Source of the DNA: Acidobacteriota bacterium
GTDB lineage: Bacteria > Acidobacteriota > Terriglobia > 20CM-2-55-15
DNA: 64,000 bases
Assembly (NCBI GenBank): GCA_022821145.1
Contig: JAJEEE010000076.1
Coordinates: 1 to 64,000 of the forward strand
Direction: 5' to 3'
Shown here piece by piece: positions 1 through 64,000 of the stretch (position 1 is the stretch's first letter; each line of letters opens with the position of its first letter). The translations under genes were made by a program, and so were the position numbers. The notes under the pieces are model-generated. The model ran no database searches. It had not been told where the DNA came from and worked only from the letters and a program-made list of their open reading frames with translations.

Positions 1-1789
1 TTCCCTCCAGGGAGAACATCCACACGCTGTCGCCGCGCGGCGTCCCGGCAAAGAGATTGCCGGCGGAGTAGACGACGACGCGCTGAACCCCGTCGTGCTC
101 GAACACGCTGGCCGGAGCATTGACGCCCGCGCCGGTCTGGAACTCCCACAGCAATGCCCCGTCGCTGGAGTCCAGCGCCGTGAACCGCCCGTCGTTCCGG
201 CCCACGAAGACCAACCCCCCGGCCGTGTTCACCGAACCGCTGTAGCAGGTGTCGGCCCATCGTTGGCGCCACACGATCCGGTTCGTCGACATGTCCATGG
301 CGGCGAAGATGCCCGTCGTCGGAATGTCGATGACCGTGAAAGCGCCGCCCATTCGGGCCTCCCCGGGCTCCGGCGCGGCCGACACCGGGACCGCGGCCAT
401 CGACATGATCCGGTCCACGGCGCAGACGTACAGGATGCCGGTCTCCGGATCGTAGGACGACGGCGGCCAGTTCGCGCCCCGCGGCTTCATGATGACCGGC
501 TCGTCCCAGAACGGGGTGAAGATGCGGCCCTCGTTGACGAGCGTGAAGCCCTCGGGCGCGATGTCGATCTCCTGGGGCGCGAAGGCGTCGCCGACCGGAT
601 AGGGCTGCGTCGCCGCGGTGAACTGACGGGGCTCCTGCGGCACGGGCCGCTCCTCGATTCCGATCAGGGGTTCGCCGGTGACCCGGTCGAGGATGTACAC
701 CCAGCCGGTCTTCCCCGCCGCCGCCAATCCCCGCCGAGGGGCGCCATCGATCTCCAGGTCGAACAGCACGACGGGGTTGGCGCCGTCATAGTCCCACAAG
801 TCGTGATGCACCGTCTGGAAGTGCCACCGGTAGGCGCCCGTCGCCGCGTCCAGCGCGACGATCGAGGCCGTGAACAGGTTGTCCCCGGGACGGATCGATC
901 CGTTGAGATCGGGACTGGCGTTGGCCGTAAAGAAGTAGATCGTCCCGAGGTCGGGATCGACGGCCGGCGTCTGCCAGATCGCACCGCCACCGTACATCCA
1001 CGCGTCGTTGTCCGCGGGCCACGTTTCAGAACCGGGCTCGCCGGGCGCGGGAATCGTGTAGAACGTCCAGACCAGCGAGCCGTCGGCCGCGTCGTAGGCC
1101 TTGATCCGGCCCCGCGTCGCCCGGTCGCCGCCCGCGAATCCCTGGATCACAAGCCCGTCGTGGTAGAGCGGCGCCGCGGTGATCGAGAACCCCTCCTGCC
1201 AGCGTTCGGCCTGGACGGCCCAATCGACGTCGCCGGTCTGCTGATCCAGCGCGACGAGGCGTCCGTCCAACTGCCCGACGTACACGCGGCCGTCGCCCAG
1301 CCCCACTCCCCGGCTCAGCCAACCGCAGCAGACGCTGTTGATGGACGGATCGAGCCGCGCCTGGTACTTCCACAGGATGCGGCCGGTCTCCACGCTCAGC
1401 GCGAACACGTCGTCCGCGCCCGTGACCATGTAGACCACTCCGTCGTGGACGATCGGCTGCGCCTCGCCGGAGTAGCGGGCGCCCGCTCCGGAGGCGTCCA
1501 GGTGCGTCCGCCAGTCGGCGCGAAGCTGATCCACGTTGCCGCGATGGATCTGGGCGAGCGGCGAGTGGCGCTGGTTGAACAGGTTCCCACCGTTGGTCGG
1601 CCAACCGTCGGTCGGAAGGCGCACCAGCTCCGCTCCTGGGAACGCGGGCGCATCGATGATCACGCCCTCGGTGCTCTGTTCCGGCGCCGGGACGGCGGCC
1701 GCGGCCGCCGAGATCAGACTTAATGCTGCAACGGCTCGAAAAAGGAACCCGTGGCTGCGCTGAACAGGCGGATCAATCCGATGACGCAC
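1..1789 (-). CDS. PQQ-dependent alcohol dehydrogenase-like quinoprotein (C-terminus beyond window)
   Basis: Secreted quinoprotein of the PQQ alcohol/methanol dehydrogenase family, which oxidises alcohols in the periplasm and passes electrons to cytochrome c. About 596 residues are visible and the 3' end lies outside the window. The start is a GTG preceded by AGGGAG about 8 nt upstream and followed by a signal peptide (hydrophobic stretch about residues 15-33, Ala-rich cleavage region). The mature part reads as repeated beta-propeller blades with tryptophan-docking motifs such as VVWTFYTIP, YRWHFQTVHHDLWDYD and GWVYILD. Adjacent cysteines at residues 154-155 (SVCCGW) match the vicinal disulfide near PQQ in this family. 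Whether a C-terminal cytochrome c domain follows cannot be seen. Substrate is unknown. Confidence 0.9.
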   Translation of the reverse strand, partial: MRHRIDPPVQRSHGFLFRAVAALSLISAAAAAVPAPEQSTEGVIIDAPAFPGAELVRLPTDGWPTNGGNLFNQRHSPLAQIHRGNVDQLRADWRTHLDASGAGARYSGEAQPIVHDGVVYMVTGADDVFALSVETGRILWKYQARLDPSINSVCCGWLSRGVGLGDGRVYVGQLDGRLVALDQQTGDVDWAVQAERWQEGFSITAAPLYHDGLVIQGFAGGDRATRGRIKAYDAADGSLVWTFYTIPAPGEPGSETWPADNDAWMYGGGAIWQTPAVDPDLGTIYFFTANASPDLNGSIRPGDNLFTASIVALDAATGAYRWHFQTVHHDLWDYDGANPVVLFDLEIDGAPRRGLAAAGKTGWVYILDRVTGEPLIGIEERPVPQEPRQFTAATQPYPVGDAFAPQEIDIAPEGFTLVNEGRIFTPFWDEPVIMKPRGANWPPSSYDPETGILYVCAVDRIMSMAAVPVSAAPEPGEARMGGAFTVIDIPTTGIFAAMDMSTNRIVWRQRWADTCYSGSVNTAGGLVFVGRNDGRFTALDSSDGALLWEFQTGAGVNAPASVFEHDGVQRVVVYSAGNLFAGTPRGDSVWMFSLEG

Positions 1790-2217
1790 GATCTATACTC
1801 CCTATTGATTTGCGCATAATTGGATGACGGTCATCGACTGTCAGTCCCCGGTTTTTGTAGGTGTTTCGATGGGAAAGGCGTCACTCTAACTTCGTGAGCC
1901 TCAGGAATCGGCACAACGCGTAGGATCGCCCGCACGAACAACACACGTGTCCCGCGACCTGAGACGCACGGAGTCACCATTTGTGCCGTTCATCGTCCGC
2001 ATCTGCTCAGTTGCCCCCGTGGTTTTGGTGACACGAGCGCCTTTCCAAGTGAACTATGTGCCGGTACGGCCGACGTCGGGAATCGTCGCTGATTTGACGA
2101 TAACGTCGCCGGGATCCGACGACCGGGTACGCGCTACCGCGTCTCCGAACGTGAAGCGGATCACTGTCACGTCGAGGATAGAGTAGTATTTCCATGACCT
2201 GCGGCGCTTCGAATCGG
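1790..2217. other. intergenic region, no gene recognised
   Basis: About 430 bases between the PQQ dehydrogenase and the end of the large ATPase gene. Short open frames occur on both strands but none shows a recognisable domain or a convincing ribosome binding site. The base composition is less GC-rich than the flanking dehydrogenase gene, so the edge of the accessory island probably lies here. I found no attachment site or clear terminator. Confidence 0.5.
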
Positions 2218-5200
2218 TCAATTTGGAAGACTGTCGACGGACTTCGCTTGCTCTGCCACCATTCGCCACGACTTGCCGCACAACATCCACTTCGTGGCGG
2301 CCCGCGCGGGATTCCGTATAGGGAGCACCTGGTAGCCGCCTTCTTGCGTTTTCTCCACTACGTACAGATACCACGACTCGGTCGTCTCGAATGCCTTCCG
2401 AATCTGGGCGACGCTAAGCTCGACAACTTCGTTATTCTCCCACGGACAACCCTTTCCCTTGACCTCAATGAGCCGCACCTCTTCCGTCTCCCGGTCGATG
2501 CTTCGGATATCCCAGCCGGACTGGTGCGGATCACCGATCTCCGGCTCGCGTCCCGCCTCTTTCTCATACCGCGCAGCGATCTCTCTGTACTCTTCATCTC
2601 CGAGACCCTTGTCCTTGTCTCCCTTCGCCAAGACAGCCTCGACCGCGTCGTCTTCTTCGATGCCAGGCGAAATTTCCCCTTTGAGCGATTTCCTCAACTG
2701 GTCAGCAAGAGCGTTCTGTCTTGCCAGAGCTCTTTCTCTGACGTACGAGCCACCCGTCGAAACTGATTCCTCGTCCTCAGATTCATCCCCTTTTGCAGCC
2801 ATCGGGCCCTTTGCCATCTCAGTCCGGGACTGATCGCCGTCACCTCGTTCAGACACGTCGGACGCCGGTGTCCCCCCAAACGGAACATTTCCGTCGGCTC
2901 CCGATCTTGTAGCTTCCCCGCCAAACTTGGCCATCCCCTCCGACTTCGGCTCCGAACCAACTCCCAGGCTGCTTCTCAAGTCTTGCTTGAACCGCACCAG
3001 CGCCTCCACGTCCGGCACATGAGACCGGCAAAATTTCTCGGCGGCGAGACCGAAGTCCGTGCTCTCGATTGCCACAAACATCCCTGTAAGATCGGCCGCC
3101 AGACCGGCACGTTGCCCAAACGAAAAGTGACGCAGCAACTCCTTCGCCGCATCTGCACCGAATTGCGCGGGCCGACCGGCTACCGTCAGCGTTCCCTCGT
3201 GGAGTCGAGCATTAACGGGGACCGCTTCAATGGAAGAATTGTCGACGCTGACGCTCAACGACAGTTCGGAAGCATGAATCAACCGCACACTCGTTCCGTT
3301 GTCGGCCGCGTCTCCGCCCAGAGGCTCGCTTCCCCGCACCTTTCGGAGAAGTTCGCAAATGCATTCGAATCTCCACACCCACACATCCGAGAGACGCGAG
3401 ACCTTGTCCCCGCCCACCCACTCCATGTTTACTACTGAAGACAACAGTCGCAGGCCTATCGCTTTCGCCGTACAAAGTTGATCGATCCGACCGCGCCCCA
3501 GATGCCCGGCTGTCACGGTTCGCAACTTAACTTGCCTCGGTAAAAAACGCCGGTCTTCAATGTCGTCGAAGTAAGTATCGTCAACCTCACTCAATGCAAT
3601 CCATTCTCGCTCGGAGAAAACCGCCGCCTGCGACACTGCTTCCCGCCATCGCTTCAACAGCGATGCATCCTTCGCTGTGTCTTCCAAGCAATAGCCATAC
3701 GCCGTCGGCAGGAACTCACGACACTTGTTTGCAAGCCCCTCGGGCGACGACCGGGCACGTCGCCACACATCCACGATATAACCAAGCGCCTGCTCACCCG
3801 TTGTTGTCACCGGAAACTCGCGCGGAAACTCAGCGTCTTCCAACTCCCCGCGCAAGGTCTCTTCTATGTCGTCCAACGGAACAATCCACCCGCCAAGGGA
3901 AGCACGGAGCCCCCCTCCAACGCGCTGTACTATTCGGTTGATTGCGACACGTTCGCCGCCGGTCGTCGGCAACAAGAGGTTGTCAAGCGACTGATCGAAT
4001 AATTGTCGGTCTATGCCCTCGGTTGCGTCTTTACGGCACTCGGCGAGAAGCCCTGCCAGTTCATCCGCATCCAACTGCGAGCCGATGACTATGAGTCTGC
4101 GAACCGATGTCAATTCAGGAACCGCCGCGCCGAACCCGACTCCCTCCCGTTCTAATACGTTCACCAGTTCGGCCGACAAATCTGCGACCGGCGCGTCTTC
4201 CCGGGCCGGATCCGACTCGGGAAGTACGTCCCGCGGGCGTCGGAGCGTCTCGTCGTAGCAAGGAACCCAGGCTAGATCGGAGAGTTGTCGTGCCCAGGCG
4301 CTTGATTCCGATCCATTTCGTTCGTCAGGACTGTAATAGAAACACGTTACTTTTCGCTTCCCCTTGCCTTCAAGGATTCTAATGCTGTCTTCGAGGCATG
4401 GCGCGATCGCCGCCCGCAGTTCCTTGGGTGTGTCTGGAGCCGGGATTTCCGGAACGACGCGGAAATCCAAGAGTCTGTAACCCTGATCGTTCGCTTGTGG
4501 AATCTCTTCGACCCTCCGACCGAGAAATCTCGCCACCTTCGGAGTCTCCCATCGAGTCGCAGTGATCTCTGTTGATCGTACCTCTAACGCACCTTTCGCG
4601 CCGGCCTTTTCGAAAAACGTCCGCCAGTCGTGAGCGCCAGCGCTCTTCGGATCCTGCTGGAAATACACCCCAGCGATCGCCGGAACGTCTGTCCACAGAC
4701 GCCGACGACTTTCACCGTGATCGACATAGGGGTCTGCCAAGAGTGCTTTTCCTATCGGAACGCTAGCCACGCTGCCATGAGATTGAACGACAACGTGAAT
4801 TAACAGATCCGGCCGATTGCGATGCTTTGCCCAATGCCCGAAAGAGGCGAATGCCGACCAATTTGGATCTTTGGGTATTGTCTCAGCTTCAAAGACCTTC
4901 ACAACAAGTTCTCGAAGACTGATGCCGCGGGCGTTATGCTCGATCCACGACCATGCCTCAAAAATGAGCTCTTGCTCATGTCCTTGATTCTTTCGCTGGC
5001 GAAGGGTTGCAATCAAATCGGAGTCCAAGCGGTTCGCATTGGGAACGAATGCCTGCATCAGGCCACGCGTCTCGCTTCCCCCCGGCTCGTCATCGGTAGG
5101 GAGCGCCTCGTTAAGAAACACGGCTTCATCGACGGCGATCCACGCTCCAGTCGCAGACCGAATGCATCTAACATCAAGTTTGTTCCACCTGTCATCAGCA

Positions 5201-6762
5201 GATAATTGGCCGATTGCAGCCCAGAGTCGCACGAGCAGCTTTCGACGAAACCCTTCCTCACCCCGGATCGAAGTCCACCACTCGTCAAGTCCGCCATACC
5301 ACGCATCTTCAAGGTCGCTTGGAGACATCTCGGCCAGAACCGTTACACTGCGGAAAAACTCTAGCGCCCTCGATCCAAGGACGTCAGTCATCAGTACCGG
5401 GCGATTGAACAGAATCGCCGGTTTCAACGCCGGTTGACTCTCAAAAGCGGTCGCAAGCGGACCCGGTGGAACCAGAACGTCGGCCGGCTTCGCATAAGCC
5501 ACATTGCTCGTCGCTTTTGTCCAAACCGGGACAACGGCGGCGTCATTAATGTGGTCTCGCAACGTTGAGAGCCAACCGTCCGCGGCAATCAGCGACTCAA
5601 TGCCATCGGCTTCGGGAGACGGTCGCCGAAGAACCTTGAAGGCCGCGGTCGCCGCTGGCCGTTGAGAGTGCGCCTTAGCCGACCATTCAAGAAAGTGCGC
5701 CAGAATCTCGGCGATCTTATCGATTATATGACGTTGCCAAGGATTGTCTTCAACGGCCCGCAAGTTCTTCCGGGAGATGTTCAAAAGCCAATCGGCATTG
5801 ATGTGGAGGCCAAATGGTAACGTGTCTTCTGTTGGTAACGTAGCGTAAACGTGTCCCGTTGATGGCGGTTCGGGCATGCCATCGTTGTCCAAAGGCAGCA
5901 CACCAAGCACGCGGCGAGGTCGAGCCGCTTCGTCGTACACCTGCTCTCGGACAGCTGGGTCTGGTTGAATTCTTCGGTGTTCAAGAAAACAGGCGATCGC
6001 CTCCTTTGACGGCATGAATCGCGCGGCGAATACTCGCCAAAGCCGATTCTCATTATCCGAAAGCGCCGTGACCTCGAAGCTTCCGTCTGCGTCTTTGGTG
6101 ACGCCTAACTCCCAAATCCGACCATCGATTTCGAGGCGCTTCAGATCGGACATGGCCAAGATGGCAAGCGGTGTACGATCATCTTCAGGAAGAAGACGGG
6201 CAACGTCGGATTTGAGATCGGCTCCGTCATCCGTTCGACGCCGCATTTCGAAACGGGTCGTGTATCCGTTCTCTGGCAGTGCGATCCGCTCATCCCAGAT
6301 TGGGATCACAGCCCCGAGTAAGTCTCGTTGTTTATCTCCGAATTTTTCACCAACGACTTGCGTTGTCTCATAACGAAATCTCCAACCCCATCCGGAGACC
6401 ATAGCCTCGTAAAAACGAACAAAGACGCTCTTGAAACCGATTCCCATGAACCCCACCGAACGCGCGCCCTTCGTAGATCGGAAGATTTTCGACAGCCCCT
6501 CAACGTCGCGCTCGTTGAACTCACGACTGCCATTGTGCTGGAAGGTCAGAGCTTCGCCGGTAGCGCTAATGCGAATCGCGATAGAGCTCGCGCCTACGTC
6601 AAGCGCGTTTTGCACGAGTTCATAGAGATAAACCCAACGATGGTCGAACGTTAGCTCAATGACGCTTAACAGAGCGCGCCCATCCGGCGATCCGTAGAAT
6701 TTACGGTTTTCGTCGCCCAACTCGGAAACAAATCCTCGACGAGAGTGTTTCGTGCTATCCAT
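2218..6762 (-). CDS. sacsin-like GHKL ATPase with C-terminal DUF3883 nuclease-like domain (putative defence protein)
   Basis: A 1514-residue protein. The N-terminus carries a GHKL ATPase fold of the sacsin/Hsp90-like type: N-box ELVQNALD (residues 48-55), a G1-like FQHNG (74-78, with His where Asp is usual) and the lid glycines GFMGIGFKS (104-112). The long middle has no domain I recognise. The C-terminus, about residues 1410-1490, matches DUF3883: GWDI supplies the Asp near 1417, EVKGKG the E-x-K near 1433-1435 and VAQIRKAF a downstream Gln, the order expected of a PD-(D/E)xK-like nuclease core. In the families known, this ATPase-plus-DUF3883 design occurs among bacterial defence genes and the plant protein NO VEIN. 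Its ATG overlaps the stop of the truncated SDR frame by 8 bases. Base composition is clearly lower in GC than the flanking genes, which suggests transfer. A defence role is inference. Confidence 0.8.
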   Translation of the reverse strand: MDSTKHSRRGFVSELGDENRKFYGSPDGRALLSVIELTFDHRWVYLYELVQNALDVGASSIAIRISATGEALTFQHNGSREFNERDVEGLSKIFRSTKGARSVGFMGIGFKSVFVRFYEAMVSGWGWRFRYETTQVVGEKFGDKQRDLLGAVIPIWDERIALPENGYTTRFEMRRRTDDGADLKSDVARLLPEDDRTPLAILAMSDLKRLEIDGRIWELGVTKDADGSFEVTALSDNENRLWRVFAARFMPSKEAIACFLEHRRIQPDPAVREQVYDEAARPRRVLGVLPLDNDGMPEPPSTGHVYATLPTEDTLPFGLHINADWLLNISRKNLRAVEDNPWQRHIIDKIAEILAHFLEWSAKAHSQRPAATAAFKVLRRPSPEADGIESLIAADGWLSTLRDHINDAAVVPVWTKATSNVAYAKPADVLVPPGPLATAFESQPALKPAILFNRPVLMTDVLGSRALEFFRSVTVLAEMSPSDLEDAWYGGLDEWWTSIRGEEGFRRKLLVRLWAAIGQLSADDRWNKLDVRCIRSATGAWIAVDEAVFLNEALPTDDEPGGSETRGLMQAFVPNANRLDSDLIATLRQRKNQGHEQELIFEAWSWIEHNARGISLRELVVKVFEAETIPKDPNWSAFASFGHWAKHRNRPDLLIHVVVQSHGSVASVPIGKALLADPYVDHGESRRRLWTDVPAIAGVYFQQDPKSAGAHDWRTFFEKAGAKGALEVRSTEITATRWETPKVARFLGRRVEEIPQANDQGYRLLDFRVVPEIPAPDTPKELRAAIAPCLEDSIRILEGKGKRKVTCFYYSPDERNGSESSAWARQLSDLAWVPCYDETLRRPRDVLPESDPAREDAPVADLSAELVNVLEREGVGFGAAVPELTSVRRLIVIGSQLDADELAGLLAECRKDATEGIDRQLFDQSLDNLLLPTTGGERVAINRIVQRVGGGLRASLGGWIVPLDDIEETLRGELEDAEFPREFPVTTTGEQALGYIVDVWRRARSSPEGLANKCREFLPTAYGYCLEDTAKDASLLKRWREAVSQAAVFSEREWIALSEVDDTYFDDIEDRRFLPRQVKLRTVTAGHLGRGRIDQLCTAKAIGLRLLSSVVNMEWVGGDKVSRLSDVWVWRFECICELLRKVRGSEPLGGDAADNGTSVRLIHASELSLSVSVDNSSIEAVPVNARLHEGTLTVAGRPAQFGADAAKELLRHFSFGQRAGLAADLTGMFVAIESTDFGLAAEKFCRSHVPDVEALVRFKQDLRSSLGVGSEPKSEGMAKFGGEATRSGADGNVPFGGTPASDVSERGDGDQSRTEMAKGPMAAKGDESEDEESVSTGGSYVRERALARQNALADQLRKSLKGEISPGIEEDDAVEAVLAKGDKDKGLGDEEYREIAARYEKEAGREPEIGDPHQSGWDIRSIDRETEEVRLIEVKGKGCPWENNEVVELSVAQIRKAFETTESWYLYVVEKTQEGGYQVLPIRNPARAATKWMLCGKSWRMVAEQAKSVDSLPN

Positions 6763-7231
6763 CGGCCATCCCCTGCATCAAATCGTGCCGCGCGGCCACC
6801 GCGGCCCAATGGGCCACGCTGGGCGAGTACCACAACCCGCCGAACCGTGCGATGATAACCATCACCTTGGGGTTGTTCGAGCGCCGGAGCGGGAGCAGGA
6901 ACGCGTGCGTGACGTGGAGCGGCCAGAGGTCGTTTTTGTCCAGCACGCCAGTTTTGTCGTCCACGCCGGCCGCGCGCGCCCGGTCCGCGGGTCGGCCCGA
7001 GGTGCCGGCGTCGTCGACAAGAACGTCAACGGGCCCCTCGACGCCGTCCCGAGCGAGTTCGATGGCGTCCGCGTCGCGCACGTCGAACCGGACGGTCTGC
7101 AGGCGTTCGTGGCGTATCGGCGGGTCACCGCCGCGCACGGAGCCGATCACCTCGTCGCCGCGCTCCAGGAGCCGCCGCGTCAGGGGGAGGCCGATGCCGC
7201 GCCCGCATCCGGTGATCAGATAGGTCGCCAT
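6755..7231 (-). pseudogene. truncated short-chain dehydrogenase/reductase
   Basis: The N-terminal half of an SDR: an NAD(P)-binding start with TGCGRGIG near residue 7 and an NNAG-like site changed to VDDAG. The frame ends after about 158 residues, whereas SDRs usually have 230-280. The expected Tyr-x-x-x-Lys catalytic pair is not recognisable: the segment after GGLWYSPS reads AHWAAVAARHD, without the lysine. The stop lies inside the start region of the large ATPase gene. I read this as a gene broken when the island entered or rearranged. A short functional SDR-like protein is less likely. Confidence 0.6.
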
Positions 7232-7622
7232 CACGTGAGAGTAGCAGATAGGTGATGTTCTCTGCCCGCGCCGCGCGCGACGCCGATACAGATCCAAGCT
7301 CAACCGTATCGTGTGACGGCCCATGGTTGACGGAAGGCATGCGGTTCGTGGCAGTGTCACGGAGGCTTGGTGCGCCTGGAACGTGGCCATCCGGTTACGT
7401 GGACCTGAGCAGGCGGCCATTACCGGTGGTCGCACCGGTCGTGCTCAGCACGGTGACCCGGTGCTCCGTGAACGCCATTCGGCCGTCGCTCCGTCTGCGA
7501 ACGATCACGATCGGCTCAAGCGATCGAAAACTCCGTCGGACGGGTTTCTGCGAAAATCATCGCTGGCGGGTGTCCGGCCAAATATCGAGCGCGACCCAAC
7601 GCTGCCGCGCGAGGATCACAGC
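7232..7622. other. intergenic stretch inside the defence island, no intact gene
   Basis: About 390 bases between the truncated SDR and the PIN-like fragment. Open frames exist on both strands but show no domain, no ribosome binding site and no coherent composition. It is best explained as decayed sequence. Confidence 0.4.
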
Positions 7623-7703
7623 GTGGTTCGGGAACGGATTCTGCCCATCGATACGGACGTTGTCGACGGTTGGGGCCGGCTGATGGCCCGCGAATACAAG
7701 GTG
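7623..7703 (+). pseudogene. possible fragment of a PIN-domain (VapC-like) toxin
   Basis: One frame here reads RILPIDTDVVDGWGRLMA, which resembles the segment near the C-terminus of VapC/FitB toxins, where a conserved Asp sits before a Trp-Gly-Arg-Leu helix. The N-terminal acidic residues of the PIN active site are not seen upstream in this or neighbouring frames, and no antitoxin gene is present. It is probably a remnant of a toxin-antitoxin locus. The evidence is one short motif, so chance similarity remains possible. Confidence 0.3.
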
Positions 7704-7770
7704 GACCTGTTCTATCCCCACCATCGGCTACTCTGGATGAAAGTCAACTTGAAGCCTTCGATCGATTTGA

Positions 7771-9243
7771 ATGAATCCGCTGTCTGACCAATCAAAGAAA
7801 GTAACCGGCAGCTACTACACTCCGCCCGCCGTCGCGGCGTCCCTGGTCCGCTGGGCCGTCCGCCATCCGAACGAGAGGATGCTCGACCCTGCGTGTGGTG
7901 ATGGGCAGTTCCTCGCCCTCCACAGAAAGAGCGCCGGCGTCGAGCGGCAACCCAGTGCGGCCAAGAGCGCGATTCGGCGTGCGCCATGGGCCATGATCCA
8001 CGAAGGCGAGTTCTTCTCGTGGGCATCGCAGACGGAAGAACGCTTCGACTGTGCCGCCGGCAATCCTCCGTTCATCAGATATCAGCACTTTACGGGCCGA
8101 GTCCGACGGGATGCGCTAGCTCTATGTAACACGCTCGGAGCATCGTTTTCGTCCCTGACCTCTTCCTGGGCTCCCTTTCTTGTGGCTTCCGCGTCGCTGC
8201 TTCACAAGGGAGGTCGGATGGCCTTCGTCGTCCCCGCGGAAATCGGACATGCGCCGTATGCAAAGCCGTTGCTTGAATTCCTGGCGAATCACTTCGGACG
8301 AATCTCTGTGGTAGCCGTGCGGCGGAAGCTATTCGCCGATTTGAGCGAGGACTGTTGGCTGCTCTATGCCGAAGATCACGGATCCAAAGCTCAAGGCTTC
8401 AATCTGATCTCGATCGAATCGTTCGCCCCGACTGCGCAACCACCACGTGGCGGAGCGTTCATCTCCTTGGCGGAGTGGCGTACATGGAACGGCCGCCTCC
8501 GTCCGTTCCTCACCCCCTCCACCGTGCGGTCGATCTATTCCGACCTCGGCCAGGGTGGCGCTGAAGCTGTGCGACTCGGTGATATCGCGAAGGTCGGCAT
8601 CGGCTACGTGACCGGCGCGAACACGTTTTTCCACCTCAGGCCATCTCGGGCGCACAGCCTTGGAATCCCGCGCGCGTTCCTTCAACCAACAGTTCGGGCT
8701 GGCAAGGATCTTCCGAAAAACGCGGTCAACCACGCGACATTGCAACGCTGGTATCGGCAGGATGAGCCCATTCTCCTGCTTCGGATTCCGAAAGGAGGAA
8801 ACCTGACTCCCGCGGTCCGTGGATATTTGGACAGCGCAGCCGGTCAATCAGCCCGCGACACATACAAATGTCGGACTCGCGACCCATGGTACGTCGTGCC
8901 GCACGTTTCGATTCCCCACGCCTTCCTGGCGTACATGAGCGGGCAGGCAGTCGGGTTGGCCGCCAATCACGCGAAGTGCGCCTGCACCAATAGCGTTCAC
9001 GCGATTCATTTGACCGGCGAAATGCCCATGTCCGTCCTGAAGAAGCGTTGGGCCAGCCCTTTGACGCGTTTGAGTTGTGAATTCGAGGGACATCCTCTCG
9101 GGGGCGGTATGCTGAAGCTGGAACCGACGGAGGCCAAACGCGTAGTCTTGTCTGACCGATTCCTCTCTCGCGCCGACGCCGAGATCGTGCGGGCGGGGAT
9201 CGATCGGTTGCGGAGTTGGAGGCACTGTGAGTCCGACGCCTGA
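7771..9243 (+). CDS. Eco57I/TaqI-type N6-adenine DNA methyltransferase
   Basis: A 490-residue gamma-class adenine DNA methyltransferase that transfers a methyl group from S-adenosylmethionine to the N6 of adenine. Motif X is GSYYTP (residues 13-18), motif I is DPACGDGQF (39-47) and the catalytic motif IV is NPPFIRY (98-104). The C-terminal half, about 250-490, should be the target-recognition region and has no recognisable second domain. Its last codons overlap the next gene, which starts 17 bases before this stop, so the two are one transcription unit and form a probable restriction-modification pair. The recognition sequence cannot be predicted from the sequence alone. Confidence 0.88.
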   Translation: MNPLSDQSKKVTGSYYTPPAVAASLVRWAVRHPNERMLDPACGDGQFLALHRKSAGVERQPSAAKSAIRRAPWAMIHEGEFFSWASQTEERFDCAAGNPPFIRYQHFTGRVRRDALALCNTLGASFSSLTSSWAPFLVASASLLHKGGRMAFVVPAEIGHAPYAKPLLEFLANHFGRISVVAVRRKLFADLSEDCWLLYAEDHGSKAQGFNLISIESFAPTAQPPRGGAFISLAEWRTWNGRLRPFLTPSTVRSIYSDLGQGGAEAVRLGDIAKVGIGYVTGANTFFHLRPSRAHSLGIPRAFLQPTVRAGKDLPKNAVNHATLQRWYRQDEPILLLRIPKGGNLTPAVRGYLDSAAGQSARDTYKCRTRDPWYVVPHVSIPHAFLAYMSGQAVGLAANHAKCACTNSVHAIHLTGEMPMSVLKKRWASPLTRLSCEFEGHPLGGGMLKLEPTEAKRVVLSDRFLSRADAEIVRAGIDRLRSWRHCESDA

Positions 9244-10126
9244 ACCGCCCCGATGGATAGGGCTCCGAGAAGCGCTTTCGATATTCGCGGTCGCCCGAGA
9301 CGGCACACAGGGACAGCGACACATCAAGCCGTTGCACTGGTACGTCGCATGTCGTTTGGTCGTAGAAGGTGGATTCGATCCGAACAGCGTCGTTCCGCGT
9401 CCGCCGTTCGTCGTAGAAAAACGGCGACGTCAGGGCAACCAACTCATCTTTGACCCGGGTTCCGCGGTTCCCGGGGAGCGAACTCTCTTGGGGGGTCTCA
9501 AGACGAAAGCCGTCGACGTTGTGGTCTCGCTGGATGGCATCGGACCGTGTGTCGCGGTTTCGATGAAGGGGACGCTGAACGCGTTCAGGAACCTGACGAA
9601 CCGGATGGAAGAGGCGGTCGGCGATTGCACGAATATTCACATCGCCTACCCGGCGCTCGTATACGCGTTCTGGAACGTATTGCGCGCGAACAGGCAGGGT
9701 CCTGTTCCCGTGAACACGCCCGAGGCCATCGGGACCGACGAGAACGGGAATTACAAACCCGCTGACGTTGCTGTGGATAGCGACGGGTCCGCGACCAGCC
9801 AGATCCAGCGTTACCACTTCGCTCTGGAAGGCCTGTCCGGTCGGTCCAGTGTTCGGGAGGAACCATCTTCGTACGAAGCGGTTGGAATGACGCTTGTTGA
9901 GGCGGATTCGGGTCGTCTCGGCGGTGTATTCCCAGACTATCCGGAAGCCGGCAGTCCATTGCTGGTCGACCGCATGTTCAGCGCACTCTATGAGCAGTAT
10001 GATCTTCGTTTCATCTACCAGGCGCCGGCCTTGGTCTCTCGCACGCAGCGACTCGAGTGGGCGCCGGACAGTCCGGCCCTAAAAAAGCTACCCGTCGAAT
10101 ACGCGCCGCGTATCGCGGCCGGCTAG
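9227..10126 (+). CDS. putative restriction endonuclease partner of the methyltransferase
   Basis: A 299-residue protein starting at a GTG with GGAGG about 6 nt upstream, inside the end of the methyltransferase gene. Residues about 90-145 look like a restriction-endonuclease core: KAVDVVVSLDG supplies an Asp on a strand, followed by CVAVSMKGT, where a lysine sits in an S-x-K instead of E-x-K arrangement, then NLTNRMEEAVGD, an acidic helix, and a strand leading to IAYPALVYAFW. Size, overlap and operon position fit a type II endonuclease encoded beside its methyltransferase. I do not recognise the exact family, and the Ser in place of the catalytic Glu leaves activity uncertain. Confidence 0.6.
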   Translation: MSPTPEPPRWIGLREALSIFAVARDGTQGQRHIKPLHWYVACRLVVEGGFDPNSVVPRPPFVVEKRRRQGNQLIFDPGSAVPGERTLLGGLKTKAVDVVVSLDGIGPCVAVSMKGTLNAFRNLTNRMEEAVGDCTNIHIAYPALVYAFWNVLRANRQGPVPVNTPEAIGTDENGNYKPADVAVDSDGSATSQIQRYHFALEGLSGRSSVREEPSSYEAVGMTLVEADSGRLGGVFPDYPEAGSPLLVDRMFSALYEQYDLRFIYQAPALVSRTQRLEWAPDSPALKKLPVEYAPRIAAG

Positions 10127-10186
10127 CTTCGATTGCGTGAAAGCGGACACAGATCTCCGCCCCCAGTTGAGCGCTCCCGCCTCGTT

Positions 10187-11791
10187 ATGACACGCTCCTA
10201 CGACGTCATCGTCATCGGCGCTGGCCACAACGGCCTGGTGCACGCCGCCTATCTCGGGCGCGCGGGGCTGCGGGTCCTGGTGCTGGAACGGCGCCCGATC
10301 GTCGGCGGCGCCGCCGTCACCGAGGAGATCGTCCCCGGGTTCCGGTTTTCCGTGGCGTCCTACGTCGTGTCCCTGCTCCGGCCCGAGATCATCCGCGAGC
10401 TGAACCTCCGCCGTCACGGCCTCGAGATCATCCCGCTCGACGGCACGTTCACGCCCTTGCCCGGCGGGGACTCCCTGTGGCGGCGGGACGATCCGGAACA
10501 CACCCGCCGCGAGATCGGCCGCTTCTCGCGGCGCGACGCGGACGCCTACTTCGAGTTCGAAGGCGCCATGGCGCGGATGTCGCGCTTCGTGCGCCCGTTG
10601 CTGGGGACGGCCCCACCCGACGTCCACGCGCCGGGATGGTCCGGCCTGGGGCGCCTCGGACGCCTGGTCTGGCGCTTCCGGAATCTGCCGCCGGCGGATC
10701 GGGATCTCTTCATGCGCCTGATGACGATTTCGGCCGGCGACTTCGTCGAGGACTGGTTCGAGACCGACGTCCTGCGGGCCACCCTTTCGGCCTCCGGCAT
10801 CATCGGCACGTTCCTCGGCGTGCGCTCGCCGGGGACGGCCTACGTGCTGCTGCACCACTACATGGGCGAGATCGACGGCGCGGACCGGGCCTGGGGCCTG
10901 CCGCGCGGCGGCATGGGCAGCGTCTCGAACGCCATCGCGGCCGCCGCGCTCGAAGCGGGCGTGGAGATACGGACCGGGACGGCGGCGGCGGCCGTGCGCT
11001 CGGGCGGCGGCCGCGCCACCGGCGTCGTGCTCGACAACGGCGACGAGATCCCGTGCCGCGCCGTCTCGTCGAGCCTCGACCCGCGCCAGACCTTCCTCCG
11101 CATGGTGGGCCGGGACGCGCTGCCCCCCGACTTCGCCGCCGCCATCGGCCGTTATCGGTTCCGCGGATGCTCGGCCAAGGTCAACCTGGCGTTGGACGGC
11201 CTGCCCGCGTTCGGAGGTCCCCTCCCCGGCACGGCTCACCTGGCGGGGGCCGTCTCGATATCCCCGGGGATGGACTACATGGAACGCGCCTACGACGACG
11301 CCAGGCGCGGACGGTTCTCCGAACGGCCCTACATGGACATCGTCATCCCGACCCTTCTCGACGACTCGCTTGCGCCTCCGGGCAAGCACGTCATGTCCTG
11401 CTTCGTTCAGTATGCGCCCTACCGACTGCGGGACGGCGAGTGGGACCGGCGGCGCGACGCGCTCGGAGATTGCGTGATCGACACGCTCGCCGAGTACGCC
11501 CCGGACCTTCCCGACCGGATCGTGGGCCGGCAGGTGCTGACGCCGCTCGACATCGAACGCACGTTCGGTCTGACCGAGGGGAACATCTTCCAGGGCGAGC
11601 TCTCGCTGGAACAGTTGTTCTTCAATCGCCCGGTCCCCGGCTGGGCGGGATACCGGACGCCGGTTCGCGGCCTCTACCTGTGCGGGTCGGGCGCGCACCC
11701 GGGCGGCGGCGTGATGGGCGCCCCGGGCCGGAACGCCGCCCGGACCGTGATCGCGGACCTCAGCCGGCCCAACGCACGGCGAGCCGGGTGA
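10187..11791 (+). CDS. FAD-dependent phytoene desaturase-like oxidoreductase (PYROXD2-like)
   Basis: A 534-residue flavoprotein. The N-terminal dinucleotide-binding fold is YDVIVIGAGHNGLVHAAYL, followed by LERRPIVGGAA, typical of the phytoene dehydrogenase/carotenoid isomerase/PYROXD2 superfamily. A C-terminal flavin motif reads LYLCGSGAHPGGGVMGAPGR. I chose the ATG just before TRSYDVIVIG because the upstream in-frame codons carry no conserved sequence. The substrate is unknown, and no carotenoid genes are nearby. Its 3' end overlaps the convergent aminotransferase gene by 32 bases. Confidence 0.85.
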   Translation: MTRSYDVIVIGAGHNGLVHAAYLGRAGLRVLVLERRPIVGGAAVTEEIVPGFRFSVASYVVSLLRPEIIRELNLRRHGLEIIPLDGTFTPLPGGDSLWRRDDPEHTRREIGRFSRRDADAYFEFEGAMARMSRFVRPLLGTAPPDVHAPGWSGLGRLGRLVWRFRNLPPADRDLFMRLMTISAGDFVEDWFETDVLRATLSASGIIGTFLGVRSPGTAYVLLHHYMGEIDGADRAWGLPRGGMGSVSNAIAAAALEAGVEIRTGTAAAAVRSGGGRATGVVLDNGDEIPCRAVSSSLDPRQTFLRMVGRDALPPDFAAAIGRYRFRGCSAKVNLALDGLPAFGGPLPGTAHLAGAVSISPGMDYMERAYDDARRGRFSERPYMDIVIPTLLDDSLAPPGKHVMSCFVQYAPYRLRDGEWDRRRDALGDCVIDTLAEYAPDLPDRIVGRQVLTPLDIERTFGLTEGNIFQGELSLEQLFFNRPVPGWAGYRTPVRGLYLCGSGAHPGGGVMGAPGRNAARTVIADLSRPNARRAG

Positions 11792-12929
11792 TCCGGTCGA
11801 CGGCTTCGAGGATGTTCTCCATGGAGTTGGCGTAGCTGAACCGGATGTAGCCGTCGCCGAACTCCCCGAATCCGGCGCCGTCGAGGCAGGCGACCCCGGC
11901 CTCGTTCAGAATCATGTCCGCCAGCTCGCCCGACGCCACGCCGGTCGCCGTCACGTTCGGGAACACGTAGAACGCGCCGGCGGGGCGCGAGCACCGGAAT
12001 CCCGGCACGCGGTTCAGGCCCTCGACGATGGCGTCGCGGCGGCGCCGCAGCTCGGCCACCATCCGGGTGACGCTGTCCTGGGGACCCGAGAGCGCCTCCA
12101 TGCCCGCGCGTTGGGTGAAGCTGGCCGTGCAGGAGTTCGAGTTGACCATCAGCGTGGTGATCGCCTCGGCCAGTGGCACGGGCATGACGCCGTAGCCCAG
12201 CCGCCAGCCCGTCATCGAGTAGGTCTTGGAGAACCCGTCCAGGATGATCGTCTTTTCCAGCATCCCGTCGAACCGGGTGATCGACGCCGGCCGGCGCTCG
12301 TACCAGATCCGGGAGTAGATCTCGTCGCTCAGCACGATCAGGTCGCGGTCGCGCACCAGCTCCGCGATCTCGGCGAGGTCGCCCTCGGGAACCAGCCCGC
12401 CCGTCGGGTTCGCCGGCGATATCAGGATCACCATGCGCGTCCGGTCGGACAAGCGTCGGCGGAACGTCTCGAGGTCGAACGAGAAGCCCCGGTCCTCCAC
12501 CAGAGGGATGGGCACGGGCGTCGCTCCCTGGTAGCGGATCATGGACTCGTAGATCGGGAACCCGGGATTGGGATAGATCACCTCGTCGCCGGGACCGGCC
12601 AGCGCCATCAGGCTGAAGAACATGATCGGCTTGCCGCCGGGCACGACGCAGACGTTCTCCATCGTCACCGGGATGTTCCGGGACTCGGCGATGTGCGACG
12701 CGATCAACTCGCGGAACTCCGGGAAACCGGCCGCGGGCCCGTACTTGGTCTCCCCCGCCCCCATGGCCCGCTGTCCGGCGGCGACGATGTTGGGCGGCGT
12801 GGGAAAGTCCGGCTCTCCGATCTCGAGATGAACGATGCTGCGGCCCTCGGCCTCCAGGGCGCGGGCCTTGGACAGGACCTTGAACGCGGACTCGGTCCCG
12901 ATGCGGGACATGCCTTCGGCCAGTCTCAT
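11760..12929 (-). CDS. class I/II pyridoxal-phosphate aminotransferase
   Basis: A 389-residue fold-type I aminotransferase (aspartate aminotransferase family). Features seen are the N-terminal EIGEPDFPTPP, the substrate-side segment ISPANPTGG, SDEIYSRIWY with the cofactor-contacting Asp and Tyr, the Schiff-base lysine in GFSKTYSMTGWRLGY, and a C-terminal arginine in YIRFSYANS that usually binds the substrate carboxylate. Specificity, aspartate versus aromatic or other amino acids, cannot be fixed by eye. No clear ribosome binding site precedes the chosen ATG; the ATG six codons later is an alternative. Confidence 0.88.
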   Translation of the reverse strand: MRLAEGMSRIGTESAFKVLSKARALEAEGRSIVHLEIGEPDFPTPPNIVAAGQRAMGAGETKYGPAAGFPEFRELIASHIAESRNIPVTMENVCVVPGGKPIMFFSLMALAGPGDEVIYPNPGFPIYESMIRYQGATPVPIPLVEDRGFSFDLETFRRRLSDRTRMVILISPANPTGGLVPEGDLAEIAELVRDRDLIVLSDEIYSRIWYERRPASITRFDGMLEKTIILDGFSKTYSMTGWRLGYGVMPVPLAEAITTLMVNSNSCTASFTQRAGMEALSGPQDSVTRMVAELRRRRDAIVEGLNRVPGFRCSRPAGAFYVFPNVTATGVASGELADMILNEAGVACLDGAGFGEFGDGYIRFSYANSMENILEAVDRITRLAVRWAG

Positions 12930-13006
12930 GAGAAAAAGCGTCTCGAATGGTGGGACGGACCCGGGAGGCGGCACGCGGCCGCCCCCCGGCGTCTCGAAGC
13001 GTCCGT

Positions 13007-13816
13007 CTAGAGCGGATTGTCCGGCATGGCGATGGACCGCCACATGTGCGCGACGGGACTCGAATCGTAACCGAGACCTTCCTTCGGCTGCCTGAAGTGC
13101 CGGCCCAGGATGTCCACGTACGGCTCGATGGACAGCTCGACCCCTTCCTGGAAGGCGTACAGATCGTTGACGGTCACCATGCGGGCGTACATGTACCACT
13201 GGTGGTTGGACGCGTACTCGGCCGCCGCCTGGATATAAGGCTCCGGTACGTAGTCCTCCCCGAAGATCCGGTGATACAGGTCGGGGTACAGGTAGCCGTT
13301 CTCGCGGTCCGCGTAGAAACGCAGCGCCTGGTGGTACCGGATCGCCCAGCTTGTCTTGGCGGGCACGTACGGCTCGTACAACTGCGCGCCCCAGTACCCG
13401 TGGTCCACCTTGATCAGCTCCTGGACCGTGTCGTGGAGCAGGCACGCCAGGACGATCTCCTCCTCCATGCCGTTCTTGAGGGCGCGGTCCGCGCTCTGGA
13501 AGCAGTGGTTCCGCGTGCGCTGGAACCGGTGCTCGAAGAAGTCCTCGATCGTCGGCCGTTCCGGCATCGGCTCGAGCATCGCGACGTCGGACCCGTCCCG
13601 CGTCAGGAGCAGGTTGCCGACGCCGCGCCGGTAGGGCCGGGTCGTGATCTGGGCCAGGACTTCCTCGCGCGTCGGGAAACCGCCGGCCTGTTGCGGCGTC
13701 GTCCGCTCGACCAGGTACGCTTCCAGGGCCTCGGCCCGCGCCTCGGAACTCATCGCGCCGACGGCGCCCGCACCGCCGATGCTGGCCATGAAATGCCGTC
13801 GATCAATCTGGATCAT
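13007..13816 (-). CDS. TAT-exported HD-domain-like protein of unknown function
   Basis: A 269-residue protein starting at an ATG preceded by AAGGGGGG. The N-terminus IDRRHFMASIGGAGAVGAM is a twin-arginine type signal, so the protein is probably exported folded, perhaps with a metal cofactor. The body has spaced histidines and an LLHD motif (HCFQSAD, then CLLHDTVQELIKVDHGYWG, then WAIRYHQALRFY), as in HD-type metal-dependent phosphohydrolases and mixed-valence di-iron oxygenases such as PhnZ and myo-inositol oxygenase. Which activity it has is unknown. A TATAAT on this strand at 13849-13844 is a plausible -10 box, giving a leader of roughly 20 nt. Confidence 0.65.
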   Translation of the reverse strand: MIQIDRRHFMASIGGAGAVGAMSSEARAEALEAYLVERTTPQQAGGFPTREEVLAQITTRPYRRGVGNLLLTRDGSDVAMLEPMPERPTIEDFFEHRFQRTRNHCFQSADRALKNGMEEEIVLACLLHDTVQELIKVDHGYWGAQLYEPYVPAKTSWAIRYHQALRFYADRENGYLYPDLYHRIFGEDYVPEPYIQAAAEYASNHQWYMYARMVTVNDLYAFQEGVELSIEPYVDILGRHFRQPKEGLGYDSSPVAHMWRSIAMPDNPL

Positions 13817-13973
13817 GGGTCCCCCCTTCCGGAATTCCACGCCATTATATTCATGCTTCCGGGTCCGCTGGCAACGAACGCGCCTGGATTTCGCGCCGTT
13901 CAACCTCTATGGTTACGCGGGAGGGCCCCGAGCACGGGACCGAGGCCGGTCCGGGACGGCCTGACGACCACCC

Positions 13974-15527
13974 ATGGCGACAGCCTCGAAGACGGACTAC
14001 ACGCTGGGTCAGGACAACATCCGGTTCCTGGGCCTCGATGTCCACAATCCGGTCTTCATCGTCTCCAGCCTCAGCATCATCGCGTTCTCGGGCGCGGTGC
14101 TGGCGTTTCGGGCCGAGGCGGCGACCGCCTTCGAGGCGCTGCGCGCCTGGCTGATGTCGACCTTCGACTGGGTCTTCATGGGCGCGGGCAACCTGTTCGT
14201 GCTCTTCTGCCTGTGGCTGGCCGTGACGCCGCTTGGGCGAGTGCGTCTGGGCGGCCCCGGCGCCCGGCCCGACTACTCCCGGCCGGCCTGGTTCGCCATG
14301 CTGTTCGCCGCCGGGATCGGAATCGGCCTGATGTTCTTCGGCGTGTCGGAACCCGTGGAGCATTTCCTCGAACCCCCGCTGGGGCTGGTTGGCGAAGACG
14401 CGGCGGTGGCCCGCCTGGCCATGGCCGGCACGATTTACCATTGGGGAATCCACGGATGGGCCATCTACGCGGTGGTGGCGGTGTCGATCGCCTTCGCGGC
14501 GTACAACCTCGGCCTGCCGATGACGCTGCGGTCGGCCTTCTACCCCCTGGCCGGGAAGGCGGTGTGGGGCCGCATCGGCCATGCGATCGACACGCTCGCC
14601 GTCTTCGCGACGCTGTTCGGACTGGCCACGTCGCTCGGCCTGGGCGCGGAACAGGCCACGGCGGGCGTCGCCCTGCTCTGGGACGTGCCGTCCACCCGAA
14701 CCACCCAGGTGCTGCTGATCGCGGGCATCACCAGCATGGCGCTCGCGTCGGTCATCAGCGGCATGGACAAGGGAATCAAGCGGCTGAGCGAGGCCAACGT
14801 GCTGGTCGCGATGCTGCTGCTGGCGTTCGTGCTGATTCTCGGGCCGACGCTCGATGTCGCCATCGGCGTGGCGGCCAGCCTCGGCCAGTACCTCGCGTCG
14901 ATCGGACCGCTCAGCAACTGGGTGGGACGCGAAGACTTCGATTTCATGCACGGCTGGACCACGTTCTTCTGGGCGTGGTGGATTTCATGGTCGCCGTTCG
15001 TCGGGCTCTTCGTGGCCCGGATCTCGCGCGGTCGAACCGTTCGCGAGCTGATCGTCGGCATGCTGGTCCTCCCGACGCTGTTCATCACGCTCTGGATGAA
15101 CGCCTTCGGCGGCGCCGCGGTGTCGCAGTACGTCGAGTCCGGCCATCCCGACGTCGTCGCGGCGGTCGAGGCCGGCCAGCCTGAAATCGCCCTGTTCGCC
15201 ATGCTGGAGACGTTGCCGCTGGCCAGTGTCACCTCCTTCATCGGCGTTGTGCTGGTGGTGGTGTTCTTCGTGACCTCGTCCGACTCAGGATCGCTGGTCA
15301 TCGATACGATCACCGCCGGCGGCAAGCTGGACCCGCCCATCGCCCAGCGCGTGTTCTGGTGCCTCTTCGAAGGGATCGTCGCGATCGTGTTGCTGCTCGG
15401 CGGCGGCCTCGTCGCCGCGCAGGCCGCGACGCTGGCCACCGGGCTGCCCTTCGCGCTGGTCATGCTCGCCATGTGCTACGGCACGTGGAAGGGCCTGCGC
15501 GCCGCCGCGCGGGGAGCGGTCAGATGA
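13974..15527 (+). CDS. BCCT-family transporter (betaine/choline/carnitine type)
   Basis: A 517-residue inner-membrane transporter with about 12 hydrophobic segments. Diagnostic BCCT features are GIGIGLMFFGVSEPVEHF, the aromatic stretch HWGIHGWAIYA and WAWWISWSPFVGLFVARISRGR followed by SSDSGSLVIDT. Family members take up quaternary ammonium osmolytes such as glycine betaine, choline or carnitine with Na+ or H+, often under osmotic stress. The regulatory C-terminal tail seen in BetP is short here. The gene converges on the SLC6-type transporter gene, with an 8-base overlap of the two stops. Substrate is inferred from the family only. Confidence 0.92.
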   Translation: MATASKTDYTLGQDNIRFLGLDVHNPVFIVSSLSIIAFSGAVLAFRAEAATAFEALRAWLMSTFDWVFMGAGNLFVLFCLWLAVTPLGRVRLGGPGARPDYSRPAWFAMLFAAGIGIGLMFFGVSEPVEHFLEPPLGLVGEDAAVARLAMAGTIYHWGIHGWAIYAVVAVSIAFAAYNLGLPMTLRSAFYPLAGKAVWGRIGHAIDTLAVFATLFGLATSLGLGAEQATAGVALLWDVPSTRTTQVLLIAGITSMALASVISGMDKGIKRLSEANVLVAMLLLAFVLILGPTLDVAIGVAASLGQYLASIGPLSNWVGREDFDFMHGWTTFFWAWWISWSPFVGLFVARISRGRTVRELIVGMLVLPTLFITLWMNAFGGAAVSQYVESGHPDVVAAVEAGQPEIALFAMLETLPLASVTSFIGVVLVVVFFVTSSDSGSLVIDTITAGGKLDPPIAQRVFWCLFEGIVAIVLLLGGGLVAAQAATLATGLPFALVMLAMCYGTWKGLRAAARGAVR

Positions 15528-16869
15528 CGCCGATCGCGTGGAGGAACACCAGAACGATCCCCACGGGCACGACGAACTTCAGCAACAGCAGCCAGCCCCG
15601 GTAGAACAGCGCCAACCGGGCGCCGTGTTGGAACTCGCCCCGCCGGATCGCGTCGTCGACCTTCCACGCCGTGAACAGGGCGATGCCCAGCCCCCCGAGA
15701 GGCAGCATCCAGTTCGTCGCCAGGTAATCGAACGTGTCGAACCAGTTGCGGCCGAAAACGGCGGCGAAGCCGTCCCCGAAGAGGGCCGTGCCGCCGCTCA
15801 ATGCCGACGGCACGCCGATCAGGGCGATGATGACGCCCGCCCACACGGTCGCCTTGTGCCGCAGCCAACCCTTCTCGTCGATCAGGTACGACGTCACGAC
15901 CTCCAGCAACGAGATCGCGCTGGTCAACGCCGCGAACACCAGCAGGGCGAAGAACACGATCGCGAAGAAGGTCCCGGCGGGCATCTGGGCAAGCGCGATC
16001 GGAATGCTCACGAACACCAGGCCCGGCCCCTCGCCCGGCTGCATGCCGTAGGTGAAGATGATCGGGAACAGCACCATGCACGCCGTCAGCGCGATCGCCG
16101 TGTCCAGCACGGAGATCGTGATCCCGGACGACACGATGTCGTCGTCCCGGGACAGGTAGCTGCCGTAGGTCAGCATCGCGCCCATGCCCAGGCTCAGCGT
16201 GAAGAAGGCGTGCCCGAGGGCTTCCAGCACACCGGCCGCGGTGAGGTTCTCGGTACGGAAGCCGAAGACGAAGTCCAACGCCTGGCCGAAACCGCCCAGT
16301 GTCAACCCGTTCACCAGAAGGATCAGCATCAGGCCGCCGAGGACAGGCATCAGAATGCGCGCCCACCGCTCGATGCCCTTGTTGACGCCGCCCCACACCA
16401 CGCCGATGGTGAGGGCCATGAACACGGTGTGCCAGAACAGGTTCAGGCCGTTGGACGCGAAGAGTTCGCCGAAGAGCGGCACGACGCCGTCGGGACCCAG
16501 GTCGACGATGCGCCCCGATATCGCCAGGTAGGTGTAGTGCATGGCCCAACCGGCCACGACGCTGTAGTAGGACAGGATGACGAACCCGCCCAGGACTCCC
16601 AGGCCGCCGAATACGACCCAGAAGCCACCGCCGAGCGCCCGGAACGCGCCGACCGGCGACTTCTGCGACGCGCGGCCCAGCAGGATCTCGGCGATCATGA
16701 CGGGAAGACCGACCAGCGCGATACAGGCGAGGTAGACCAGGACGAACGCGCCGCCGCCGTTTTCTCCTGTAATGTAGGGGAACTTCCAGATATTCCCCAG
16801 GCCCACGGCCGAGCCGGCCGCCGCCAGAACGAAACCCAGCTTCGAGCCCCAGTGTCCCCGTTCCGCCAC
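15520..16869 (-). CDS. sodium:neurotransmitter symporter family (SLC6/NSS) transporter
   Basis: A 449-residue transporter of the LeuT fold. The N-terminus GSKLGFVLAAAGSAVGLGNIWKFPYITGENGGGAF is the family signature and contains the Na+ and substrate binding backbone of TM1. About 11-12 membrane segments follow. Bacterial members import amino acids with Na+. The start is a GTG with AAGGAGG six bases upstream. An 18-bp perfect palindrome lies 34 bases upstream of this start, in the intergenic region shared with the divergent OsmC gene, and may be an operator. Confidence 0.93.
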   Translation of the reverse strand: MAERGHWGSKLGFVLAAAGSAVGLGNIWKFPYITGENGGGAFVLVYLACIALVGLPVMIAEILLGRASQKSPVGAFRALGGGFWVVFGGLGVLGGFVILSYYSVVAGWAMHYTYLAISGRIVDLGPDGVVPLFGELFASNGLNLFWHTVFMALTIGVVWGGVNKGIERWARILMPVLGGLMLILLVNGLTLGGFGQALDFVFGFRTENLTAAGVLEALGHAFFTLSLGMGAMLTYGSYLSRDDDIVSSGITISVLDTAIALTACMVLFPIIFTYGMQPGEGPGLVFVSIPIALAQMPAGTFFAIVFFALLVFAALTSAISLLEVVTSYLIDEKGWLRHKATVWAGVIIALIGVPSALSGGTALFGDGFAAVFGRNWFDTFDYLATNWMLPLGGLGIALFTAWKVDDAIRRGEFQHGARLALFYRGWLLLLKFVVPVGIVLVFLHAIGVI

Positions 16870-16902
16870 GGCGGCCTCCTTCCCTTCCGCTTGTCGAAAA
16901 AA

Positions 16903-16920
16903 GCGTATGGTACCATACGC
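16903..16920. promoter_or_regulatory. 18-bp perfect palindrome, candidate operator
   Basis: The sequence GCGTATGGTACCATACGC equals its own reverse complement over 18 bases. It lies between the divergent SLC6 transporter and OsmC genes, 34 bases upstream of the former start codon and 113 bases upstream of the latter. Position and symmetry fit a dimeric repressor site, for example of a GntR-type regulator, but no regulator gene is adjacent and the binding protein is unknown. Confidence 0.5.
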
Positions 16921-17033
16921 GCTCGCCCGGACCCGGGGGGCGCCGGACCGAGACAAGGTCTTTGTTCACTGGCGATTACATGTCTTCTCCCGCGCCGGAG
17001 CGGGGCCGGGAGACGGGCGCCGGAGGTCGATGG

Positions 17034-17513
17034 ATGGATGACTCCGCAACCAACACGCAAAACGCCGCGCGCGGCGGTGAACCCGGCGAGCCCCGCGTCG
17101 TCATGGTCCGAAGCGAGGGGGACACGCTGGGTCCCGAGATCATCATCGGTCCGCACCACCTGCAAGCCGACGAGCCCGGACCCGTGGGCGAGGACGCGGG
17201 CCCGACCCCCTACAACCTCCTCGCGGCCGCCCTGGGCGCCTGCACGTCGATGACGCTCGCACTCTACGCCGGGCGGAAGAAATGGCCGCTGGAATCCGTC
17301 ACCGTCGTCCTCCGGCACGAGAAGCTTCATGCCCGCGACTGCGCCGACTGCGAAACCAAGGAGGGACGGGTGGACCGGATCGAGCGCGCCATCGAACTCG
17401 GCGGTCCGTTGACCGCCGAGCAACGGCAACGGTTGCTCGAGATCGCCGATCGGTGCCCCGTGAAGCGGACCCTGGCGTCGGAGATTCTCATACAATCGCG
17501 ACTCGTGGAGTGA
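17034..17513 (+). CDS. OsmC/Ohr-family peroxide-reducing protein
   Basis: A 159-residue OsmC-family protein. These proteins reduce organic hydroperoxides using two cysteines: here GACTSMTLALYA holds the peroxidatic cysteine and DRCPVKRTL the second. An additional CADC pair lies between them. The ATG was chosen because GGAGG is seven bases upstream; an in-frame extension further 5' has no conserved sequence. The methyltransferase gene follows after 21 bases on the same strand, so the two are probably co-transcribed. Confidence 0.88.
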   Translation: MDDSATNTQNAARGGEPGEPRVVMVRSEGDTLGPEIIIGPHHLQADEPGPVGEDAGPTPYNLLAAALGACTSMTLALYAGRKKWPLESVTVVLRHEKLHARDCADCETKEGRVDRIERAIELGGPLTAEQRQRLLEIADRCPVKRTLASEILIQSRLVE

Positions 17514-17534
17514 CCTCCGGCAGTCGGTGCGCCC

Positions 17535-18269
17535 ATGGCCGAGTACGACGCGATCGCCAAAGCCTACCGGGACTCGAAACGGCTGCCCTTCCGTGAATCG
17601 ATCGAGCGATACACGCTGTTCGAGTTGCTCGGCGACGTCACCGGTCGGCGCATCCTGGATGTCGCCTGCGGCGACGGCTACTACACCCGCCTGCTGAAGC
17701 GGGCGGGAGCGGCCGAGGTCGCCGGCGTGGACGCGTCCTCGGAAATGATCCGATTGGCGAAGGCCGAAGAAGACCGCCGCCCGCTGGGTTGCCGGTACGT
17801 GCACCGGGATGTCGCGGCCCTCGAACCGGACGCCCCGGCCGATGTCGTCGTGGCGATGTACCTGCTCAACTACGCGCGAACGGAAACCCAGCTCGTCCGC
17901 CTGTGCCGATCGTGCCACGACGCGCTGCGGCCCGGCGGACGGTTCATCGGCGTCAACGACAATGTGCGGAACCCGCCCCGGGACCCGGGCGCGTGGAAGA
18001 AATACGGGCTCGAGAGATCGTGCCCGCCCGGCCCGCGGGAAGGGGACGCCATCGTCTATACGCTGACGAACCCGGACGGACGGCGGTTCACGTTCCGGAA
18101 CTTCTACCTGACCCCGGACACCTACCGGGCCGCGTTCCGGAGCGCAGGGTTCGAAGACTTCGAATGGGTGGAGCTGTCGCTCGACCCGGGCGAACGGGAC
18201 AACCGCTTCTGGGACGACTTCATGCGGTCGCCGCCCATCGTCGCGTTTCGGGCGTCGCGGCCGCGATAG
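17535..18269 (+). CDS. class I SAM-dependent methyltransferase
   Basis: A 244-residue Rossmann-fold methyltransferase. SAM motif I is ILDVACGDGYYTRLL, the acidic residue after strand 2 is in VAGVDASSEMI, and a post-motif region reads DVVVAMYLLNYA. The C-terminal part has an aromatic-rich segment, FRNFYLTPDTYRAAF, typical of small-molecule methyltransferases. The acceptor is unknown. It follows the OsmC gene closely. Confidence 0.85.
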   Translation: MAEYDAIAKAYRDSKRLPFRESIERYTLFELLGDVTGRRILDVACGDGYYTRLLKRAGAAEVAGVDASSEMIRLAKAEEDRRPLGCRYVHRDVAALEPDAPADVVVAMYLLNYARTETQLVRLCRSCHDALRPGGRFIGVNDNVRNPPRDPGAWKKYGLERSCPPGPREGDAIVYTLTNPDGRRFTFRNFYLTPDTYRAAFRSAGFEDFEWVELSLDPGERDNRFWDDFMRSPPIVAFRASRPR

Positions 18270-18354
18270 GCGCGGCGATGCGCGCCCGGCGCCGTGCGGG
18301 CGATACGGACCGGTGTAACATGCATCGCGTCGTTCTTGGACACGGGGGTTGGAC

Positions 18355-20160
18355 ATGGCAGCACAGAGCACCGATCGAAACGCCGGCATCCGCTACGAAC
18401 CCGAGGACAAGCCCCCGTTCTGGCTGTCCTTGGGCCTGGGGCTGCAACTCGCCGTTCTCTGCCTCGCGGGCATCGTACTGACGCCGGCGATCGTGATCCG
18501 CGCCGCGGGCGGGAGCGAGGAGTTCCTGACCTGGGCCGTGTTCGCCTCGGTGGCCGTGAGCGGCGTCAGCACGTGGATCCAGGCCGTGCGGTTCGGCAGG
18601 ATCGGGGCCGGATACGTCCTGTTGATGGGAACCTCGGGCGCGTTCATCGCGGTCTGCATCACCGCCATCGCCGAGGGCGGCCCCGCCATGCTGGCCACGC
18701 TGGTCGTCGTCTCCTCGCTGTTTCAGTTCGGACTGGCCGCGCGACTCTCGCTGTTTCGCCGGATCCTGACGCCCGGCGTCGCCGGCACCGTCATCATGCT
18801 GATTCCGGTGACGATCATGCCGCTGATCTTCGACATGCTGACCGACGTGCCCGAGGGCACGCCGTTGGCCACGTCCGCATTCGCGGCCGTGGCGACGCTC
18901 GTCATCATCACCGGCCTCGCCCTGAAGGCGCGCGGCGCGCTCCGGCTTTGGGCCCCGGTCGTCGGGGTCGCGGCCGGATCCGTGGTGGCCGGGTTCTTCG
19001 GAATCTACAACACGCAACTGGTGGCCGAGGCGGCATGGATCGGGGCCCCGTCGGGCGGATGGCCGGGTCTGGACCTGAGCTTCGGCCCGGTCTTCTGGGC
19101 CATGCTGCCGGCGTTCGTGTTCGTGACGCTCGTCGGCGCCATCGAAACGATCGGGGACACCGTGGCGATCCAGCGCGTCTCCCGCCGCCGTTCGCAGGCC
19201 GTGGACTTCCGGGCGGTGCAAGGCGCGCTCAACGCCGACGGGCTGGGGAACCTCCTGTCCGGCCTGGGCGGCACGATGCCGAACACGACGTACTCGACCA
19301 GCATATCGGTGACCGAGCTCACCGGAGTCGGCGCGCGCCGGGTCGGCATGGCCGTCGGCGCCTTGTTCATCGGGATGGCTTTCCTGCCCAAGGTGCTCGC
19401 CCTGCTGCTGGCGATCCCCGGACCCGTCGTCGCGGCCTACGCGACGGTCCTGATGGCCATGCTGTTCGTCATCGGCATGAAGGTCGTCGTTCAGGACGGC
19501 GTCGACTACCGCAGGGGCGTCGTGGTCGGCGTGGCCTTCTGGATCGGCGTCGGCTTTCAGAACGGCGTCATATTTCCGGAGTACTTCAGCGAGTTCGCGG
19601 CGGGCCTGCTGCAGAACGGGATGACGGCCGGCGGGCTCGCCGCCATCCTCATGACCATGTTGGTCGAGTGGACCCAGCCGCGGCGCCGGCGGCTCGAGAC
19701 CGCATGCAACGTATCGGCCCTGCCGAAGATCCAGGAGTTTCTCGGCGCGTTCGCGTCCCGGAACGGTTGGGGACCGACCATGAAAAACCGGCTCGACACG
19801 GCGGTGGAGGAAACGTTGCTCACCCTGTTCCACGAGGACGAAGCGCGGGCGGCGACCGATGCGGAACCGGCCTCCGAGGAGGGAGAGCCCCGCTCGGCGC
19901 GCCGTCTACGCCTGGCGGCGTACAAGGACGAGGGCGGCGCCGTCCTCGAGCTCATCGCATCCGGCCACGACGACCAGAACCTCCAGGACCGGATCGCCAT
20001 GCTGGCCGACAACACCGCGTCCGGACCCGTCGAGCGGGAGATATCGCTGCGGCTGCTGCGCCACGTGGCTTCGTCGGTCCGCCATCAGCAATACCACGGC
20101 ACCGACATCGTCACGGTCCGCGTGAAGGCGCCCGAGTCCCCGCCGCGGCGGCGCGGATAG
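18355..20160 (+). CDS. NCS2 xanthine/uracil permease with a C-terminal anti-sigma-ATPase-like domain
   Basis: A 601-residue protein. Residues about 20-440 form an NCS2 (SLC23, UraA-fold) permease with about 13-14 hydrophobic segments and the family region GAIETIGDTVAIQRVS followed by NTTYSTSISVTELTGV. Residues about 442-595 are soluble and resemble the HATPase_c_2 fold of RsbW/SpoIIAB anti-sigma kinases: ALPKIQEFLGAFASRNGW, then the helix LDTAVEETLLTLFHED at the N-box position, and the closing strand YHGTDIVTVRV. The N-box lacks its asparagine, so ATP binding may be lost. The ATG has a G-rich sequence six bases upstream. Its end overlaps the convergent MFS gene by 50 bases. Confidence 0.82.
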   Translation: MAAQSTDRNAGIRYEPEDKPPFWLSLGLGLQLAVLCLAGIVLTPAIVIRAAGGSEEFLTWAVFASVAVSGVSTWIQAVRFGRIGAGYVLLMGTSGAFIAVCITAIAEGGPAMLATLVVVSSLFQFGLAARLSLFRRILTPGVAGTVIMLIPVTIMPLIFDMLTDVPEGTPLATSAFAAVATLVIITGLALKARGALRLWAPVVGVAAGSVVAGFFGIYNTQLVAEAAWIGAPSGGWPGLDLSFGPVFWAMLPAFVFVTLVGAIETIGDTVAIQRVSRRRSQAVDFRAVQGALNADGLGNLLSGLGGTMPNTTYSTSISVTELTGVGARRVGMAVGALFIGMAFLPKVLALLLAIPGPVVAAYATVLMAMLFVIGMKVVVQDGVDYRRGVVVGVAFWIGVGFQNGVIFPEYFSEFAAGLLQNGMTAGGLAAILMTMLVEWTQPRRRRLETACNVSALPKIQEFLGAFASRNGWGPTMKNRLDTAVEETLLTLFHEDEARAATDAEPASEEGEPRSARRLRLAAYKDEGGAVLELIASGHDDQNLQDRIAMLADNTASGPVEREISLRLLRHVASSVRHQQYHGTDIVTVRVKAPESPPRRRG

Positions 20161-21412
20161 TGGACGCCGACGACTCGCCGACGGAGCCCGGCGCCGACTC
20201 CCCTGTCTGCCCGGACGCCGTATCCGAGACGCGGAGCGAAAGCAGGATCACGATCCCGGCGATCAGCGCGCCGGCGAGGAACGGCGCATCGCGGCTGAAC
20301 AACTGGAACAAGGTCGTCGAGATCAACGGCGAGACCGTACGCGACATGCCCGCGAACGACTGCGCCGTTCCCAGCGTCGTGCCCAACTCGGCGGGGTCCG
20401 ACCAGCGCGACGTCAACGCGGTCGTCGGCGGGAAGGTCAACGCCGTGCCGATGGGAACCAGGGTCATCAACCCGACGAACTGCCAGAGGCTGGCCGCCAG
20501 CGGGAAGCTGAGGAATCCCGCCGCGAGCGTCAACGCCCCGAGGCGCAAGGTCCACGTTTCCCCCAGTCGGGCGACGAGGGGCCCCAACAGCAGCGAGCGG
20601 AGCAGGACGGAAATCCCGCTGAGGTAGAAGAAGACGTAGCCGATCGCGCCGACTTCGACCTGGAACTCGGCTTCCAAGTAGAGAATGACAACGGCCGTGA
20701 ACGCCGAGAACGCCAGCATTCCCAGCCCGTAGATCCACACCAGGCGCGAAACGATCCTCGACGGATGGGCAATGACCACCCGCGCGGTGTCCCAGACCGG
20801 CTTGCGCGGCCGCGTCCGCCGCGCCGCGTCCCCGCCGGACGGCTCCCTCAGCCAGAACCACGCGAAGACCATGTTGGCCATGCAGAACGACGCCGCGATC
20901 AGACCGGGCGCGGGCCGGCCCCATCCCGAAGCGGTCGATCCCAGCACGGGCCCGATCATCGTGCCGGCCGAGGTGGCCGCCGAGAGCCACCCCAGGGATC
21001 GCGCGCGATCGTCGGGGCCGACGGTATCCGCGACGTATGCGTGAAGGACGCCCGTCGTCCCGCCCCCGGCGCCCTGGATCACGCGCGACAACAGGAGGAC
21101 CCAGAACGACGCCGCGTATCCGAAGACGAGGAACGACACGGCCGACGCGCCCAGGCTGATCAGGATGGCCGGCCGCCGGCCGTAACGGTCCGAGAACCGG
21201 CCCCAAATCGGAGCCGACATCACCTGAGTCAGCGAGAACGAGGCGATGATGACGCCGATGCCGAACGGGGAGATGTCCAGAGCGAGGGCATAGTACGGCA
21301 GGACGGGGAAGATCATCGCGAAGCCGAGCATGTCGATCGCCGCGACGGCGATCAGAACGCCCAGCATCCGGAAATGCGCCCGGCCGGAACTATCGCCCGC
21401 GGACCCGCTCAA
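20111..21412 (-). CDS. major facilitator superfamily transporter (multidrug/tetracycline-type exporter)
   Basis: A 433-residue, 12-segment MFS protein. Motif A is GRFSDRYGRRP after TM2, and the antiporter-type TM5 motif C region reads GTMIGPVLGS, so the protein is probably a drug:H+ antiporter. The C-terminal tail is long and polar and is encoded in the stretch that overlaps the NCS2 gene on the other strand. It starts four bases after the stop of dusB and is likely translated from the same mRNA. Confidence 0.9.
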   Translation of the reverse strand: MSGSAGDSSGRAHFRMLGVLIAVAAIDMLGFAMIFPVLPYYALALDISPFGIGVIIASFSLTQVMSAPIWGRFSDRYGRRPAILISLGASAVSFLVFGYAASFWVLLLSRVIQGAGGGTTGVLHAYVADTVGPDDRARSLGWLSAATSAGTMIGPVLGSTASGWGRPAPGLIAASFCMANMVFAWFWLREPSGGDAARRTRPRKPVWDTARVVIAHPSRIVSRLVWIYGLGMLAFSAFTAVVILYLEAEFQVEVGAIGYVFFYLSGISVLLRSLLLGPLVARLGETWTLRLGALTLAAGFLSFPLAASLWQFVGLMTLVPIGTALTFPPTTALTSRWSDPAELGTTLGTAQSFAGMSRTVSPLISTTLFQLFSRDAPFLAGALIAGIVILLSLRVSDTASGQTGESAPGSVGESSASTIRAAAAGTRAPSRGP

Positions 21413-21416
21413 CGCA

Positions 21417-22595
21417 CTATCCGCCGGACGCCAGCGCTTCCGATTCGAGCGCGGTCAGAGCTTGCGAATCCGGGTTGTCGAGGTACCCGGCCGGCAGGAC
21501 GACGTTCTGGACGCCGCCCTTCTTGCCCCGCTTGACGCGCATCGCCGCGGGCGGAAACGGCTGGGCGCGGTCGACGCGGGCGAACAACCCCGCGAGTTCC
21601 CCGAATGTCCGGGCCTGCATCATGCCGCGCCGGATCTCGCCCTCCACCCGAAACCCCTTCGTGTACCAGCCCAGGTGGCGACGGAACCCCGGCAGGGCGG
21701 CGGATTCGCCGAACCAGTCCGAAAGCCGGCGTGCGTGCTCGAACATGATGTCGAGCACGGCGCCGAATCCCGGCGGGTCGCACGGTTCGCGTCCGTCGAA
21801 CACGTCGGCGAGATCGCGGAAGAGCCAGGGACGGCCCAGACAGCCGCGCCCGACGATCACCCCGTCGCAACCGGTCTGCCGCATCATGCGGAGCGCGTCC
21901 TGGGCTTCCCAGATATCCCCGTTGCCGAGGACCGGTATGGCGGTCGCGTCCTTCAGCGAACGGATGGCGTCCCAGTGCGCCTCCCCCGAGTACAGCTCCG
22001 CCGCCGTGCGGGCGTGGAGACCGACGGCCGCGCAGCCCTCCTGCTCGGCGATTCGCCCGGAGTCCCGGTATGTCAAGCGCCGGGCGTCGATGCCCAACCG
22101 GAACTTGATCGTGACCGGCACGTCCCCGGCGGCGTCGACGGCGCTCCGCACGATCGACGCCAGCAGCCGCGGCCGCAGGGGGATCGCGGCGCCGCCGCCC
22201 TTGCGGGTCACCTTGCGGACCGGGCATCCGAAGTTCATGTCGACGTGGTCGACGCGGCCCTCGCCGACCAGTCTCCGGACGGCTTCCCCGACGTGTTCGG
22301 GATCGGTCCCGTAGAGCTGAAGGCTGCGCGGCGCCTCGCCGGGGCCGAAACCCGCCAACCTGAGCGTCTTGGCGTTCCCGTCCACCAGGGAACGCGCGCC
22401 GATCATCTCGCTGACGTAGAGCCCCGCGCCGAAGTCCCGGCAAATCGAACGGAACGGGTAGTTCGTGACGCCGGCCATCGGCGCCAGCACGACCGGCGGC
22501 CATACCGACAGCGGACCGACCTGCAGCGGGGCGAACTCGCCGGATCGTGCGGGCGCAACCGATCGGTTCAGCGCGCTCGTGTACACGGCGTCCAT
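21417..22595 (-). CDS. dusB: tRNA-dihydrouridine synthase (DusB type)
   Basis: A 392-residue FMN enzyme that reduces uridine to dihydrouridine in the D-loop of tRNAs. It shows the TIM-barrel start VLAPMAGVTNYPFR, the catalytic cysteine in DMNFGCPVRKV, the flavin-contacting KFRLG and HARTA, and GNGDI and GRGCLGRPWLF near the phosphate site. Length is slightly above the usual 320-340 because of an N-terminal extension and an extra C-terminal tail. A TAAGAT hexamer about 11 bases before the start may be the -10 box. It heads a unit with the MFS gene. Confidence 0.9.
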   Translation of the reverse strand: MDAVYTSALNRSVAPARSGEFAPLQVGPLSVWPPVVLAPMAGVTNYPFRSICRDFGAGLYVSEMIGARSLVDGNAKTLRLAGFGPGEAPRSLQLYGTDPEHVGEAVRRLVGEGRVDHVDMNFGCPVRKVTRKGGGAAIPLRPRLLASIVRSAVDAAGDVPVTIKFRLGIDARRLTYRDSGRIAEQEGCAAVGLHARTAAELYSGEAHWDAIRSLKDATAIPVLGNGDIWEAQDALRMMRQTGCDGVIVGRGCLGRPWLFRDLADVFDGREPCDPPGFGAVLDIMFEHARRLSDWFGESAALPGFRRHLGWYTKGFRVEGEIRRGMMQARTFGELAGLFARVDRAQPFPPAAMRVKRGKKGGVQNVVLPAGYLDNPDSQALTALESEALASGG

Positions 22596-22755
22596 CCCCG
22601 AGATCTTAGCAGTCCGGGGCGGAAACGCGCATGGACGCGCCGCGGGGCGCGCCCCGACCGTGTGCTATGCTCTCGGCCATGGCGCGCTCCAACACCTGTC
22701 CCGCTGCCTGCCGATGCCGCCATTCGACGGCCCCCGCGGACATCGAAACCCGCTG

Positions 22756-23901
22756 ATGCACCGGTCCGGACACGTTCTCGTGACCGGCGCGACGGGGTTC
22801 CTCGGAAGCCACCTGACCCACGCGCTGCTCGAGGCCGGGTGCGCCGTCACCGTGCTGGCGCGGTCTTCCGGGACGCGGACAGCGCGCGACCGGGCGCTGG
22901 ACGCCCTCGGCCGGATCGCGCCCCATCCTTCCGACGCCCGGCCGGCGTTCGACGGGCTGGAAGTCGTGGAAGGCGACATCGGCGCGCCGCGGGCCGGTAT
23001 GAACGCGGCGACGTGGCGACGGCTGGCCGACAGCGTGGATGAAGTCTGGCACGCGGCCGCGTCGCTCTCGTTCATGGAAGCGCGCCGGTCCGAGATATTC
23101 CGCATGAACGTCGACGGCGTGCGGCAGATCATCGCGTTGGCGGAGCGGACCCGGGGCCGGCGGTTGCATCACGTCAGCACGGCGTACGTCGCGGGCCGGC
23201 GCACGGACCTCTGCCGCGAATCCGAACTCGACATGGGACAGGAGTTCCGGAACCCTTACGAGGAGTCCAAGTGCCGGGCGGAAGCCCTGATCCGGGAGGC
23301 GCACGCATCCGGAAGGATCGTCGCCAGCGTCTATCGCCCCAGCATCGTCATCGGCGAATCGGCGACCGGACGCGCCACCCATCTCCACGGCGTGTACGCG
23401 TTCATCCGGGGCATGTGGACCCTCGCCGAGCGAATGCGCGGCAAGAACGGCCGGGACATCGTCGAGTTCGGCTTGCGCGTGCGCGGGAGCGACGACGCCA
23501 CGCTGAACTTCGTGCCGGTCGACTACGTGATTCGCGCGATGCTCCGGATCGGCTCGCTGCCTTCCAGCGGCGGCGCCACGTACCACCTGACGAACCCGGA
23601 ACCGACGCCCAACGGGCAATGGCTGCGCATCGTGTGCGACCAGGTCGGCATCCGCGGCGTCCGGTTGGCGTCCCGCGCCGCTTTCGCGAAGCGGCCGATG
23701 ACCCGGCTGGAAGACCTGTTTCATCGAAAGATGGCCTTCTACTCCCGTTACCTCGAGGGTGAACCGCGTTTCGACCGCGTCCACGCGCAAGCCGGGCTCG
23801 ATGGAACCGGCATCGTCTGTCCCCGGGTCACGGAGTCGTTCAATCGGAAAATGACGGGTTGGTACGTCGATCGACTACGCGCGGACCTTCGCGCGGGCTG
23901 A
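22756..23901 (+). CDS. extended SDR / thioester-reductase-like NAD(P)-dependent oxidoreductase
   Basis: A 381-residue extended short-chain dehydrogenase. The nucleotide-binding motif is VTGATGFLGSHL, and the catalytic site is STAYVAG with the Tyr-x-x-x-Lys pair in NPYEESKCRAE. The fold matches Male-sterile/thioester reductase-like and NAD-dependent epimerase proteins, which act on acyl, sugar or polyketide intermediates. The substrate is unknown. The start is uncertain: an ATG 15 codons upstream is also in frame. Confidence 0.82.
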   Translation: MHRSGHVLVTGATGFLGSHLTHALLEAGCAVTVLARSSGTRTARDRALDALGRIAPHPSDARPAFDGLEVVEGDIGAPRAGMNAATWRRLADSVDEVWHAAASLSFMEARRSEIFRMNVDGVRQIIALAERTRGRRLHHVSTAYVAGRRTDLCRESELDMGQEFRNPYEESKCRAEALIREAHASGRIVASVYRPSIVIGESATGRATHLHGVYAFIRGMWTLAERMRGKNGRDIVEFGLRVRGSDDATLNFVPVDYVIRAMLRIGSLPSSGGATYHLTNPEPTPNGQWLRIVCDQVGIRGVRLASRAAFAKRPMTRLEDLFHRKMAFYSRYLEGEPRFDRVHAQAGLDGTGIVCPRVTESFNRKMTGWYVDRLRADLRAG

Positions 23902-23937
23902 GGACGGCCCCGACTCGCCGAAAAGCGGGCGAACGGC

Positions 23938-23943
23938 TATAAT
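23938..23943 (+). promoter_or_regulatory. -10 box of the tRNA-Sec gene
   Basis: A perfect TATAAT ends eight bases before the first base of the tRNA-Sec gene, so transcription would begin at or next to the mature 5' end. No good -35 hexamer is seen. Confidence 0.6.
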
Positions 23944-23951
23944 TCGGTTGC

Positions 23952-24049
23952 GGGAGTGAGTAGGGTCCGGTGACTCTCCTGGCCTTCAAAGCCAGTGGGA
24001 CGTCGGGGAACCGGCGTCCGGTGGGTTCGACTCCCACGCACTTCCGCCA
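23952..24049 (+). tRNA. selC: tRNA-Sec (anticodon UCA)
   Basis: A 98-base selenocysteine tRNA ending in an encoded CCA. The anticodon loop CTTCAAA, between paired CTGGC and GCCAG, gives anticodon TCA at 23986-23988, which reads UGA. Diagnostic features are a six-pair D stem (AGGGTC with GACTCT) closed by a four-base loop, a very long variable arm with a nine-pair stem (98-106 region GGACGTCGG with CCGGCGTCC, loop GGAA), a five-pair T stem GTGGG/CCCAC and an extended acceptor stem in which the eighth position is an A-G mismatch. It implies that the organism translates some UGA codons as selenocysteine; such a codon is found in the peroxiredoxin gene at 29832. Confidence 0.97.
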
Positions 24050-24055
24050 ATTCCC

Positions 24056-24073
24056 CCCGGCCGCCGGGCCGGG
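24056..24073. terminator. hairpin terminator between tRNA-Sec and the STAS gene
   Basis: A seven-pair GC stem, CCCGGCC with GGCCGGG around the loop GCCG, directly after the tRNA and six bases before the stop of the convergent STAS gene. There is no T-tract, but its position suits a bidirectional terminator. Confidence 0.55.
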
Positions 24074-24079
24074 TCGCGT

Positions 24080-24427
24080 CTATCCCCTCGCCGCCGCGAC
24101 AGCCTCGCTTTCGTCGTCATAGGCGTCGAAGACCGTCAGCAGCTTCGTCATCTGCAGCAGGTCCTTGGCCTTCGCCGTGAGATGCAGGAGCTTCACGTCG
24201 CCCTGACGGTTGCGGATCGTCGTGTAGGTGGCGACCAGTTCCCCGAGACCCGAACTGTCGATGTATCCCACGTCCCTCAGGTTCAGCACGAACCGGACGT
24301 TCCCCGCGTCGGCGAGCCCCCGGATCGTTTCTCTCATCGACTGCACCGCGTCTCCCATCGTGAGCCGACCGGAGAGGTCGACCACGACCACACCGTCCAC
24401 CGTGCGGGTCTCTATCGCTAGACTCAT
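24080..24427 (-). CDS. STAS-domain anti-sigma factor antagonist (SpoIIAA/RsbV-like)
   Basis: A 115-residue single STAS domain. It starts MSLAIETRTVDGVVVVDLSGRL and has the switch segment YIDSSGLGEL, where the second serine is the phosphorylation site of SpoIIAA/RsbV proteins. Such proteins bind anti-sigma kinases and so free a sigma factor. No anti-sigma kinase or sigma factor is adjacent, so partners are elsewhere. AAGGAGG lies just upstream of the ATG. Confidence 0.9.
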   Translation of the reverse strand: MSLAIETRTVDGVVVVDLSGRLTMGDAVQSMRETIRGLADAGNVRFVLNLRDVGYIDSSGLGELVATYTTIRNRQGDVKLLHLTAKAKDLLQMTKLLTVFDAYDDESEAVAAARG

Positions 24428-24681
24428 CCTGCCTCCTTGGCGTCAATCCACATCGGGCTAAGTTAACTTCATCGGTTCGCGAGTTGCAAGTGCGCCCCGG
24501 CGCCGCCGGCGGCAGGACTGTCCGACGCCATGCCGACGCCGCGCCTCGCCGGTCCGTCGGTCCAAGACGACATCTCGTCACCGCGCTACCCGCGCGGGAA
24601 CGCGCCGTACGGACGGCAAAGGTGCTGGCGTCGGCGCGCGTGAAGTGAAACAATTTCCGCCACGACAGTCAGGAGGCCGTT

Positions 24682-25557
24682 ATGCAGGCATGGTTCGCGG
24701 TGGCGCTGGCGCCGTTCCTTGCGCAACAACCCGATCCCGAGACCCGGATCGTCGAATACCTCCGGGAAAGCATCGAGCAGGGACGCCGAATCGAAGTGTC
24801 CGACCTGGTCAACGATGTCTTCACGTCGCCCGAGGAAAGAGCGACCCTGGACCGGCTCTACGACTCGTTCTTCAGGGTGCCGATGTTCCTGGTCCAGTAC
24901 GAGTCCGGCACGGGAGAGCTGCCGTCGCTCCAGCAGATCGCGGAGCAATTCGCGTTCAACGGGCCGGAGACCGCGGACGCCATCCTGTCCCTCATGGCGG
25001 CGGATCCGCGGTTGCCGGCGTTCTTCGAGCGCGACGGCTCCGGCGAAATCGTGAGCTTGCGCGTGGAGCCGGTGCTGGAACATCCACAGTTCGGCCAGGC
25101 GATCGAGCGCACGTTGACCGGATGGGTCGGCCGGCCCATGCCGACGTTCGCGACGGAGACCTTCGACGGGACGCCTCTCACTTCGGCGGACGTGCAGGGC
25201 GCGCCCCACATGGTCTATGTGTGGTTCTCGAACTGCCCGCCGTGCGTCCGCACCGGACCGCTCCTGGTGGAGCTCTACGAGGAGTACGGCGAGACGGACT
25301 TCGAGATCGTGGCCGCCAACGCGGACCGCTACCTGGAACTGCCCTATGACGACCGGACGCGGGCCGACTACGCCCGGGAACTGGGCATCGAATTCGTGCT
25401 GGCACACCTGACCGCGGACATGCATGACGCTTTCGGGGGCGTCAGCATTTTCCCGACGATGTTCTTCGTCGACCGCGAGGGGACCGTCGTCAGCCACTTC
25501 GTCAACTTCCAGGAAAAGGAAGTGCTGGCCCAGGCGATCGACGCAACGCTCGATTAG
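24682..25557 (+). CDS. exported thioredoxin-like (TlpA/ResA-type) protein
   Basis: A 291-residue protein with a short hydrophobic N-terminus (possible signal peptide or anchor), an unassigned helical domain to about residue 150 and a C-terminal thioredoxin fold. The redox motif is WFSNCPPCVRTG, and the cis-proline equivalent lies in SIFPTMFFVDREG. It probably reduces or isomerises disulfides outside the cytoplasm. AGGAGG precedes the ATG by six bases. The VWFA gene follows after 55 bases and may be co-transcribed. Confidence 0.8.
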   Translation: MQAWFAVALAPFLAQQPDPETRIVEYLRESIEQGRRIEVSDLVNDVFTSPEERATLDRLYDSFFRVPMFLVQYESGTGELPSLQQIAEQFAFNGPETADAILSLMAADPRLPAFFERDGSGEIVSLRVEPVLEHPQFGQAIERTLTGWVGRPMPTFATETFDGTPLTSADVQGAPHMVYVWFSNCPPCVRTGPLLVELYEEYGETDFEIVAANADRYLELPYDDRTRADYARELGIEFVLAHLTADMHDAFGGVSIFPTMFFVDREGTVVSHFVNFQEKEVLAQAIDATLD

Positions 25558-25612
25558 AACGGGAGCCTGCGGCCTCGCCGCCTCGAGCGGACGGACAATC
25601 CGTGGCCCATCC

Positions 25613-26632
25613 ATGACGAGAATCCTCAGCCGCGCGTTGGTCCTCGCCGCAACGAGCGGTGCGGCCGCGATCGGCCAAACGGCAGACACGTTCACGCTGC
25701 GTGTCGACGTCGACATCGTGAGCGTCGACGTTTCGGTCACCGACGCGGAGGGACGTCCCGTCATCGGGTTGGGCCCGGACGACTTCGAGATCCTCGAGAA
25801 CGGGATCCGGCGTCCGGTCGACTACTTCAGCCCCGGCACGGCGCCGTACCACGGATACGTCCTCATCGACGTCTCGGGCAGCACGCTCAACAACCGGGAG
25901 TTCATGCGCCGCGCGCTGTCGGCGTTCGTCGCGGCCCTGGCGCCGCGCGACCGTGTATCCACGGGCGTGTTCGGCGAATCCCTGACCACCCTTGCGGGAT
26001 GGGACGCGCCTCGCGCCGACGCGCTCTCGCTGCTGGAGCCGATCCTCGATTCGGAATCGGGCAGCGGCGTGACGGAATTCTACCGGGCGCTGGAAGAAGT
26101 CATCGAGAACGCCTTCGACGGCGTTACCGAGCGAAAGGCCGTCATCGTGCTCACCGACGGACGCGATCTCTCGCTCTATCGGGAACTGGTCGAAAGCAAC
26201 CGGCTGGTCGAGGTCGATGACGACCGCCGGTTCCAGTCCGTGCTTCGCGCGGCGGCCGAGGGCGGCGCCGCCGTGTACTTCGTCGCCGTCAACACGGACC
26301 GGAACCTCGACACCAACGACGCCGGCGCCGACGAGTACGTCAACCTGGGACGACTCTTCGGCGATTCCCCCGTGCCGGAACTCTACCTGGAACAGGTGAG
26401 ACTGCGGATGGAACGCCTCGCTGGCGCGTCGGGCGGCCGAGTCTCGTATCCACGCTCGCTGGACGAGGCGGTCGAACTGTTCCGGGAGATCGGGTCCTCG
26501 CTCAGCGGCGCCTACAGCCTGGGCTACGCGCCAGATCCCGATGGGGGAACCGTCCGGCGGATCACGGTGCGGCTGCACGAACTGCCGCACCGCATCCGGC
26601 AGTCACGGACCGAATATCGTATCGTGCGGTAA
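25613..26632 (+). CDS. secreted VWFA-related protein of acidobacterial type
   Basis: A 339-residue protein with a signal peptide (about residues 1-22, ending at an Ala-x-Gly-Gln site). The mature start TFTLRVDVDIVSVDVSVTDAEG and the segment IGLGPDDFEILENG are hallmarks of the VWFA-related domain family that is expanded in Acidobacteriota. The MIDAS metal site reads DVSGSTLNN, and a later VLTDGRD supplies the other acidic residue. These proteins are exported; function is unknown, with adhesion or protein interaction assumed from the VWA fold. It supports the phylum assignment. Confidence 0.88.
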   Translation: MTRILSRALVLAATSGAAAIGQTADTFTLRVDVDIVSVDVSVTDAEGRPVIGLGPDDFEILENGIRRPVDYFSPGTAPYHGYVLIDVSGSTLNNREFMRRALSAFVAALAPRDRVSTGVFGESLTTLAGWDAPRADALSLLEPILDSESGSGVTEFYRALEEVIENAFDGVTERKAVIVLTDGRDLSLYRELVESNRLVEVDDDRRFQSVLRAAAEGGAAVYFVAVNTDRNLDTNDAGADEYVNLGRLFGDSPVPELYLEQVRLRMERLAGASGGRVSYPRSLDEAVELFREIGSSLSGAYSLGYAPDPDGGTVRRITVRLHELPHRIRQSRTEYRIVR

Positions 26633-26682
26633 AGACCGGATGACCGGGCGGCGGCGAACGTTTCGGGACCGCCGGACGGCGC

Positions 26683-26964
26683 TCAGCGGCCTCGATTGGC
26701 CGCTTTCTTGAGTTCCGCGCCCGGCGCGAAACGCGCCACTCGTCGGGCCGGGATCCGGAGCTTCTCACCGGTCTGCGGATTCCGACCGGTTCGGCCCTTC
26801 CGTTTCGTCACCGAGAACGTCCCGAATCCGACCAGCGTCACCCGGTCGCCTTTCTTCAAGGCAGCTTGAATCCCCCCCAGCGCCGAGTTCAGCGCGTTGG
26901 TGGCCTGATTCTTCGAAAGCTTGGCGTCCTTGGCGATCCGCTCGATCAATTCGCCCTTGTTCAT
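26683..26964 (-). CDS. hup: HU-family DNA-binding protein
   Basis: A 93-residue HU/IHF-fold nucleoid protein. The dimer core MNKGELIERIAKDAKLSKNQA and the DNA-binding arm FGTFSVTKRKGRTGRNPQTGEKLRIPA, with the intercalating proline in RNPQTG, are complete. It bends and compacts DNA as a dimer. GAGGAGG precedes the ATG. Length is normal for the family. Confidence 0.96.
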   Translation of the reverse strand: MNKGELIERIAKDAKLSKNQATNALNSALGGIQAALKKGDRVTLVGFGTFSVTKRKGRTGRNPQTGEKLRIPARRVARFAPGAELKKAANRGR

Positions 26965-27146
26965 CGGTGCCTCCTCAACTTGGGTTCTCCGCCATCGGGG
27001 CGCGTTTTTACCATCAGGCCGCGTTTCACGTCAAGACGGCGACAGCGCCGGCGCCGGGTCTGGAACTTCCGGAGCACCGGCGACACGATTGTCGCGCAGT
27101 CTCGGCCGGATCGCAAGACCCCCGCGACCGCATCCCGCGGTTCCGG

Positions 27147-27878
27147 CTACAGAAGATGCCGCCCGCCGTCCACGTGCAGCGTCTCGCCGGTAACGTAGTC
27201 GTTCTCGATCAGGAAGACGACGGCCCGCGCGACGTCGTCGGGCGACCCGGGGCGCTTCAGCAGCGTCCGCTCGATGGCGATCCGTTTCTGGTCCTCCGTA
27301 TAGTAGTCCGGAAACTGGACAGGTCCGGGGGCGACGGCGTTCACCTGGACGTGGGGCGCCAAGGACTTGGCCAATCCCCGGGTGACGCCCAGGAGCGCGG
27401 CCTTCGAAATGCTGTACGGGAGGTAGGCGGGCCAGATGGACTCACCGGCCGTGTCGGCGATGTTGACGATCTTGCCCCGCCCCGCCTCGACCATGAGAAG
27501 CCCGGCGCGTCGAGCCAGGAAGAACGGCGCCTTGGCGTTCGATTCGACCTGCTCGTCCCAGTCCTCCGGAGTCGTTTCGGCGAGCGCCGCGGGCCCGAAC
27601 GCCGATGCGTTGTTGACGAGGATATCCAGGCCGCCGAAACGCGCCAGGACGCCTTCGATCAGGGCGTCCCGTTGATCGCCGCGCGTCAGGTCGGCGCGGA
27701 ACATCTCGGCCTCGGCGCCGGCGTCCCGGGCGTGGGACAGCGCGACTCGCGCCTCGCTTTCGGAACGGCGATAGTGAATGGCCACCTTCGCGCCCCTGGC
27801 CGCGAGTTCCAGAGCCAGAGCGCGTCCGATTCGTCTCGCCGAACCTGTGACGAGGGCAATCGATCCGGGTATCCGCAT
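27147..27878 (-). CDS. short-chain dehydrogenase/reductase (pteridine reductase-like)
   Basis: A 243-residue classical SDR. The cofactor motif TGSARRIGRALA has the arginine-containing form seen in pteridine reductases (FolM/PTR1) and prefers NADPH. NNAS, a serine-poor IADTAGE at the serine position and the catalytic YSISKAAL are visible, and the C-terminal segment GETLHVDGGRHLL is typical. The usual catalytic serine is not obvious and may be replaced by Thr or Asp. The substrate is not known. It is transcribed divergently from the alcohol dehydrogenase-like gene. Confidence 0.85.
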   Translation of the reverse strand: MRIPGSIALVTGSARRIGRALALELAARGAKVAIHYRRSESEARVALSHARDAGAEAEMFRADLTRGDQRDALIEGVLARFGGLDILVNNASAFGPAALAETTPEDWDEQVESNAKAPFFLARRAGLLMVEAGRGKIVNIADTAGESIWPAYLPYSISKAALLGVTRGLAKSLAPHVQVNAVAPGPVQFPDYYTEDQKRIAIERTLLKRPGSPDDVARAVVFLIENDYVTGETLHVDGGRHLL

Positions 27879-27926
27879 TTCGAAAGGCCGACCAGAACGC
27901 GAGATTTAAACATACACTACGCGATC

Positions 27927-28949
27927 ATGAAAGCGGTCCGGCTCCACGAACACGGCGGCCCCGACGTCCTGCGCATGGAAGAGGCGCCGGATCCGAGCCT
28001 GTCTCCGGACGGCGTGCTGATCGAGGTGCGGGCCGCGTCGGTCAACCACCTGGACCTGTTCGTGCGGCGGGGGATGCCGGGAATCTCCCTTCCGCGCATT
28101 CCGGGCGCCGACGCGGCCGGCATCGTCCGCGAGGTCGGCGCCGACGTTCGCGGCCTCGAACCCGGGCGGCGCGTCACGATCAACCCGGGCGTCAGTTGCG
28201 GGCGGTGCGACTTCTGCGCGGGCGGCAACGGCAGCCAGTGCCTCACCTACCGGATATTCGGAGAGCACATGGACGGAAGCCATGCCGAGCTGATCGCCGT
28301 CCCCGCCCACAACGTGCTGCCCATCCCCGACGACTTGGACTTCGAATCCGCGGCGGCCGCCCCGCTGGTCTTTCTGACGGCCTGGAGCATGATGGTCACG
28401 AAAGGCCGGCTCCAACCCGGCGAGGACGTGCTGATCCTGGGCGCCGGCGCCGGGGTCGGCACGGCGGCGATCCAGATCGCCAAGCTGGCGGGCTGCCGGG
28501 TCTGGGCCGCGGCCGGCTCGGACGACAAGCTCGAGCGGGCCCGGGGCCTGGGCGCCGACGAGCTCATCAACTACCGGGACGAGGAATTCGACCGCGTCGT
28601 CCGGAAACGCACCTCGAAGCGCGGCGTGGACGTCGTCGTCGATTACGTGGGCGCGGACACCTGGGTCCGGAGCCTGCGCAGCACCCGGCGGGGAGGCCGT
28701 ATCCTGACCTGCGGGGCGACGACCGGGCCGTCGCCGCGCACCGATCTGCGGCATGTCTTCTTCCGCCAGTTGCAGATCATCGGTTCGACGATGGGAAGCC
28801 CGAAGGATTTCCGGGACGTGATGCGGAACGTGTTCCGGGGCCGGTTGAAACCCGTCGTCGACCGGGTCCTCCCGTTGAGCGAGGCGCGCCGGGCCCACGA
28901 GTTGATCGAGAACCGGCAGGTGTTCGGGAAAATCGTGCTGACGCCGTAG
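27927..28949 (+). CDS. zinc-binding alcohol dehydrogenase / quinone oxidoreductase family (MDR)
   Basis: A 340-residue medium-chain dehydrogenase. The N-terminal GroES-like part includes HLDLFVRRG and PGADAAGIV; the structural zinc lobe reads CGRCDFCAGGNGSQC, and the cofactor fold has GAGAGVGTAAIQIAK. The pattern fits acryloyl-CoA or quinone reductase-like members. No ribosome binding site precedes the ATG. A TACACT hexamer (27913-27918) ends eight bases upstream, so the mRNA may be leaderless. Confidence 0.87.
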   Translation: MKAVRLHEHGGPDVLRMEEAPDPSLSPDGVLIEVRAASVNHLDLFVRRGMPGISLPRIPGADAAGIVREVGADVRGLEPGRRVTINPGVSCGRCDFCAGGNGSQCLTYRIFGEHMDGSHAELIAVPAHNVLPIPDDLDFESAAAAPLVFLTAWSMMVTKGRLQPGEDVLILGAGAGVGTAAIQIAKLAGCRVWAAAGSDDKLERARGLGADELINYRDEEFDRVVRKRTSKRGVDVVVDYVGADTWVRSLRSTRRGGRILTCGATTGPSPRTDLRHVFFRQLQIIGSTMGSPKDFRDVMRNVFRGRLKPVVDRVLPLSEARRAHELIENRQVFGKIVLTP

Positions 28950-28952
28950 GGG

Positions 28953-29771
28953 CTACAACCCCAGGATCCTCTCCGGGTGGCTGTAGACGTTCATCGATTC
29001 GCCGCGCAGGAACCCGATGGTCGTCATGCGGAACTCCCGGGCCAGGTCGATGGCGAGGCTGGAGGGCGCCGAAACCGAGGCGACGATCGGGACGCGGGCG
29101 ACGAGCGCCTTCTGAGCGATTTCGAAACCAAGCCGTCCGCTGACCATCATCGCGGCCGCGTCCCGGAGATAGCCGCCGCGGAGCGCGCCGCCGATCACCT
29201 TGTCGACGGCGTTGTGACGGCCGATGTCCTCGCGGACGGCGAGGCAACCGCCGTCGGCGTCGAACACGCTCGCGGCATGGATGCCGCCGGTCGCGTGGAA
29301 GTTGAACTGTCGATCCGAGAGCGCGCGCGGCATGCCGAGCACGATCTCGCGCGAGACGCGGACCTCGTCGTTCAGGTCGCGGCACGACTGACGGATCGAT
29401 TCCAGCGTCGCCTTGCCGCACAGGCCGCAACTGGAGTTGGCCCAGACCGTGCGCGCCGGCCGCTCTTTCATGGCTTGCGCCCGCCCGTCGTCGAGCTTCG
29501 CGTCGACGATGTTGCGCAGGTCGGGATCCTTGTCGTCCGCGCAGTAGGCCAGCGTCCCGATGTCTTCCACGCGCTCGATCAACCCCTCGGTGAGCAGGAA
29601 CCCGGCCGCCAGGTCGAGATCGTCCCCGGGCGTGCGCATGGTGACGACCCAGCTCTCGCCGTCGATCCGGATCTCGAGCGGTTCCTCGACGACGACGCGG
29701 TCGTCGCGGGACTCCATGCCCTCGGGTCCGGATCGGATGATCCGTGCGCTGTTCGTGTCGCCCGCCGTCAT
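28953..29771 (-). CDS. fdhD: formate dehydrogenase accessory sulfurtransferase FdhD
   Basis: A 272-residue FdhD protein, which passes sulfur from IscS to the molybdenum cofactor of formate dehydrogenases. The catalytic cysteine loop is NSSCGLCGKA, and the conserved nucleotide-binding stretches TGGIHAA, DIGRHNAVDK and MMVSGRLGFEIAQKA are all present. Formate dehydrogenases are often selenoproteins, which fits the tRNA-Sec and the selenoperoxiredoxin in this window. No fdh structural gene is here. The ATG has no ribosome binding site; a TATAAT on this strand ends eight bases upstream, so the mRNA is probably leaderless. Confidence 0.94.
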   Translation of the reverse strand: MTAGDTNSARIIRSGPEGMESRDDRVVVEEPLEIRIDGESWVVTMRTPGDDLDLAAGFLLTEGLIERVEDIGTLAYCADDKDPDLRNIVDAKLDDGRAQAMKERPARTVWANSSCGLCGKATLESIRQSCRDLNDEVRVSREIVLGMPRALSDRQFNFHATGGIHAASVFDADGGCLAVREDIGRHNAVDKVIGGALRGGYLRDAAAMMVSGRLGFEIAQKALVARVPIVASVSAPSSLAIDLAREFRMTTIGFLRGESMNVYSHPERILGL

Positions 29772-29778
29772 CGAGGAT

Positions 29779-29790
29779 GATTATATAATC
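29779..29790. promoter_or_regulatory. palindromic bidirectional -10 element of fdhD and the selenoperoxiredoxin gene
   Basis: GATTATATAATC is a perfect 12-bp palindrome holding TATAAT on both strands: 29784-29789 on plus and 29785-29780 on minus. It can serve as the -10 box of both divergent genes. The plus start site would lie near 29796, about 36 nt before the peroxiredoxin ATG. The minus start site would coincide with the fdhD start codon. Confidence 0.55.
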
Positions 29791-29831
29791 GCCCCCGGGC
29801 CGGCCCGCGGCCGCAGCGAGGAGTGGACGGG

Positions 29832-30293
29832 ATGACATCGACCTTGAGAGAGGGCCAGAGAGCCCCGGAGTTCAGTCTGGAAGCCGGCGACGGCACACGC
29901 GTGACGCTCGCGTCCTTCAGGGGCCGGAAGGTGGTCCTGTACTTCTATCCCCGCGACGATACGCCCGGCTGAACGCGTGAAGCGATCGCATTCCGGGACG
30001 GACTGCACGAGATCGAGAAGCGGGGGGCCGCGGTCGTGGGCGTCAGCACCGACAGCGCGGCGTCCCACCGGAAGTTCGCGGACAAGTACGATCTGAACTT
30101 CCCGCTGCTGGCCGATACGGAAAAATCGGTCGTCGCGAAGTACGGCGCCTGGCAGGAGAAGAACAGCTACGGGAAAAAATCCATGGGCATCGTACGCTCC
30201 ACGGTGATCATCGACGAGGACGGCAAGGTCCTGAAGATCTTCCCGAAAGTGAAGGTGGACGGGCACTTCGAGGAAGTGCTCGCCGCCCTGTGA
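29832..30293 (+). CDS. bcp: selenocysteine-containing PrxQ/BCP peroxiredoxin (UGA at codon 47)
   Basis: A 153-residue thioredoxin-fold peroxiredoxin that reduces hydroperoxides. The frame from ATG 29832 is continuous through one in-frame TGA at 29970-29972 and ends at a TGA at 30291-30293. Around the first TGA the protein reads [10 protein letters not shown], then the TGA, then [10 protein letters not shown]. In PrxQ/BCP proteins this exact position is the peroxidatic cysteine. A SECIS-like hairpin follows, and tRNA-Sec is encoded 6 kb away. The usual second cysteine, five residues later, is Ile here, so it is a one-selenol enzyme. Both sides of the TGA remain fully conserved, which argues against a pseudogene. 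A GAGGAG sequence lies upstream of the ATG. The stop overlaps the next start (GTGA). Confidence 0.92.
29983..30015 (+). promoter_or_regulatory. bacterial SECIS-like hairpin for UGA decoding
   Basis: Downstream of the UGA the mRNA can fold as CGATC (29983-29987) with GATCG (30011-30015), GCA (29988-29990) with TGC (30004-30006), a bulged U at 29991 opposite C, and TCC (29992-29994) with GGA (30000-30002), closing the loop GGGAC (29995-29999). A four-base bulge (30007-30010) sits on the 3' side. The apical loop starts 22 bases after the UGA and opens with G, which fits the published bacterial SECIS pattern (loop 16-37 bases away, G in the first two loop bases). It would bind SelB. Confidence 0.75.
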
Positions 30294-31174
30294 TCCGTTT
30301 CCTGAACGCGGCCGGCGCTATCGCCGCCGAAACCGTGCGGCGCTGGATCACCGACGGCGTGTTCACGATGAGCGCCGCGATCGCCTACTACGCGGCGTTC
30401 GCGCTGGTGCCGGGCCTGTTGATCGTAATGTCGACGGTGGGCGTCGTCTACGGCGACGAGACGACCGCCGAGATCGCGCGCGAGGCGTCGAGCCTCGTGG
30501 GCGAGGACGCCGCGGCGCTCGTCACGGGCGCCGTCCTGGTCACCCGGGACCGGATCGGCTTCGGGCGACGGTCGGCCGTCCTGGCGCTGGCGATGATGAT
30601 CGGCGGCGCCTCGGCCGTGTTCGCGGAGTTCCTGAACGCGATGAACACGGTCTGGCGCGTCCGGGCGCGAGCGGGCCGCGGCGTCCTGGGCGTTCTGCGC
30701 GACCGTTTCTGGCCCTTCACCCTGGTGTTCGCCATCGGCGTCATCCTCCTGGCCTGGCTGCTTCTGAGCAGCTTCATTCAGGCCTACAGCGTCTACGTCG
30801 ACCGGCTCGTCCCGGGTGCGGCCTTCGTCTGGCCGTACGTCGACCTGGGCCTCTCGGTCGCCGCCGTGACGCTGCTCTTCGCCCTGGTCTACAAGTTCCT
30901 CCCCGACGCGCGCATCCCCTGGAGCGCCGCATGGCTCGGCGCGGCCGTGACCGCGGTCTTCTTCGCGGCCGGCAAGCACCTGTTCAGCCTGTACCTGGGA
31001 ACGACGGCGATCCCCACCGTCTACGGCGCGGCGGGCTCGCTGTTCGTGATCCTGGTGTGGGTCTACTACTCGACGGCCACGGTGCTGCTGGGCGCGGAGT
31101 TCATCCACGTCTACGCGGAACGGCGCGGCCACCGCGTCACGCCCAAGCGGAACGCCGTGGCGGTCGAGGGATGA
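30290..31174 (+). CDS. YihY/BrkB-family inner-membrane protein
   Basis: A 294-residue integral membrane protein with about six hydrophobic segments. The family signature is seen in [19 protein letters not shown], in [20 protein letters not shown] and in the C-terminal [35 protein letters not shown]. Once annotated as ribonuclease BN, these proteins have no established nuclease activity and an uncertain role, possibly transport. The GTG start overlaps the stop of the selenoperoxiredoxin gene by four bases (GTGA), so its translation may depend on ribosomes that read through the upstream UGA. Confidence 0.88.
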
Positions 31175-31203
31175 CGGCGGGCTGTCGTTTCATCGAGGAC
31201 CCG

Positions 31204-31542
31204 TCACTGGCGCCCCGGCGTCGAGCGCGGTCGCACCTTGGAGAGATTTCGGGATCCAGCCCAGGGCTGGATCCGCTTCAGGACTTCCGCGAGCTGGACC
31301 TCGGCCACTTCGGTGTCGTAGGCGACCTGCGCCCGCAGCCAGTAACCGTTGGAAAGGCCGAAGAACTTGCACAGTCGCAAGTCGGTGTCCGCCGTGACGG
31401 CGCGCCGGCCCGAGACGATCTCACCTATTCGTTGGGCCGGCACACCGGTCTCCTTGGCCAGCCGATACTGCGAGATTCCCATCGGACGGAGAAACTCCTC
31501 CGACAGCAACTCGCCCGGGGTGACCGGCTTCAATCGAGCCAT
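31204..31542 (-). CDS. higA: HigA-family antitoxin (XRE-type)
   Basis: A 112-residue helix-turn-helix antitoxin of the HigA/VapI addiction-module family. The start reads LKPVTPGELLSEEFLRPMGISQYRLAKETGVPAQRIGEIVSGRR, with the HTH in residues about 24-45, followed by the family segment FGLSNGYWLRAQVAYDTEVA. It neutralises HigB and represses its own operon. The gene lies ten bases after the toxin gene, in the toxin-first order usual for this class. Confidence 0.93.
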   Translation of the reverse strand: MARLKPVTPGELLSEEFLRPMGISQYRLAKETGVPAQRIGEIVSGRRAVTADTDLRLCKFFGLSNGYWLRAQVAYDTEVAEVQLAEVLKRIQPWAGSRNLSKVRPRSTPGRQ

Positions 31543-31552
31543 GTTCTGCTCC

Positions 31553-31831
31553 TCAGTGATAGTCGACGATTTCGACTTCTTCGGCTCCCGCCCGGGTCCA
31601 ACGGAAGCACAAACGGAAACGATCGTTCACCCGGATGCTGTACTGGCCTCGTCTGTCGCCCTTGAGCGCCTCGAGTCGGTTGCCGGGCGGAACGCGGAGA
31701 TCCTGCAATCGCTCCGCGATTTCCAGTTGCCGCAACTTCCTTCGAACGGTTTCCTCGACGTTCCGGAACCTCCGAACACGTCGTCCTTCAGCGATCGCCG
31801 CGGCATCGGCGTCCTGGAACGATACGATCAC
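31553..31831 (-). CDS. higB: HigB-family toxin (RelE-like mRNA interferase)
   Basis: A 92-residue HigB/RelE-fold toxin that cleaves mRNA at the ribosome. The start MIVSFQDADAAAIAEG and the highly conserved LRVPPGNRLEALKGDRRGQYSIRVNDRFRLCFRW define the family, with a C-terminal EIVDYH that includes the catalytic-side histidine. It starts at GTG without a usable ribosome binding site. A TATTAT (31845-31840) ends eight bases before the GTG, suggesting a leaderless message. Confidence 0.93.
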   Translation of the reverse strand: MIVSFQDADAAAIAEGRRVRRFRNVEETVRRKLRQLEIAERLQDLRVPPGNRLEALKGDRRGQYSIRVNDRFRLCFRWTRAGAEEVEIVDYH

Positions 31832-31853
31832 TCCGCACGATAATAACGCTACA

Positions 31854-31869
31854 CGTGATTAACGTCACG
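31854..31869. promoter_or_regulatory. candidate HigA operator
   Basis: The inverted repeat CGTGA-TTAACG-TCACG lies about 22 bases upstream of the higB start and just upstream of its -10 box. Position and symmetry fit autoregulation by HigA. A further GCGTGA copy directly follows. Confidence 0.5.
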
Positions 31870-32126
31870 CGTGATCATTCGGAGTGCACTCGAAACGGTT
31901 GCATGCGGCCGGGGTCCGTGTACGCGTCCACGTGCCTCGGACGGGTCCGGACAGGCTGGGATCGCCGACAACGTCGTCGTGTCCATCTTGGAGTTCGGGT
32001 CTTCGTCCGGCGCCGCGAACACCCGCGGCCTGGCGCCCGCATGATCGGAAACGCGGCGGTTCCGCGCCGGATCCCGGCGTATACTGACGTGGCTGTCGAT
32101 CTGAACAGGTGGGCGCGGGACAAGTC

Positions 32127-32699
32127 GTGACCGCTACTCTGAATTCATCCCGAACGGTAACCCGGCTTCTGGAACGTTGCCGCGCCGGCGACTCCAACGC
32201 CGTGGAGGACCTGTTCCCGCTGGTCTACCACGAGTTGCGCGCGATCGGGGCTCGATACATGCTCCGGGAACGCGAGCGCCAGACGCTCCAGGCGACGGCT
32301 CTCGTTCACGAAGCGTACCTGCGGCTGATCCCCGACGGATCGCTCGAATGGAAGTCTCGCGCCCACTTCTTCGGAGTGGCCGCGCGGTCCATGCGTCAGA
32401 TCCTGGTGGAACACGCGCGCGCGCGTCACGCCGCGAAGCGCGGCGGCAACGCCCGGGACGTGACGCTCGTGGACCACATCGTCGGTCAGGCGGAGCGTTC
32501 CGTGGACCTGCTCGCGCTGGATCAGGCGCTGTCCCGCCTGGCGGAACTGGACCCGCGGCACGCGGAGCTGGTGGAACTGCGCTTCTTCGCCGGCCTGACC
32601 GTCGAGGAGACCGCCGAAGTGATGGGAACGTCGCCGGCAACGGTGAAACGCGGGTGGGCCTTCGCCCAGGCGTGGCTGCGCTCCCGGCTCGCGTCATGA
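32127..32699 (+). CDS. ECF-type RNA polymerase sigma factor
   Basis: A 190-residue ECF sigma factor of the type common in Acidobacteria and Planctomycetes. Region 2 reads FPLVYHELRAIGARYMLR, followed by QATALVHEAYLRL, and region 4 has LDPRHAELVELRFFAGLTVEETAEVMGTSPATVKRGWAFAQAWL, with the helix-turn-helix. An in-frame GTG at 32109 is an alternative start. A TATACT at 32080-32085 could be its -10 box. The kinase gene overlaps its stop (ATGA), which suggests that the kinase controls or is controlled by this sigma factor. Confidence 0.92.
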   Translation: MTATLNSSRTVTRLLERCRAGDSNAVEDLFPLVYHELRAIGARYMLRERERQTLQATALVHEAYLRLIPDGSLEWKSRAHFFGVAARSMRQILVEHARARHAAKRGGNARDVTLVDHIVGQAERSVDLLALDQALSRLAELDPRHAELVELRFFAGLTVEETAEVMGTSPATVKRGWAFAQAWLRSRLAS

Positions 32700-34228
32700 A
32701 CGCCGAACGGTTTCGCCGGCTCCAGGAGATCTTTCACCAGGCGATCGAGAGAGACCCCGACCGACGAACGGCCTTCATCGACGCGGCGGCGGCGGGTGAC
32801 GGCGAGTTGCGCGGCGAACTCCTGTCGCTGGTGGCGTCGTACCACGAGAACGACACGTTTCTGGAATCGACCGTACTGGGCCCGGCCTTGGGCGCAGCCG
32901 CGGCCACCTTGACCCCGGGTCAGTCCATCGGCCCGTACCGAATCGAGGGGGAAATCGGGCGCGGAGGCATGGGCGTGGTCTACCTGGCGGAAGACACGCG
33001 CCTCGACCGGAAAGTCGCTCTCAAGTCGATCGCTCCGGATCGGCTGTCGGATCCGAAGCTGCTGGAACGGTTCCGGCGGGAAGCGCGCGCGGCGGCATCG
33101 CTGTCGCATCCCGCCATCGCCACCGTCTATGCGCTGGAAGAAGTGCAGGGGGACTACTACCTCGTCAGCGAATACGTACCTGGAGACACGCTGCGAGCGG
33201 AGATGCGGCCCGCGGGAATGTCCGCGAAGGCCGTGCTGGACGCGGCCGTACAGGTGGCCGACGGCCTGGCCGCCGCCCACGAACGCGGTGTCGTCCATCG
33301 CGATCTCAAACCCGAGAACATCATCCGCGGCAGCGACGGCCGACTCAAGATCGCCGATTTCGGATCGGCGCTGATTCAGCGCCCCGGCGACGGTGAGCAA
33401 CGCCTGACCCAAGCGTCATTCATGGTCGGAACGCCCGCCTACATGTCGCCGGAACAGTTGCAGGGCAACCCCCTGGACTTTCGGAGCGACATGTTCTCTT
33501 TCGGCATCCTACTGCTCGAACTGGCCACCGGCGCGCATCCCTTCGAAGGCGAAAACGCGCTGCAGACCGCGGCCAGGATTCTCGAGAACCGGCCCGCGGG
33601 ACTCGACGACCTCTCGCGCGACGCCCCGGGCTTGGCCCGAATCATCGAACGATGCCTTCGGAAGCGACCCGGAGAACGCCACAACTCCACGGCCGAACTG
33701 GCGACGGATCTCCGGGAAGCGCAACGAGGCGGCGCCGGCCCCGCCGACGCGACGGATCCCGTTCGTCCCGACGCGCCCTCCGAAAGCGGCGCGACGCCGT
33801 CGCCGCTCGCCAGCCGTTGGTGGACTTTCCATCAGGGGGCCGTCATCGTCTTCTACGCCGTCATCGCCTTCGTACTGGCCTGGAATGCCGGAACCGAAGA
33901 GCCGCTTCCGGTGACGTTGGCCTCGGTCTACGTCGTCGCCTTGTGCGCGATCGCCAACGGGGTCTTGCGATCCCACCTGCTGTTCACCGCACGTTTCAAC
34001 ACGCGCGGCATCCGTTCCGAACTGGAACGGACCCGCGTCTGGACGCGCCTCGTGGACGGTCTCCTGTCGGTCGCCCTTCTGGTCGCGGCGGCCACCCTGA
34101 TCGGCGAGTCCCGCCTGATGGCGGGCATTCTCGCCTCCGTCGCCGTGGGTCACGCGGCGGTCTTCCTCGTCGCCGAGCCTTCGACCGTCCGGGCCGTCTT
34201 TCCAGCCCGAGACCGGTTCCCGGGCTGA
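32696..34228 (+). CDS. membrane-anchored serine/threonine protein kinase
   Basis: A 510-residue Hanks-type kinase. Its N-terminal 75 residues are an acidobacterial linker (FRRLQEIFHQAIERDPDRRTAFID). The kinase domain, about residues 78-350, has the glycine loop GRGGMG (88-93), the ATP lysine in VALK (110), the catalytic loop HRDLKPEN, DFG and an APE-like SPEQ. The C-terminal 120 residues hold about four membrane segments without an extracellular sensor domain. It is translationally coupled to the ECF sigma factor gene. Targets are unknown. Confidence 0.92.
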   Translation: MNAERFRRLQEIFHQAIERDPDRRTAFIDAAAAGDGELRGELLSLVASYHENDTFLESTVLGPALGAAAATLTPGQSIGPYRIEGEIGRGGMGVVYLAEDTRLDRKVALKSIAPDRLSDPKLLERFRREARAAASLSHPAIATVYALEEVQGDYYLVSEYVPGDTLRAEMRPAGMSAKAVLDAAVQVADGLAAAHERGVVHRDLKPENIIRGSDGRLKIADFGSALIQRPGDGEQRLTQASFMVGTPAYMSPEQLQGNPLDFRSDMFSFGILLLELATGAHPFEGENALQTAARILENRPAGLDDLSRDAPGLARIIERCLRKRPGERHNSTAELATDLREAQRGGAGPADATDPVRPDAPSESGATPSPLASRWWTFHQGAVIVFYAVIAFVLAWNAGTEEPLPVTLASVYVVALCAIANGVLRSHLLFTARFNTRGIRSELERTRVWTRLVDGLLSVALLVAAATLIGESRLMAGILASVAVGHAAVFLVAEPSTVRAVFPARDRFPG

Positions 34229-34331
34229 GCCGCCCCCGAACACGCGAACGACCCCGAGTGAGCCCATCCGCGCGCTGTTTGCGCATGACCCTGTAGCGGG
34301 CCATACGGCCCCCAACACGGAGGTCCTACCG

Positions 34332-35024
34332 ATGAACACGCGCGCGGAACACGTCCGGGAACACCGCAGCATTCTGGCGGCGGCCGAGAAGCGTCTGCTC
34401 GTTCGCATAGCCGGGCAACTGCCCCGATGGGTCGGTTCCGATCACCTGAGCGTTCTCGGAATCGCAAGCATGCTGGCCGCCGGTCTCGCGTACGGGGCCG
34501 CGCGCTGGGACGCGCGCGCCTTGTACGTCGTCGTCGCCGCCCTGGCGCTCAACTGGTTGGGCGACAGCCTGGACGGCACGGTGGCGCGCGTCCGGAACTG
34601 TCAACGCCCCCGATACGGTTACTACGTCGACCACGTGCTCGATCTGTTCGGCGTCGTATTTCTCCTGGGAGGTCTGGCGATATCGGGTTACATGAATCCC
34701 CTGGTCGCGTTGGGAACGCTGGCGAGCTGTCTCCTTCTGATGGCGGAATCCTTCCTGGCCGCCCACGCGGTCGGCGTCTTCAGGCTGTCATCCCTGCGGG
34801 TCGGCCCCACCGAGCTGCGCATTCTGCTCGCGATCGGAACGCTCGCCCTGGTCGGCGAACCGCGTGTGCACGTGCCGGGTTGGGGCGCCGTGGGCCTTTT
34901 CGACTTCGGCGGCGTCATCGCGATCGCGGTCATGAACCTGGCGCTGTTGGGTTCGGCCGTCCGCAACACGCGTGATCTTCACCGGGCCGAGCCGCTCCCC
35001 CGTGTTACGGAGATTCGGACTTGA
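34332..35024 (+). CDS. CDP-alcohol phosphatidyltransferase family membrane enzyme
   Basis: A 230-residue membrane protein with about six segments. The family motif D-x2-D-G-x2-A-R-x8-G-x3-D-x3-D is complete: GDSLDGTVARVRNCQRPRYG followed by YYVDHVLD. These enzymes transfer a phosphoalcohol from a CDP-activated lipid or alcohol to an acceptor such as glycerol phosphate, inositol phosphate or serine. The acceptor is unknown. GGAGG lies eight bases before the ATG. Its stop overlaps the TTG start of the next gene. Confidence 0.88.
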   Translation: MNTRAEHVREHRSILAAAEKRLLVRIAGQLPRWVGSDHLSVLGIASMLAAGLAYGAARWDARALYVVVAALALNWLGDSLDGTVARVRNCQRPRYGYYVDHVLDLFGVVFLLGGLAISGYMNPLVALGTLASCLLLMAESFLAAHAVGVFRLSSLRVGPTELRILLAIGTLALVGEPRVHVPGWGAVGLFDFGGVIAIAVMNLALLGSAVRNTRDLHRAEPLPRVTEIRT

Positions 35025-36355
35025 GCCGGACATGGCCAGCGCGCGACGCCGGGGGGCGCCTCCCCGCGATCGTGCGCCGTTGGATCATCTTCACCCTGGT
35101 CGGCGGAATCGGCGTCGTCGTGCGACTGGCGACGCTGACTTGGCTGTGGACGATGGGTCTCCACTATCTCCTGGCCGGAACGCTGGCCATCGAGGCGTCC
35201 ATCATCCACAACTTCATCTGGCACGAACGCTGGACATGGCGGGATCGCTCCGGCGGCGGCGTCCCGGCCACGCTCGAACGCCTGATGCGTTTCAATCTCA
35301 CGGTCGGTCTTGTCTCGATCGGCCAGAACCTGGTATTCATGAGACTGCTGGTGGGCGGCCTGGGTATCCACTATCTGCCGGCCGATCTGATCTCGATCTC
35401 ACTGTGCGCGCTCGTGAACTTCCTGATCAGCGAGCGCCTCGTGTTCCGGGATCGGGACCACGCGCCCGCCCGGGCGGTCCATGGCAAGATGGCGCGGCCC
35501 CGCGCCGAGGTATCCAAGATGACATCGCTGCGTTTCCCCGCCCTGATCCTGATCGGTATCGCCACGGTCTCGACCGTGCGGCTCCACGCACAGGACCTGC
35601 CCGAGGCCCGCGTGCGCGCCTGGGACGCGTATGTGCGTCTGACCGAAGACCGCATCCGCCGGGAACTCGACTCCAACGGCGCGGCGTTTCTCGCCCTCGA
35701 CCATCGCGACGACGATCGACAACGGTGGGAGCGTCTGCTGAACGGAGACATCTGGATCGACAGATTCGAAACGCGCGACGCCGGCGGCGATTCGATCGGC
35801 GTGCCCGGCGGCCGGATCCATCACTGGGTCGGCGCCGTCCTGATCCCGAACGTCACGCTCCGACAGGTTCTCGACGACGTTCAGAATCCGGACGATGCCG
35901 CGGTCCAACCGGAGGACGTGCTGGAAACTCGGGTCCTGGACCGCGGCCCGGACTGGATGGAGGTGTACCTGAAACTCGTCCGCAAGAAGATCGTCACGGC
36001 CACCTACAACACCGAACACCGCGTGGAGTACGCGCGGCATGGGACGCGCCGGGCTTCGAGCCGCACCGTGGCCACCCGGATCGCCGAGGTCGCCGACGCC
36101 GGAAGGCCGTCGGAGAGGGAAAAGCCTGCGGGCGAGGACCGGGGTTTCCTCTGGCGGATGAACTCCTACTGGCGGTACGAGGAAACCGAGGCTGGCGTTC
36201 TCGTGGAGTGCGAGTCCATCACGCTGAGTCGATCGATACCGCTTCTGGCCCGGCCCTTCGTCGCCCCGATCGTCAACGGCGTCGCCGAAGAGTCGCTCGA
36301 CCGTACGTTGTCGTCGCTGCGGGAGCGGATCGTGTCATCTTCGGCCGCAAAGTAA
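35021..36355 (+). CDS. GtrA-like membrane domain fused in frame to an exported START-like domain
   Basis: One uninterrupted frame of 444 codons. Residues 1-140 are a four-segment GtrA-like domain (polyprenyl-phosphate sugar flippase family), with FNLTVGLVSIGQNLVFMRLLV and a C-terminal NFLISERLVFRDRD. From residue 167 comes what looks like a separate protein: an ATG at 35519 with GAGGT seven bases upstream, a signal peptide (SLRFPALILIGIATVSTVRLHAQ) and a domain with HHWVGAVLIPNVTLRQVLDD and FLWRMNSYWRYEETEAGVLVECE, which resembles START/SRPBCC-type proteins common in Acidobacteriota. Either a true fusion or two genes sharing a frame without a stop between them. The first start is TTG, coupled to the upstream stop. 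Confidence 0.75.
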   Translation: MSRTWPARDAGGRLPAIVRRWIIFTLVGGIGVVVRLATLTWLWTMGLHYLLAGTLAIEASIIHNFIWHERWTWRDRSGGGVPATLERLMRFNLTVGLVSIGQNLVFMRLLVGGLGIHYLPADLISISLCALVNFLISERLVFRDRDHAPARAVHGKMARPRAEVSKMTSLRFPALILIGIATVSTVRLHAQDLPEARVRAWDAYVRLTEDRIRRELDSNGAAFLALDHRDDDRQRWERLLNGDIWIDRFETRDAGGDSIGVPGGRIHHWVGAVLIPNVTLRQVLDDVQNPDDAAVQPEDVLETRVLDRGPDWMEVYLKLVRKKIVTATYNTEHRVEYARHGTRRASSRTVATRIAEVADAGRPSEREKPAGEDRGFLWRMNSYWRYEETEAGVLVECESITLSRSIPLLARPFVAPIVNGVAEESLDRTLSSLRERIVSSSAAK

Positions 36356-36372
36356 CATGCGCGAGAGAGAGA

Positions 36373-37533
36373 TCAATTCCCGCGGAAGGGCGACCCCGTG
36401 CCGGGATTCGGGCCGAACGGCGTGGCCTCGCTTTCGCCGAACGGATTCTCGGCGCCCGACGTGGCCCCGGCCATCAGAGGCGAGGTCAGGGGCACCGTGC
36501 CGAAGCCCGGCAGCGCAATGAACTCCCACTCGTTGTACTGAAACCGCTGATTGTAGCCGATCAGCGACGGGCTCTCGGTCTGGGGCGCGACCCCGACGAC
36601 GCCGCCCGTGGACAGATCGGGCGCGCCGAAGTCGCCGCCGCCGGTCGTCGGTGTCGTCGGCGGCGCGCCGAAGCCGCCGGCGGAACCGAACCCTGCCGGC
36701 GCGGAGCCGAATCCGGCCGGCGCCGCCCCGAACCCCCCGCGTCCGCCGCCTTCGGACGCTGCGCCGCGGCCGCCACGACCCCCGAAATCGCCGCGGCCTT
36801 GCGCGCCCCCGAACCCCACGCCCGGCCCGGGGCTCGCGCCGGCTTGTCCGAACCCGCCGCGCCCTTGCGGGGCGGTGGGCGCCACGGCTTGGCCGAAACC
36901 CGTGTTCTGCCGGCCGAAGCCCCCGCCGGCTCCCGCGCCGGGACTCACCGCCTGCCCGAAACCCGCGCCAGAGTCGCCGAAACCGCCACGGCCCGAACCG
37001 GCCTGCCCGGGGAAGCCCCCGCCGAACCCGCGGCCGCCCTGGCCGAATCCGCCGCCGCCTTGCGGCTGCGGGAAACCGCCCGCGCCGGCGAACGGCGAGG
37101 CCCCGGGACCGAAGGGGTCGGCCGCGGGCGCGTCGCCGAACGCCGCCGGGTCGCTTCCTCGAAAGAGATTGGCGTCGGCCGCCATCTCCTCGTAGACGAC
37201 GGAGCCGTTCACGGTGCCGTCCGGATTGAGCGTCAGCACGCGGAAACCTTCCTCGGTCAGGGGGTCGGTGTAGGCGCGCCTCAGGAAACGCAAGCCGTTG
37301 GAATCCAGAAGGGAATCGATGTCGGGCGGATAGATGCCGAAGCGGCGCTGGTACTTCTGGATGGCGCGCACGTACTCCTGTCCGCGGAATACCAGTTCCT
37401 GCTCGCGTTCGCGGAGCGCCTGGGTCCGATAGGCCGGCACGGCCGCCGCCATCGCGATCGACGCCGCGGTCAGGAAAATGATCAGCGCCGCCAGCGTGAA
37501 TCCGCTTTCGCCGGAATGCGTCGGACGGCTCAC
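36373..37533 (-). CDS. Gly/Phe-rich type II secretion/type IV pilus pseudopilin
   Basis: A 386-residue protein. It has a prepilin signal, SGFTLAALIIFLTAASIAMAAAVPAYR, cleaved after Gly11, but with Ala where the fifth mature residue is usually Glu. A pseudopilin stalk follows, with REREQELVFRGQEYVRAIQKYQRRFGIYPPDIDSLL to about residue 125. Residues about 130-320 are low-complexity GGFGQ, AGFGS and GRGGFG repeats. The C-terminus has a short ordered stretch, RFQYNEWEFIALPGFG. It is the last gene of the pilus operon; its start overlaps the preceding stop by four bases. The Gly-Phe region is unusual for a pseudopilin. Confidence 0.82.
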   Translation of the reverse strand: MSRPTHSGESGFTLAALIIFLTAASIAMAAAVPAYRTQALREREQELVFRGQEYVRAIQKYQRRFGIYPPDIDSLLDSNGLRFLRRAYTDPLTEEGFRVLTLNPDGTVNGSVVYEEMAADANLFRGSDPAAFGDAPAADPFGPGASPFAGAGGFPQPQGGGGFGQGGRGFGGGFPGQAGSGRGGFGDSGAGFGQAVSPGAGAGGGFGRQNTGFGQAVAPTAPQGRGGFGQAGASPGPGVGFGGAQGRGDFGGRGGRGAASEGGGRGGFGAAPAGFGSAPAGFGSAGGFGAPPTTPTTGGGDFGAPDLSTGGVVGVAPQTESPSLIGYNQRFQYNEWEFIALPGFGTVPLTSPLMAGATSGAENPFGESEATPFGPNPGTGSPFRGN

Positions 37534-38111
37534 GGGGATTCGAAGAGCAGCGGCAGGCGTTCGCGTCGCAGGTATTCCATGTCCTCCACCTCGACGTAGT
37601 CGGTCGTGACCGCGATCACCCGGTAACGGCCCATCAGGACCTCGCCCTCGACGACGCCGAAGGGTTCCCCGTCGTCGAACAGCCAGGCCCGCAACTCGCC
37701 CTCCCCGCCGATCGTGGAATATCCGCTGTACCGGAACGGCACGGGAGGCGGTGGAGGCGGACGCGGCGGCGCGGGCTGTGCGGAAGGCGGCGGCGCGGCC
37801 GGCGCCGCGGCGAACGGAGCGATCGAAGCCGCGCCGTCCGTCAGAACCGGTTCGGGCGCGGGCTCGGGCGCGTATTCGAAAGGGTTCCGGCGCGGACCCT
37901 CGCGCAGAATCGCGTCCGGGTCCCGGATCTCGAAGCCGGACGGCTGCGCGAACTCGGGCAGGTCCATGCCCGGCGGCCCCGCCTCGGCGCCCGCCGCGCC
38001 CGCCGCGCCTTGCGGAACGTCGTAAATCCGTTGTCCGATCCAGTACGCCGCCGCCAGGACGACGAGCAGGATCAGCCAGATCGCGATCGGTTGCCGCGGG
38101 CTCGCGCTCAC
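37530..38111 (-). CDS. PilP/GspC-like assembly protein
   Basis: A 193-residue protein with one N-terminal membrane segment (about residues 9-25), a Pro/Ala-rich linker (about 95-125) and a small C-terminal beta domain, FRYSGYSTIGGEGELRAWLF to VIAVTTDYVEVEDM, that fits the homology region of PilP or GspC, which links the inner-membrane platform to the secretin. Position after pilO supports PilP. Sequence similarity is weak, so the assignment rests partly on order. Starts and stops overlap its neighbours by four bases on both sides. Confidence 0.7.
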   Translation of the reverse strand: MSASPRQPIAIWLILLVVLAAAYWIGQRIYDVPQGAAGAAGAEAGPPGMDLPEFAQPSGFEIRDPDAILREGPRRNPFEYAPEPAPEPVLTDGAASIAPFAAAPAAPPPSAQPAPPRPPPPPPVPFRYSGYSTIGGEGELRAWLFDDGEPFGVVEGEVLMGRYRVIAVTTDYVEVEDMEYLRRERLPLLFESP

Positions 38112-38674
38112 GGCTGCTCCGAGAAGAACGTCGTGAGGTTCAGTTCCAGGTTGAGGTCGGTGTCGTCCTCGACGTCCGGACGACTCAACAGGATCGAGTC
38201 CAGTATGAAGAAGGTCTCGGCGTTCTCCAGCTCCTCGATGAACCGCGTCAGCGAATCGTAGCTGTTGCGGATGGGCATGTTGATCACAACCGCGTAGACC
38301 CCGAATTGAGATTCCTCGATCAGATTGTAGTTCACGCGGTCCCGGCTGACCCCGGCGAACCGCGCCAACCCCTCCAGGTCCGGAATCATGGCCGCGTATC
38401 CCTGGTCGCGCGTGATCAACCGCTCGCGAAGGAATCGGGACCAGTGTTCGCCGGCCAGATCGATCCCGTCGGCCGCGGCTTCCATCCGGTCGAGCGCCGC
38501 GCGCCGAGCCGCGGTCTCGGCCGTGAGCCGCGCGATGGTCTCGCCCGCGGCCCGATACTCCGCGCGAAGCGGCAGGTACAGGACGAGGAAGAAGAGCAGC
38601 GCGGCGGCTCCGAGGGCGGCCACGAAGCCCGCGAACGCGATCTGGACCTTCTCGCGCGGATAAAAACGTCTCAT
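38108..38674 (-). CDS. pilO: PilO-like type IV pilus alignment protein
   Basis: A 188-residue protein with one membrane segment (about residues 13-33), a coiled-coil region (RAEYRAAGETIARLTAETAARRAALDRM) and a ferredoxin-like C-terminal half (VYAVVINMPIRNSYDSLTRFIEELE). This order matches PilO, which pairs with PilN in the inner-membrane alignment complex. It overlaps pilN and the PilP-like gene by four bases each. Confidence 0.82.
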   Translation of the reverse strand: MRRFYPREKVQIAFAGFVAALGAAALLFFLVLYLPLRAEYRAAGETIARLTAETAARRAALDRMEAAADGIDLAGEHWSRFLRERLITRDQGYAAMIPDLEGLARFAGVSRDRVNYNLIEESQFGVYAVVINMPIRNSYDSLTRFIEELENAETFFILDSILLSRPDVEDDTDLNLELNLTTFFSEQP

Positions 38675-39270
38675 GGCGCGACGACCTCCGCCGGAACGCC
38701 CGGCGGCCGATACGCCACGCGCGTCAGCCACCGCCGCTCCGCCTGTCCCTGGACCTCGCCGGCTTCCTCCACCGACACGGTCACGTCGCTGAACGACGCG
38801 CTGTCCTCGAGCGCCCGGAGGAACCGCGAGAACGCCTCCACGCTGCGGCCGCGCACTTCCATCTGGAGCCGGACGTCGCCGGTTTCGCCGAACTCGGGGA
38901 CGAGCGTGACGATCCGGACCGACGGCGGCACGATCCGCTCGATCTCCCGAAGGAGGACGTTCCAGGAAAAGGCCTTCCGCTCGAGAATGGCGTTCAGGAA
39001 CCGTACGCGGGAAACGGTCTCGACGGCTTCGGGCTCCGCCAGCCCGCGCTCGAGCTCGGCGATTCGGGTTCCGAGAAACTCCCATTCGACGCGGGCTTCC
39101 CGTTCCCGGGCCCGGAGCTCGATCAGGTCCGACGAGAACCGCGCGAATCCGACGCCTTCCCAGACGCCGAACCCGGCCAGGGCGGCCAGCACGGCCGCGA
39201 CGACGAGGTTGGTGGAGCGGTAGTGACGAAAGGGCCGCGTCGCCAGGTTCAGCCGGTACCGGAACGTCAT
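38671..39270 (-). CDS. pilN: PilN-like type IV pilus alignment protein
   Basis: A 199-residue protein. It opens with RYRLNLATRPFRHYRSTN, the short cytoplasmic N-terminus in which NLAxRPF binds PilM, then has one membrane segment (about residues 22-42), a coiled coil and a periplasmic ferredoxin-like domain (VRLQMEVRGRSVEAFSRFLRALE). Neighbours pilM and pilO confirm the call. It overlaps both by four bases. Confidence 0.87.
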   Translation of the reverse strand: MTFRYRLNLATRPFRHYRSTNLVVAAVLAALAGFGVWEGVGFARFSSDLIELRAREREARVEWEFLGTRIAELERGLAEPEAVETVSRVRFLNAILERKAFSWNVLLREIERIVPPSVRIVTLVPEFGETGDVRLQMEVRGRSVEAFSRFLRALEDSASFSDVTVSVEEAGEVQGQAERRWLTRVAYRPPGVPAEVVAP

Positions 39271-40149
39271 GGCCACAGCGCCCCCAGCGCGGGCTTGTAG
39301 GCGTCCCGGACTCCCGCCGGGTGCAGGGGGCGCGGCCGTACACCGAGCCTGTCCCCGCAGGCGGCGACGTCGTCGCCGTCCCCGGTCTCCGAGCACAGGA
39401 TCACCTCGCCGATGCCGCCGCCGGCGCCCTCGCCGAGCTTGTCCTGGTAGTACATCAACGTTGGATAGATGGCGTCCTCCAGCGAAACGGGCCGCGGCAG
39501 CCGCCGGTAGAAACGCAACCGCCCGCCCTTCACGATCGTCGTCACGACCGCGGCGCGGCTCGACTTGACGAACAGGGCTTCGTCGACGGGCGAATCGCCG
39601 TCGAGGAGATTCAACGCGGCCAATGTCGACAGCACGACCACGCCGGGATGGATTCCCAGCGCATCGACCACGCTCTCGTACTCCTCCATGACGGCCAGGG
39701 GCGAAACGATGGTGAGCAGATCGACCGCGCCGTTCGCGTCCAGTTTCTCGAAGACCACGCGCGCGGCGTTGACGTCGAACGGAACGTTCTTCCGGAGCTT
39801 CCACCGAATGAACGATTCCTGGTCCGCGCTCCGGGACGGCATGGACTCGATCCGGACGAGGCCGACCCGCGCCGCGCCGTCCGGGACGACCAGGACCAGC
39901 TCGGAACCCGAGAAACCGGCCTCGTCGAGAGCGCGCGCGAGCGCGCCTTCCACGCCGCGCGGATCCTCGATGTTCCGTCCCCGGACTCCGGGCCGAACGG
40001 CGTCGTCCGGCAGGGGAGCCGAAGCGGCGGACGCCACGCGCCGGCGGTCCGGGGAGACCTCGACGACCACCGCGGCCCCGGGCGCAAGCTCGCAGGCCCA
40101 CCGGGGGCGATCGGGACCGAACAGCGCGGAGAAACCGCGTGACACCACG

Positions 40150-40157
<8 letters not shown>
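39267..40157 (-). CDS. pilM: PilM-like actin-fold pilus assembly protein
   Basis: A 296-residue cytoplasmic protein of the PilM/actin-like ATPase family. It has an N-terminal strand pair with VVEVSPDRRRV, the conserved FIRWKLRKNVPFDVNAARVVFE and the GIHPGVVVLSTLAALNLLD region. It shows the same order as T4P clusters (pilM-pilN-pilO-pilP). The protein is somewhat shorter than typical PilM (about 350 residues). The start overlaps the end of the ATPase gene by eight bases. Confidence 0.85.
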
Positions 40158-41787
<1,630 letters not shown>

Positions 41788-41811
41788 GACCTCGTTTCTC
41801 GTCCTCTCCAG

Positions 41812-43017
41812 TCAAGCGATGCCGCTGGCGCCGATGCTGAAGACCGGAAGGTAGAGCGACACCAGGATGAACGCCACGAACACCGCCACGACGATCAGGA
41901 TGATCGGCTCGACCAGGCTCAGAAGCGCCGTCAACCGCACGTCCAGCTCTTCGTCGTAGAAGTCCGCGACGTGGTTGAGCATGTCGGGCAAGGCCCCGGT
42001 CTGCTCGCCGACGCCGATCATCTCCACGGCCAGTTCCGGGAACCGGCCCGTCGCCTCCAACGCATCCGCGAGCGCCATCCCTTCCCGGACACGGCGGGTC
42101 CCGGCCTGGATCGCGTCCCCGATGACCCGGTTTCCGGACGCTTCGTGAGCCGCTTCGAGCGCGGCCACCAGCGGGATGCCGCCTTGAAGCAGCGTGGCCA
42201 GCGTTCTCGACAGCTGCGCCATGGCGAACATGGACCACACCGGCCCGAGGACGGGCAGCCGCAGCTTGAGGTTGTCGATCCATTCGCGGCCACCGTCGGA
42301 CCGTATCCAGATTCGAGAACCGATCGCGGCCACGGCCGCGGCGATGAGCATCGGCAGCACCCAGCCCTGAAGCGTGCCCGAAACCGCGATCAGGATCTGG
42401 GTCGGCAACGGAAGCTGGGTGCTCAGGCTGTCGTAGAGCACGGCGAACCGCGGAATCACGTAGGCCAGTATCACCGCCACCATCACGACGGACAGGACGA
42501 TCAGGAACGACGGGTAGATCAACGCGTTGCGGAATTTCTTGCCGGCCGCCAGAAGCGTCTTCTGGTAACGGACGTATCGCACGACGACGTCGACCAGGTT
42601 GCCGCTCCGCTCCCCGGCGAAGACCGACGCCGTGTACACGCGCGGGAAGACGCCCTCGCGCTCCATGGCGTCGGACAGGGACGCGCCCGACGTGACGCTC
42701 TCGCGGACCGAACCGATGTGCGATCGGAGGGCCGCGTTGGCGGTGCGGCTCTCCAGGATTTCCAGCGAACGGATGATGGGCAGCCCGGCCCGAACCAGGG
42801 CGGCGAACTGCTGGTTGAACAAGAGGAAGGCGTCGGGCTTGAAGCCGATCTTCCGGCGGCCGCCGGCGCGCGGTAGCCACGAACGGGCCGGTTCGACGGC
42901 CAGGACCAGGAGTCCCTGCTCCTCCAGCCTGTGACGCACGTCGGAGGCGTCCCGTCCCGAGTGGACGCCGAATTCGACGTTTCCGTCCGCCCGGCTGTAC
43001 CTGCAATCGAATTCCAT
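41812..43017 (-). CDS. GspF/PilC-family inner-membrane platform protein (copy 1)
   Basis: A 401-residue platform protein with two repeated GspF domains (about residues 70-190 and 270-395) and three membrane segments. The first domain starts LLFNQQFAALVRAGLPIIRSLEIL and the second FAMAQLSRTLATLLQGGIPLVAALEAA. The N-terminal extension EFDCRYSRADGNVEFGVHSG and EQGLLVLAVE is a GspF-type cytoplasmic start. It lies 24 bases upstream of the ATPase gene. It is one of two such proteins in this cluster. Confidence 0.93.
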   Translation of the reverse strand: MEFDCRYSRADGNVEFGVHSGRDASDVRHRLEEQGLLVLAVEPARSWLPRAGGRRKIGFKPDAFLLFNQQFAALVRAGLPIIRSLEILESRTANAALRSHIGSVRESVTSGASLSDAMEREGVFPRVYTASVFAGERSGNLVDVVVRYVRYQKTLLAAGKKFRNALIYPSFLIVLSVVMVAVILAYVIPRFAVLYDSLSTQLPLPTQILIAVSGTLQGWVLPMLIAAAVAAIGSRIWIRSDGGREWIDNLKLRLPVLGPVWSMFAMAQLSRTLATLLQGGIPLVAALEAAHEASGNRVIGDAIQAGTRRVREGMALADALEATGRFPELAVEMIGVGEQTGALPDMLNHVADFYDEELDVRLTALLSLVEPIILIVVAVFVAFILVSLYLPVFSIGASGIA

Positions 43018-43062
43018 CGCGAAACGCCGCGCTCGGTCCGGCGCGCGGCCGATCCCGACCCG

Positions 43063-43716
43063 TCAGAGACCGTCGACGAGGGGAACGCCCGGCGGCGCGA
43101 CGAAGTCGAACAGTTCCTCGTCGAGGCCGCGATTCGTCCGGATCGCCTCGAAAACGAAGTCCGTGATCGAATCGTCGAAGAAACGCAGCCGCATCCGTCG
43201 AATGTCGAACGTCGACGGATCGACTTCCAGCAGCACTTCCTCGACCTCGGACTCGCGCCGAGGGGTCATCCGCATCCCGCAGGCGCCGGGCACCTGCACG
43301 TCCGACTCGCTGGTGTAGTCGGAGAACTCGCCTTCCAGGTCCGACCGTCCCAGTAGAAACAGGATCGGAACCCGGTCGTCGAAGGACTCGCCCACGCTGT
43401 CGCGCCGGGCCTGCCGGTCGGCCGGAGCGTACGAATACATCGTGTCGCCATCGACGACGAAGAGCCGTTCCTCCGGCGTCCGGTACTCCCACCGCATCAT
43501 CCGCGGGCGCCTCAGGTATAGATGACCCTCCTCACGGTGGGTACGGTTCAATGCATCTTCCTGAAACTGGACGAAATCGGCCGACAGGTCCTCGAGCGCG
43601 GCCAGGTTGGCCTCGACGCCGTCGACGAGCGCCGGCAGGCGGACCGCGCATTGCGCCGCCAGGTCCGAAGCGTGGAAGACAACGACTATCGCTAATGCCA
43701 AGAACACTTTACGCAT
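43063..43716 (-). CDS. LolA-like outer-membrane lipoprotein carrier
   Basis: A 217-residue protein with a signal peptide (residues about 1-21, HASDLAAQ cleavage) and a LolA fold: LSADFVQFQEDALNRTHREEGHLYLRRPRMMRWEY is the family signature. LolA ferries lipoproteins across the periplasm. Its place between pilin and platform genes suggests it serves lipoprotein components of this machine, for example a pilotin, rather than being the general carrier. That is inference. Confidence 0.85.
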   Translation of the reverse strand: MRKVFLALAIVVVFHASDLAAQCAVRLPALVDGVEANLAALEDLSADFVQFQEDALNRTHREEGHLYLRRPRMMRWEYRTPEERLFVVDGDTMYSYAPADRQARRDSVGESFDDRVPILFLLGRSDLEGEFSDYTSESDVQVPGACGMRMTPRRESEVEEVLLEVDPSTFDIRRMRLRFFDDSITDFVFEAIRTNRGLDEELFDFVAPPGVPLVDGL

Positions 43717-43827
43717 CGTCTTGCCTTGCGCCGGACCCGTCGTCCGCGCGGTGATCGAATCCCGTCACGGAACGCCGTTCCCCGGGCGCGGGCCCGCGAA
43801 CGATTAGACGCGAACGGACCGGAAGAG

Positions 43828-44250
43828 TTATCGAACCGGCTGACCCGCCCGGCCCGTCGGGGCCCGATCGGGATCGGCGCTGTAGCGGACGACGTAGTCC
43901 GACGTCGAGTAGTAGTCGTAGCGGCCCCCGGCCGCCTCGGCGGTCGCGACGTAGTCCCCGTCGCCCTGGAGCGTCACGCTGTAGTCGTACGCGGACTCGG
44001 CGGCCTGGAAGGCGTCTTCGAGCAGGCCGTCTTCGATCAGCTGCTGAAGGGTGGCGAACTCGTCGTGGGCCATCACGTACACGTTCTGGGCGGCGTTGAT
44101 CGCCTGCAGGCCGGCCGCCGCTTCGGACTCGTTGCGCGCCTGCCGCGACCGCACCACGCCGGCGACGGCCACGGCCGCGGCGAGCGCCACAACCCCGACC
44201 CCGATCAGGAGTGGGGACGTCGCGCGCCCGCCGCCGGCATGCCGCTCCAT
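43828..44250 (-). CDS. pilin paralogue with a plain membrane anchor and no prepilin site
   Basis: A 140-residue protein. After a hydrophobic segment (LLIGVGVVALAAAVAVAGVV) it aligns with the neighbouring pilin along most of its length: RQARNESEAAAGLQAINAAQ with RQVANETGAVANLRVINTAQ, then LIEDGLLEDAFQ with LVADGLLDTRFS, and DYVVRYSADPD with DNIVRYAEGED. The cleavage motif G-F-S-L-L-E is absent, so prepilin peptidase should not process it. It is a tandem duplicate that diverged at its N-terminus and lies 42 bases after the pilin gene. Confidence 0.8.
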   Translation of the reverse strand: MERHAGGGRATSPLLIGVGVVALAAAVAVAGVVRSRQARNESEAAAGLQAINAAQNVYVMAHDEFATLQQLIEDGLLEDAFQAAESAYDYSVTLQGDGDYVATAEAAGGRYDYYSTSDYVVRYSADPDRAPTGRAGQPVR

Positions 44251-44292
44251 CGTCCGCGCCTCTCACGCACCGTCCGTCCGGGCCGGACCCGG

Positions 44293-44706
44293 CTACTGGA
44301 CCGGTTCCCCCGGCGTCACGTCCTCGCCCTCGGCGTAGCGCACGATGTTGTCAGGCCCCGAGAAATAGGAAAACCGCCCGGCGTTGGAGGAACTGGCCGC
44401 GGCCGTCGCCACGTAGGTGTCCGGCGTATCGGTGATCGTGTAGTCATATCCCTGGACGGCGCCGGAGGAGAACCGGGTGTCCAGGAGGCCGTCGGCCACG
44501 AGCTCTTCGATCGTGCCGTAGTTGCCGGAACCGGAGAAAAACGTGATCTGGGCGGTATTGATGACCCTCAGGTTGGCCACCGCCCCGGTTTCGTTGGCAA
44601 CCTGACGCGCCCGTATCAGGTTCGGAATCGCGATGGTGGCGATGATCAGGATGATCGCAACGACGATCAGGAGCTCAAGGAGCGAAAAACCGCGACTGTC
44701 CTTCAT
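44293..44706 (-). CDS. type IV pilin/major pseudopilin
   Basis: A 137-residue pilin. The prepilin site is KDSRGFSLLELLIVVAIIL: cleavage after Gly6, and Glu at the fifth mature position. The alpha helix is followed by a compact globular domain with IEELVADGLLDTRF and a C-terminal GPDNIVRYAEG; there are no cysteines. GGAGG lies nine bases before the ATG. A TTGACA/TAGCAT promoter stands about 65 bases upstream. Confidence 0.92.
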   Translation of the reverse strand: MKDSRGFSLLELLIVVAIILIIATIAIPNLIRARQVANETGAVANLRVINTAQITFFSGSGNYGTIEELVADGLLDTRFSSGAVQGYDYTITDTPDTYVATAAASSSNAGRFSYFSGPDNIVRYAEGEDVTPGEPVQ

Positions 44707-44769
44707 GTGAGAAACCTCCCTCTGACGTCCTCGTGCGAGGAGAAGAACGGAAGGGCCACCGAACTCCGG

Positions 44770-44798
44770 ATGCTATAGTTCCGCCAAAACCGTGTCAA
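44770..44798 (-). promoter_or_regulatory. promoter of the pilin operon
   Basis: On the minus strand TTGACA (44798-44793) and TAGCAT (44775-44770) are 17 bases apart, which gives a start site near 44763 and a leader of nearly 60 bases to the pilin ATG. The overlapping TGACACGGTTTTGGC also resembles a sigma-54 site with two mismatches. Confidence 0.5.
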
Positions 44799-44832
44799 AC
44801 ACTCCCGGCCGCGGGACTCGCCGGACGGCGCC

Positions 44833-45294
44833 TCAGCGTACGGGGAAGAAAATGTCCGTGCGCCACTTGGACACGTCGGGTTCGGCGCCGGGGTCGGTCA
44901 CGTAGACTTCCCAGGGCGCCCCAGCCCTCTCGAGCCCCTCTGACCGCATCCATTCGGTCAACGCCGCCCACGTGTGATGGAGATTCTCGTAAGGCCCCAG
45001 GTGCGTGACGGCGGCCACCGTTCCGCCCGGCAGCACGCCGGCCCCGATACGTTCCGTGCCGTCCATCGGAGCCGCCACGGGTATCGCGCACTCGATCTCC
45101 AGCGTGTCGCCGTCCGCGGTGTGATAGATCGTCAGGGGCATCCCCGCCGGTGTCGCGCCCTGCTCTCCGATGTGGGCGTGCACCTCCCCGAACAGCGGTC
45201 CCATGACCTCCGCGAGCCTGTCCATCGTGCTGGTCGCACGTATGCCCACGATGGGCTGGGCCTCGATCCGGGTCGTTCTGAACTCGGGCTTCAT
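44833..45294 (-). CDS. GyrI-like/AraC effector-binding-type small-molecule binding protein
   Basis: A 153-residue protein with a SOUL/GyrI-like fold. It shows the N-terminal FRTTRIEAQPIVGIRATSTMDRLAEVMG, the acidic strand YHTADGDTLEIECAIPV, VAAVTHLGPYENLHHTWAALTEWM and the C-terminal VYVTDPGAEPDVSKWRTDIFFPV, where Glu and Tyr line the binding pocket. Such domains sense drugs or cofactors. GGAGGA precedes the chosen ATG. It lies between pilus genes but has no obvious link to them. Confidence 0.82.
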   Translation of the reverse strand: MKPEFRTTRIEAQPIVGIRATSTMDRLAEVMGPLFGEVHAHIGEQGATPAGMPLTIYHTADGDTLEIECAIPVAAPMDGTERIGAGVLPGGTVAAVTHLGPYENLHHTWAALTEWMRSEGLERAGAPWEVYVTDPGAEPDVSKWRTDIFFPVR

Positions 45295-45420
45295 GTTCGG
45301 CTCCTCCCCGCCCTCCCCGTCGGGAGCGCCGGTCGATCGCGGGTTTTCACGACCTCCGGCTCCACTCCGCGGCCGATACAGGATAAACCCGATCGTCAAT
45401 ACCGCGGCGATGGGTTTCGG

Positions 45421-46545
45421 CTACCCGCTCAACTGACCGACGAGGCTGAAGATCGGCATGTACATCGAGACGACGATGCCGCCGACCAGCACGCCGAGCG
45501 CCGCCATCATCATCGGCTCGATGGCCGTCATCAGGTCCGCGGTCGCCATGTCCACCTCGTCCTCGTAGAAATCGGCGATCTTGTCGAGCATGGCAGCCAG
45601 GGCGCCCGTCCGCTCGCCGACGCCGATCATGCGCACCGCCATGCCCGGAAACACGCCCGACTCCTCGAGCGGTTCGACGATGGTGCGTCCGGACTCGACG
45701 GCCGTCCGAACATCGTGGACCGCGGCCTCGACGACGGCGTTGCCCGAGGTGCGGGCCGTGACGGCCAGCGCGTCGAGAATGGGTACGCCGCTCGCAATCA
45801 GCGTGCCCGTCGTCCGGGTGAACCGTGCCGCGGCGATCTTGCGGACGAGGACGCCGACGACGGGAAGACGGAGAACGCCGGCGTCGAGCGCGGCTCGCCC
45901 CCGAGGCGTTCCGTACCACGATCGGACGAGCACGCCGGCGACGACGGAACCGGCCAGGACGAAGATTCCGAAGTTTCCCACGAACGCGCTGGCGCCGATC
46001 ACGATCCGCGTCGGCAACGGCAGCGCCACGTCCATGCTGGCGAACAGCTCGGTGAACGCGGGAACGACCCTCCACAGGATCAGCGTGACCACCGCGCCGG
46101 CGACGGCCACGACCGCGGCCGGATACACCATGGCCGAACGCATCGCCGACCTCAGCTTGACGGACTTCTCGATTTGCGTCGACAGCCGCCGGAAGATCGT
46201 GTCGAGGACCCCGCCGGCCTCCCCGGCCGCCACCATGCGCGTGTAGACGTCGTCGAAGACCCGGGGGTGACGCCTCATTCCCTCGGCCAGCGACGCGCCG
46301 GCCTCGACCTCGCGCCGGACATCGTGAACGGCGGCGGCCAGCTTCCGGTTCCCCGGTTGGGCACCCAGGATCTCCAGACACTCCACCAGCGGCAGGCCCG
46401 ACGCGATCATCACGGAGAACTGCCGTGTGAAGACGGCCAGGTCCTTGGGCGTGGGATTCCCGCCGATTCGGGACGTCCGGAGGCGGCCCCCCGGGCGCCC
46501 GGCGGCCGCCGCACGCAGGCGGCGCCAGACAGTCGATGTGGACAT
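45421..46545 (-). CDS. GspF/PilC-family inner-membrane platform protein (copy 2)
   Basis: A 374-residue platform protein, closer to PilC: TPKDLAVFTRQFSVMIASGLPLVECLEIL starts the first domain, and FTRTTGTLIASGVPILDALAV the second. The membrane segments and the conserved DKIADFYEDEVDMAT and AIEPMMMAALG are present. The start is uncertain; a TTG 33 bases upstream is also open and no ribosome binding site is clear. It is divergent from the ntrY-like gene. Together with copy 1 the cluster encodes two platforms but one ATPase. Confidence 0.9.
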   Translation of the reverse strand: MSTSTVWRRLRAAAAGRPGGRLRTSRIGGNPTPKDLAVFTRQFSVMIASGLPLVECLEILGAQPGNRKLAAAVHDVRREVEAGASLAEGMRRHPRVFDDVYTRMVAAGEAGGVLDTIFRRLSTQIEKSVKLRSAMRSAMVYPAAVVAVAGAVVTLILWRVVPAFTELFASMDVALPLPTRIVIGASAFVGNFGIFVLAGSVVAGVLVRSWYGTPRGRAALDAGVLRLPVVGVLVRKIAAARFTRTTGTLIASGVPILDALAVTARTSGNAVVEAAVHDVRTAVESGRTIVEPLEESGVFPGMAVRMIGVGERTGALAAMLDKIADFYEDEVDMATADLMTAIEPMMMAALGVLVGGIVVSMYMPIFSLVGQLSG

Positions 46546-46686
46546 GATCGATGTACCGTCCCGTCTTGGGAGCGACAACGGAGGGAGGGCGGCCCGTCGC
46601 GGAACAGAATACCGCCGCGCGGGCGGGATTCAAAGGACGAATACCGCCGGCATGGCGGAGAACGGCGTCGATCCGGGCGCGGACCG

Positions 46687-46692
46687 TATAAT
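46687..46692 (+). promoter_or_regulatory. -10 box of the ntrY-like gene
   Basis: A perfect TATAAT ends six bases before the ATG. Transcription would then start at the start codon itself, giving a leaderless mRNA. No -35 match or ribosome binding site is seen. Confidence 0.5.
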
Positions 46693-46698
46693 GGCGTC

Positions 46699-48773
46699 AT
46701 GGGAGCGTCGTTCGGCTCGACGAGGCTTCAGCTTGCGGGGCTGGCGGTGCTGGTGCTGGCGCTGGCGGTCTTCGTCCAGGCGGCCTTCAACCTGGAGTCG
46801 TTCCTGAGTCCGGCGAACCCGGACCAGTTCGTGCTCTTCTTCACGCTGTCGACCATCATCTTCCTGGTCCTCCTGGTGTTCGCGTTCGTGCTGGCGCGCA
46901 GCCTGTTCAAGCTCGTCATGGACCGCCGGAGCGAGAAACCCGGCGCGCGGTTCAAGACCCGGCTGGTAACGTCGATGATCCTGCTGACGCTGATACCGGC
47001 GATCGCGCTCTTCGCGTTCGCCTTCGGGTTGGTCAACCGCAGCATCGACAAGTGGTTCAGCGGCCCCGCCACGCGGGTCTTCGAGACGGCGGCCCGAATC
47101 GATGGCGCATGGCGCGCCGACTTCGAGCGCGCGGCGGTCGGCGCGCTTCGGGAGGCGGCGTCCGAGTTGCCGGACGATCTGGACCGGACGGCCGGGAACC
47201 TTCGGATGGAAGCCGTCGCGGTAACGGACGGCAACGGCGCGATCATCCGGTCGTCGTCCGAAGCCGCCGCGTTCGCAGCCGCGTTCCGGAACGCCGTGCT
47301 CCAATCCGGCCCAGACGCGTCGGCCGACGCCGCGCCTCGCCTGCTCTCGCGGCCGGACGGCAGCCTCATCGGCATTGCCCGCGTTCCCGCCGACGACGTC
47401 CGGTTCATCGCAGCCGCGTTTCCGGGTCCGGACCGCCTGGCTCTGCTCGAGTCCATCGCCGACGAACGCATCAACTACGAAGGCCTGATCGAGGAACGCA
47501 CCTTCTACCGCGACACCTACGTGCAGATCCTCGCCCTGATGACGATCCTGGTGTTGTTCGCCGCGGTGTGGACGGGCCTGTTCCTCGCCAAGCGGATGAC
47601 GGTGCCGATCGAGGCCCTGTCCTCGGCCACCCGCGAGATCTCGGCCGGCAACCTCGACCACCGCGTGAAGGTCGACGCCGACGACGAGCTGGAAATGCTG
47701 GTGGGCCTGTTCAACGACATGGCGGGGCGGCTCCAGGTGACCACCGCGCAGTTGGACGACCGCCGCCGCTATACCGAAACCATTCTGGAATCGATTCCGA
47801 CGGGAGTGATATCGATCGACGACGACGACCGCGTCACCAAGATCAACGGCGCGGCGCGGACGATGTTCGCGATCGAGGGGGCGGACACGCTTCGGGACAT
47901 TTTCGACCGGGACGACCTCGACGCCATCGAGGAACTGCTGCGGATCTGCCGCCAGGAAGGCGCGACGACGCGGGAAATGACGCTCGCCGCCGACCCGGCG
48001 TCCGGGCAAGGCGTCCCCAGCGCCGTCCTCGCGAGCCGGTTGAGCACGGGGGGCGTCGTCCTGGTCGTCGAGGACCTGACCGAGGTGGCCAAGGCCCAGA
48101 AGGCCACCGCGTGGAGGGAAGCGGCGCGCCGGCTGGCGCACGAGATCAAGAATCCCCTGACGCCGATTCAGCTTTCGGCCGAGCGCATCGCCCGCCACGT
48201 GGACCGGACACGCGAGATCGACCCGCGCACGGCCGCGATCGTACGCGAATGCGTGGAGTCGATCGCCGGGGAGGTGGACAGCCTGAAGGCGCTGGTCAAC
48301 GAGTTCGGGCGCGTCGCGCGGCTCCCGTCGCCGTCCCTGGAACCGACGCCGCTCGCTCCGCTGCTGGAGCGCACACTCGCTTTGTACGAGGACCGGTTCG
48401 ACGGAACCCGCGTGGTTACGGAGATTCCCGAGGATCTGCCCCCACTGATGATGGACACGCAGCAGATCAAGCGCGTCCTGACCAACCTGATCGACAACGC
48501 GCTCGACGCGATGTCGGGGCGCACGGACAAGGAGTTGCGGATCGGGTGCGAGCTGGTTCGCGACGACACCATGGCGCGGCTGACGGTGAGCGACAACGGT
48601 CACGGGGTCGCGCCCGAGGACGCGGACCGCGTCTTCGCACCGTATTTCTCCACGCGCAAGGACGGCACGGGGCTCGGACTGGCGATCGCCAGCCGGATCG
48701 TGTCGGACCACGGCGGCTATATCGGGACCGAGTCCAACGGCCGCGGCGCCCGTTTCATCGTCGAGCTGCCCGT

Positions 48774-48789
<16 letters not shown>
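46699..48789 (+). CDS. ntrY: NtrY-like membrane sensor histidine kinase
   Basis: A 696-residue kinase. N-terminal membrane segments (about residues 10-90) are followed by a periplasmic sensor region, another membrane segment (about 280), a HAMP domain (RMTVPIEALSSATREISAGNLDHRV), a PAS domain (TILESIPTGVISIDDDDRV), the phosphoacceptor box HEIKNPLTPIQLSAER and the ATPase with NLIDNALDAM, DNGHGV and TGLGLAIASRIV. The domain order is that of NtrY. The partner regulator gene overlaps its stop by 16 bases. The signal sensed is unknown. Confidence 0.93.
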
Positions 48790-50101
<1,312 letters not shown>

Positions 50102-50105
<4 letters not shown>

Positions 50106-51103
50106 CGGACCGTCCCCTCGGCGGGCGACGACGCGGTCGCGTACAGCTTCCGGGGGATGCGCCCCGCCTCGTAGGCCAAGCGGCCGGCCCGGACCGCGTG
50201 ATTCATCGCGTCGGCCATGGCTGCAGGATCGTCGGCGCCGGCGATGGCCGTGTTCATCAGCACGCCGTCGGCGCCCAGTTCCATGGCCAGCACGGCGTCG
50301 GACGCCGTCCCGACCCCCGCGTCCACGATGAGCGGCACCTCGGTGACGCGTTCGCGCAGAATGCGCATCGCCGCCACGTTCTGGATCCCCATGCCGGACC
50401 CGATCGGCGCGCCCAACGGCATGATCGCCGCGGCGCCGGCGTCGACGAGGCGCCGGGCCACGATGAGGTCGTCGTTGGTGTACGGCATCACGACGAACCC
50501 CTCCTTGACCAATACCCGCGTGGCCTCGATCAGGCCGGCGGTGTCGGGGAACAGCGTCCGCTCGTCGCCGATCACCTCCAGCTTGACCCACTCCGAGAGC
50601 CCGGCTTCGCGGCCCAGGCGCGCGGTCCTGACGGCGTCGTCGACGCTGTAGCACCCGGCGGTGTTGGGCAGGATCGTCATCCTGTCGGCGTCGATGAAAT
50701 CCAGGAGCGAACGGCCGGTTCCCCGCTTGAGCTCGACGCGCCGGACGGCCACCGTGACCATCTCGGCGCCCGACCGCCGGTGGGCCTCGGCCATGATCTC
50801 GTGGGTGGCGTACTTCCCGGTGCCGACGATCAGGCGCGAGTCGAAGGACCGCCCGGCGATCCGCAGGCCGCCGCCGTCGCCGCCCAAGCCGCCGCCTGAG
50901 CCGCCGCCGACGAAATGGACCACCTCGATGCGGTCGCCCGCCTCGATGACGACCTCCGCCCATCGCGCTCGCGGCACGACCGTCCGGTTGTGCTCGACCG
51001 CGACCCGGTCGGCCGGAAGCTCCAAGTGCTCCAGCAGTTGGCGCACGCTGATCGATGCGGGTATTTCGCGAGATTCGCCGTTGAGTTCGATACGCACCGG
51101 CAT
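50102..51103 (-). CDS. thiG: ThiS-ThiG fusion: sulfur carrier plus thiazole synthase
   Basis: A 333-residue fusion. Residues 1-67 are ThiS (ubiquitin-like: RIELNGESREIPASISVRQLLEHLEL, ending VVHFVGGGSGGG). Residues about 76-325 are ThiG, the thiazole phosphate synthase of thiamine synthesis: LIVGTGKY, the catalytic lysine in WVKLEVIGDE, the segment MPYTNDDL, PLGAPIGSGMGIQN, and VDAGVGTASDAVLAMELGADGVLMNTAIA. In stand-alone ThiS the terminal Gly-Gly must be free to be activated by ThiF. Here it is internal and followed by a glycine-rich linker. Other thi genes are not in the window. Confidence 0.93.
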
Positions 51104-51289
51104 GAAACCCCCCGTCGGGACCGGCCCGATACGGCCGGACGACGGTTCATCTTAGCAGAAGCCGTAACGGAGGCGCGCGGCCGGGCTTGCGGGGCGCGGG
51201 CTCGGCGGGCATACTCAGGCGTGGGTCGTTGCGGCGGGCGGAGATGCGTTGGCGTCCGCCGCGCCGGCGGCGGCCGGAGGAGGCGATCG

Positions 51290-52441
51290 ATGAGGTCCGG
51301 ACACTTTCTGCTCGCGGCGGCGGCCGCGGTTCTTGCGGGCGGTTGCGCTCCAGGCGACGCGAACCGAACGGTCCCGAGCGCGGTGGGCGGCGTGCGGGTC
51401 GTCACCCTGGCCGAAGGACTGGCGAATCCATGGAGCATCGCGTTTCTTCCGGACGGCGGCATCCTGGTCACGGAGCGGTCGGGCCAGCTTCGCATCGTGC
51501 GGGACGGGCGCCTGGACCCCGAGCCGGTGGCGGGCGTGCCGGAGTCTCTCTACGCCGGTCAGGGAGGTCTTCTCGAGGTCTCGCTGCATCCGGACTTCGC
51601 CGAGAACAACCGGGTCTACCTGACATACTCGAAAGCCGGCGATCAGGGCGCGACCACGGCCCTGGCGCGCGGCACGTTCGACGGACGGCGCCTGAACGAC
51701 GTGGAGGACATCTTCGTCGCCGACGCGTGGGCCGCGACCAACCTGCACTACGGGTCGCGCCTGGCCTGGGCGGCGGACGGCGCGTTGTTCATGACGGTGG
51801 GCGAGCGGAACATGCGGGACCGGGCCCAGGATCCCGGCGACCACGCCGGCAGCATCGTGCGTCTCGACGACGACGGCGGCGCGCGCGACGACAACCCCTT
51901 CGTCGGGCGGGCCGGTTACCGGCCGGAGATCTACTCGTACGGGCATCGGAACCCGCAGGGCCTGATGATCCATCCCGAAACCGGCGACTTGTGGACGAAC
52001 GAGCACGGACCGCAGGGAGGCGACGAAGTCAACGTCGTGACGGCCGGGGGCAACTACGGCTGGCCCGCGGTCACGTTCGGCCGCGAGTACTCCGGGGCCG
52101 TGATAACCGACCGACCCTGGCAGGCGGGGATGCAACAACCGCTGGCCTATTGGGTGCCCTCCATCGGCGTGTCCGGCATGACGGCCTACACCGGCGACGC
52201 CTTCCCGGAATGGCGCGGCAGCGTGTTCGTGGGCGCCCTGGCGGCCCGCGGCGCGGGGGTCCACCGGATCGGTTTCGACGTGGACGGCCCCGACGAGCGG
52301 GAATCGATCCTGTCGGAGCTCGGCGCCAGAGTCCGTGACGTGCGTCAGGGGCCGGACGGATACCTCTACGTGGTGACCGACGCCACCACGGCGCGCGAGG
52401 CGAACTCCGGATCGCTGCTGCGCCTGGAACCCGCGGGCTGA
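51290..52441 (+). CDS. PQQ-dependent sugar dehydrogenase (Gdh/sorbosone family), lipoprotein
   Basis: A 383-residue exported protein with a lipobox (LAGGC, cysteine near residue 19) and a six-bladed soluble glucose dehydrogenase fold. Visible are LANPWSIAFLPDGGILVTERSG, the PQQ-proximal histidine in GQGGLLEVSLHPDF, the pattern HYGSRLAWAADGALFMTVGER, YSYGHRNPQGLMIHPETGDLW and EHGPQGGDEVN. These enzymes oxidise sugars with PQQ and Ca2+. The substrate is not known. GGAGGAGG precedes the ATG. Confidence 0.93.
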   Translation: MRSGHFLLAAAAAVLAGGCAPGDANRTVPSAVGGVRVVTLAEGLANPWSIAFLPDGGILVTERSGQLRIVRDGRLDPEPVAGVPESLYAGQGGLLEVSLHPDFAENNRVYLTYSKAGDQGATTALARGTFDGRRLNDVEDIFVADAWAATNLHYGSRLAWAADGALFMTVGERNMRDRAQDPGDHAGSIVRLDDDGGARDDNPFVGRAGYRPEIYSYGHRNPQGLMIHPETGDLWTNEHGPQGGDEVNVVTAGGNYGWPAVTFGREYSGAVITDRPWQAGMQQPLAYWVPSIGVSGMTAYTGDAFPEWRGSVFVGALAARGAGVHRIGFDVDGPDERESILSELGARVRDVRQGPDGYLYVVTDATTAREANSGSLLRLEPAG

Positions 52442-52473
52442 TCGCGCCGGCGCCCGCCGGATGCGCCTGCAAG

Positions 52474-52502
52474 TTGCGCCCCGTCAGCGTGTTCTTTATA
52501 CT
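52474..52502 (+). promoter_or_regulatory. promoter of the four-haem cytochrome gene
   Basis: TTGCGC (52474-52479) and TATACT (52497-52502) are 17 bases apart, a good sigma-70-type promoter. The start site would lie near 52509, about 25 bases before the ATG. Confidence 0.6.
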
Positions 52503-52534
52503 GGCGCGTTCCAATACTTGAACGAGAGCTTGCC

Positions 52535-53521
52535 ATGAAACGTTGGATTCCGATTGCCCTCCCCGCCGCCCTTCTTCTCGCGTGGGGCGGCGTCGCGTCG
52601 CCGGCCCCCGAGGCGACACCCGCGATGGGAAGCACGGCTCGTCCCCTCGCGCCGGGCGCGGCGCCCTTCCAGTCGGAGGGGCAGCAGATTCTGGAAACCA
52701 AGTGCGTCTCCTGTCACGACCTCGGGGGCGTGGACGCGCTCCGCGCCTCCTCCGACGCGAACGCGATTCGCGAGGTCGTCCTGAACATGCTGGCCTATGG
52801 CGCGGACCTGACCAACGCGGAGGTCGACACGCTGGTCGCCTACCTGGCCAGCGGCGAGCCGTCCGAGGCGCCGGCCGTGGACGCCGTGGCCGCGGCCGAC
52901 CTGGTCGACGCGCGGTGCACGACGTGCCACGACCTCACCGGCATCGAGCCCGGCCTCTACACCGCCGACGAATGGCGCGAGACCGTCAGCCGCATGATGG
53001 GCTACGGCCTCGTCCTGTCCGAGGAGGAGTTCGAGACCATCGTCAACTACCTGGGCGCCGCCCCCGAAGCGGACGCCGAGAGCGAAGCGCCCGCCGTCGA
53101 TGCGGCCGCCGCGGCCGATCTCATCAACACGCGATGCACGACGTGTCACGACCTGACCGGCATCGAGCCCGGCTTCTACACCGCCGACGAATGGCGCGAG
53201 ACCGTCAGCCGCATGATGGGCTACGGCGTCGTCCTGTCCGAGGAGGAGTTCGAGACCATCGTCGACTACCTGGGCTCCACCCCGGAGGCGGACGCCGAAG
53301 GCGACGCGCCCGACTTCGACGCGGCCGCCGCCGAGGATCTCCTCAACACGGCCTGCACGACGTGTCACGACCTGAGCGCGATCACCTCGGCGCCCGGCGC
53401 GTACACCGAGGACGAGTTCCGGGAAACGATCTTCCGGATGCTCGGTTATGGCCTCTTCCTGGATGACGACCAGATCGACATGCTCGTGCGTTACCTGACC
53501 GAGACCTACGGCGCGCCGTAG
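52535..53521 (+). CDS. exported cytochrome c with four haem-binding repeats
   Basis: A 328-residue protein with a signal peptide (about residues 1-22) and four CxxCH haem c sites at residues 57-61, 128-132, 201-205 and 274-278. The last three units are exactly 73 residues apart, and each repeats CTTCHDLTGIEPG, a spacer and EWRETVSRMMGYG, where a methionine is the likely sixth ligand, then EEEFETIVNYLG. Units two and three are nearly identical in protein and DNA. The linkers are acidic. It probably moves electrons in the periplasm, perhaps from the neighbouring PQQ dehydrogenase. It is likely an array of monohaem domains, not a compact multihaem fold. Confidence 0.9.
   Translation: MKRWIPIALPAALLLAWGGVASPAPEATPAMGSTARPLAPGAAPFQSEGQQILETKCVSCHDLGGVDALRASSDANAIREVVLNMLAYGADLTNAEVDTLVAYLASGEPSEAPAVDAVAAADLVDARCTTCHDLTGIEPGLYTADEWRETVSRMMGYGLVLSEEEFETIVNYLGAAPEADAESEAPAVDAAAAADLINTRCTTCHDLTGIEPGFYTADEWRETVSRMMGYGVVLSEEEFETIVDYLGSTPEADAEGDAPDFDAAAAEDLLNTACTTCHDLSAITSAPGAYTEDEFRETIFRMLGYGLFLDDDQIDMLVRYLTETYGAP
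52916..53353 (+). repeat. tandem 219-bp DNA repeat within the cytochrome gene
   Basis: Two consecutive 219-bp units (52916-53134 and 53135-53353) encode the second and third haem domains. Roughly 150 bases at the start of each unit are almost identical, with only scattered changes such as GTGCC/GTGTC and GGCCTC/GGCTTC, while the linkers differ. This points to a recent duplication or gene conversion. Confidence 0.85.
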
Positions 53522-53575
53522 GCGCCCGGCCGAAACGCGCGTCGCACGGGTGAATCGCCGGCGGGCCGTGCGCCT

Positions 53576-55030
53576 TCAGTGGCCGCCGGAAACGCGACCC
53601 CGGCCCGCGTCGTAGCGCTCCAACTGCCGCAGGTAGGTTTCCACGGCCGCCCGGTTCTGAACGGCATAGCTGACCAGCTCTTCCAGGGCGGCCTTGCGCT
53701 CCTCCAGACGCCGGCGCCGGGCGCGGGCGACGCGGGAATCCCTCTCCGAGGCGCTCCGGATGCGAGCGTCGGTCTGGAGAATCTCCTGCTCCCCGGTGCG
53801 CGTCGCCATCGCGTAGTCCTCCACGGCCCCCGGATACGCCTCCAGGACGGATCGCACCGAACCGCGCGCGAAGTAGCCCTCCGGGGAATCCGGCGCCAGC
53901 TCGACCACCCGCTCGAACCGCTCCAGCGCTTCGTCCAGGTCGCCCAGCTCGCGCGCGGCCCGTCCGTAACCGTACTCGGCGTTGATGTGCCGGGGACGCC
54001 ACGCCAGCGCCACCTCGTACTGGATCCGCGCCCACGCGAAGCGTCCCCGATCGAACTGGATGTTACCGAGGTGGTAATAGGCGTCCGCGTTGGACTCGTC
54101 GAGGCGCACGACGCGCCTCATGTGGGGTTCCGCCTCGTCGGGTCGTTCCAGGTCGAGCAGCAGGACGCCCAGGTCGTAGTGCGCGGGATGGTAGTCCGGA
54201 TTGGCGTCGATGGCCGCGCGGTACTCGGCCATCGCCGCCTCGGTCTGGTCGACGGCCTCGTAGTAGGCGCCCAATGCCCGGCGGCCCTCGAGAAAGCCCG
54301 GGGCGCGCCGCACGACCTCCCCGTAGAGGGTTTCGGCGAGCGGCGATTCGTTCTCGAAGGCCGCGTGTCCCAGTTCCAGATATGAGCGATAGTGGGACGG
54401 ATTCAGCGTCAGCGCCCGGCGGAACGATGCGCCGGCCCGCTCCGTCTCCCCGGTTCTCCGGTAGAACCGCCCGACCGCGTGCTGGACCAGAGCGGATTCG
54501 GGATGCAGCCCTTCGGGATCCTCGGGAGCGATCTCTCCACGGCGCTCGGCCCGGGGCCGGCCGGAGACGAGCCGCCAATAGGCGACCCAGTGCATCGCAT
54601 CTTCGGGGTTCGCCAGGACCAGCCTCCGGAGCGTGTCCGCCTCGGTCCCGGGCTCGAGGAAAGCGTCCAGGCGCGCCTGGAAGTCCGCGTCGTCCGGGCA
54701 CGTGTTGGCGTTCCGGGCGCGGACGGCCTCGGACCGGCTCGCCTCGTACGCCTCCCAGTTCGAACGTTGCTCGTCGGACAGGAATACCAGGGCCTCGGCC
54801 AGGTGGAGCGTATACCGGCAGTTGTCCGGCTCGACGGCCGCGGCGCGCCGAAAGGCGGCCGCCGCCCGGCGGTATCCGTCCGGAGTCCCCTGGTGGAACG
54901 CCCCGACGCCGTCGCGAAAGAGCGATTCCTGGATACGCGGGCCGACGGCCGGAGACCGGACGCACCCGGCCGCCGCCAGCAGCCACAGCGTCGCGGCGAT
55001 CGCCCGCCTGCGGGGAACACGCAGTCGCAT
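53576..55030 (-). CDS. TPR-repeat lipoprotein
   Basis: A 484-residue exported protein with a lipobox near residue 22 (AAAGC) and multiple tetratricopeptide repeats. Examples are AAAFRRAAAVEPDNCRYTLHLAEALVFL, AGASFRRALTLNPSHYRSYLELGHAAF, AMAEYRAAIDANPDYHPAHYDLGVLLL, AEPHMRRVVRLDESNADAYYHLGNIQF and ALERFERVVELAPDSPEGYFARGSVRS. The C-terminus is basic and helical. TPR lipoproteins scaffold cell-envelope complexes. Its partner is unknown. The gene is convergent with the cytochrome gene. Confidence 0.85.
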   Translation of the reverse strand: MRLRVPRRRAIAATLWLLAAAGCVRSPAVGPRIQESLFRDGVGAFHQGTPDGYRRAAAAFRRAAAVEPDNCRYTLHLAEALVFLSDEQRSNWEAYEASRSEAVRARNANTCPDDADFQARLDAFLEPGTEADTLRRLVLANPEDAMHWVAYWRLVSGRPRAERRGEIAPEDPEGLHPESALVQHAVGRFYRRTGETERAGASFRRALTLNPSHYRSYLELGHAAFENESPLAETLYGEVVRRAPGFLEGRRALGAYYEAVDQTEAAMAEYRAAIDANPDYHPAHYDLGVLLLDLERPDEAEPHMRRVVRLDESNADAYYHLGNIQFDRGRFAWARIQYEVALAWRPRHINAEYGYGRAARELGDLDEALERFERVVELAPDSPEGYFARGSVRSVLEAYPGAVEDYAMATRTGEQEILQTDARIRSASERDSRVARARRRRLEERKAALEELVSYAVQNRAAVETYLRQLERYDAGRGRVSGGH

Positions 55031-55137
55031 AGGGATATTGTGTCAGAGCGGACGCGTTCGTCCAACGCCCGCCGGAATCATCCTGGCCCGGCCCGCGCGC
55101 AGGCCAAGTTCGGGACCACAAGTGTCCAGAGGATTGG

Positions 55138-55143
55138 TATAAT
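55138..55143 (+). promoter_or_regulatory. -10 box of the Fo ATP synthase operon
   Basis: A perfect TATAAT about 75 bases before the first atp gene start. No convincing -35 hexamer is seen 17 bases upstream. Confidence 0.45.
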
Positions 55144-55217
55144 GCCCAGTTTGAACTTGGGTCGGACGCGCCGCTGAGCATCCGCGCGCCGCCCGTGCGG
55201 ACGCGGTGGGGGTCCCG

Positions 55218-55463
55218 ATGCCCGACGAGGGTCCAGGTCGGTTCCTTTCGCGGTCACTGAAGGTTTTTCAGGAGAATCTTCGGAACGCGGGTCCGGCCAT
55301 GACGGCCGGGTACACGTTGCCAGCCGCCATGCTGGTCTTCGGCGGCGTGGGCTTCCTGCTCGACCGGTGGCTCGGAACGCCGCCGTGGCTGCTGTTGGCC
55401 GGGCTGGGAGTCGGGATCGTGGTCGGTTTCGCGGAACTGGCCCGGATCGTGTGGCGGCGATGA
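55218..55463 (+). CDS. AtpZ/AtpI-like small membrane protein
   Basis: An 81-residue protein with two membrane segments (about residues 27-47 and 53-73), matching AtpZ/AtpI-like proteins encoded at the head of ATP synthase operons. TLPAAMLVFGGVGFLLDRWLG is typical. These proteins assist c-ring or Mg2+/Ca2+ handling. The ATG is preceded by a G-rich sequence; a GTG four codons upstream is also possible. The next gene overlaps its stop (ATGA). Confidence 0.82.
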   Translation: MPDEGPGRFLSRSLKVFQENLRNAGPAMTAGYTLPAAMLVFGGVGFLLDRWLGTPPWLLLAGLGVGIVVGFAELARIVWRR

Positions 55464-55846
55464 AATCAGTCGCGTGGATGGCGGCGGCCTGCGTGGCTTC
55501 GGCGTTCCTGTTGACGCGGGCGCCGGGAATCGACGCCGCCCGGGAAATCTGGCTCGGGATGGCCGGCCCCCTGCTGATGGCGGGGGTGGGCTGGATCGTC
55601 GCCGAGCGCGCGCACCGGCGCGATCCGGAACGCATGATCCGGGTGCAGTTGTGGCTCTTCGGCGGGAAGATGGCGTTCGTGGCCGCGTATCTGGTCGCCA
55701 TGCTTCTCGTCGGTGCGTTGCGCCCGGCGCCGTTCGTGGCCAGCTTTACGGGTTATTTCCTGTCGCTGCACGCCGCGGAAGCCTACGGCCTGCAACGATT
55801 GCTGCGGCAGCGGCCCGGCGGGGCGGACCGAGAGCCGATCGATTGA
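55460..55846 (+). CDS. putative ATP synthase subunit I (AtpI-like) membrane protein
   Basis: A 128-residue protein with four predicted membrane segments (about residues 5-22, 30-48, 65-87 and 95-110). The layout MAGPLLMAGVGWIVAERAHRRDPERM and the last helix FVASFTGYFLSLHAAEAYGLQRL fit the subunit I family found next to atpB, which helps assemble the c ring. Similarity is weak and the call rests mostly on position: it overlaps the upstream gene by four bases and lies 13 bases before atpB. Confidence 0.65.
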   Translation: MKSVAWMAAACVASAFLLTRAPGIDAAREIWLGMAGPLLMAGVGWIVAERAHRRDPERMIRVQLWLFGGKMAFVAAYLVAMLLVGALRPAPFVASFTGYFLSLHAAEAYGLQRLLRQRPGGADREPID

Positions 55847-55859
55847 GAAGCGGAAAGAG

Positions 55860-56789
55860 ATGATCGAGCCCGCGAGGTTACAGGAAGAACTTGCCGGCGA
55901 GGCGACCGAAGCCTTCGACGCCGGCGAGGTGATGATCGGGCACATCGCGAACAGCCCGGAGCCCCTGATCCACCTCCCGGACGTCCTCCCGTTCGACATC
56001 TCCATCACGAAGCATGTCTTCATGCTCTGGTTGGTGGCCGCCGCCGTCTTCTTCCTCGTCACTTTCACGGTTCGCCGGTACCTGCGGCAGCCGCAGATGG
56101 TGCCGTCCGGTTTCGCCAACGTCCTCGAGTACATGGTGATCTGGGTGCGCGACAGCATCGTCGAACCCAACGTCGGCAAGCGGTGGGTGCGGACATGGGC
56201 GCCGTGGCTCCTGACGTTCTTCGTATTCATACTCGGCGCCAACGCCATCGGCATGATCCCCATTTTCGAAGTGACCGGGCTCTTCAACCATTACGTGCTG
56301 CACGGCGGCGAGGACGCGTTCCTGACCCACTTGGGTCACGGCGGCGCGACCGCTACGGCCAACTTCAACGTCACGGCGGGACTGGCGACGGTCACGTTCT
56401 TCTCCATCATCGCGGCGGGCACCCTGGCGCACGGCTTCGTTCAACACTGGAAGCACCTCGCTCCGGGAGGTCTGAATTTCGTCCTGCGCTTCGTCGTGGT
56501 CCTGATCGAGATCATGGGCATGTTCGTGCGCCCCTTCGCCTTGACGATGCGTCTGGCGGCGAACATGACGGGCGGGCACCTGGCCATATTGGCGATCCTC
56601 TCCATGGTGTTCCTCTTTGCCGAGCTCTTTGGATCCGCCCTGCTCGGCATCGCCGTCGGCGCCTTCGTATCGGTCCCGCTGGCGGTGGGCATCTCGGCTC
56701 TCGAACTGATCGTCATCCTGGTCCAGGCCTACGTTTTCACGCTCTTGTCGGCCGTGTTCATCGGCATGGCCATTCACGTCCATCACTAA
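55860..56789 (+). CDS. atpB: ATP synthase Fo subunit a
   Basis: A 309-residue membrane protein. The proton-channel helices include the essential arginine in LTMRLAANMTGGH and the C-terminal ELIVILVQAYVFTLLSAVFIGMAI. The N-terminus has a longer soluble part than in E. coli. It forms the stator half-channels beside the c ring. The gene has AGCGGAAAGAG before its ATG and is followed by atpE after 18 bases. Confidence 0.95.
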   Translation: MIEPARLQEELAGEATEAFDAGEVMIGHIANSPEPLIHLPDVLPFDISITKHVFMLWLVAAAVFFLVTFTVRRYLRQPQMVPSGFANVLEYMVIWVRDSIVEPNVGKRWVRTWAPWLLTFFVFILGANAIGMIPIFEVTGLFNHYVLHGGEDAFLTHLGHGGATATANFNVTAGLATVTFFSIIAAGTLAHGFVQHWKHLAPGGLNFVLRFVVVLIEIMGMFVRPFALTMRLAANMTGGHLAILAILSMVFLFAELFGSALLGIAVGAFVSVPLAVGISALELIVILVQAYVFTLLSAVFIGMAIHVHH

Positions 56790-56807
56790 CCCACGGAGAG
56801 TATTCGA

Positions 56808-57089
56808 ATGGAAGTCCTGCAGTTTCTCGGCGCGTTCCTCTTCCAGGCGGAAGCCATCGCCGAAACCGAAGTTCTGCACTACTTCGGCGTCGCCATCGGA
56901 ATCGGCCTGGTGGTCGTCGGCGCCGGGATCGGCATCGGCCGGTTCGCCGCGGCGGCGGCGGACGGAATCGCCCGTCAGCCTTCGGCCGCCGCGCAGATCA
57001 GCGGCGTCATCACGCTCCCGCTGTTCCTGCTCGAAGGCGTGGCTATCCTCGGCGAGGTGTTCATCTTTCTCGTCGTGATCCTGAGGTAA
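56808..57089 (+). CDS. atpE: ATP synthase Fo subunit c
   Basis: A 93-residue two-helix proteolipid with an N-terminal extension of about 25 residues. Helix one has the glycine-rich GIGIGLVVVGAGIGIG, the loop is GIARQPSAA and helix two carries the ion-binding glutamate in LPLFLLEGVAIL. The residue after that glutamate is Gly, not Ser or Thr, which points to H+ rather than Na+ coupling. It forms the rotor ring. Confidence 0.95.
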   Translation: MEVLQFLGAFLFQAEAIAETEVLHYFGVAIGIGLVVVGAGIGIGRFAAAAADGIARQPSAAAQISGVITLPLFLLEGVAILGEVFIFLVVILR

Positions 57090-57148
57090 CGCGACTCGGG
57101 ATCGAGTGGAATCTACAGGCCGTCCCCGCGGCGCCAAGGAAGGAACGC

Positions 57149-57652
57149 ATGGATAATCCACTGGTCCAGGTCGATCCGGGACTGTACTTCTGGACGATCG
57201 CCACGTTTCTCGTGCTGGTGTTCCTGCTCGCGAAGTTCGCGTGGCGGCCGCTGCTCGACGCGCTGGAACGCCGTCAGGAAACGATCCGCAAGTCCCTGGA
57301 CGACGCCGACGCGGCCCGAGGCGAACTGGAGCGGCTGCAATCGGAATCGGCGGAGATTCTCAAGGCCGCCCGCGTCGAAGCCGAGGCGATCGTCTCGAAG
57401 AGCCGGGCCGACGCGCTGCAGCTTGGCGAGGAGCTCAAGCAGAAGGCCCGCGGCGAAGCCGACGCGATCGTTCGGGAGGCGAAGCGTCAGATCGAGAGCG
57501 AAAAGAGCCAGGCGCTCCGGGAAATCCGGGGCGAGGTCGCCGACCTGTCGATCCGGATCGCGTCGAAGCTGATCGAGCGCAACATCTCCAGGGAAGACAA
57601 CGAACGGCTGGTCGAGGAGACGCTCGAGAGCCTGGAAGCCGGCCAACGTTAG
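57149..57652 (+). CDS. atpF: ATP synthase Fo subunit b
   Basis: A 167-residue peripheral-stalk subunit with one N-terminal membrane helix (about residues 12-30: FWTIATFLVLVFLLAKF) and a long charged coiled coil, ending near SKLIERNISREDNERLVEETLES. AAGGAAGG lies five bases before the ATG. No F1 genes (atpH, A, G, D, C) follow, so the operon holds only Fo parts. Confidence 0.93.
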   Translation: MDNPLVQVDPGLYFWTIATFLVLVFLLAKFAWRPLLDALERRQETIRKSLDDADAARGELERLQSESAEILKAARVEAEAIVSKSRADALQLGEELKQKARGEADAIVREAKRQIESEKSQALREIRGEVADLSIRIASKLIERNISREDNERLVEETLESLEAGQR

Positions 57653-57775
57653 GCCGGCCCGGAACCCGAGCGGCGGGCGCGTGCGCGATCCGCGTCACCT
57701 CGTAGTCCTTTGATACCGGCGGCTTGCGGGCGCCGGCGTTCGCGCGCGGCCCGCCCCGCCGGTCTCCGGTTTCGC

Positions 57776-57806
57776 TTGCCCCCGCCACGCGCCCTTGATG
57801 TATAAT
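57776..57806 (+). promoter_or_regulatory. possible promoter of the lipoprotein gene
   Basis: TTGCCC (57776-57781) and TATAAT (57801-57806) are 19 bases apart. The spacing is long but the -10 box is perfect, and it lies about 75 bases before the lipoprotein ATG. Confidence 0.45.
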
Positions 57807-57879
57807 CCGCCCGGCGATGGAGCCCGCGTCCCTCTGAATCACGGGTTGCTCGACCCCGGTAACGCCTTCGGGAGGAGTC

Positions 57880-58470
57880 ATGCTGAAACATGTCGCGCTA
57901 TTTGGCCTGTGTTCGGTTCTCGTTTTCTCCGCAGCCGGCTGCGCTCCGCCTCCGGAGGAACCCGAGCCGGAACCGGTCGTCGAGGAACCACCGCCGCCGC
58001 CCCCTCCTCCGACCTACGAATTGACGGAAGTCGTGATTTCCGAGGAAGCGCCCGACTTCACCAGCCGGAACATCGAGGTGATGGGCGTTCAGCTGGGTGA
58101 CGTCACCATCGAGGTCGCCGATGTTTTCGGCGAGCAGGTCGGGACCACCATGGTCGGCGAGACGCACTACCTGACGGCCTACCAGGAGGGAGGCGTGGTC
58201 ATCTACACGTTGCCGCAGACGGGCGTGGCCGAAGGAATCGAGCTCACCACGTTCTTCGCCGACCAAGTCGCCGACCCCAACCTGCAAGCTTGGCTCGAGG
58301 ACGGCGATTCGGCGGCTCTCCGGGAATGGATGGGGCCGGAAGACAGCCTGGAGAACCTGCCCGAGGACGACAACGCCTCGGCATTCATCTACGAGACGCG
58401 CGGCATGTGGTTCATCCAGCGGACAATCCAGGGGCAGGAGAACTTCGCCGTCCGATTCAACCAGATGTAG
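57880..58470 (+). CDS. proline-rich lipoprotein of unknown function
   Basis: A 196-residue exported protein with a lipobox (SAAGC, cysteine near residue 21). A Pro/Glu-rich tether (EPEPEPVVEEPPPPPPPP) follows, and then a mixed alpha/beta domain without a recognised family, with segments SRNIEVMGVQLGDVTIEV and MWFIQRTIQGQENFAVRF. AGGAGTC lies near the ATG. The domain may sit in the periplasm, held by the flexible tether. Function is unknown. Confidence 0.75.
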   Translation: MLKHVALFGLCSVLVFSAAGCAPPPEEPEPEPVVEEPPPPPPPPTYELTEVVISEEAPDFTSRNIEVMGVQLGDVTIEVADVFGEQVGTTMVGETHYLTAYQEGGVVIYTLPQTGVAEGIELTTFFADQVADPNLQAWLEDGDSAALREWMGPEDSLENLPEDDNASAFIYETRGMWFIQRTIQGQENFAVRFNQM

Positions 58471-58480
58471 CCGCGCGCGT

Positions 58481-58504
58481 GGGCGCCGGCGATTGCCGGC
58501 GCCC
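58481..58504. terminator. bidirectional hairpin terminator
   Basis: GGGCGCCGGC-GATT-GCCGGCGCCC forms a perfect ten-pair GC stem with a four-base loop, ten bases after the lipoprotein stop and six before the nuoN stop, where transcription converges. No T-tract is present. Confidence 0.75.
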
Positions 58505-58509
58505 ATCCG

Positions 58510-59958
58510 TCAGAAGACGGGAAGCGTGGCTGTCGCGTCCTGCGCCAGGTTGATGAACCAGTCCGGATAGACGCCGATCAGGATCGTCAGGGCCAGCGTG
58601 ATGACGAGCACGGACGTCACCCCGCGCGAAAACCCCACGCTGCCGGCTTCGCTCGGCTCCGCCATGAACATCGCCACGACCAGCCTCATGTAGTAGTAAA
58701 GGCCGATCGCGACGTTCAGCGCCGCGACCACGGCCACGTTGACGTGGCCCGTTTCGATCACCGCGGCGAACAGGTGATACTTGGCGATGAATCCCGCCGT
58801 CGGCGGGATGCCGGCCAGCGACAACATGAAGATCAGCATCGCCACGGCGGCGACGGGATTCCTCGAGTACAACCCGTTCAGGTCCTCGACGTTCTCGCCG
58901 ATGACGTTGCCGCGGCGGAGCGCCACGACGACGCCCCACGCCCCGAGGTTCATGAACGTATAGATGAACAGGTAGAGGACGACGGCCACCATCCCCGTGC
59001 GGTTCCCGGCGATCAGTCCGAGCAGGACGAACCCGGCGTGAGAGATGGACGAGTATGCCAACAGGCGCTTGACGTTGGTCTGCCTGAGGGCCGCGATGTT
59101 CCCCAGCGTGATCGTCGTCACGGCGACGGCGGCCAAAACCGGGACCCATTGCTCCCGCAACGGACCGATGCCGATCAGGAAAATGCGCAGCAGCATGGCG
59201 AACGACGCCGCCTTGACCGCCACGGACATGAACGCCGTCACCGAGGTGGGAGCGCCTTCGTAGGCGTCGGGCGTCCACTGGTGGAACGGCACGGCGCCGA
59301 TCTTGAAGAACATGCCGGCCGACACGGTGATCATGGCGATCAGGGAAACGGGGTCGGCCCCGCGGCGCGACAGCGCATCGGCGATTTCCACCAGGTTCGT
59401 CGATCCGGAGATGCCGTAAAGCAGCGACATCCCGTAGAGCAGGACGCCCGAGGAGAACGCGCCGAGCAGGAAATACTTGATCGACGCCTCGTTCGACCGC
59501 GGCCGACGCCTGAGGAAACCGACGAGGACGTAGGTCGCGATGGCCATCGTCTCCAGTCCGATGTACAGCGTGACCATGTCGGCGCCGCCGGCCATGAACA
59601 TCATGCCCATGACGGCGAACAGCAACAGCGCGTAGTACTCGCCGTGCTGTTCCCCCTCGACGTCGAGATACCGCATCGACAAGCCCACGGTCAGGCCGGT
59701 CGCCAACAGGAACATCAGCTTGAAATAGTCGGCGAACGGATCGACGACGACCTGTCCCCCGTACGCCGTGGCCGCGTCCAGGTTCCGGTTCAGGAACAGC
59801 AGGATCGCGGCCGACGCCACGCCCGCCAGGGCCCAGTACCCGAGCTTGCGCTTGTCGGGCACGATCAGGTCCAGGACGAGCAGTCCCAGCCCGAACACCG
59901 TCAGCGCCAATTCGGGCGCGATGGCCCGCAGGTCCTGAGGTTGGAAGAATTGCTCCAC
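58510..59958 (-). CDS. nuoN: NADH-quinone oxidoreductase subunit N
   Basis: A 482-residue antiporter-like membrane subunit of respiratory complex I, with about 14 segments. The broken-helix region around LRQTNVKRLLAYSSISHAGFVLLG includes the proton-path lysine. The GTG start overlaps the nuoM stop by one base, and no other start fits the conserved N-terminus QDLRAIAPELALTVFGLGLLVLDL. Confidence 0.94.
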   Translation of the reverse strand: MEQFFQPQDLRAIAPELALTVFGLGLLVLDLIVPDKRKLGYWALAGVASAAILLFLNRNLDAATAYGGQVVVDPFADYFKLMFLLATGLTVGLSMRYLDVEGEQHGEYYALLLFAVMGMMFMAGGADMVTLYIGLETMAIATYVLVGFLRRRPRSNEASIKYFLLGAFSSGVLLYGMSLLYGISGSTNLVEIADALSRRGADPVSLIAMITVSAGMFFKIGAVPFHQWTPDAYEGAPTSVTAFMSVAVKAASFAMLLRIFLIGIGPLREQWVPVLAAVAVTTITLGNIAALRQTNVKRLLAYSSISHAGFVLLGLIAGNRTGMVAVVLYLFIYTFMNLGAWGVVVALRRGNVIGENVEDLNGLYSRNPVAAVAMLIFMLSLAGIPPTAGFIAKYHLFAAVIETGHVNVAVVAALNVAIGLYYYMRLVVAMFMAEPSEAGSVGFSRGVTSVLVITLALTILIGVYPDWFINLAQDATATLPVF

Positions 59959-61565
59959 TACTCGGCCTCCCCGGCGGCCGCGACGGCGGCCGGCGGCGTC
60001 AACTCGGCCTCGATGGGATTGGCTTCGAAGTAGTCCTCGCGCACGATCTCGACCAGTCGGTCGACCGGCCCGTCGAGCGCCCGGAAGAAGGGCGCGGGAT
60101 AGATGCCGATCCAGAACGCCAGGATGACCAGGGGAATCAGCGTCGCCATCTCGCGCGCGTTCAAATCGGGCAACCCCTCGTTCTTGGGGTTGTCGATCTT
60201 GCCGAACATGGTGCGCTGGTACAGCCACAGCATGTAGGCCGCCCCCAGCACGATGCCCGACGCGCCGGCCACGGCCCACCAGATGTTCTCCTGGAGCGCG
60301 CCCATCAGGATCGGGAATTCTCCCATGAACCCGTTCAACAGCGGCAGGCCGATCGACGACATCGTCATGATGGCGAAGATCACCGCGTACTTCGGCATGA
60401 TCGACGACAACCCCCCGAACTCGGCGATCTCACGCGTGTGCCGGCGGTCGTAGATGATGCCGACGATCAGGAAGAGCGCTCCGGTCGATATGCCGTGGTT
60501 GATCTGCTGCAGCAGGCTGCCGTTCAGGCCGTTGGGATTCAGGGCGAACATGCCCAGCATCACGAACCCCATGTGGCTGACCGAGGAGTACGCCACCAGG
60601 CTCTTCATGTCTTTCTGCATCATCGCGACCAGCGCGCCGTAGATGATGGCGATGATGGCCAGCGCGATCATGAACGGCACGAACTCGACGGTGGCGTCCG
60701 GAAGGATCGGGAGGCTGAACCGGACGAAACCGTAGGTCCCCATCTTCAGCAGGACGCCGGCCAGTATCACCGAACCCGCCGTGGGCGCCTCGACGTGCGC
60801 GTCCGGCAGCCACGTGTGGAAGGGGAACATGGGGACCTTGATCGCGAATCCGACGAAGAAGGCGAGGAAGATCCACCACTGCAGATCCGGGTTCAGAAAC
60901 GGCCCCATTTCCTGGAACGCCAGGATGTCGAACGTGCGCTCGAGGCCGAACTGCGCGGCGATCTCGGGCGCCGCGGCCGCGATGGCCGGGTACTGGAAGT
61001 ACAGGGCCAGGATGCCGAGCAGGAGCAGCACGGACCCCACCAGGGTGTACAGGAAGAACTTGATGGCGGCGTACAGCTTGCGGGGGCCGCCCCACACGCC
61101 GATCAGGAAGTACATCGGAACCAGCATGACTTCCCAGAAAACGTAGAACATGAAGAAGTCGAGACTGACGAACACCCCCAGCATGCCCGTCTGGAGCATC
61201 AGCATGAAAACGTAGTATTCCTTGGCCCGGTGCTGGATCGACTCCCACGAGGAAAGCACCGCGATCGCGCCGAGCAGCGTCGTCAGCAGGACCAGCAACA
61301 GGCTGATGCCGTCGATGCCCACCGAGTACCGGACCCCGAGCGACGGAATCCAGCTCAGCGTTTCCCTGAACTGCATCGCCGCGCTGTTCTCGTAGTCGAA
61401 GGCGAAGAACAGGGGCACCGACACCAGGAACCCGGCAGCGGCGACCAGGTTCGCCCACAACCGGATGAGCCCCTTGTTCTCGCTGGAGAACATCATCAGG
61501 ACGATCGCCCCGGCCAGCGGCAGGAACGTGACGATGCTCAGGATGGGTACATTGTTCAGGTCCAT
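59958..61565 (-). CDS. nuoM: NADH-quinone oxidoreductase subunit M
   Basis: A 535-residue antiporter-like subunit of complex I, one of the three proton pumps. The conserved segment RYSVGIDGISLLLVLLTTLLGAIAVL holds the N-terminal quinone-side region. The glutamate in YVFWEVMLVPMYFLIGVWGG and the lysine in MMQKDMKSLVAYSSVSHMGFV mark the ion path. The order nuoL-nuoM-nuoN on one strand is the usual one. Confidence 0.95.
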   Translation of the reverse strand: MDLNNVPILSIVTFLPLAGAIVLMMFSSENKGLIRLWANLVAAAGFLVSVPLFFAFDYENSAAMQFRETLSWIPSLGVRYSVGIDGISLLLVLLTTLLGAIAVLSSWESIQHRAKEYYVFMLMLQTGMLGVFVSLDFFMFYVFWEVMLVPMYFLIGVWGGPRKLYAAIKFFLYTLVGSVLLLLGILALYFQYPAIAAAAPEIAAQFGLERTFDILAFQEMGPFLNPDLQWWIFLAFFVGFAIKVPMFPFHTWLPDAHVEAPTAGSVILAGVLLKMGTYGFVRFSLPILPDATVEFVPFMIALAIIAIIYGALVAMMQKDMKSLVAYSSVSHMGFVMLGMFALNPNGLNGSLLQQINHGISTGALFLIVGIIYDRRHTREIAEFGGLSSIMPKYAVIFAIMTMSSIGLPLLNGFMGEFPILMGALQENIWWAVAGASGIVLGAAYMLWLYQRTMFGKIDNPKNEGLPDLNAREMATLIPLVILAFWIGIYPAPFFRALDGPVDRLVEIVREDYFEANPIEAELTPPAAVAAAGEAE

Positions 61566-61604
61566 TTACGGAAGCTCCATTCCGCGGGGCCGGCGGCCCC
61601 GCGG

Positions 61605-63662
61605 CTACCACAAAACGTATCCGATCAGGATCAGCACGCCCAATACCATGAGCAGCGCGTAGTTCTGCGCGTGACCGGTCTGGATCAGCCGGACAGGCCA
61701 GCTGAGCGTGTCGACGAACCCGCCGATGAACCGGACGGCTCCGTCGACGATCCACCGGTCCCACCACCGGGAACCCAGGGCGCTCTCGACGGTCAGCCGC
61801 GCGCTGCCGTTGACGCCGCCGTCGACGACGCGAGCGTCGACGCGCCAGAGGCCGGTTCCGGCGGCCTTCACGCCGTTGACCCACACCGTGTCGTAGATCT
61901 CGTCGACGTAGTACTTGTTCGCCAGCAACGCGTAGGCGGTCTTCCACCGCTCGGCCAACCGCCTCGGACGGTCGCTCGCCCGGTAGTACATCGTGAACGC
62001 CGTCAGGATGCCGATACCGGCGACGGCGACCGACAGGAGCGCCAGCAACACCTCTTCCAGCGTGTGATCTTCCTCGACGGCCGCCGACTCGGCCGCCGCC
62101 CCGCCGGCGGTCTCGAACTCGAACACGGGCTCCAGGAAGTGTTCGAAGTGGTTCTCGGCGGCAATGAAGTCCGGCGTCCACGCCGGCAGACCGATCCATC
62201 CCGCGGTGATCGAGCCGACGGCCAGGATGATCAACGGGACGGTCATGACCCTCGGCGACTCGTGCGGGTGGACGTCCGGATCCGCGCGGGACTCGCCGAA
62301 GAAGGTCATGAACAGCATCCGGAACATGTAGAAGGCCGTCAGGCCGGCCACGAAGAGCCCGACCGCGTAGAGCACCGGATGTCCGCCCGTCAGCGTCAGG
62401 TAGAGAATCTCGTCCTTCGAGAAGAAGCCCGCTAGCGGCGGGATGCCGGCGATCGCGACCGTGCCGATCGCCATGGTCCAGAACGTGACGGGGATCTTGT
62501 CCTTCAGCCCGCCCATCTTGCGCATGTCCTGCTCGTGGTGCATGGCGTGGATGACGCTGCCGGCGCCCAGGAACAGGAGGGCCTTGAATAACGCGTGCGT
62601 GAACACGTGGAAGATGCCGGTCGCGAACGCGCCGACGCCGACGGCCAGGACCATGTAACCCAACTGGCTCACGGTGGAGTAGGCCAGGACCTTCTTGATG
62701 TCGTTCTGCACCAGCGCGATCGTCGCCGCCAACAACGCCGTCGCCGCGCCCACGACGGCCACGACCATCATCGCTTCGGGCGACATCTGGTACAGGAAGT
62801 TGCTGCGGGCCAGCATGTAGACGCCGGCCGTCACCATCGTCGCCGCATGGATCAGGGCGCTGACCGGCGTCGGGCCCTCCATCGCGTCGGGCAGCCAGAC
62901 GTAGAGCGGAATCTGAGCCGACTTGCCGCACGCGCCGATGAACAACGCGATCCCGATGGCCAGGAACACCGCGTCGCCCGCCACGAACGCGCCGGATTCG
63001 ACGCCATCGGCCAGCGCCGCGCGGACGCCGGTGAACTCGAGCGTGCCGAACGTGAAGAAGATCAACATGACGCCGATCGACAGGCCCCAGTCCCCGACGC
63101 GATTGGCGACGAACGCCTTCTTGGCGGCGTCGCCCGCGCTTTGCCGGGCGATGTAGTATCCGATCAGCAGGTACGAGCAGAGGCCGACGCCTTCCCACCC
63201 GATGAACATCATCAGGTAGTTGCTCCCCAGGATCAGCGTCAGCATCGAGAACATGAACAGGTTCAGGTACGCGAAGAACCGGTAATACCCGTCCTCGCCC
63301 GCCATGTACCCGATGGAGTAGACGTGGATCAGGAAGCCGATCCCCGTCACGAACAGGACCATCACGGCCGAGAGCGGATCCAGGTAGAACGCCCAGTTGA
63401 TGGAGAACTCGGCCAGAAGCCCGTCCGCGGTCAGCGCGGATCCGGCGTCGAGCCACGTGAAGACCGTGTTCGTGTGGAACGGCTCCTCCTGCTCCACGAG
63501 TTGAAGGACGGCGAGGCACGAAAACACGAACGCCAGCAGGGCGCTCCCGCACCCCACGGCGTTGACGAACCCGGGGCCCAGCCGCTTGCCGAAGAGGCCG
63601 TTGACGGCGAATCCGGCGAGCGGGAACAGCGGTATCAGGTAGAGCAGGTCCAGGAAGTTCAT
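61605..63662 (-). CDS. nuoL: NADH-quinone oxidoreductase subunit L
   Basis: A 685-residue subunit of complex I with the long C-terminal lateral helix. Features include FSINWAFYLDPLSAVMVLFVTGIGFLIHVYSIGYM, the glutamate in FIGWEGVGLCSYLLIGYY and the lysine in LVQNDIKKVLAYSTVSQLGYMVLA. The C-terminus DARVVDGGVNGSA is typical of a NuoL tail. It starts one base after the nuoK stop. Confidence 0.95.
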   Translation of the reverse strand: MNFLDLLYLIPLFPLAGFAVNGLFGKRLGPGFVNAVGCGSALLAFVFSCLAVLQLVEQEEPFHTNTVFTWLDAGSALTADGLLAEFSINWAFYLDPLSAVMVLFVTGIGFLIHVYSIGYMAGEDGYYRFFAYLNLFMFSMLTLILGSNYLMMFIGWEGVGLCSYLLIGYYIARQSAGDAAKKAFVANRVGDWGLSIGVMLIFFTFGTLEFTGVRAALADGVESGAFVAGDAVFLAIGIALFIGACGKSAQIPLYVWLPDAMEGPTPVSALIHAATMVTAGVYMLARSNFLYQMSPEAMMVVAVVGAATALLAATIALVQNDIKKVLAYSTVSQLGYMVLAVGVGAFATGIFHVFTHALFKALLFLGAGSVIHAMHHEQDMRKMGGLKDKIPVTFWTMAIGTVAIAGIPPLAGFFSKDEILYLTLTGGHPVLYAVGLFVAGLTAFYMFRMLFMTFFGESRADPDVHPHESPRVMTVPLIILAVGSITAGWIGLPAWTPDFIAAENHFEHFLEPVFEFETAGGAAAESAAVEEDHTLEEVLLALLSVAVAGIGILTAFTMYYRASDRPRRLAERWKTAYALLANKYYVDEIYDTVWVNGVKAAGTGLWRVDARVVDGGVNGSARLTVESALGSRWWDRWIVDGAVRFIGGFVDTLSWPVRLIQTGHAQNYALLMVLGVLILIGYVLW

Positions 63663-63663
63663 G

Positions 63664-63966
63664 TCACCACTTCATGAGGTCGATCTCGCCGACGTTCACC
63701 GTCTCCTTGTTGGAGAACATGGCGATCACGATGCCCAGACCGACGGCGGCCTCGGCCGCGGCGACCACGATGACGAACACGGCGAAGACCTGCCCGATCA
63801 CGTCCTGCAACTGGTTCGAGAACGCGATCAGATTGATGTTGACCGCGTTCATCATGAGCTCGATCGACATCAGGATGATGAGGATGTTGCGCCGCGACAG
63901 GACGCCGATGACGCCGATCGTGAACAGCACGACGCTGAGTATCAGGTAGTGTTCCAGGGATACCAT
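63664..63966 (-). CDS. nuoK: NADH-quinone oxidoreductase subunit K
   Basis: A 100-residue three-helix subunit of complex I. The conserved glutamates are in [18 protein letters not shown] and [17 protein letters not shown], as in all NuoK proteins. Length is normal. GAGAG precedes the ATG, and the gene is part of the nuo unit running to nuoN. Confidence 0.95.
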
Positions 63967-63970
63967 GACG

Positions 63971-64000
63971 TTACTCTCGTGGCCGGGAACGAGGGGCCCG
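63971..64000 (-). CDS. nuoJ: probable C-terminal end of nuoJ
   Basis: Only the last codons are inside the window. A frame ending with TAA at 63973-63971, four bases before the nuoK start, is where nuoJ should end in the usual nuoJ-nuoK-nuoL order. The visible nine residues are too few to confirm the family. Confidence 0.4.

Follow-up and report, generated by a model that had tools for sequence, protein, structure and literature searches.

A Tiamat-like gene and a predicted type II restriction-modification pair at a variable defence site of an Acidobacteriota genome

Near the start of a 64,000-nt stretch of an Acidobacteriota contig (hereafter the window), a gene for a giant sacsin-like GHKL protein lies beside genes for a DNA methyltransferase (MTase) and an endonuclease-like protein (REase), raising the question of whether these genes form one defence system, in which a nuclease spares DNA methylated by its neighbour, or separate systems that share a site. 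The reading favoured here, with a probability of roughly 0.7, is that the site is a hotspot holding two independent systems, a Tiamat-like ATP-gated nuclease (TmtA) and a type II restriction-modification (R-M) pair (Table 1). The preliminary description of this DNA had reported a 1514-residue GHKL ATPase ending in a D...ExK...Q signature, an Eco57I-type MTase with an overlapping endonuclease-like gene, lower GC content, and flanking gene fragments. The corresponding open reading frames are present, with the domain matches, conserved residues and MTase motifs described below; the MTase and REase frames share a 17-nt overlap and are transcribed divergently from TmtA. The lower GC content is likewise borne out, at 0.56-0.58 in the TmtA gene and approximately 0.60 in the MTase and REase genes versus 0.65-0.72 in most of the window, and GC3 is 0.60 for TmtA and 0.69 for both MTase and REase versus 0.89-0.93 in neighbouring backbone genes. 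The flanking fragments stood only in part, as the sole clear fragment, a decayed SDR gene, is internal, between TmtA and the MTase, and the gene on the right is intact; the PQQ-dehydrogenase-like gene on the left is indeed incomplete, but through the contig edge alone. A scan for promoters and terminators gave results near chance level. Elsewhere in the window, ARAGORN predicted a selenocysteine tRNA at 23952-24049.

Table 1. Features of the variable block and its flanks (window coordinates)
Feature	Position	Strand	Basis or key elements
Left flank, PQQ-dehydrogenase-like gene, cut by contig edge	1..1789	-	named by sequence alone
Variable 8.4-kb block, absent from sister genome	1810..10198		sister-genome comparison
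TmtA (Tiamat-like), 1514 aa	2218..6762	-	GHKL N-terminus, ~900-aa middle, C-terminal PD-(D/E)xK (NOV_C/DUF3883)
NOV_C/DUF3883 nuclease core, aa 1394-1474	2341..2583	-	E1400, D1418, E1433-V-K1435, Q1453
GHKL nucleotide-binding motifs	6421..6621	-	E48..N52..D55 (N-box), H76-x-G78 (G1 position), G104-FMGIG-FKSVF (G2 box)
Decayed, truncated SDR, 158 codons	6758..7231	-	homology to intact paralogue
Type II N6-adenine-type DNA MTase (Eco57I/M.TaqI class), 490 aa	7771..9243	+	motif I DPACGDGQF, motif IV NPPF
Predicted type II REase, distant XhoI-family relative, 299 aa	9227..10126	+	core D97...S112-x-K114...E128-E129
Right flank, intact phytoene-dehydrogenase-like oxidoreductase	10133..11791	+	98% protein identity in sister genome

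The giant protein matches the sacsin-type GHKL model NF047352 of NCBIfam at its N-terminus (60.5 bits against a cut-off of 50, residues 46-115) and Pfam PF13020 at its C-terminus (E = 3.5e-10, 40.3 bits against a gathering score of 22.1, residues 1394-1474). Eight TmtA models of PADLOC match it, the best being PDLC03966 (E = 5.3e-41), and all nine family members or pieces match at least one of these models. On these profile matches, the protein is assigned to the known Tiamat (TmtA) kind, and the system type is not new; TmtA is the protein of the Tiamat system. The TmtA model matches are confined to residues 46-431 and 1311-1508, i.e., to both ends, and the middle of approximately 900 residues is without a match to any model, in line with the earlier remark that this part holds no recognised domain. 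Internal repeats in the middle were considered and rejected, the best hhalign self-score (23.5) falling within the shuffle null (top 26.5). A sequence search of the PDB with the single TmtA sequence gave no significant match, and a profile search gave weak matches to sacsin and MutL structures.

Residues expected of both modules are retained. E48, N52, D55, G78, G104, G107, G109, and K111 are invariant across the window TmtA and the seven relatives that cover this region, and E1400, D1418, E1433, K1435, and Q1453 are invariant in all five full-length relatives. The classical G1 box of the GHKL superfamily is DxG with an aspartate, which is not conserved here; members of the TmtA subfamily have histidine throughout (His76), and H-D-G also occupies the G1 position of a more distant sacsin-like protein at locus L039. 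Because the G1-box aspartate is histidine across the subfamily, ATP hydrolysis is not assured. An AlphaFold2 model of residues 315-1514, built from an alignment of nine rows, is weak overall (mean pLDDT 53). Within it, residues 1390-1514 (pLDDT mostly 54-84) are predicted to follow the alpha-beta-beta-beta-alpha-beta order of PD-(D/E)xK nucleases, and nearly all top Foldseek matches of the C-terminus in the PDB have the PD-(D/E)xK fold, including Hjc and RecU resolvases, SPARDA nucleases, SwaI, HincII, EcoRV, I-Ssp6803I, and tRNA-splicing endonucleases. The best E-value is 8.5e-3 and none is below 0.001, so the fold argument leans on the consistency of the matches and on the Pfam match. The modelled C-terminus resembles PD-(D/E)xK nucleases, not a fold unrelated to nucleases.

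TmtA is wide across phyla yet sporadic: within the class, 3 of 399 genomes have a match to the protein at E <= 1e-20, and within the phylum, 13 of 396 genomes match a TmtA profile. A scan of genome contigs with the single TmtA sequence recovered no relatives, and the same scan with the TmtA alignment recovered 11 loci. The closest relatives come from Pseudomonadales (60% and 53% identity), Latescibacteria (51%), an Acidobacteriota MAG (51%, partial), and a gammaproteobacterium (44%); those from the same class, in two Bryobacterales genomes, are only approximately 31% identical. In the tree, the window TmtA groups with the Pseudomonadales protein of locus L078 (support 100/99). The position of the nearest relatives in other phyla, together with this grouping, suggests that TmtA was acquired through horizontal transfer. 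Neither TmtA nor REase relatives were found in viral contigs, and no TmtA was found in phage records.

Most relatives reside in defence contexts, contrary to the possibility that homologues would lie mostly outside defence loci. The neighbours of TmtA are a Type III R-M pair with a Schlafen/AlbA protein at L077, an AAA-helicase/PDDEXK protein with AIPR at L080, a UvrD-PDDEXK helicase with a NERD kinase at L081, and an AAA-ATPase_like/PDDEXK_9 protein with an HD/PolyA_pol pair at L075; the L078 gene lies near an integrase and a transposase, and a truncated copy at L082 has an NgoFVII-like PLD nuclease and an HNH protein in its vicinity. The L076 copy, situated between metabolic genes, runs against this pattern. 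Truncated or frameshifted copies are found at L082 (2192-2821), which has the closest N-terminal identity (72%), L083 (9947-10423), and L078 (5660-10128), suggesting that the function may often be lost.

The MTase is matched by PADLOC model PDLC03267 (E = 9e-87). The REase matched zero Pfam families, including the XhoI family (PF04555), and one of its relatives reached E = 0.23 against PF04555. Its seven full-length homologues, 45-50% identical, are carried by proteobacterial plasmids, and in 7 of 7 cases the gene directly follows, and overlaps, an N6-MTase gene; more distant relatives in Gordonia and Pseudonocardia also follow MTases. No TmtA lies near the plasmid or the more distant REase relatives. 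From this gene order, the MTase and REase are seen to be a mobile unit that is found on plasmids with no TmtA nearby.

An hhalign comparison of an eight-member REase profile with XhoI-family proteins gave a probability of 74% and a score of 42.3; as controls, 100 column shuffles scored at most 21.8 and the reversed profile scored 14.9. In this alignment, D97 and K114 of the REase correspond to D92 and K108 of the XhoI family, and the NRxEE segments of the two families coincide, so that the profile match to the XhoI/PaeR7I family extends over D...xK...NRxEE. Differences from that family include length (approximately 300 versus approximately 250 residues) and the replacement of the ExK glutamate by serine (S112) in eight of eight REase family members. 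Restriction enzymes with a D...SxK...E site include Cfr10I and NgoMIV, and E128/E129 of the NRxEE segment may supply the absent acid. The protein is accordingly named a predicted REase, distantly related to XhoI through profile-profile comparison only. A PDB search with the REase profile gave no match, and a single-sequence AlphaFold2 model (pLDDT 30) was discarded.

Comparison with a sister genome of the same genus (G001) shows turnover at the site. Window positions 1-1809 and 10199-17513 are colinear with it at 92% and 96%, respectively, and 2.0 kb stands there in place of the 8.4-kb block. The insert encodes an intact AbiEii toxin (PF08843, E = 1e-39), with an AbiEi-like upstream frame, named by sequence only, that has an in-frame stop near 9694. 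The AbiE-carrying interval (L061, G001:C174, 9472-11236) lies exactly where the block sits in the window. With the block and the AbiE insert each placed between colinear flanks, two species carry different defence systems in one slot, which makes this chromosomal site a defence hotspot, a swappable immunity slot. A search of the block ends for direct repeats found none convincing, and no integrase was recognised beside the block. A 16-nt inverted repeat (94%), possibly due to chance, has one arm just beyond the left end of the block (1756-1771) and the other within the REase gene (9970-9985).

The SDR fragment bears on how the block arose. It shares 63-64% identity with an intact paralogue present in each of the two genomes, and its catalytic Tyr and Lys are replaced. 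Homology to the paralogue stops at ...MQGMA, two codons ahead of the SDR stop, which overlaps the TmtA ATG, the latter lying inside the last SDR codons (ATGGATAG). Since the fragment has near-backbone composition, sits between the two modules and ends at the TmtA start, the variable block looks to have been assembled from at least two pieces.

Tiamat is a single-gene antiphage system (Millman et al. 2022, as cited in PMC12926258). Its mechanism is described as unknown (PMC10482375; PMC12926258), and it has been located in genomic-island hotspots of Pseudomonas (PMC12629846). The window TmtA shares with Tiamat a length of approximately 1500 residues, a sacsin-like GHKL N-terminus and a NOV_C C-terminus, and differs in that only its two ends, not the long middle, match the Tiamat models. 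GHKL-type Shedu proteins (VcSduA/paraMORC3) also combine a GHKL N-terminus and a C-terminal PD-(D/E)xK domain in one chain (PMC12137116), although VcSduA has a DUF4263 nuclease, belongs to a different GHKL family and is much shorter, its nuclease lysine being residue 557. In VcSduA, E27A in the GHKL module or K557A in the nuclease abolished defence and the host survived, and DNA cutting by an ATPase-licensed nuclease has been proposed (PMC12137116). In R-M operons, DUF3883 is carried by SNF2 helicases and has been described there as an REase domain (PMC3710099). Hma/DUF499-centred, BREX-related loci with an SNF2-DUF3883 helicase share the NOV_C nuclease domain with TmtA; unlike TmtA, they are multi-gene, contain a helicase and an MTase, and carry NOV_C on the helicase rather than on a GHKL protein. 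The operon-like locus L039 (G526:C28, 5157-19755) encodes an SNF2-NOV_C helicase, a sacsin-GHKL protein, a DUF1156 MTase-type protein, and an HEPN_Swt1-DUF499 protein. The occurrence of sacsin and NOV_C modules on neighbouring proteins suggests that they work together even when split. The genome of the window itself has a second NOV_C protein, of 1138 residues, in an Hma-like cluster (L048, G000:C73, 55001-75000) with a DUF499 ATPase, a DUF1156-type MTase, and a DUF262-like gene, all named by sequence resemblance only.

By analogy with these systems, the most likely activity of TmtA would be ATP-gated DNA cleavage that protects against phage. Its sacsin/MutL-type GHKL module would probably bind ATP and dimerise, the long middle would serve as a sensor or transducer, and sensing of an invader would bring the GHKL ATPase into a state that licenses the C-terminal NOV_C PD-(D/E)xK nuclease to cut invader DNA. 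The MTase and the XhoI-related endonuclease would protect through ordinary restriction, independent of TmtA. The stand-alone antiphage ATPase-nuclease of the preliminary description is supported by the TmtA model matches, the retained residues (the G1 aspartate excepted), the PD-(D/E)xK-like model and the defence contexts. A more specific version, in which the REase represents an undescribed XhoI-fold branch with a swapped D...SxK...E site and the His-type G1 switch of TmtA gates NOV_C, is offered as a tentative proposal, possible rather than probable.

Coupling of TmtA and the MTase into one Type II/IV-like system, whose nuclease spares neighbour-methylated DNA, would account for their adjacency in the window and has a precedent in more distant sacsin-like GHKL proteins that cluster operon-like with MTases, at L039 and, with an N6_N4 MTase, at L035. 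This idea, raised in the preliminary description together with a proposed check for conserved linkage to methyltransferases, is not supported: no TmtA relative, the close ones included, has the window MTase or REase within flanks of up to 10 kb, the plasmid pairs occur with no TmtA nearby, and in all the full-length plasmid copies examined the MTase is already paired with an overlapping REase. Moreover, the two modules are divergent, have unlike GC3 and are separated by the SDR fragment, all of which makes the coupling highly improbable. Equally doubtful is a role of TmtA outside defence, as a sacsin-like chaperone or housekeeping protein that sits at the site by chance; the sacsin homology of the N-terminus and the metabolic context of the L076 relative would fit such a role, but the sporadic distribution, the conserved nuclease residues, the defence neighbourhoods, and the swap with AbiE argue against it.

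An abortive effector that senses infection and then cuts host DNA or RNA indiscriminately is unlikely, albeit a more serious candidate; the sister locus has the toxin-antitoxin system AbiE in this position, and the reported ignorance of the Tiamat mechanism (PMC10482375) leaves room for it, whereas VcSduA, the nearest tested architecture, is reported to restrict phage while the host stays viable. Decay of the locus, with TmtA left unexpressed, is also quite improbable. Translation of TmtA would start at the dead-SDR junction, so that the ribosome-binding region falls inside former SDR codons, and the homologues at L078, L082, and L083 are truncated or frameshifted; against this, the 1514-codon frame is intact and retains the catalytic residues, and upstream of the TmtA ATG there is an AGGGG sequence that resembles a ribosome-binding site.

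Collectively, the site provides a clean example of a defence slot, holding a Tiamat-like gene and an R-M pair in one species and AbiE in its sister. The complete PD-(D/E)xK site and the GHKL motifs found across phyla make an ATP-gated nuclease mechanism for Tiamat directly testable, and a His-type G1 GHKL switch that gates a NOV_C nuclease would, if true, provide such a mechanism.
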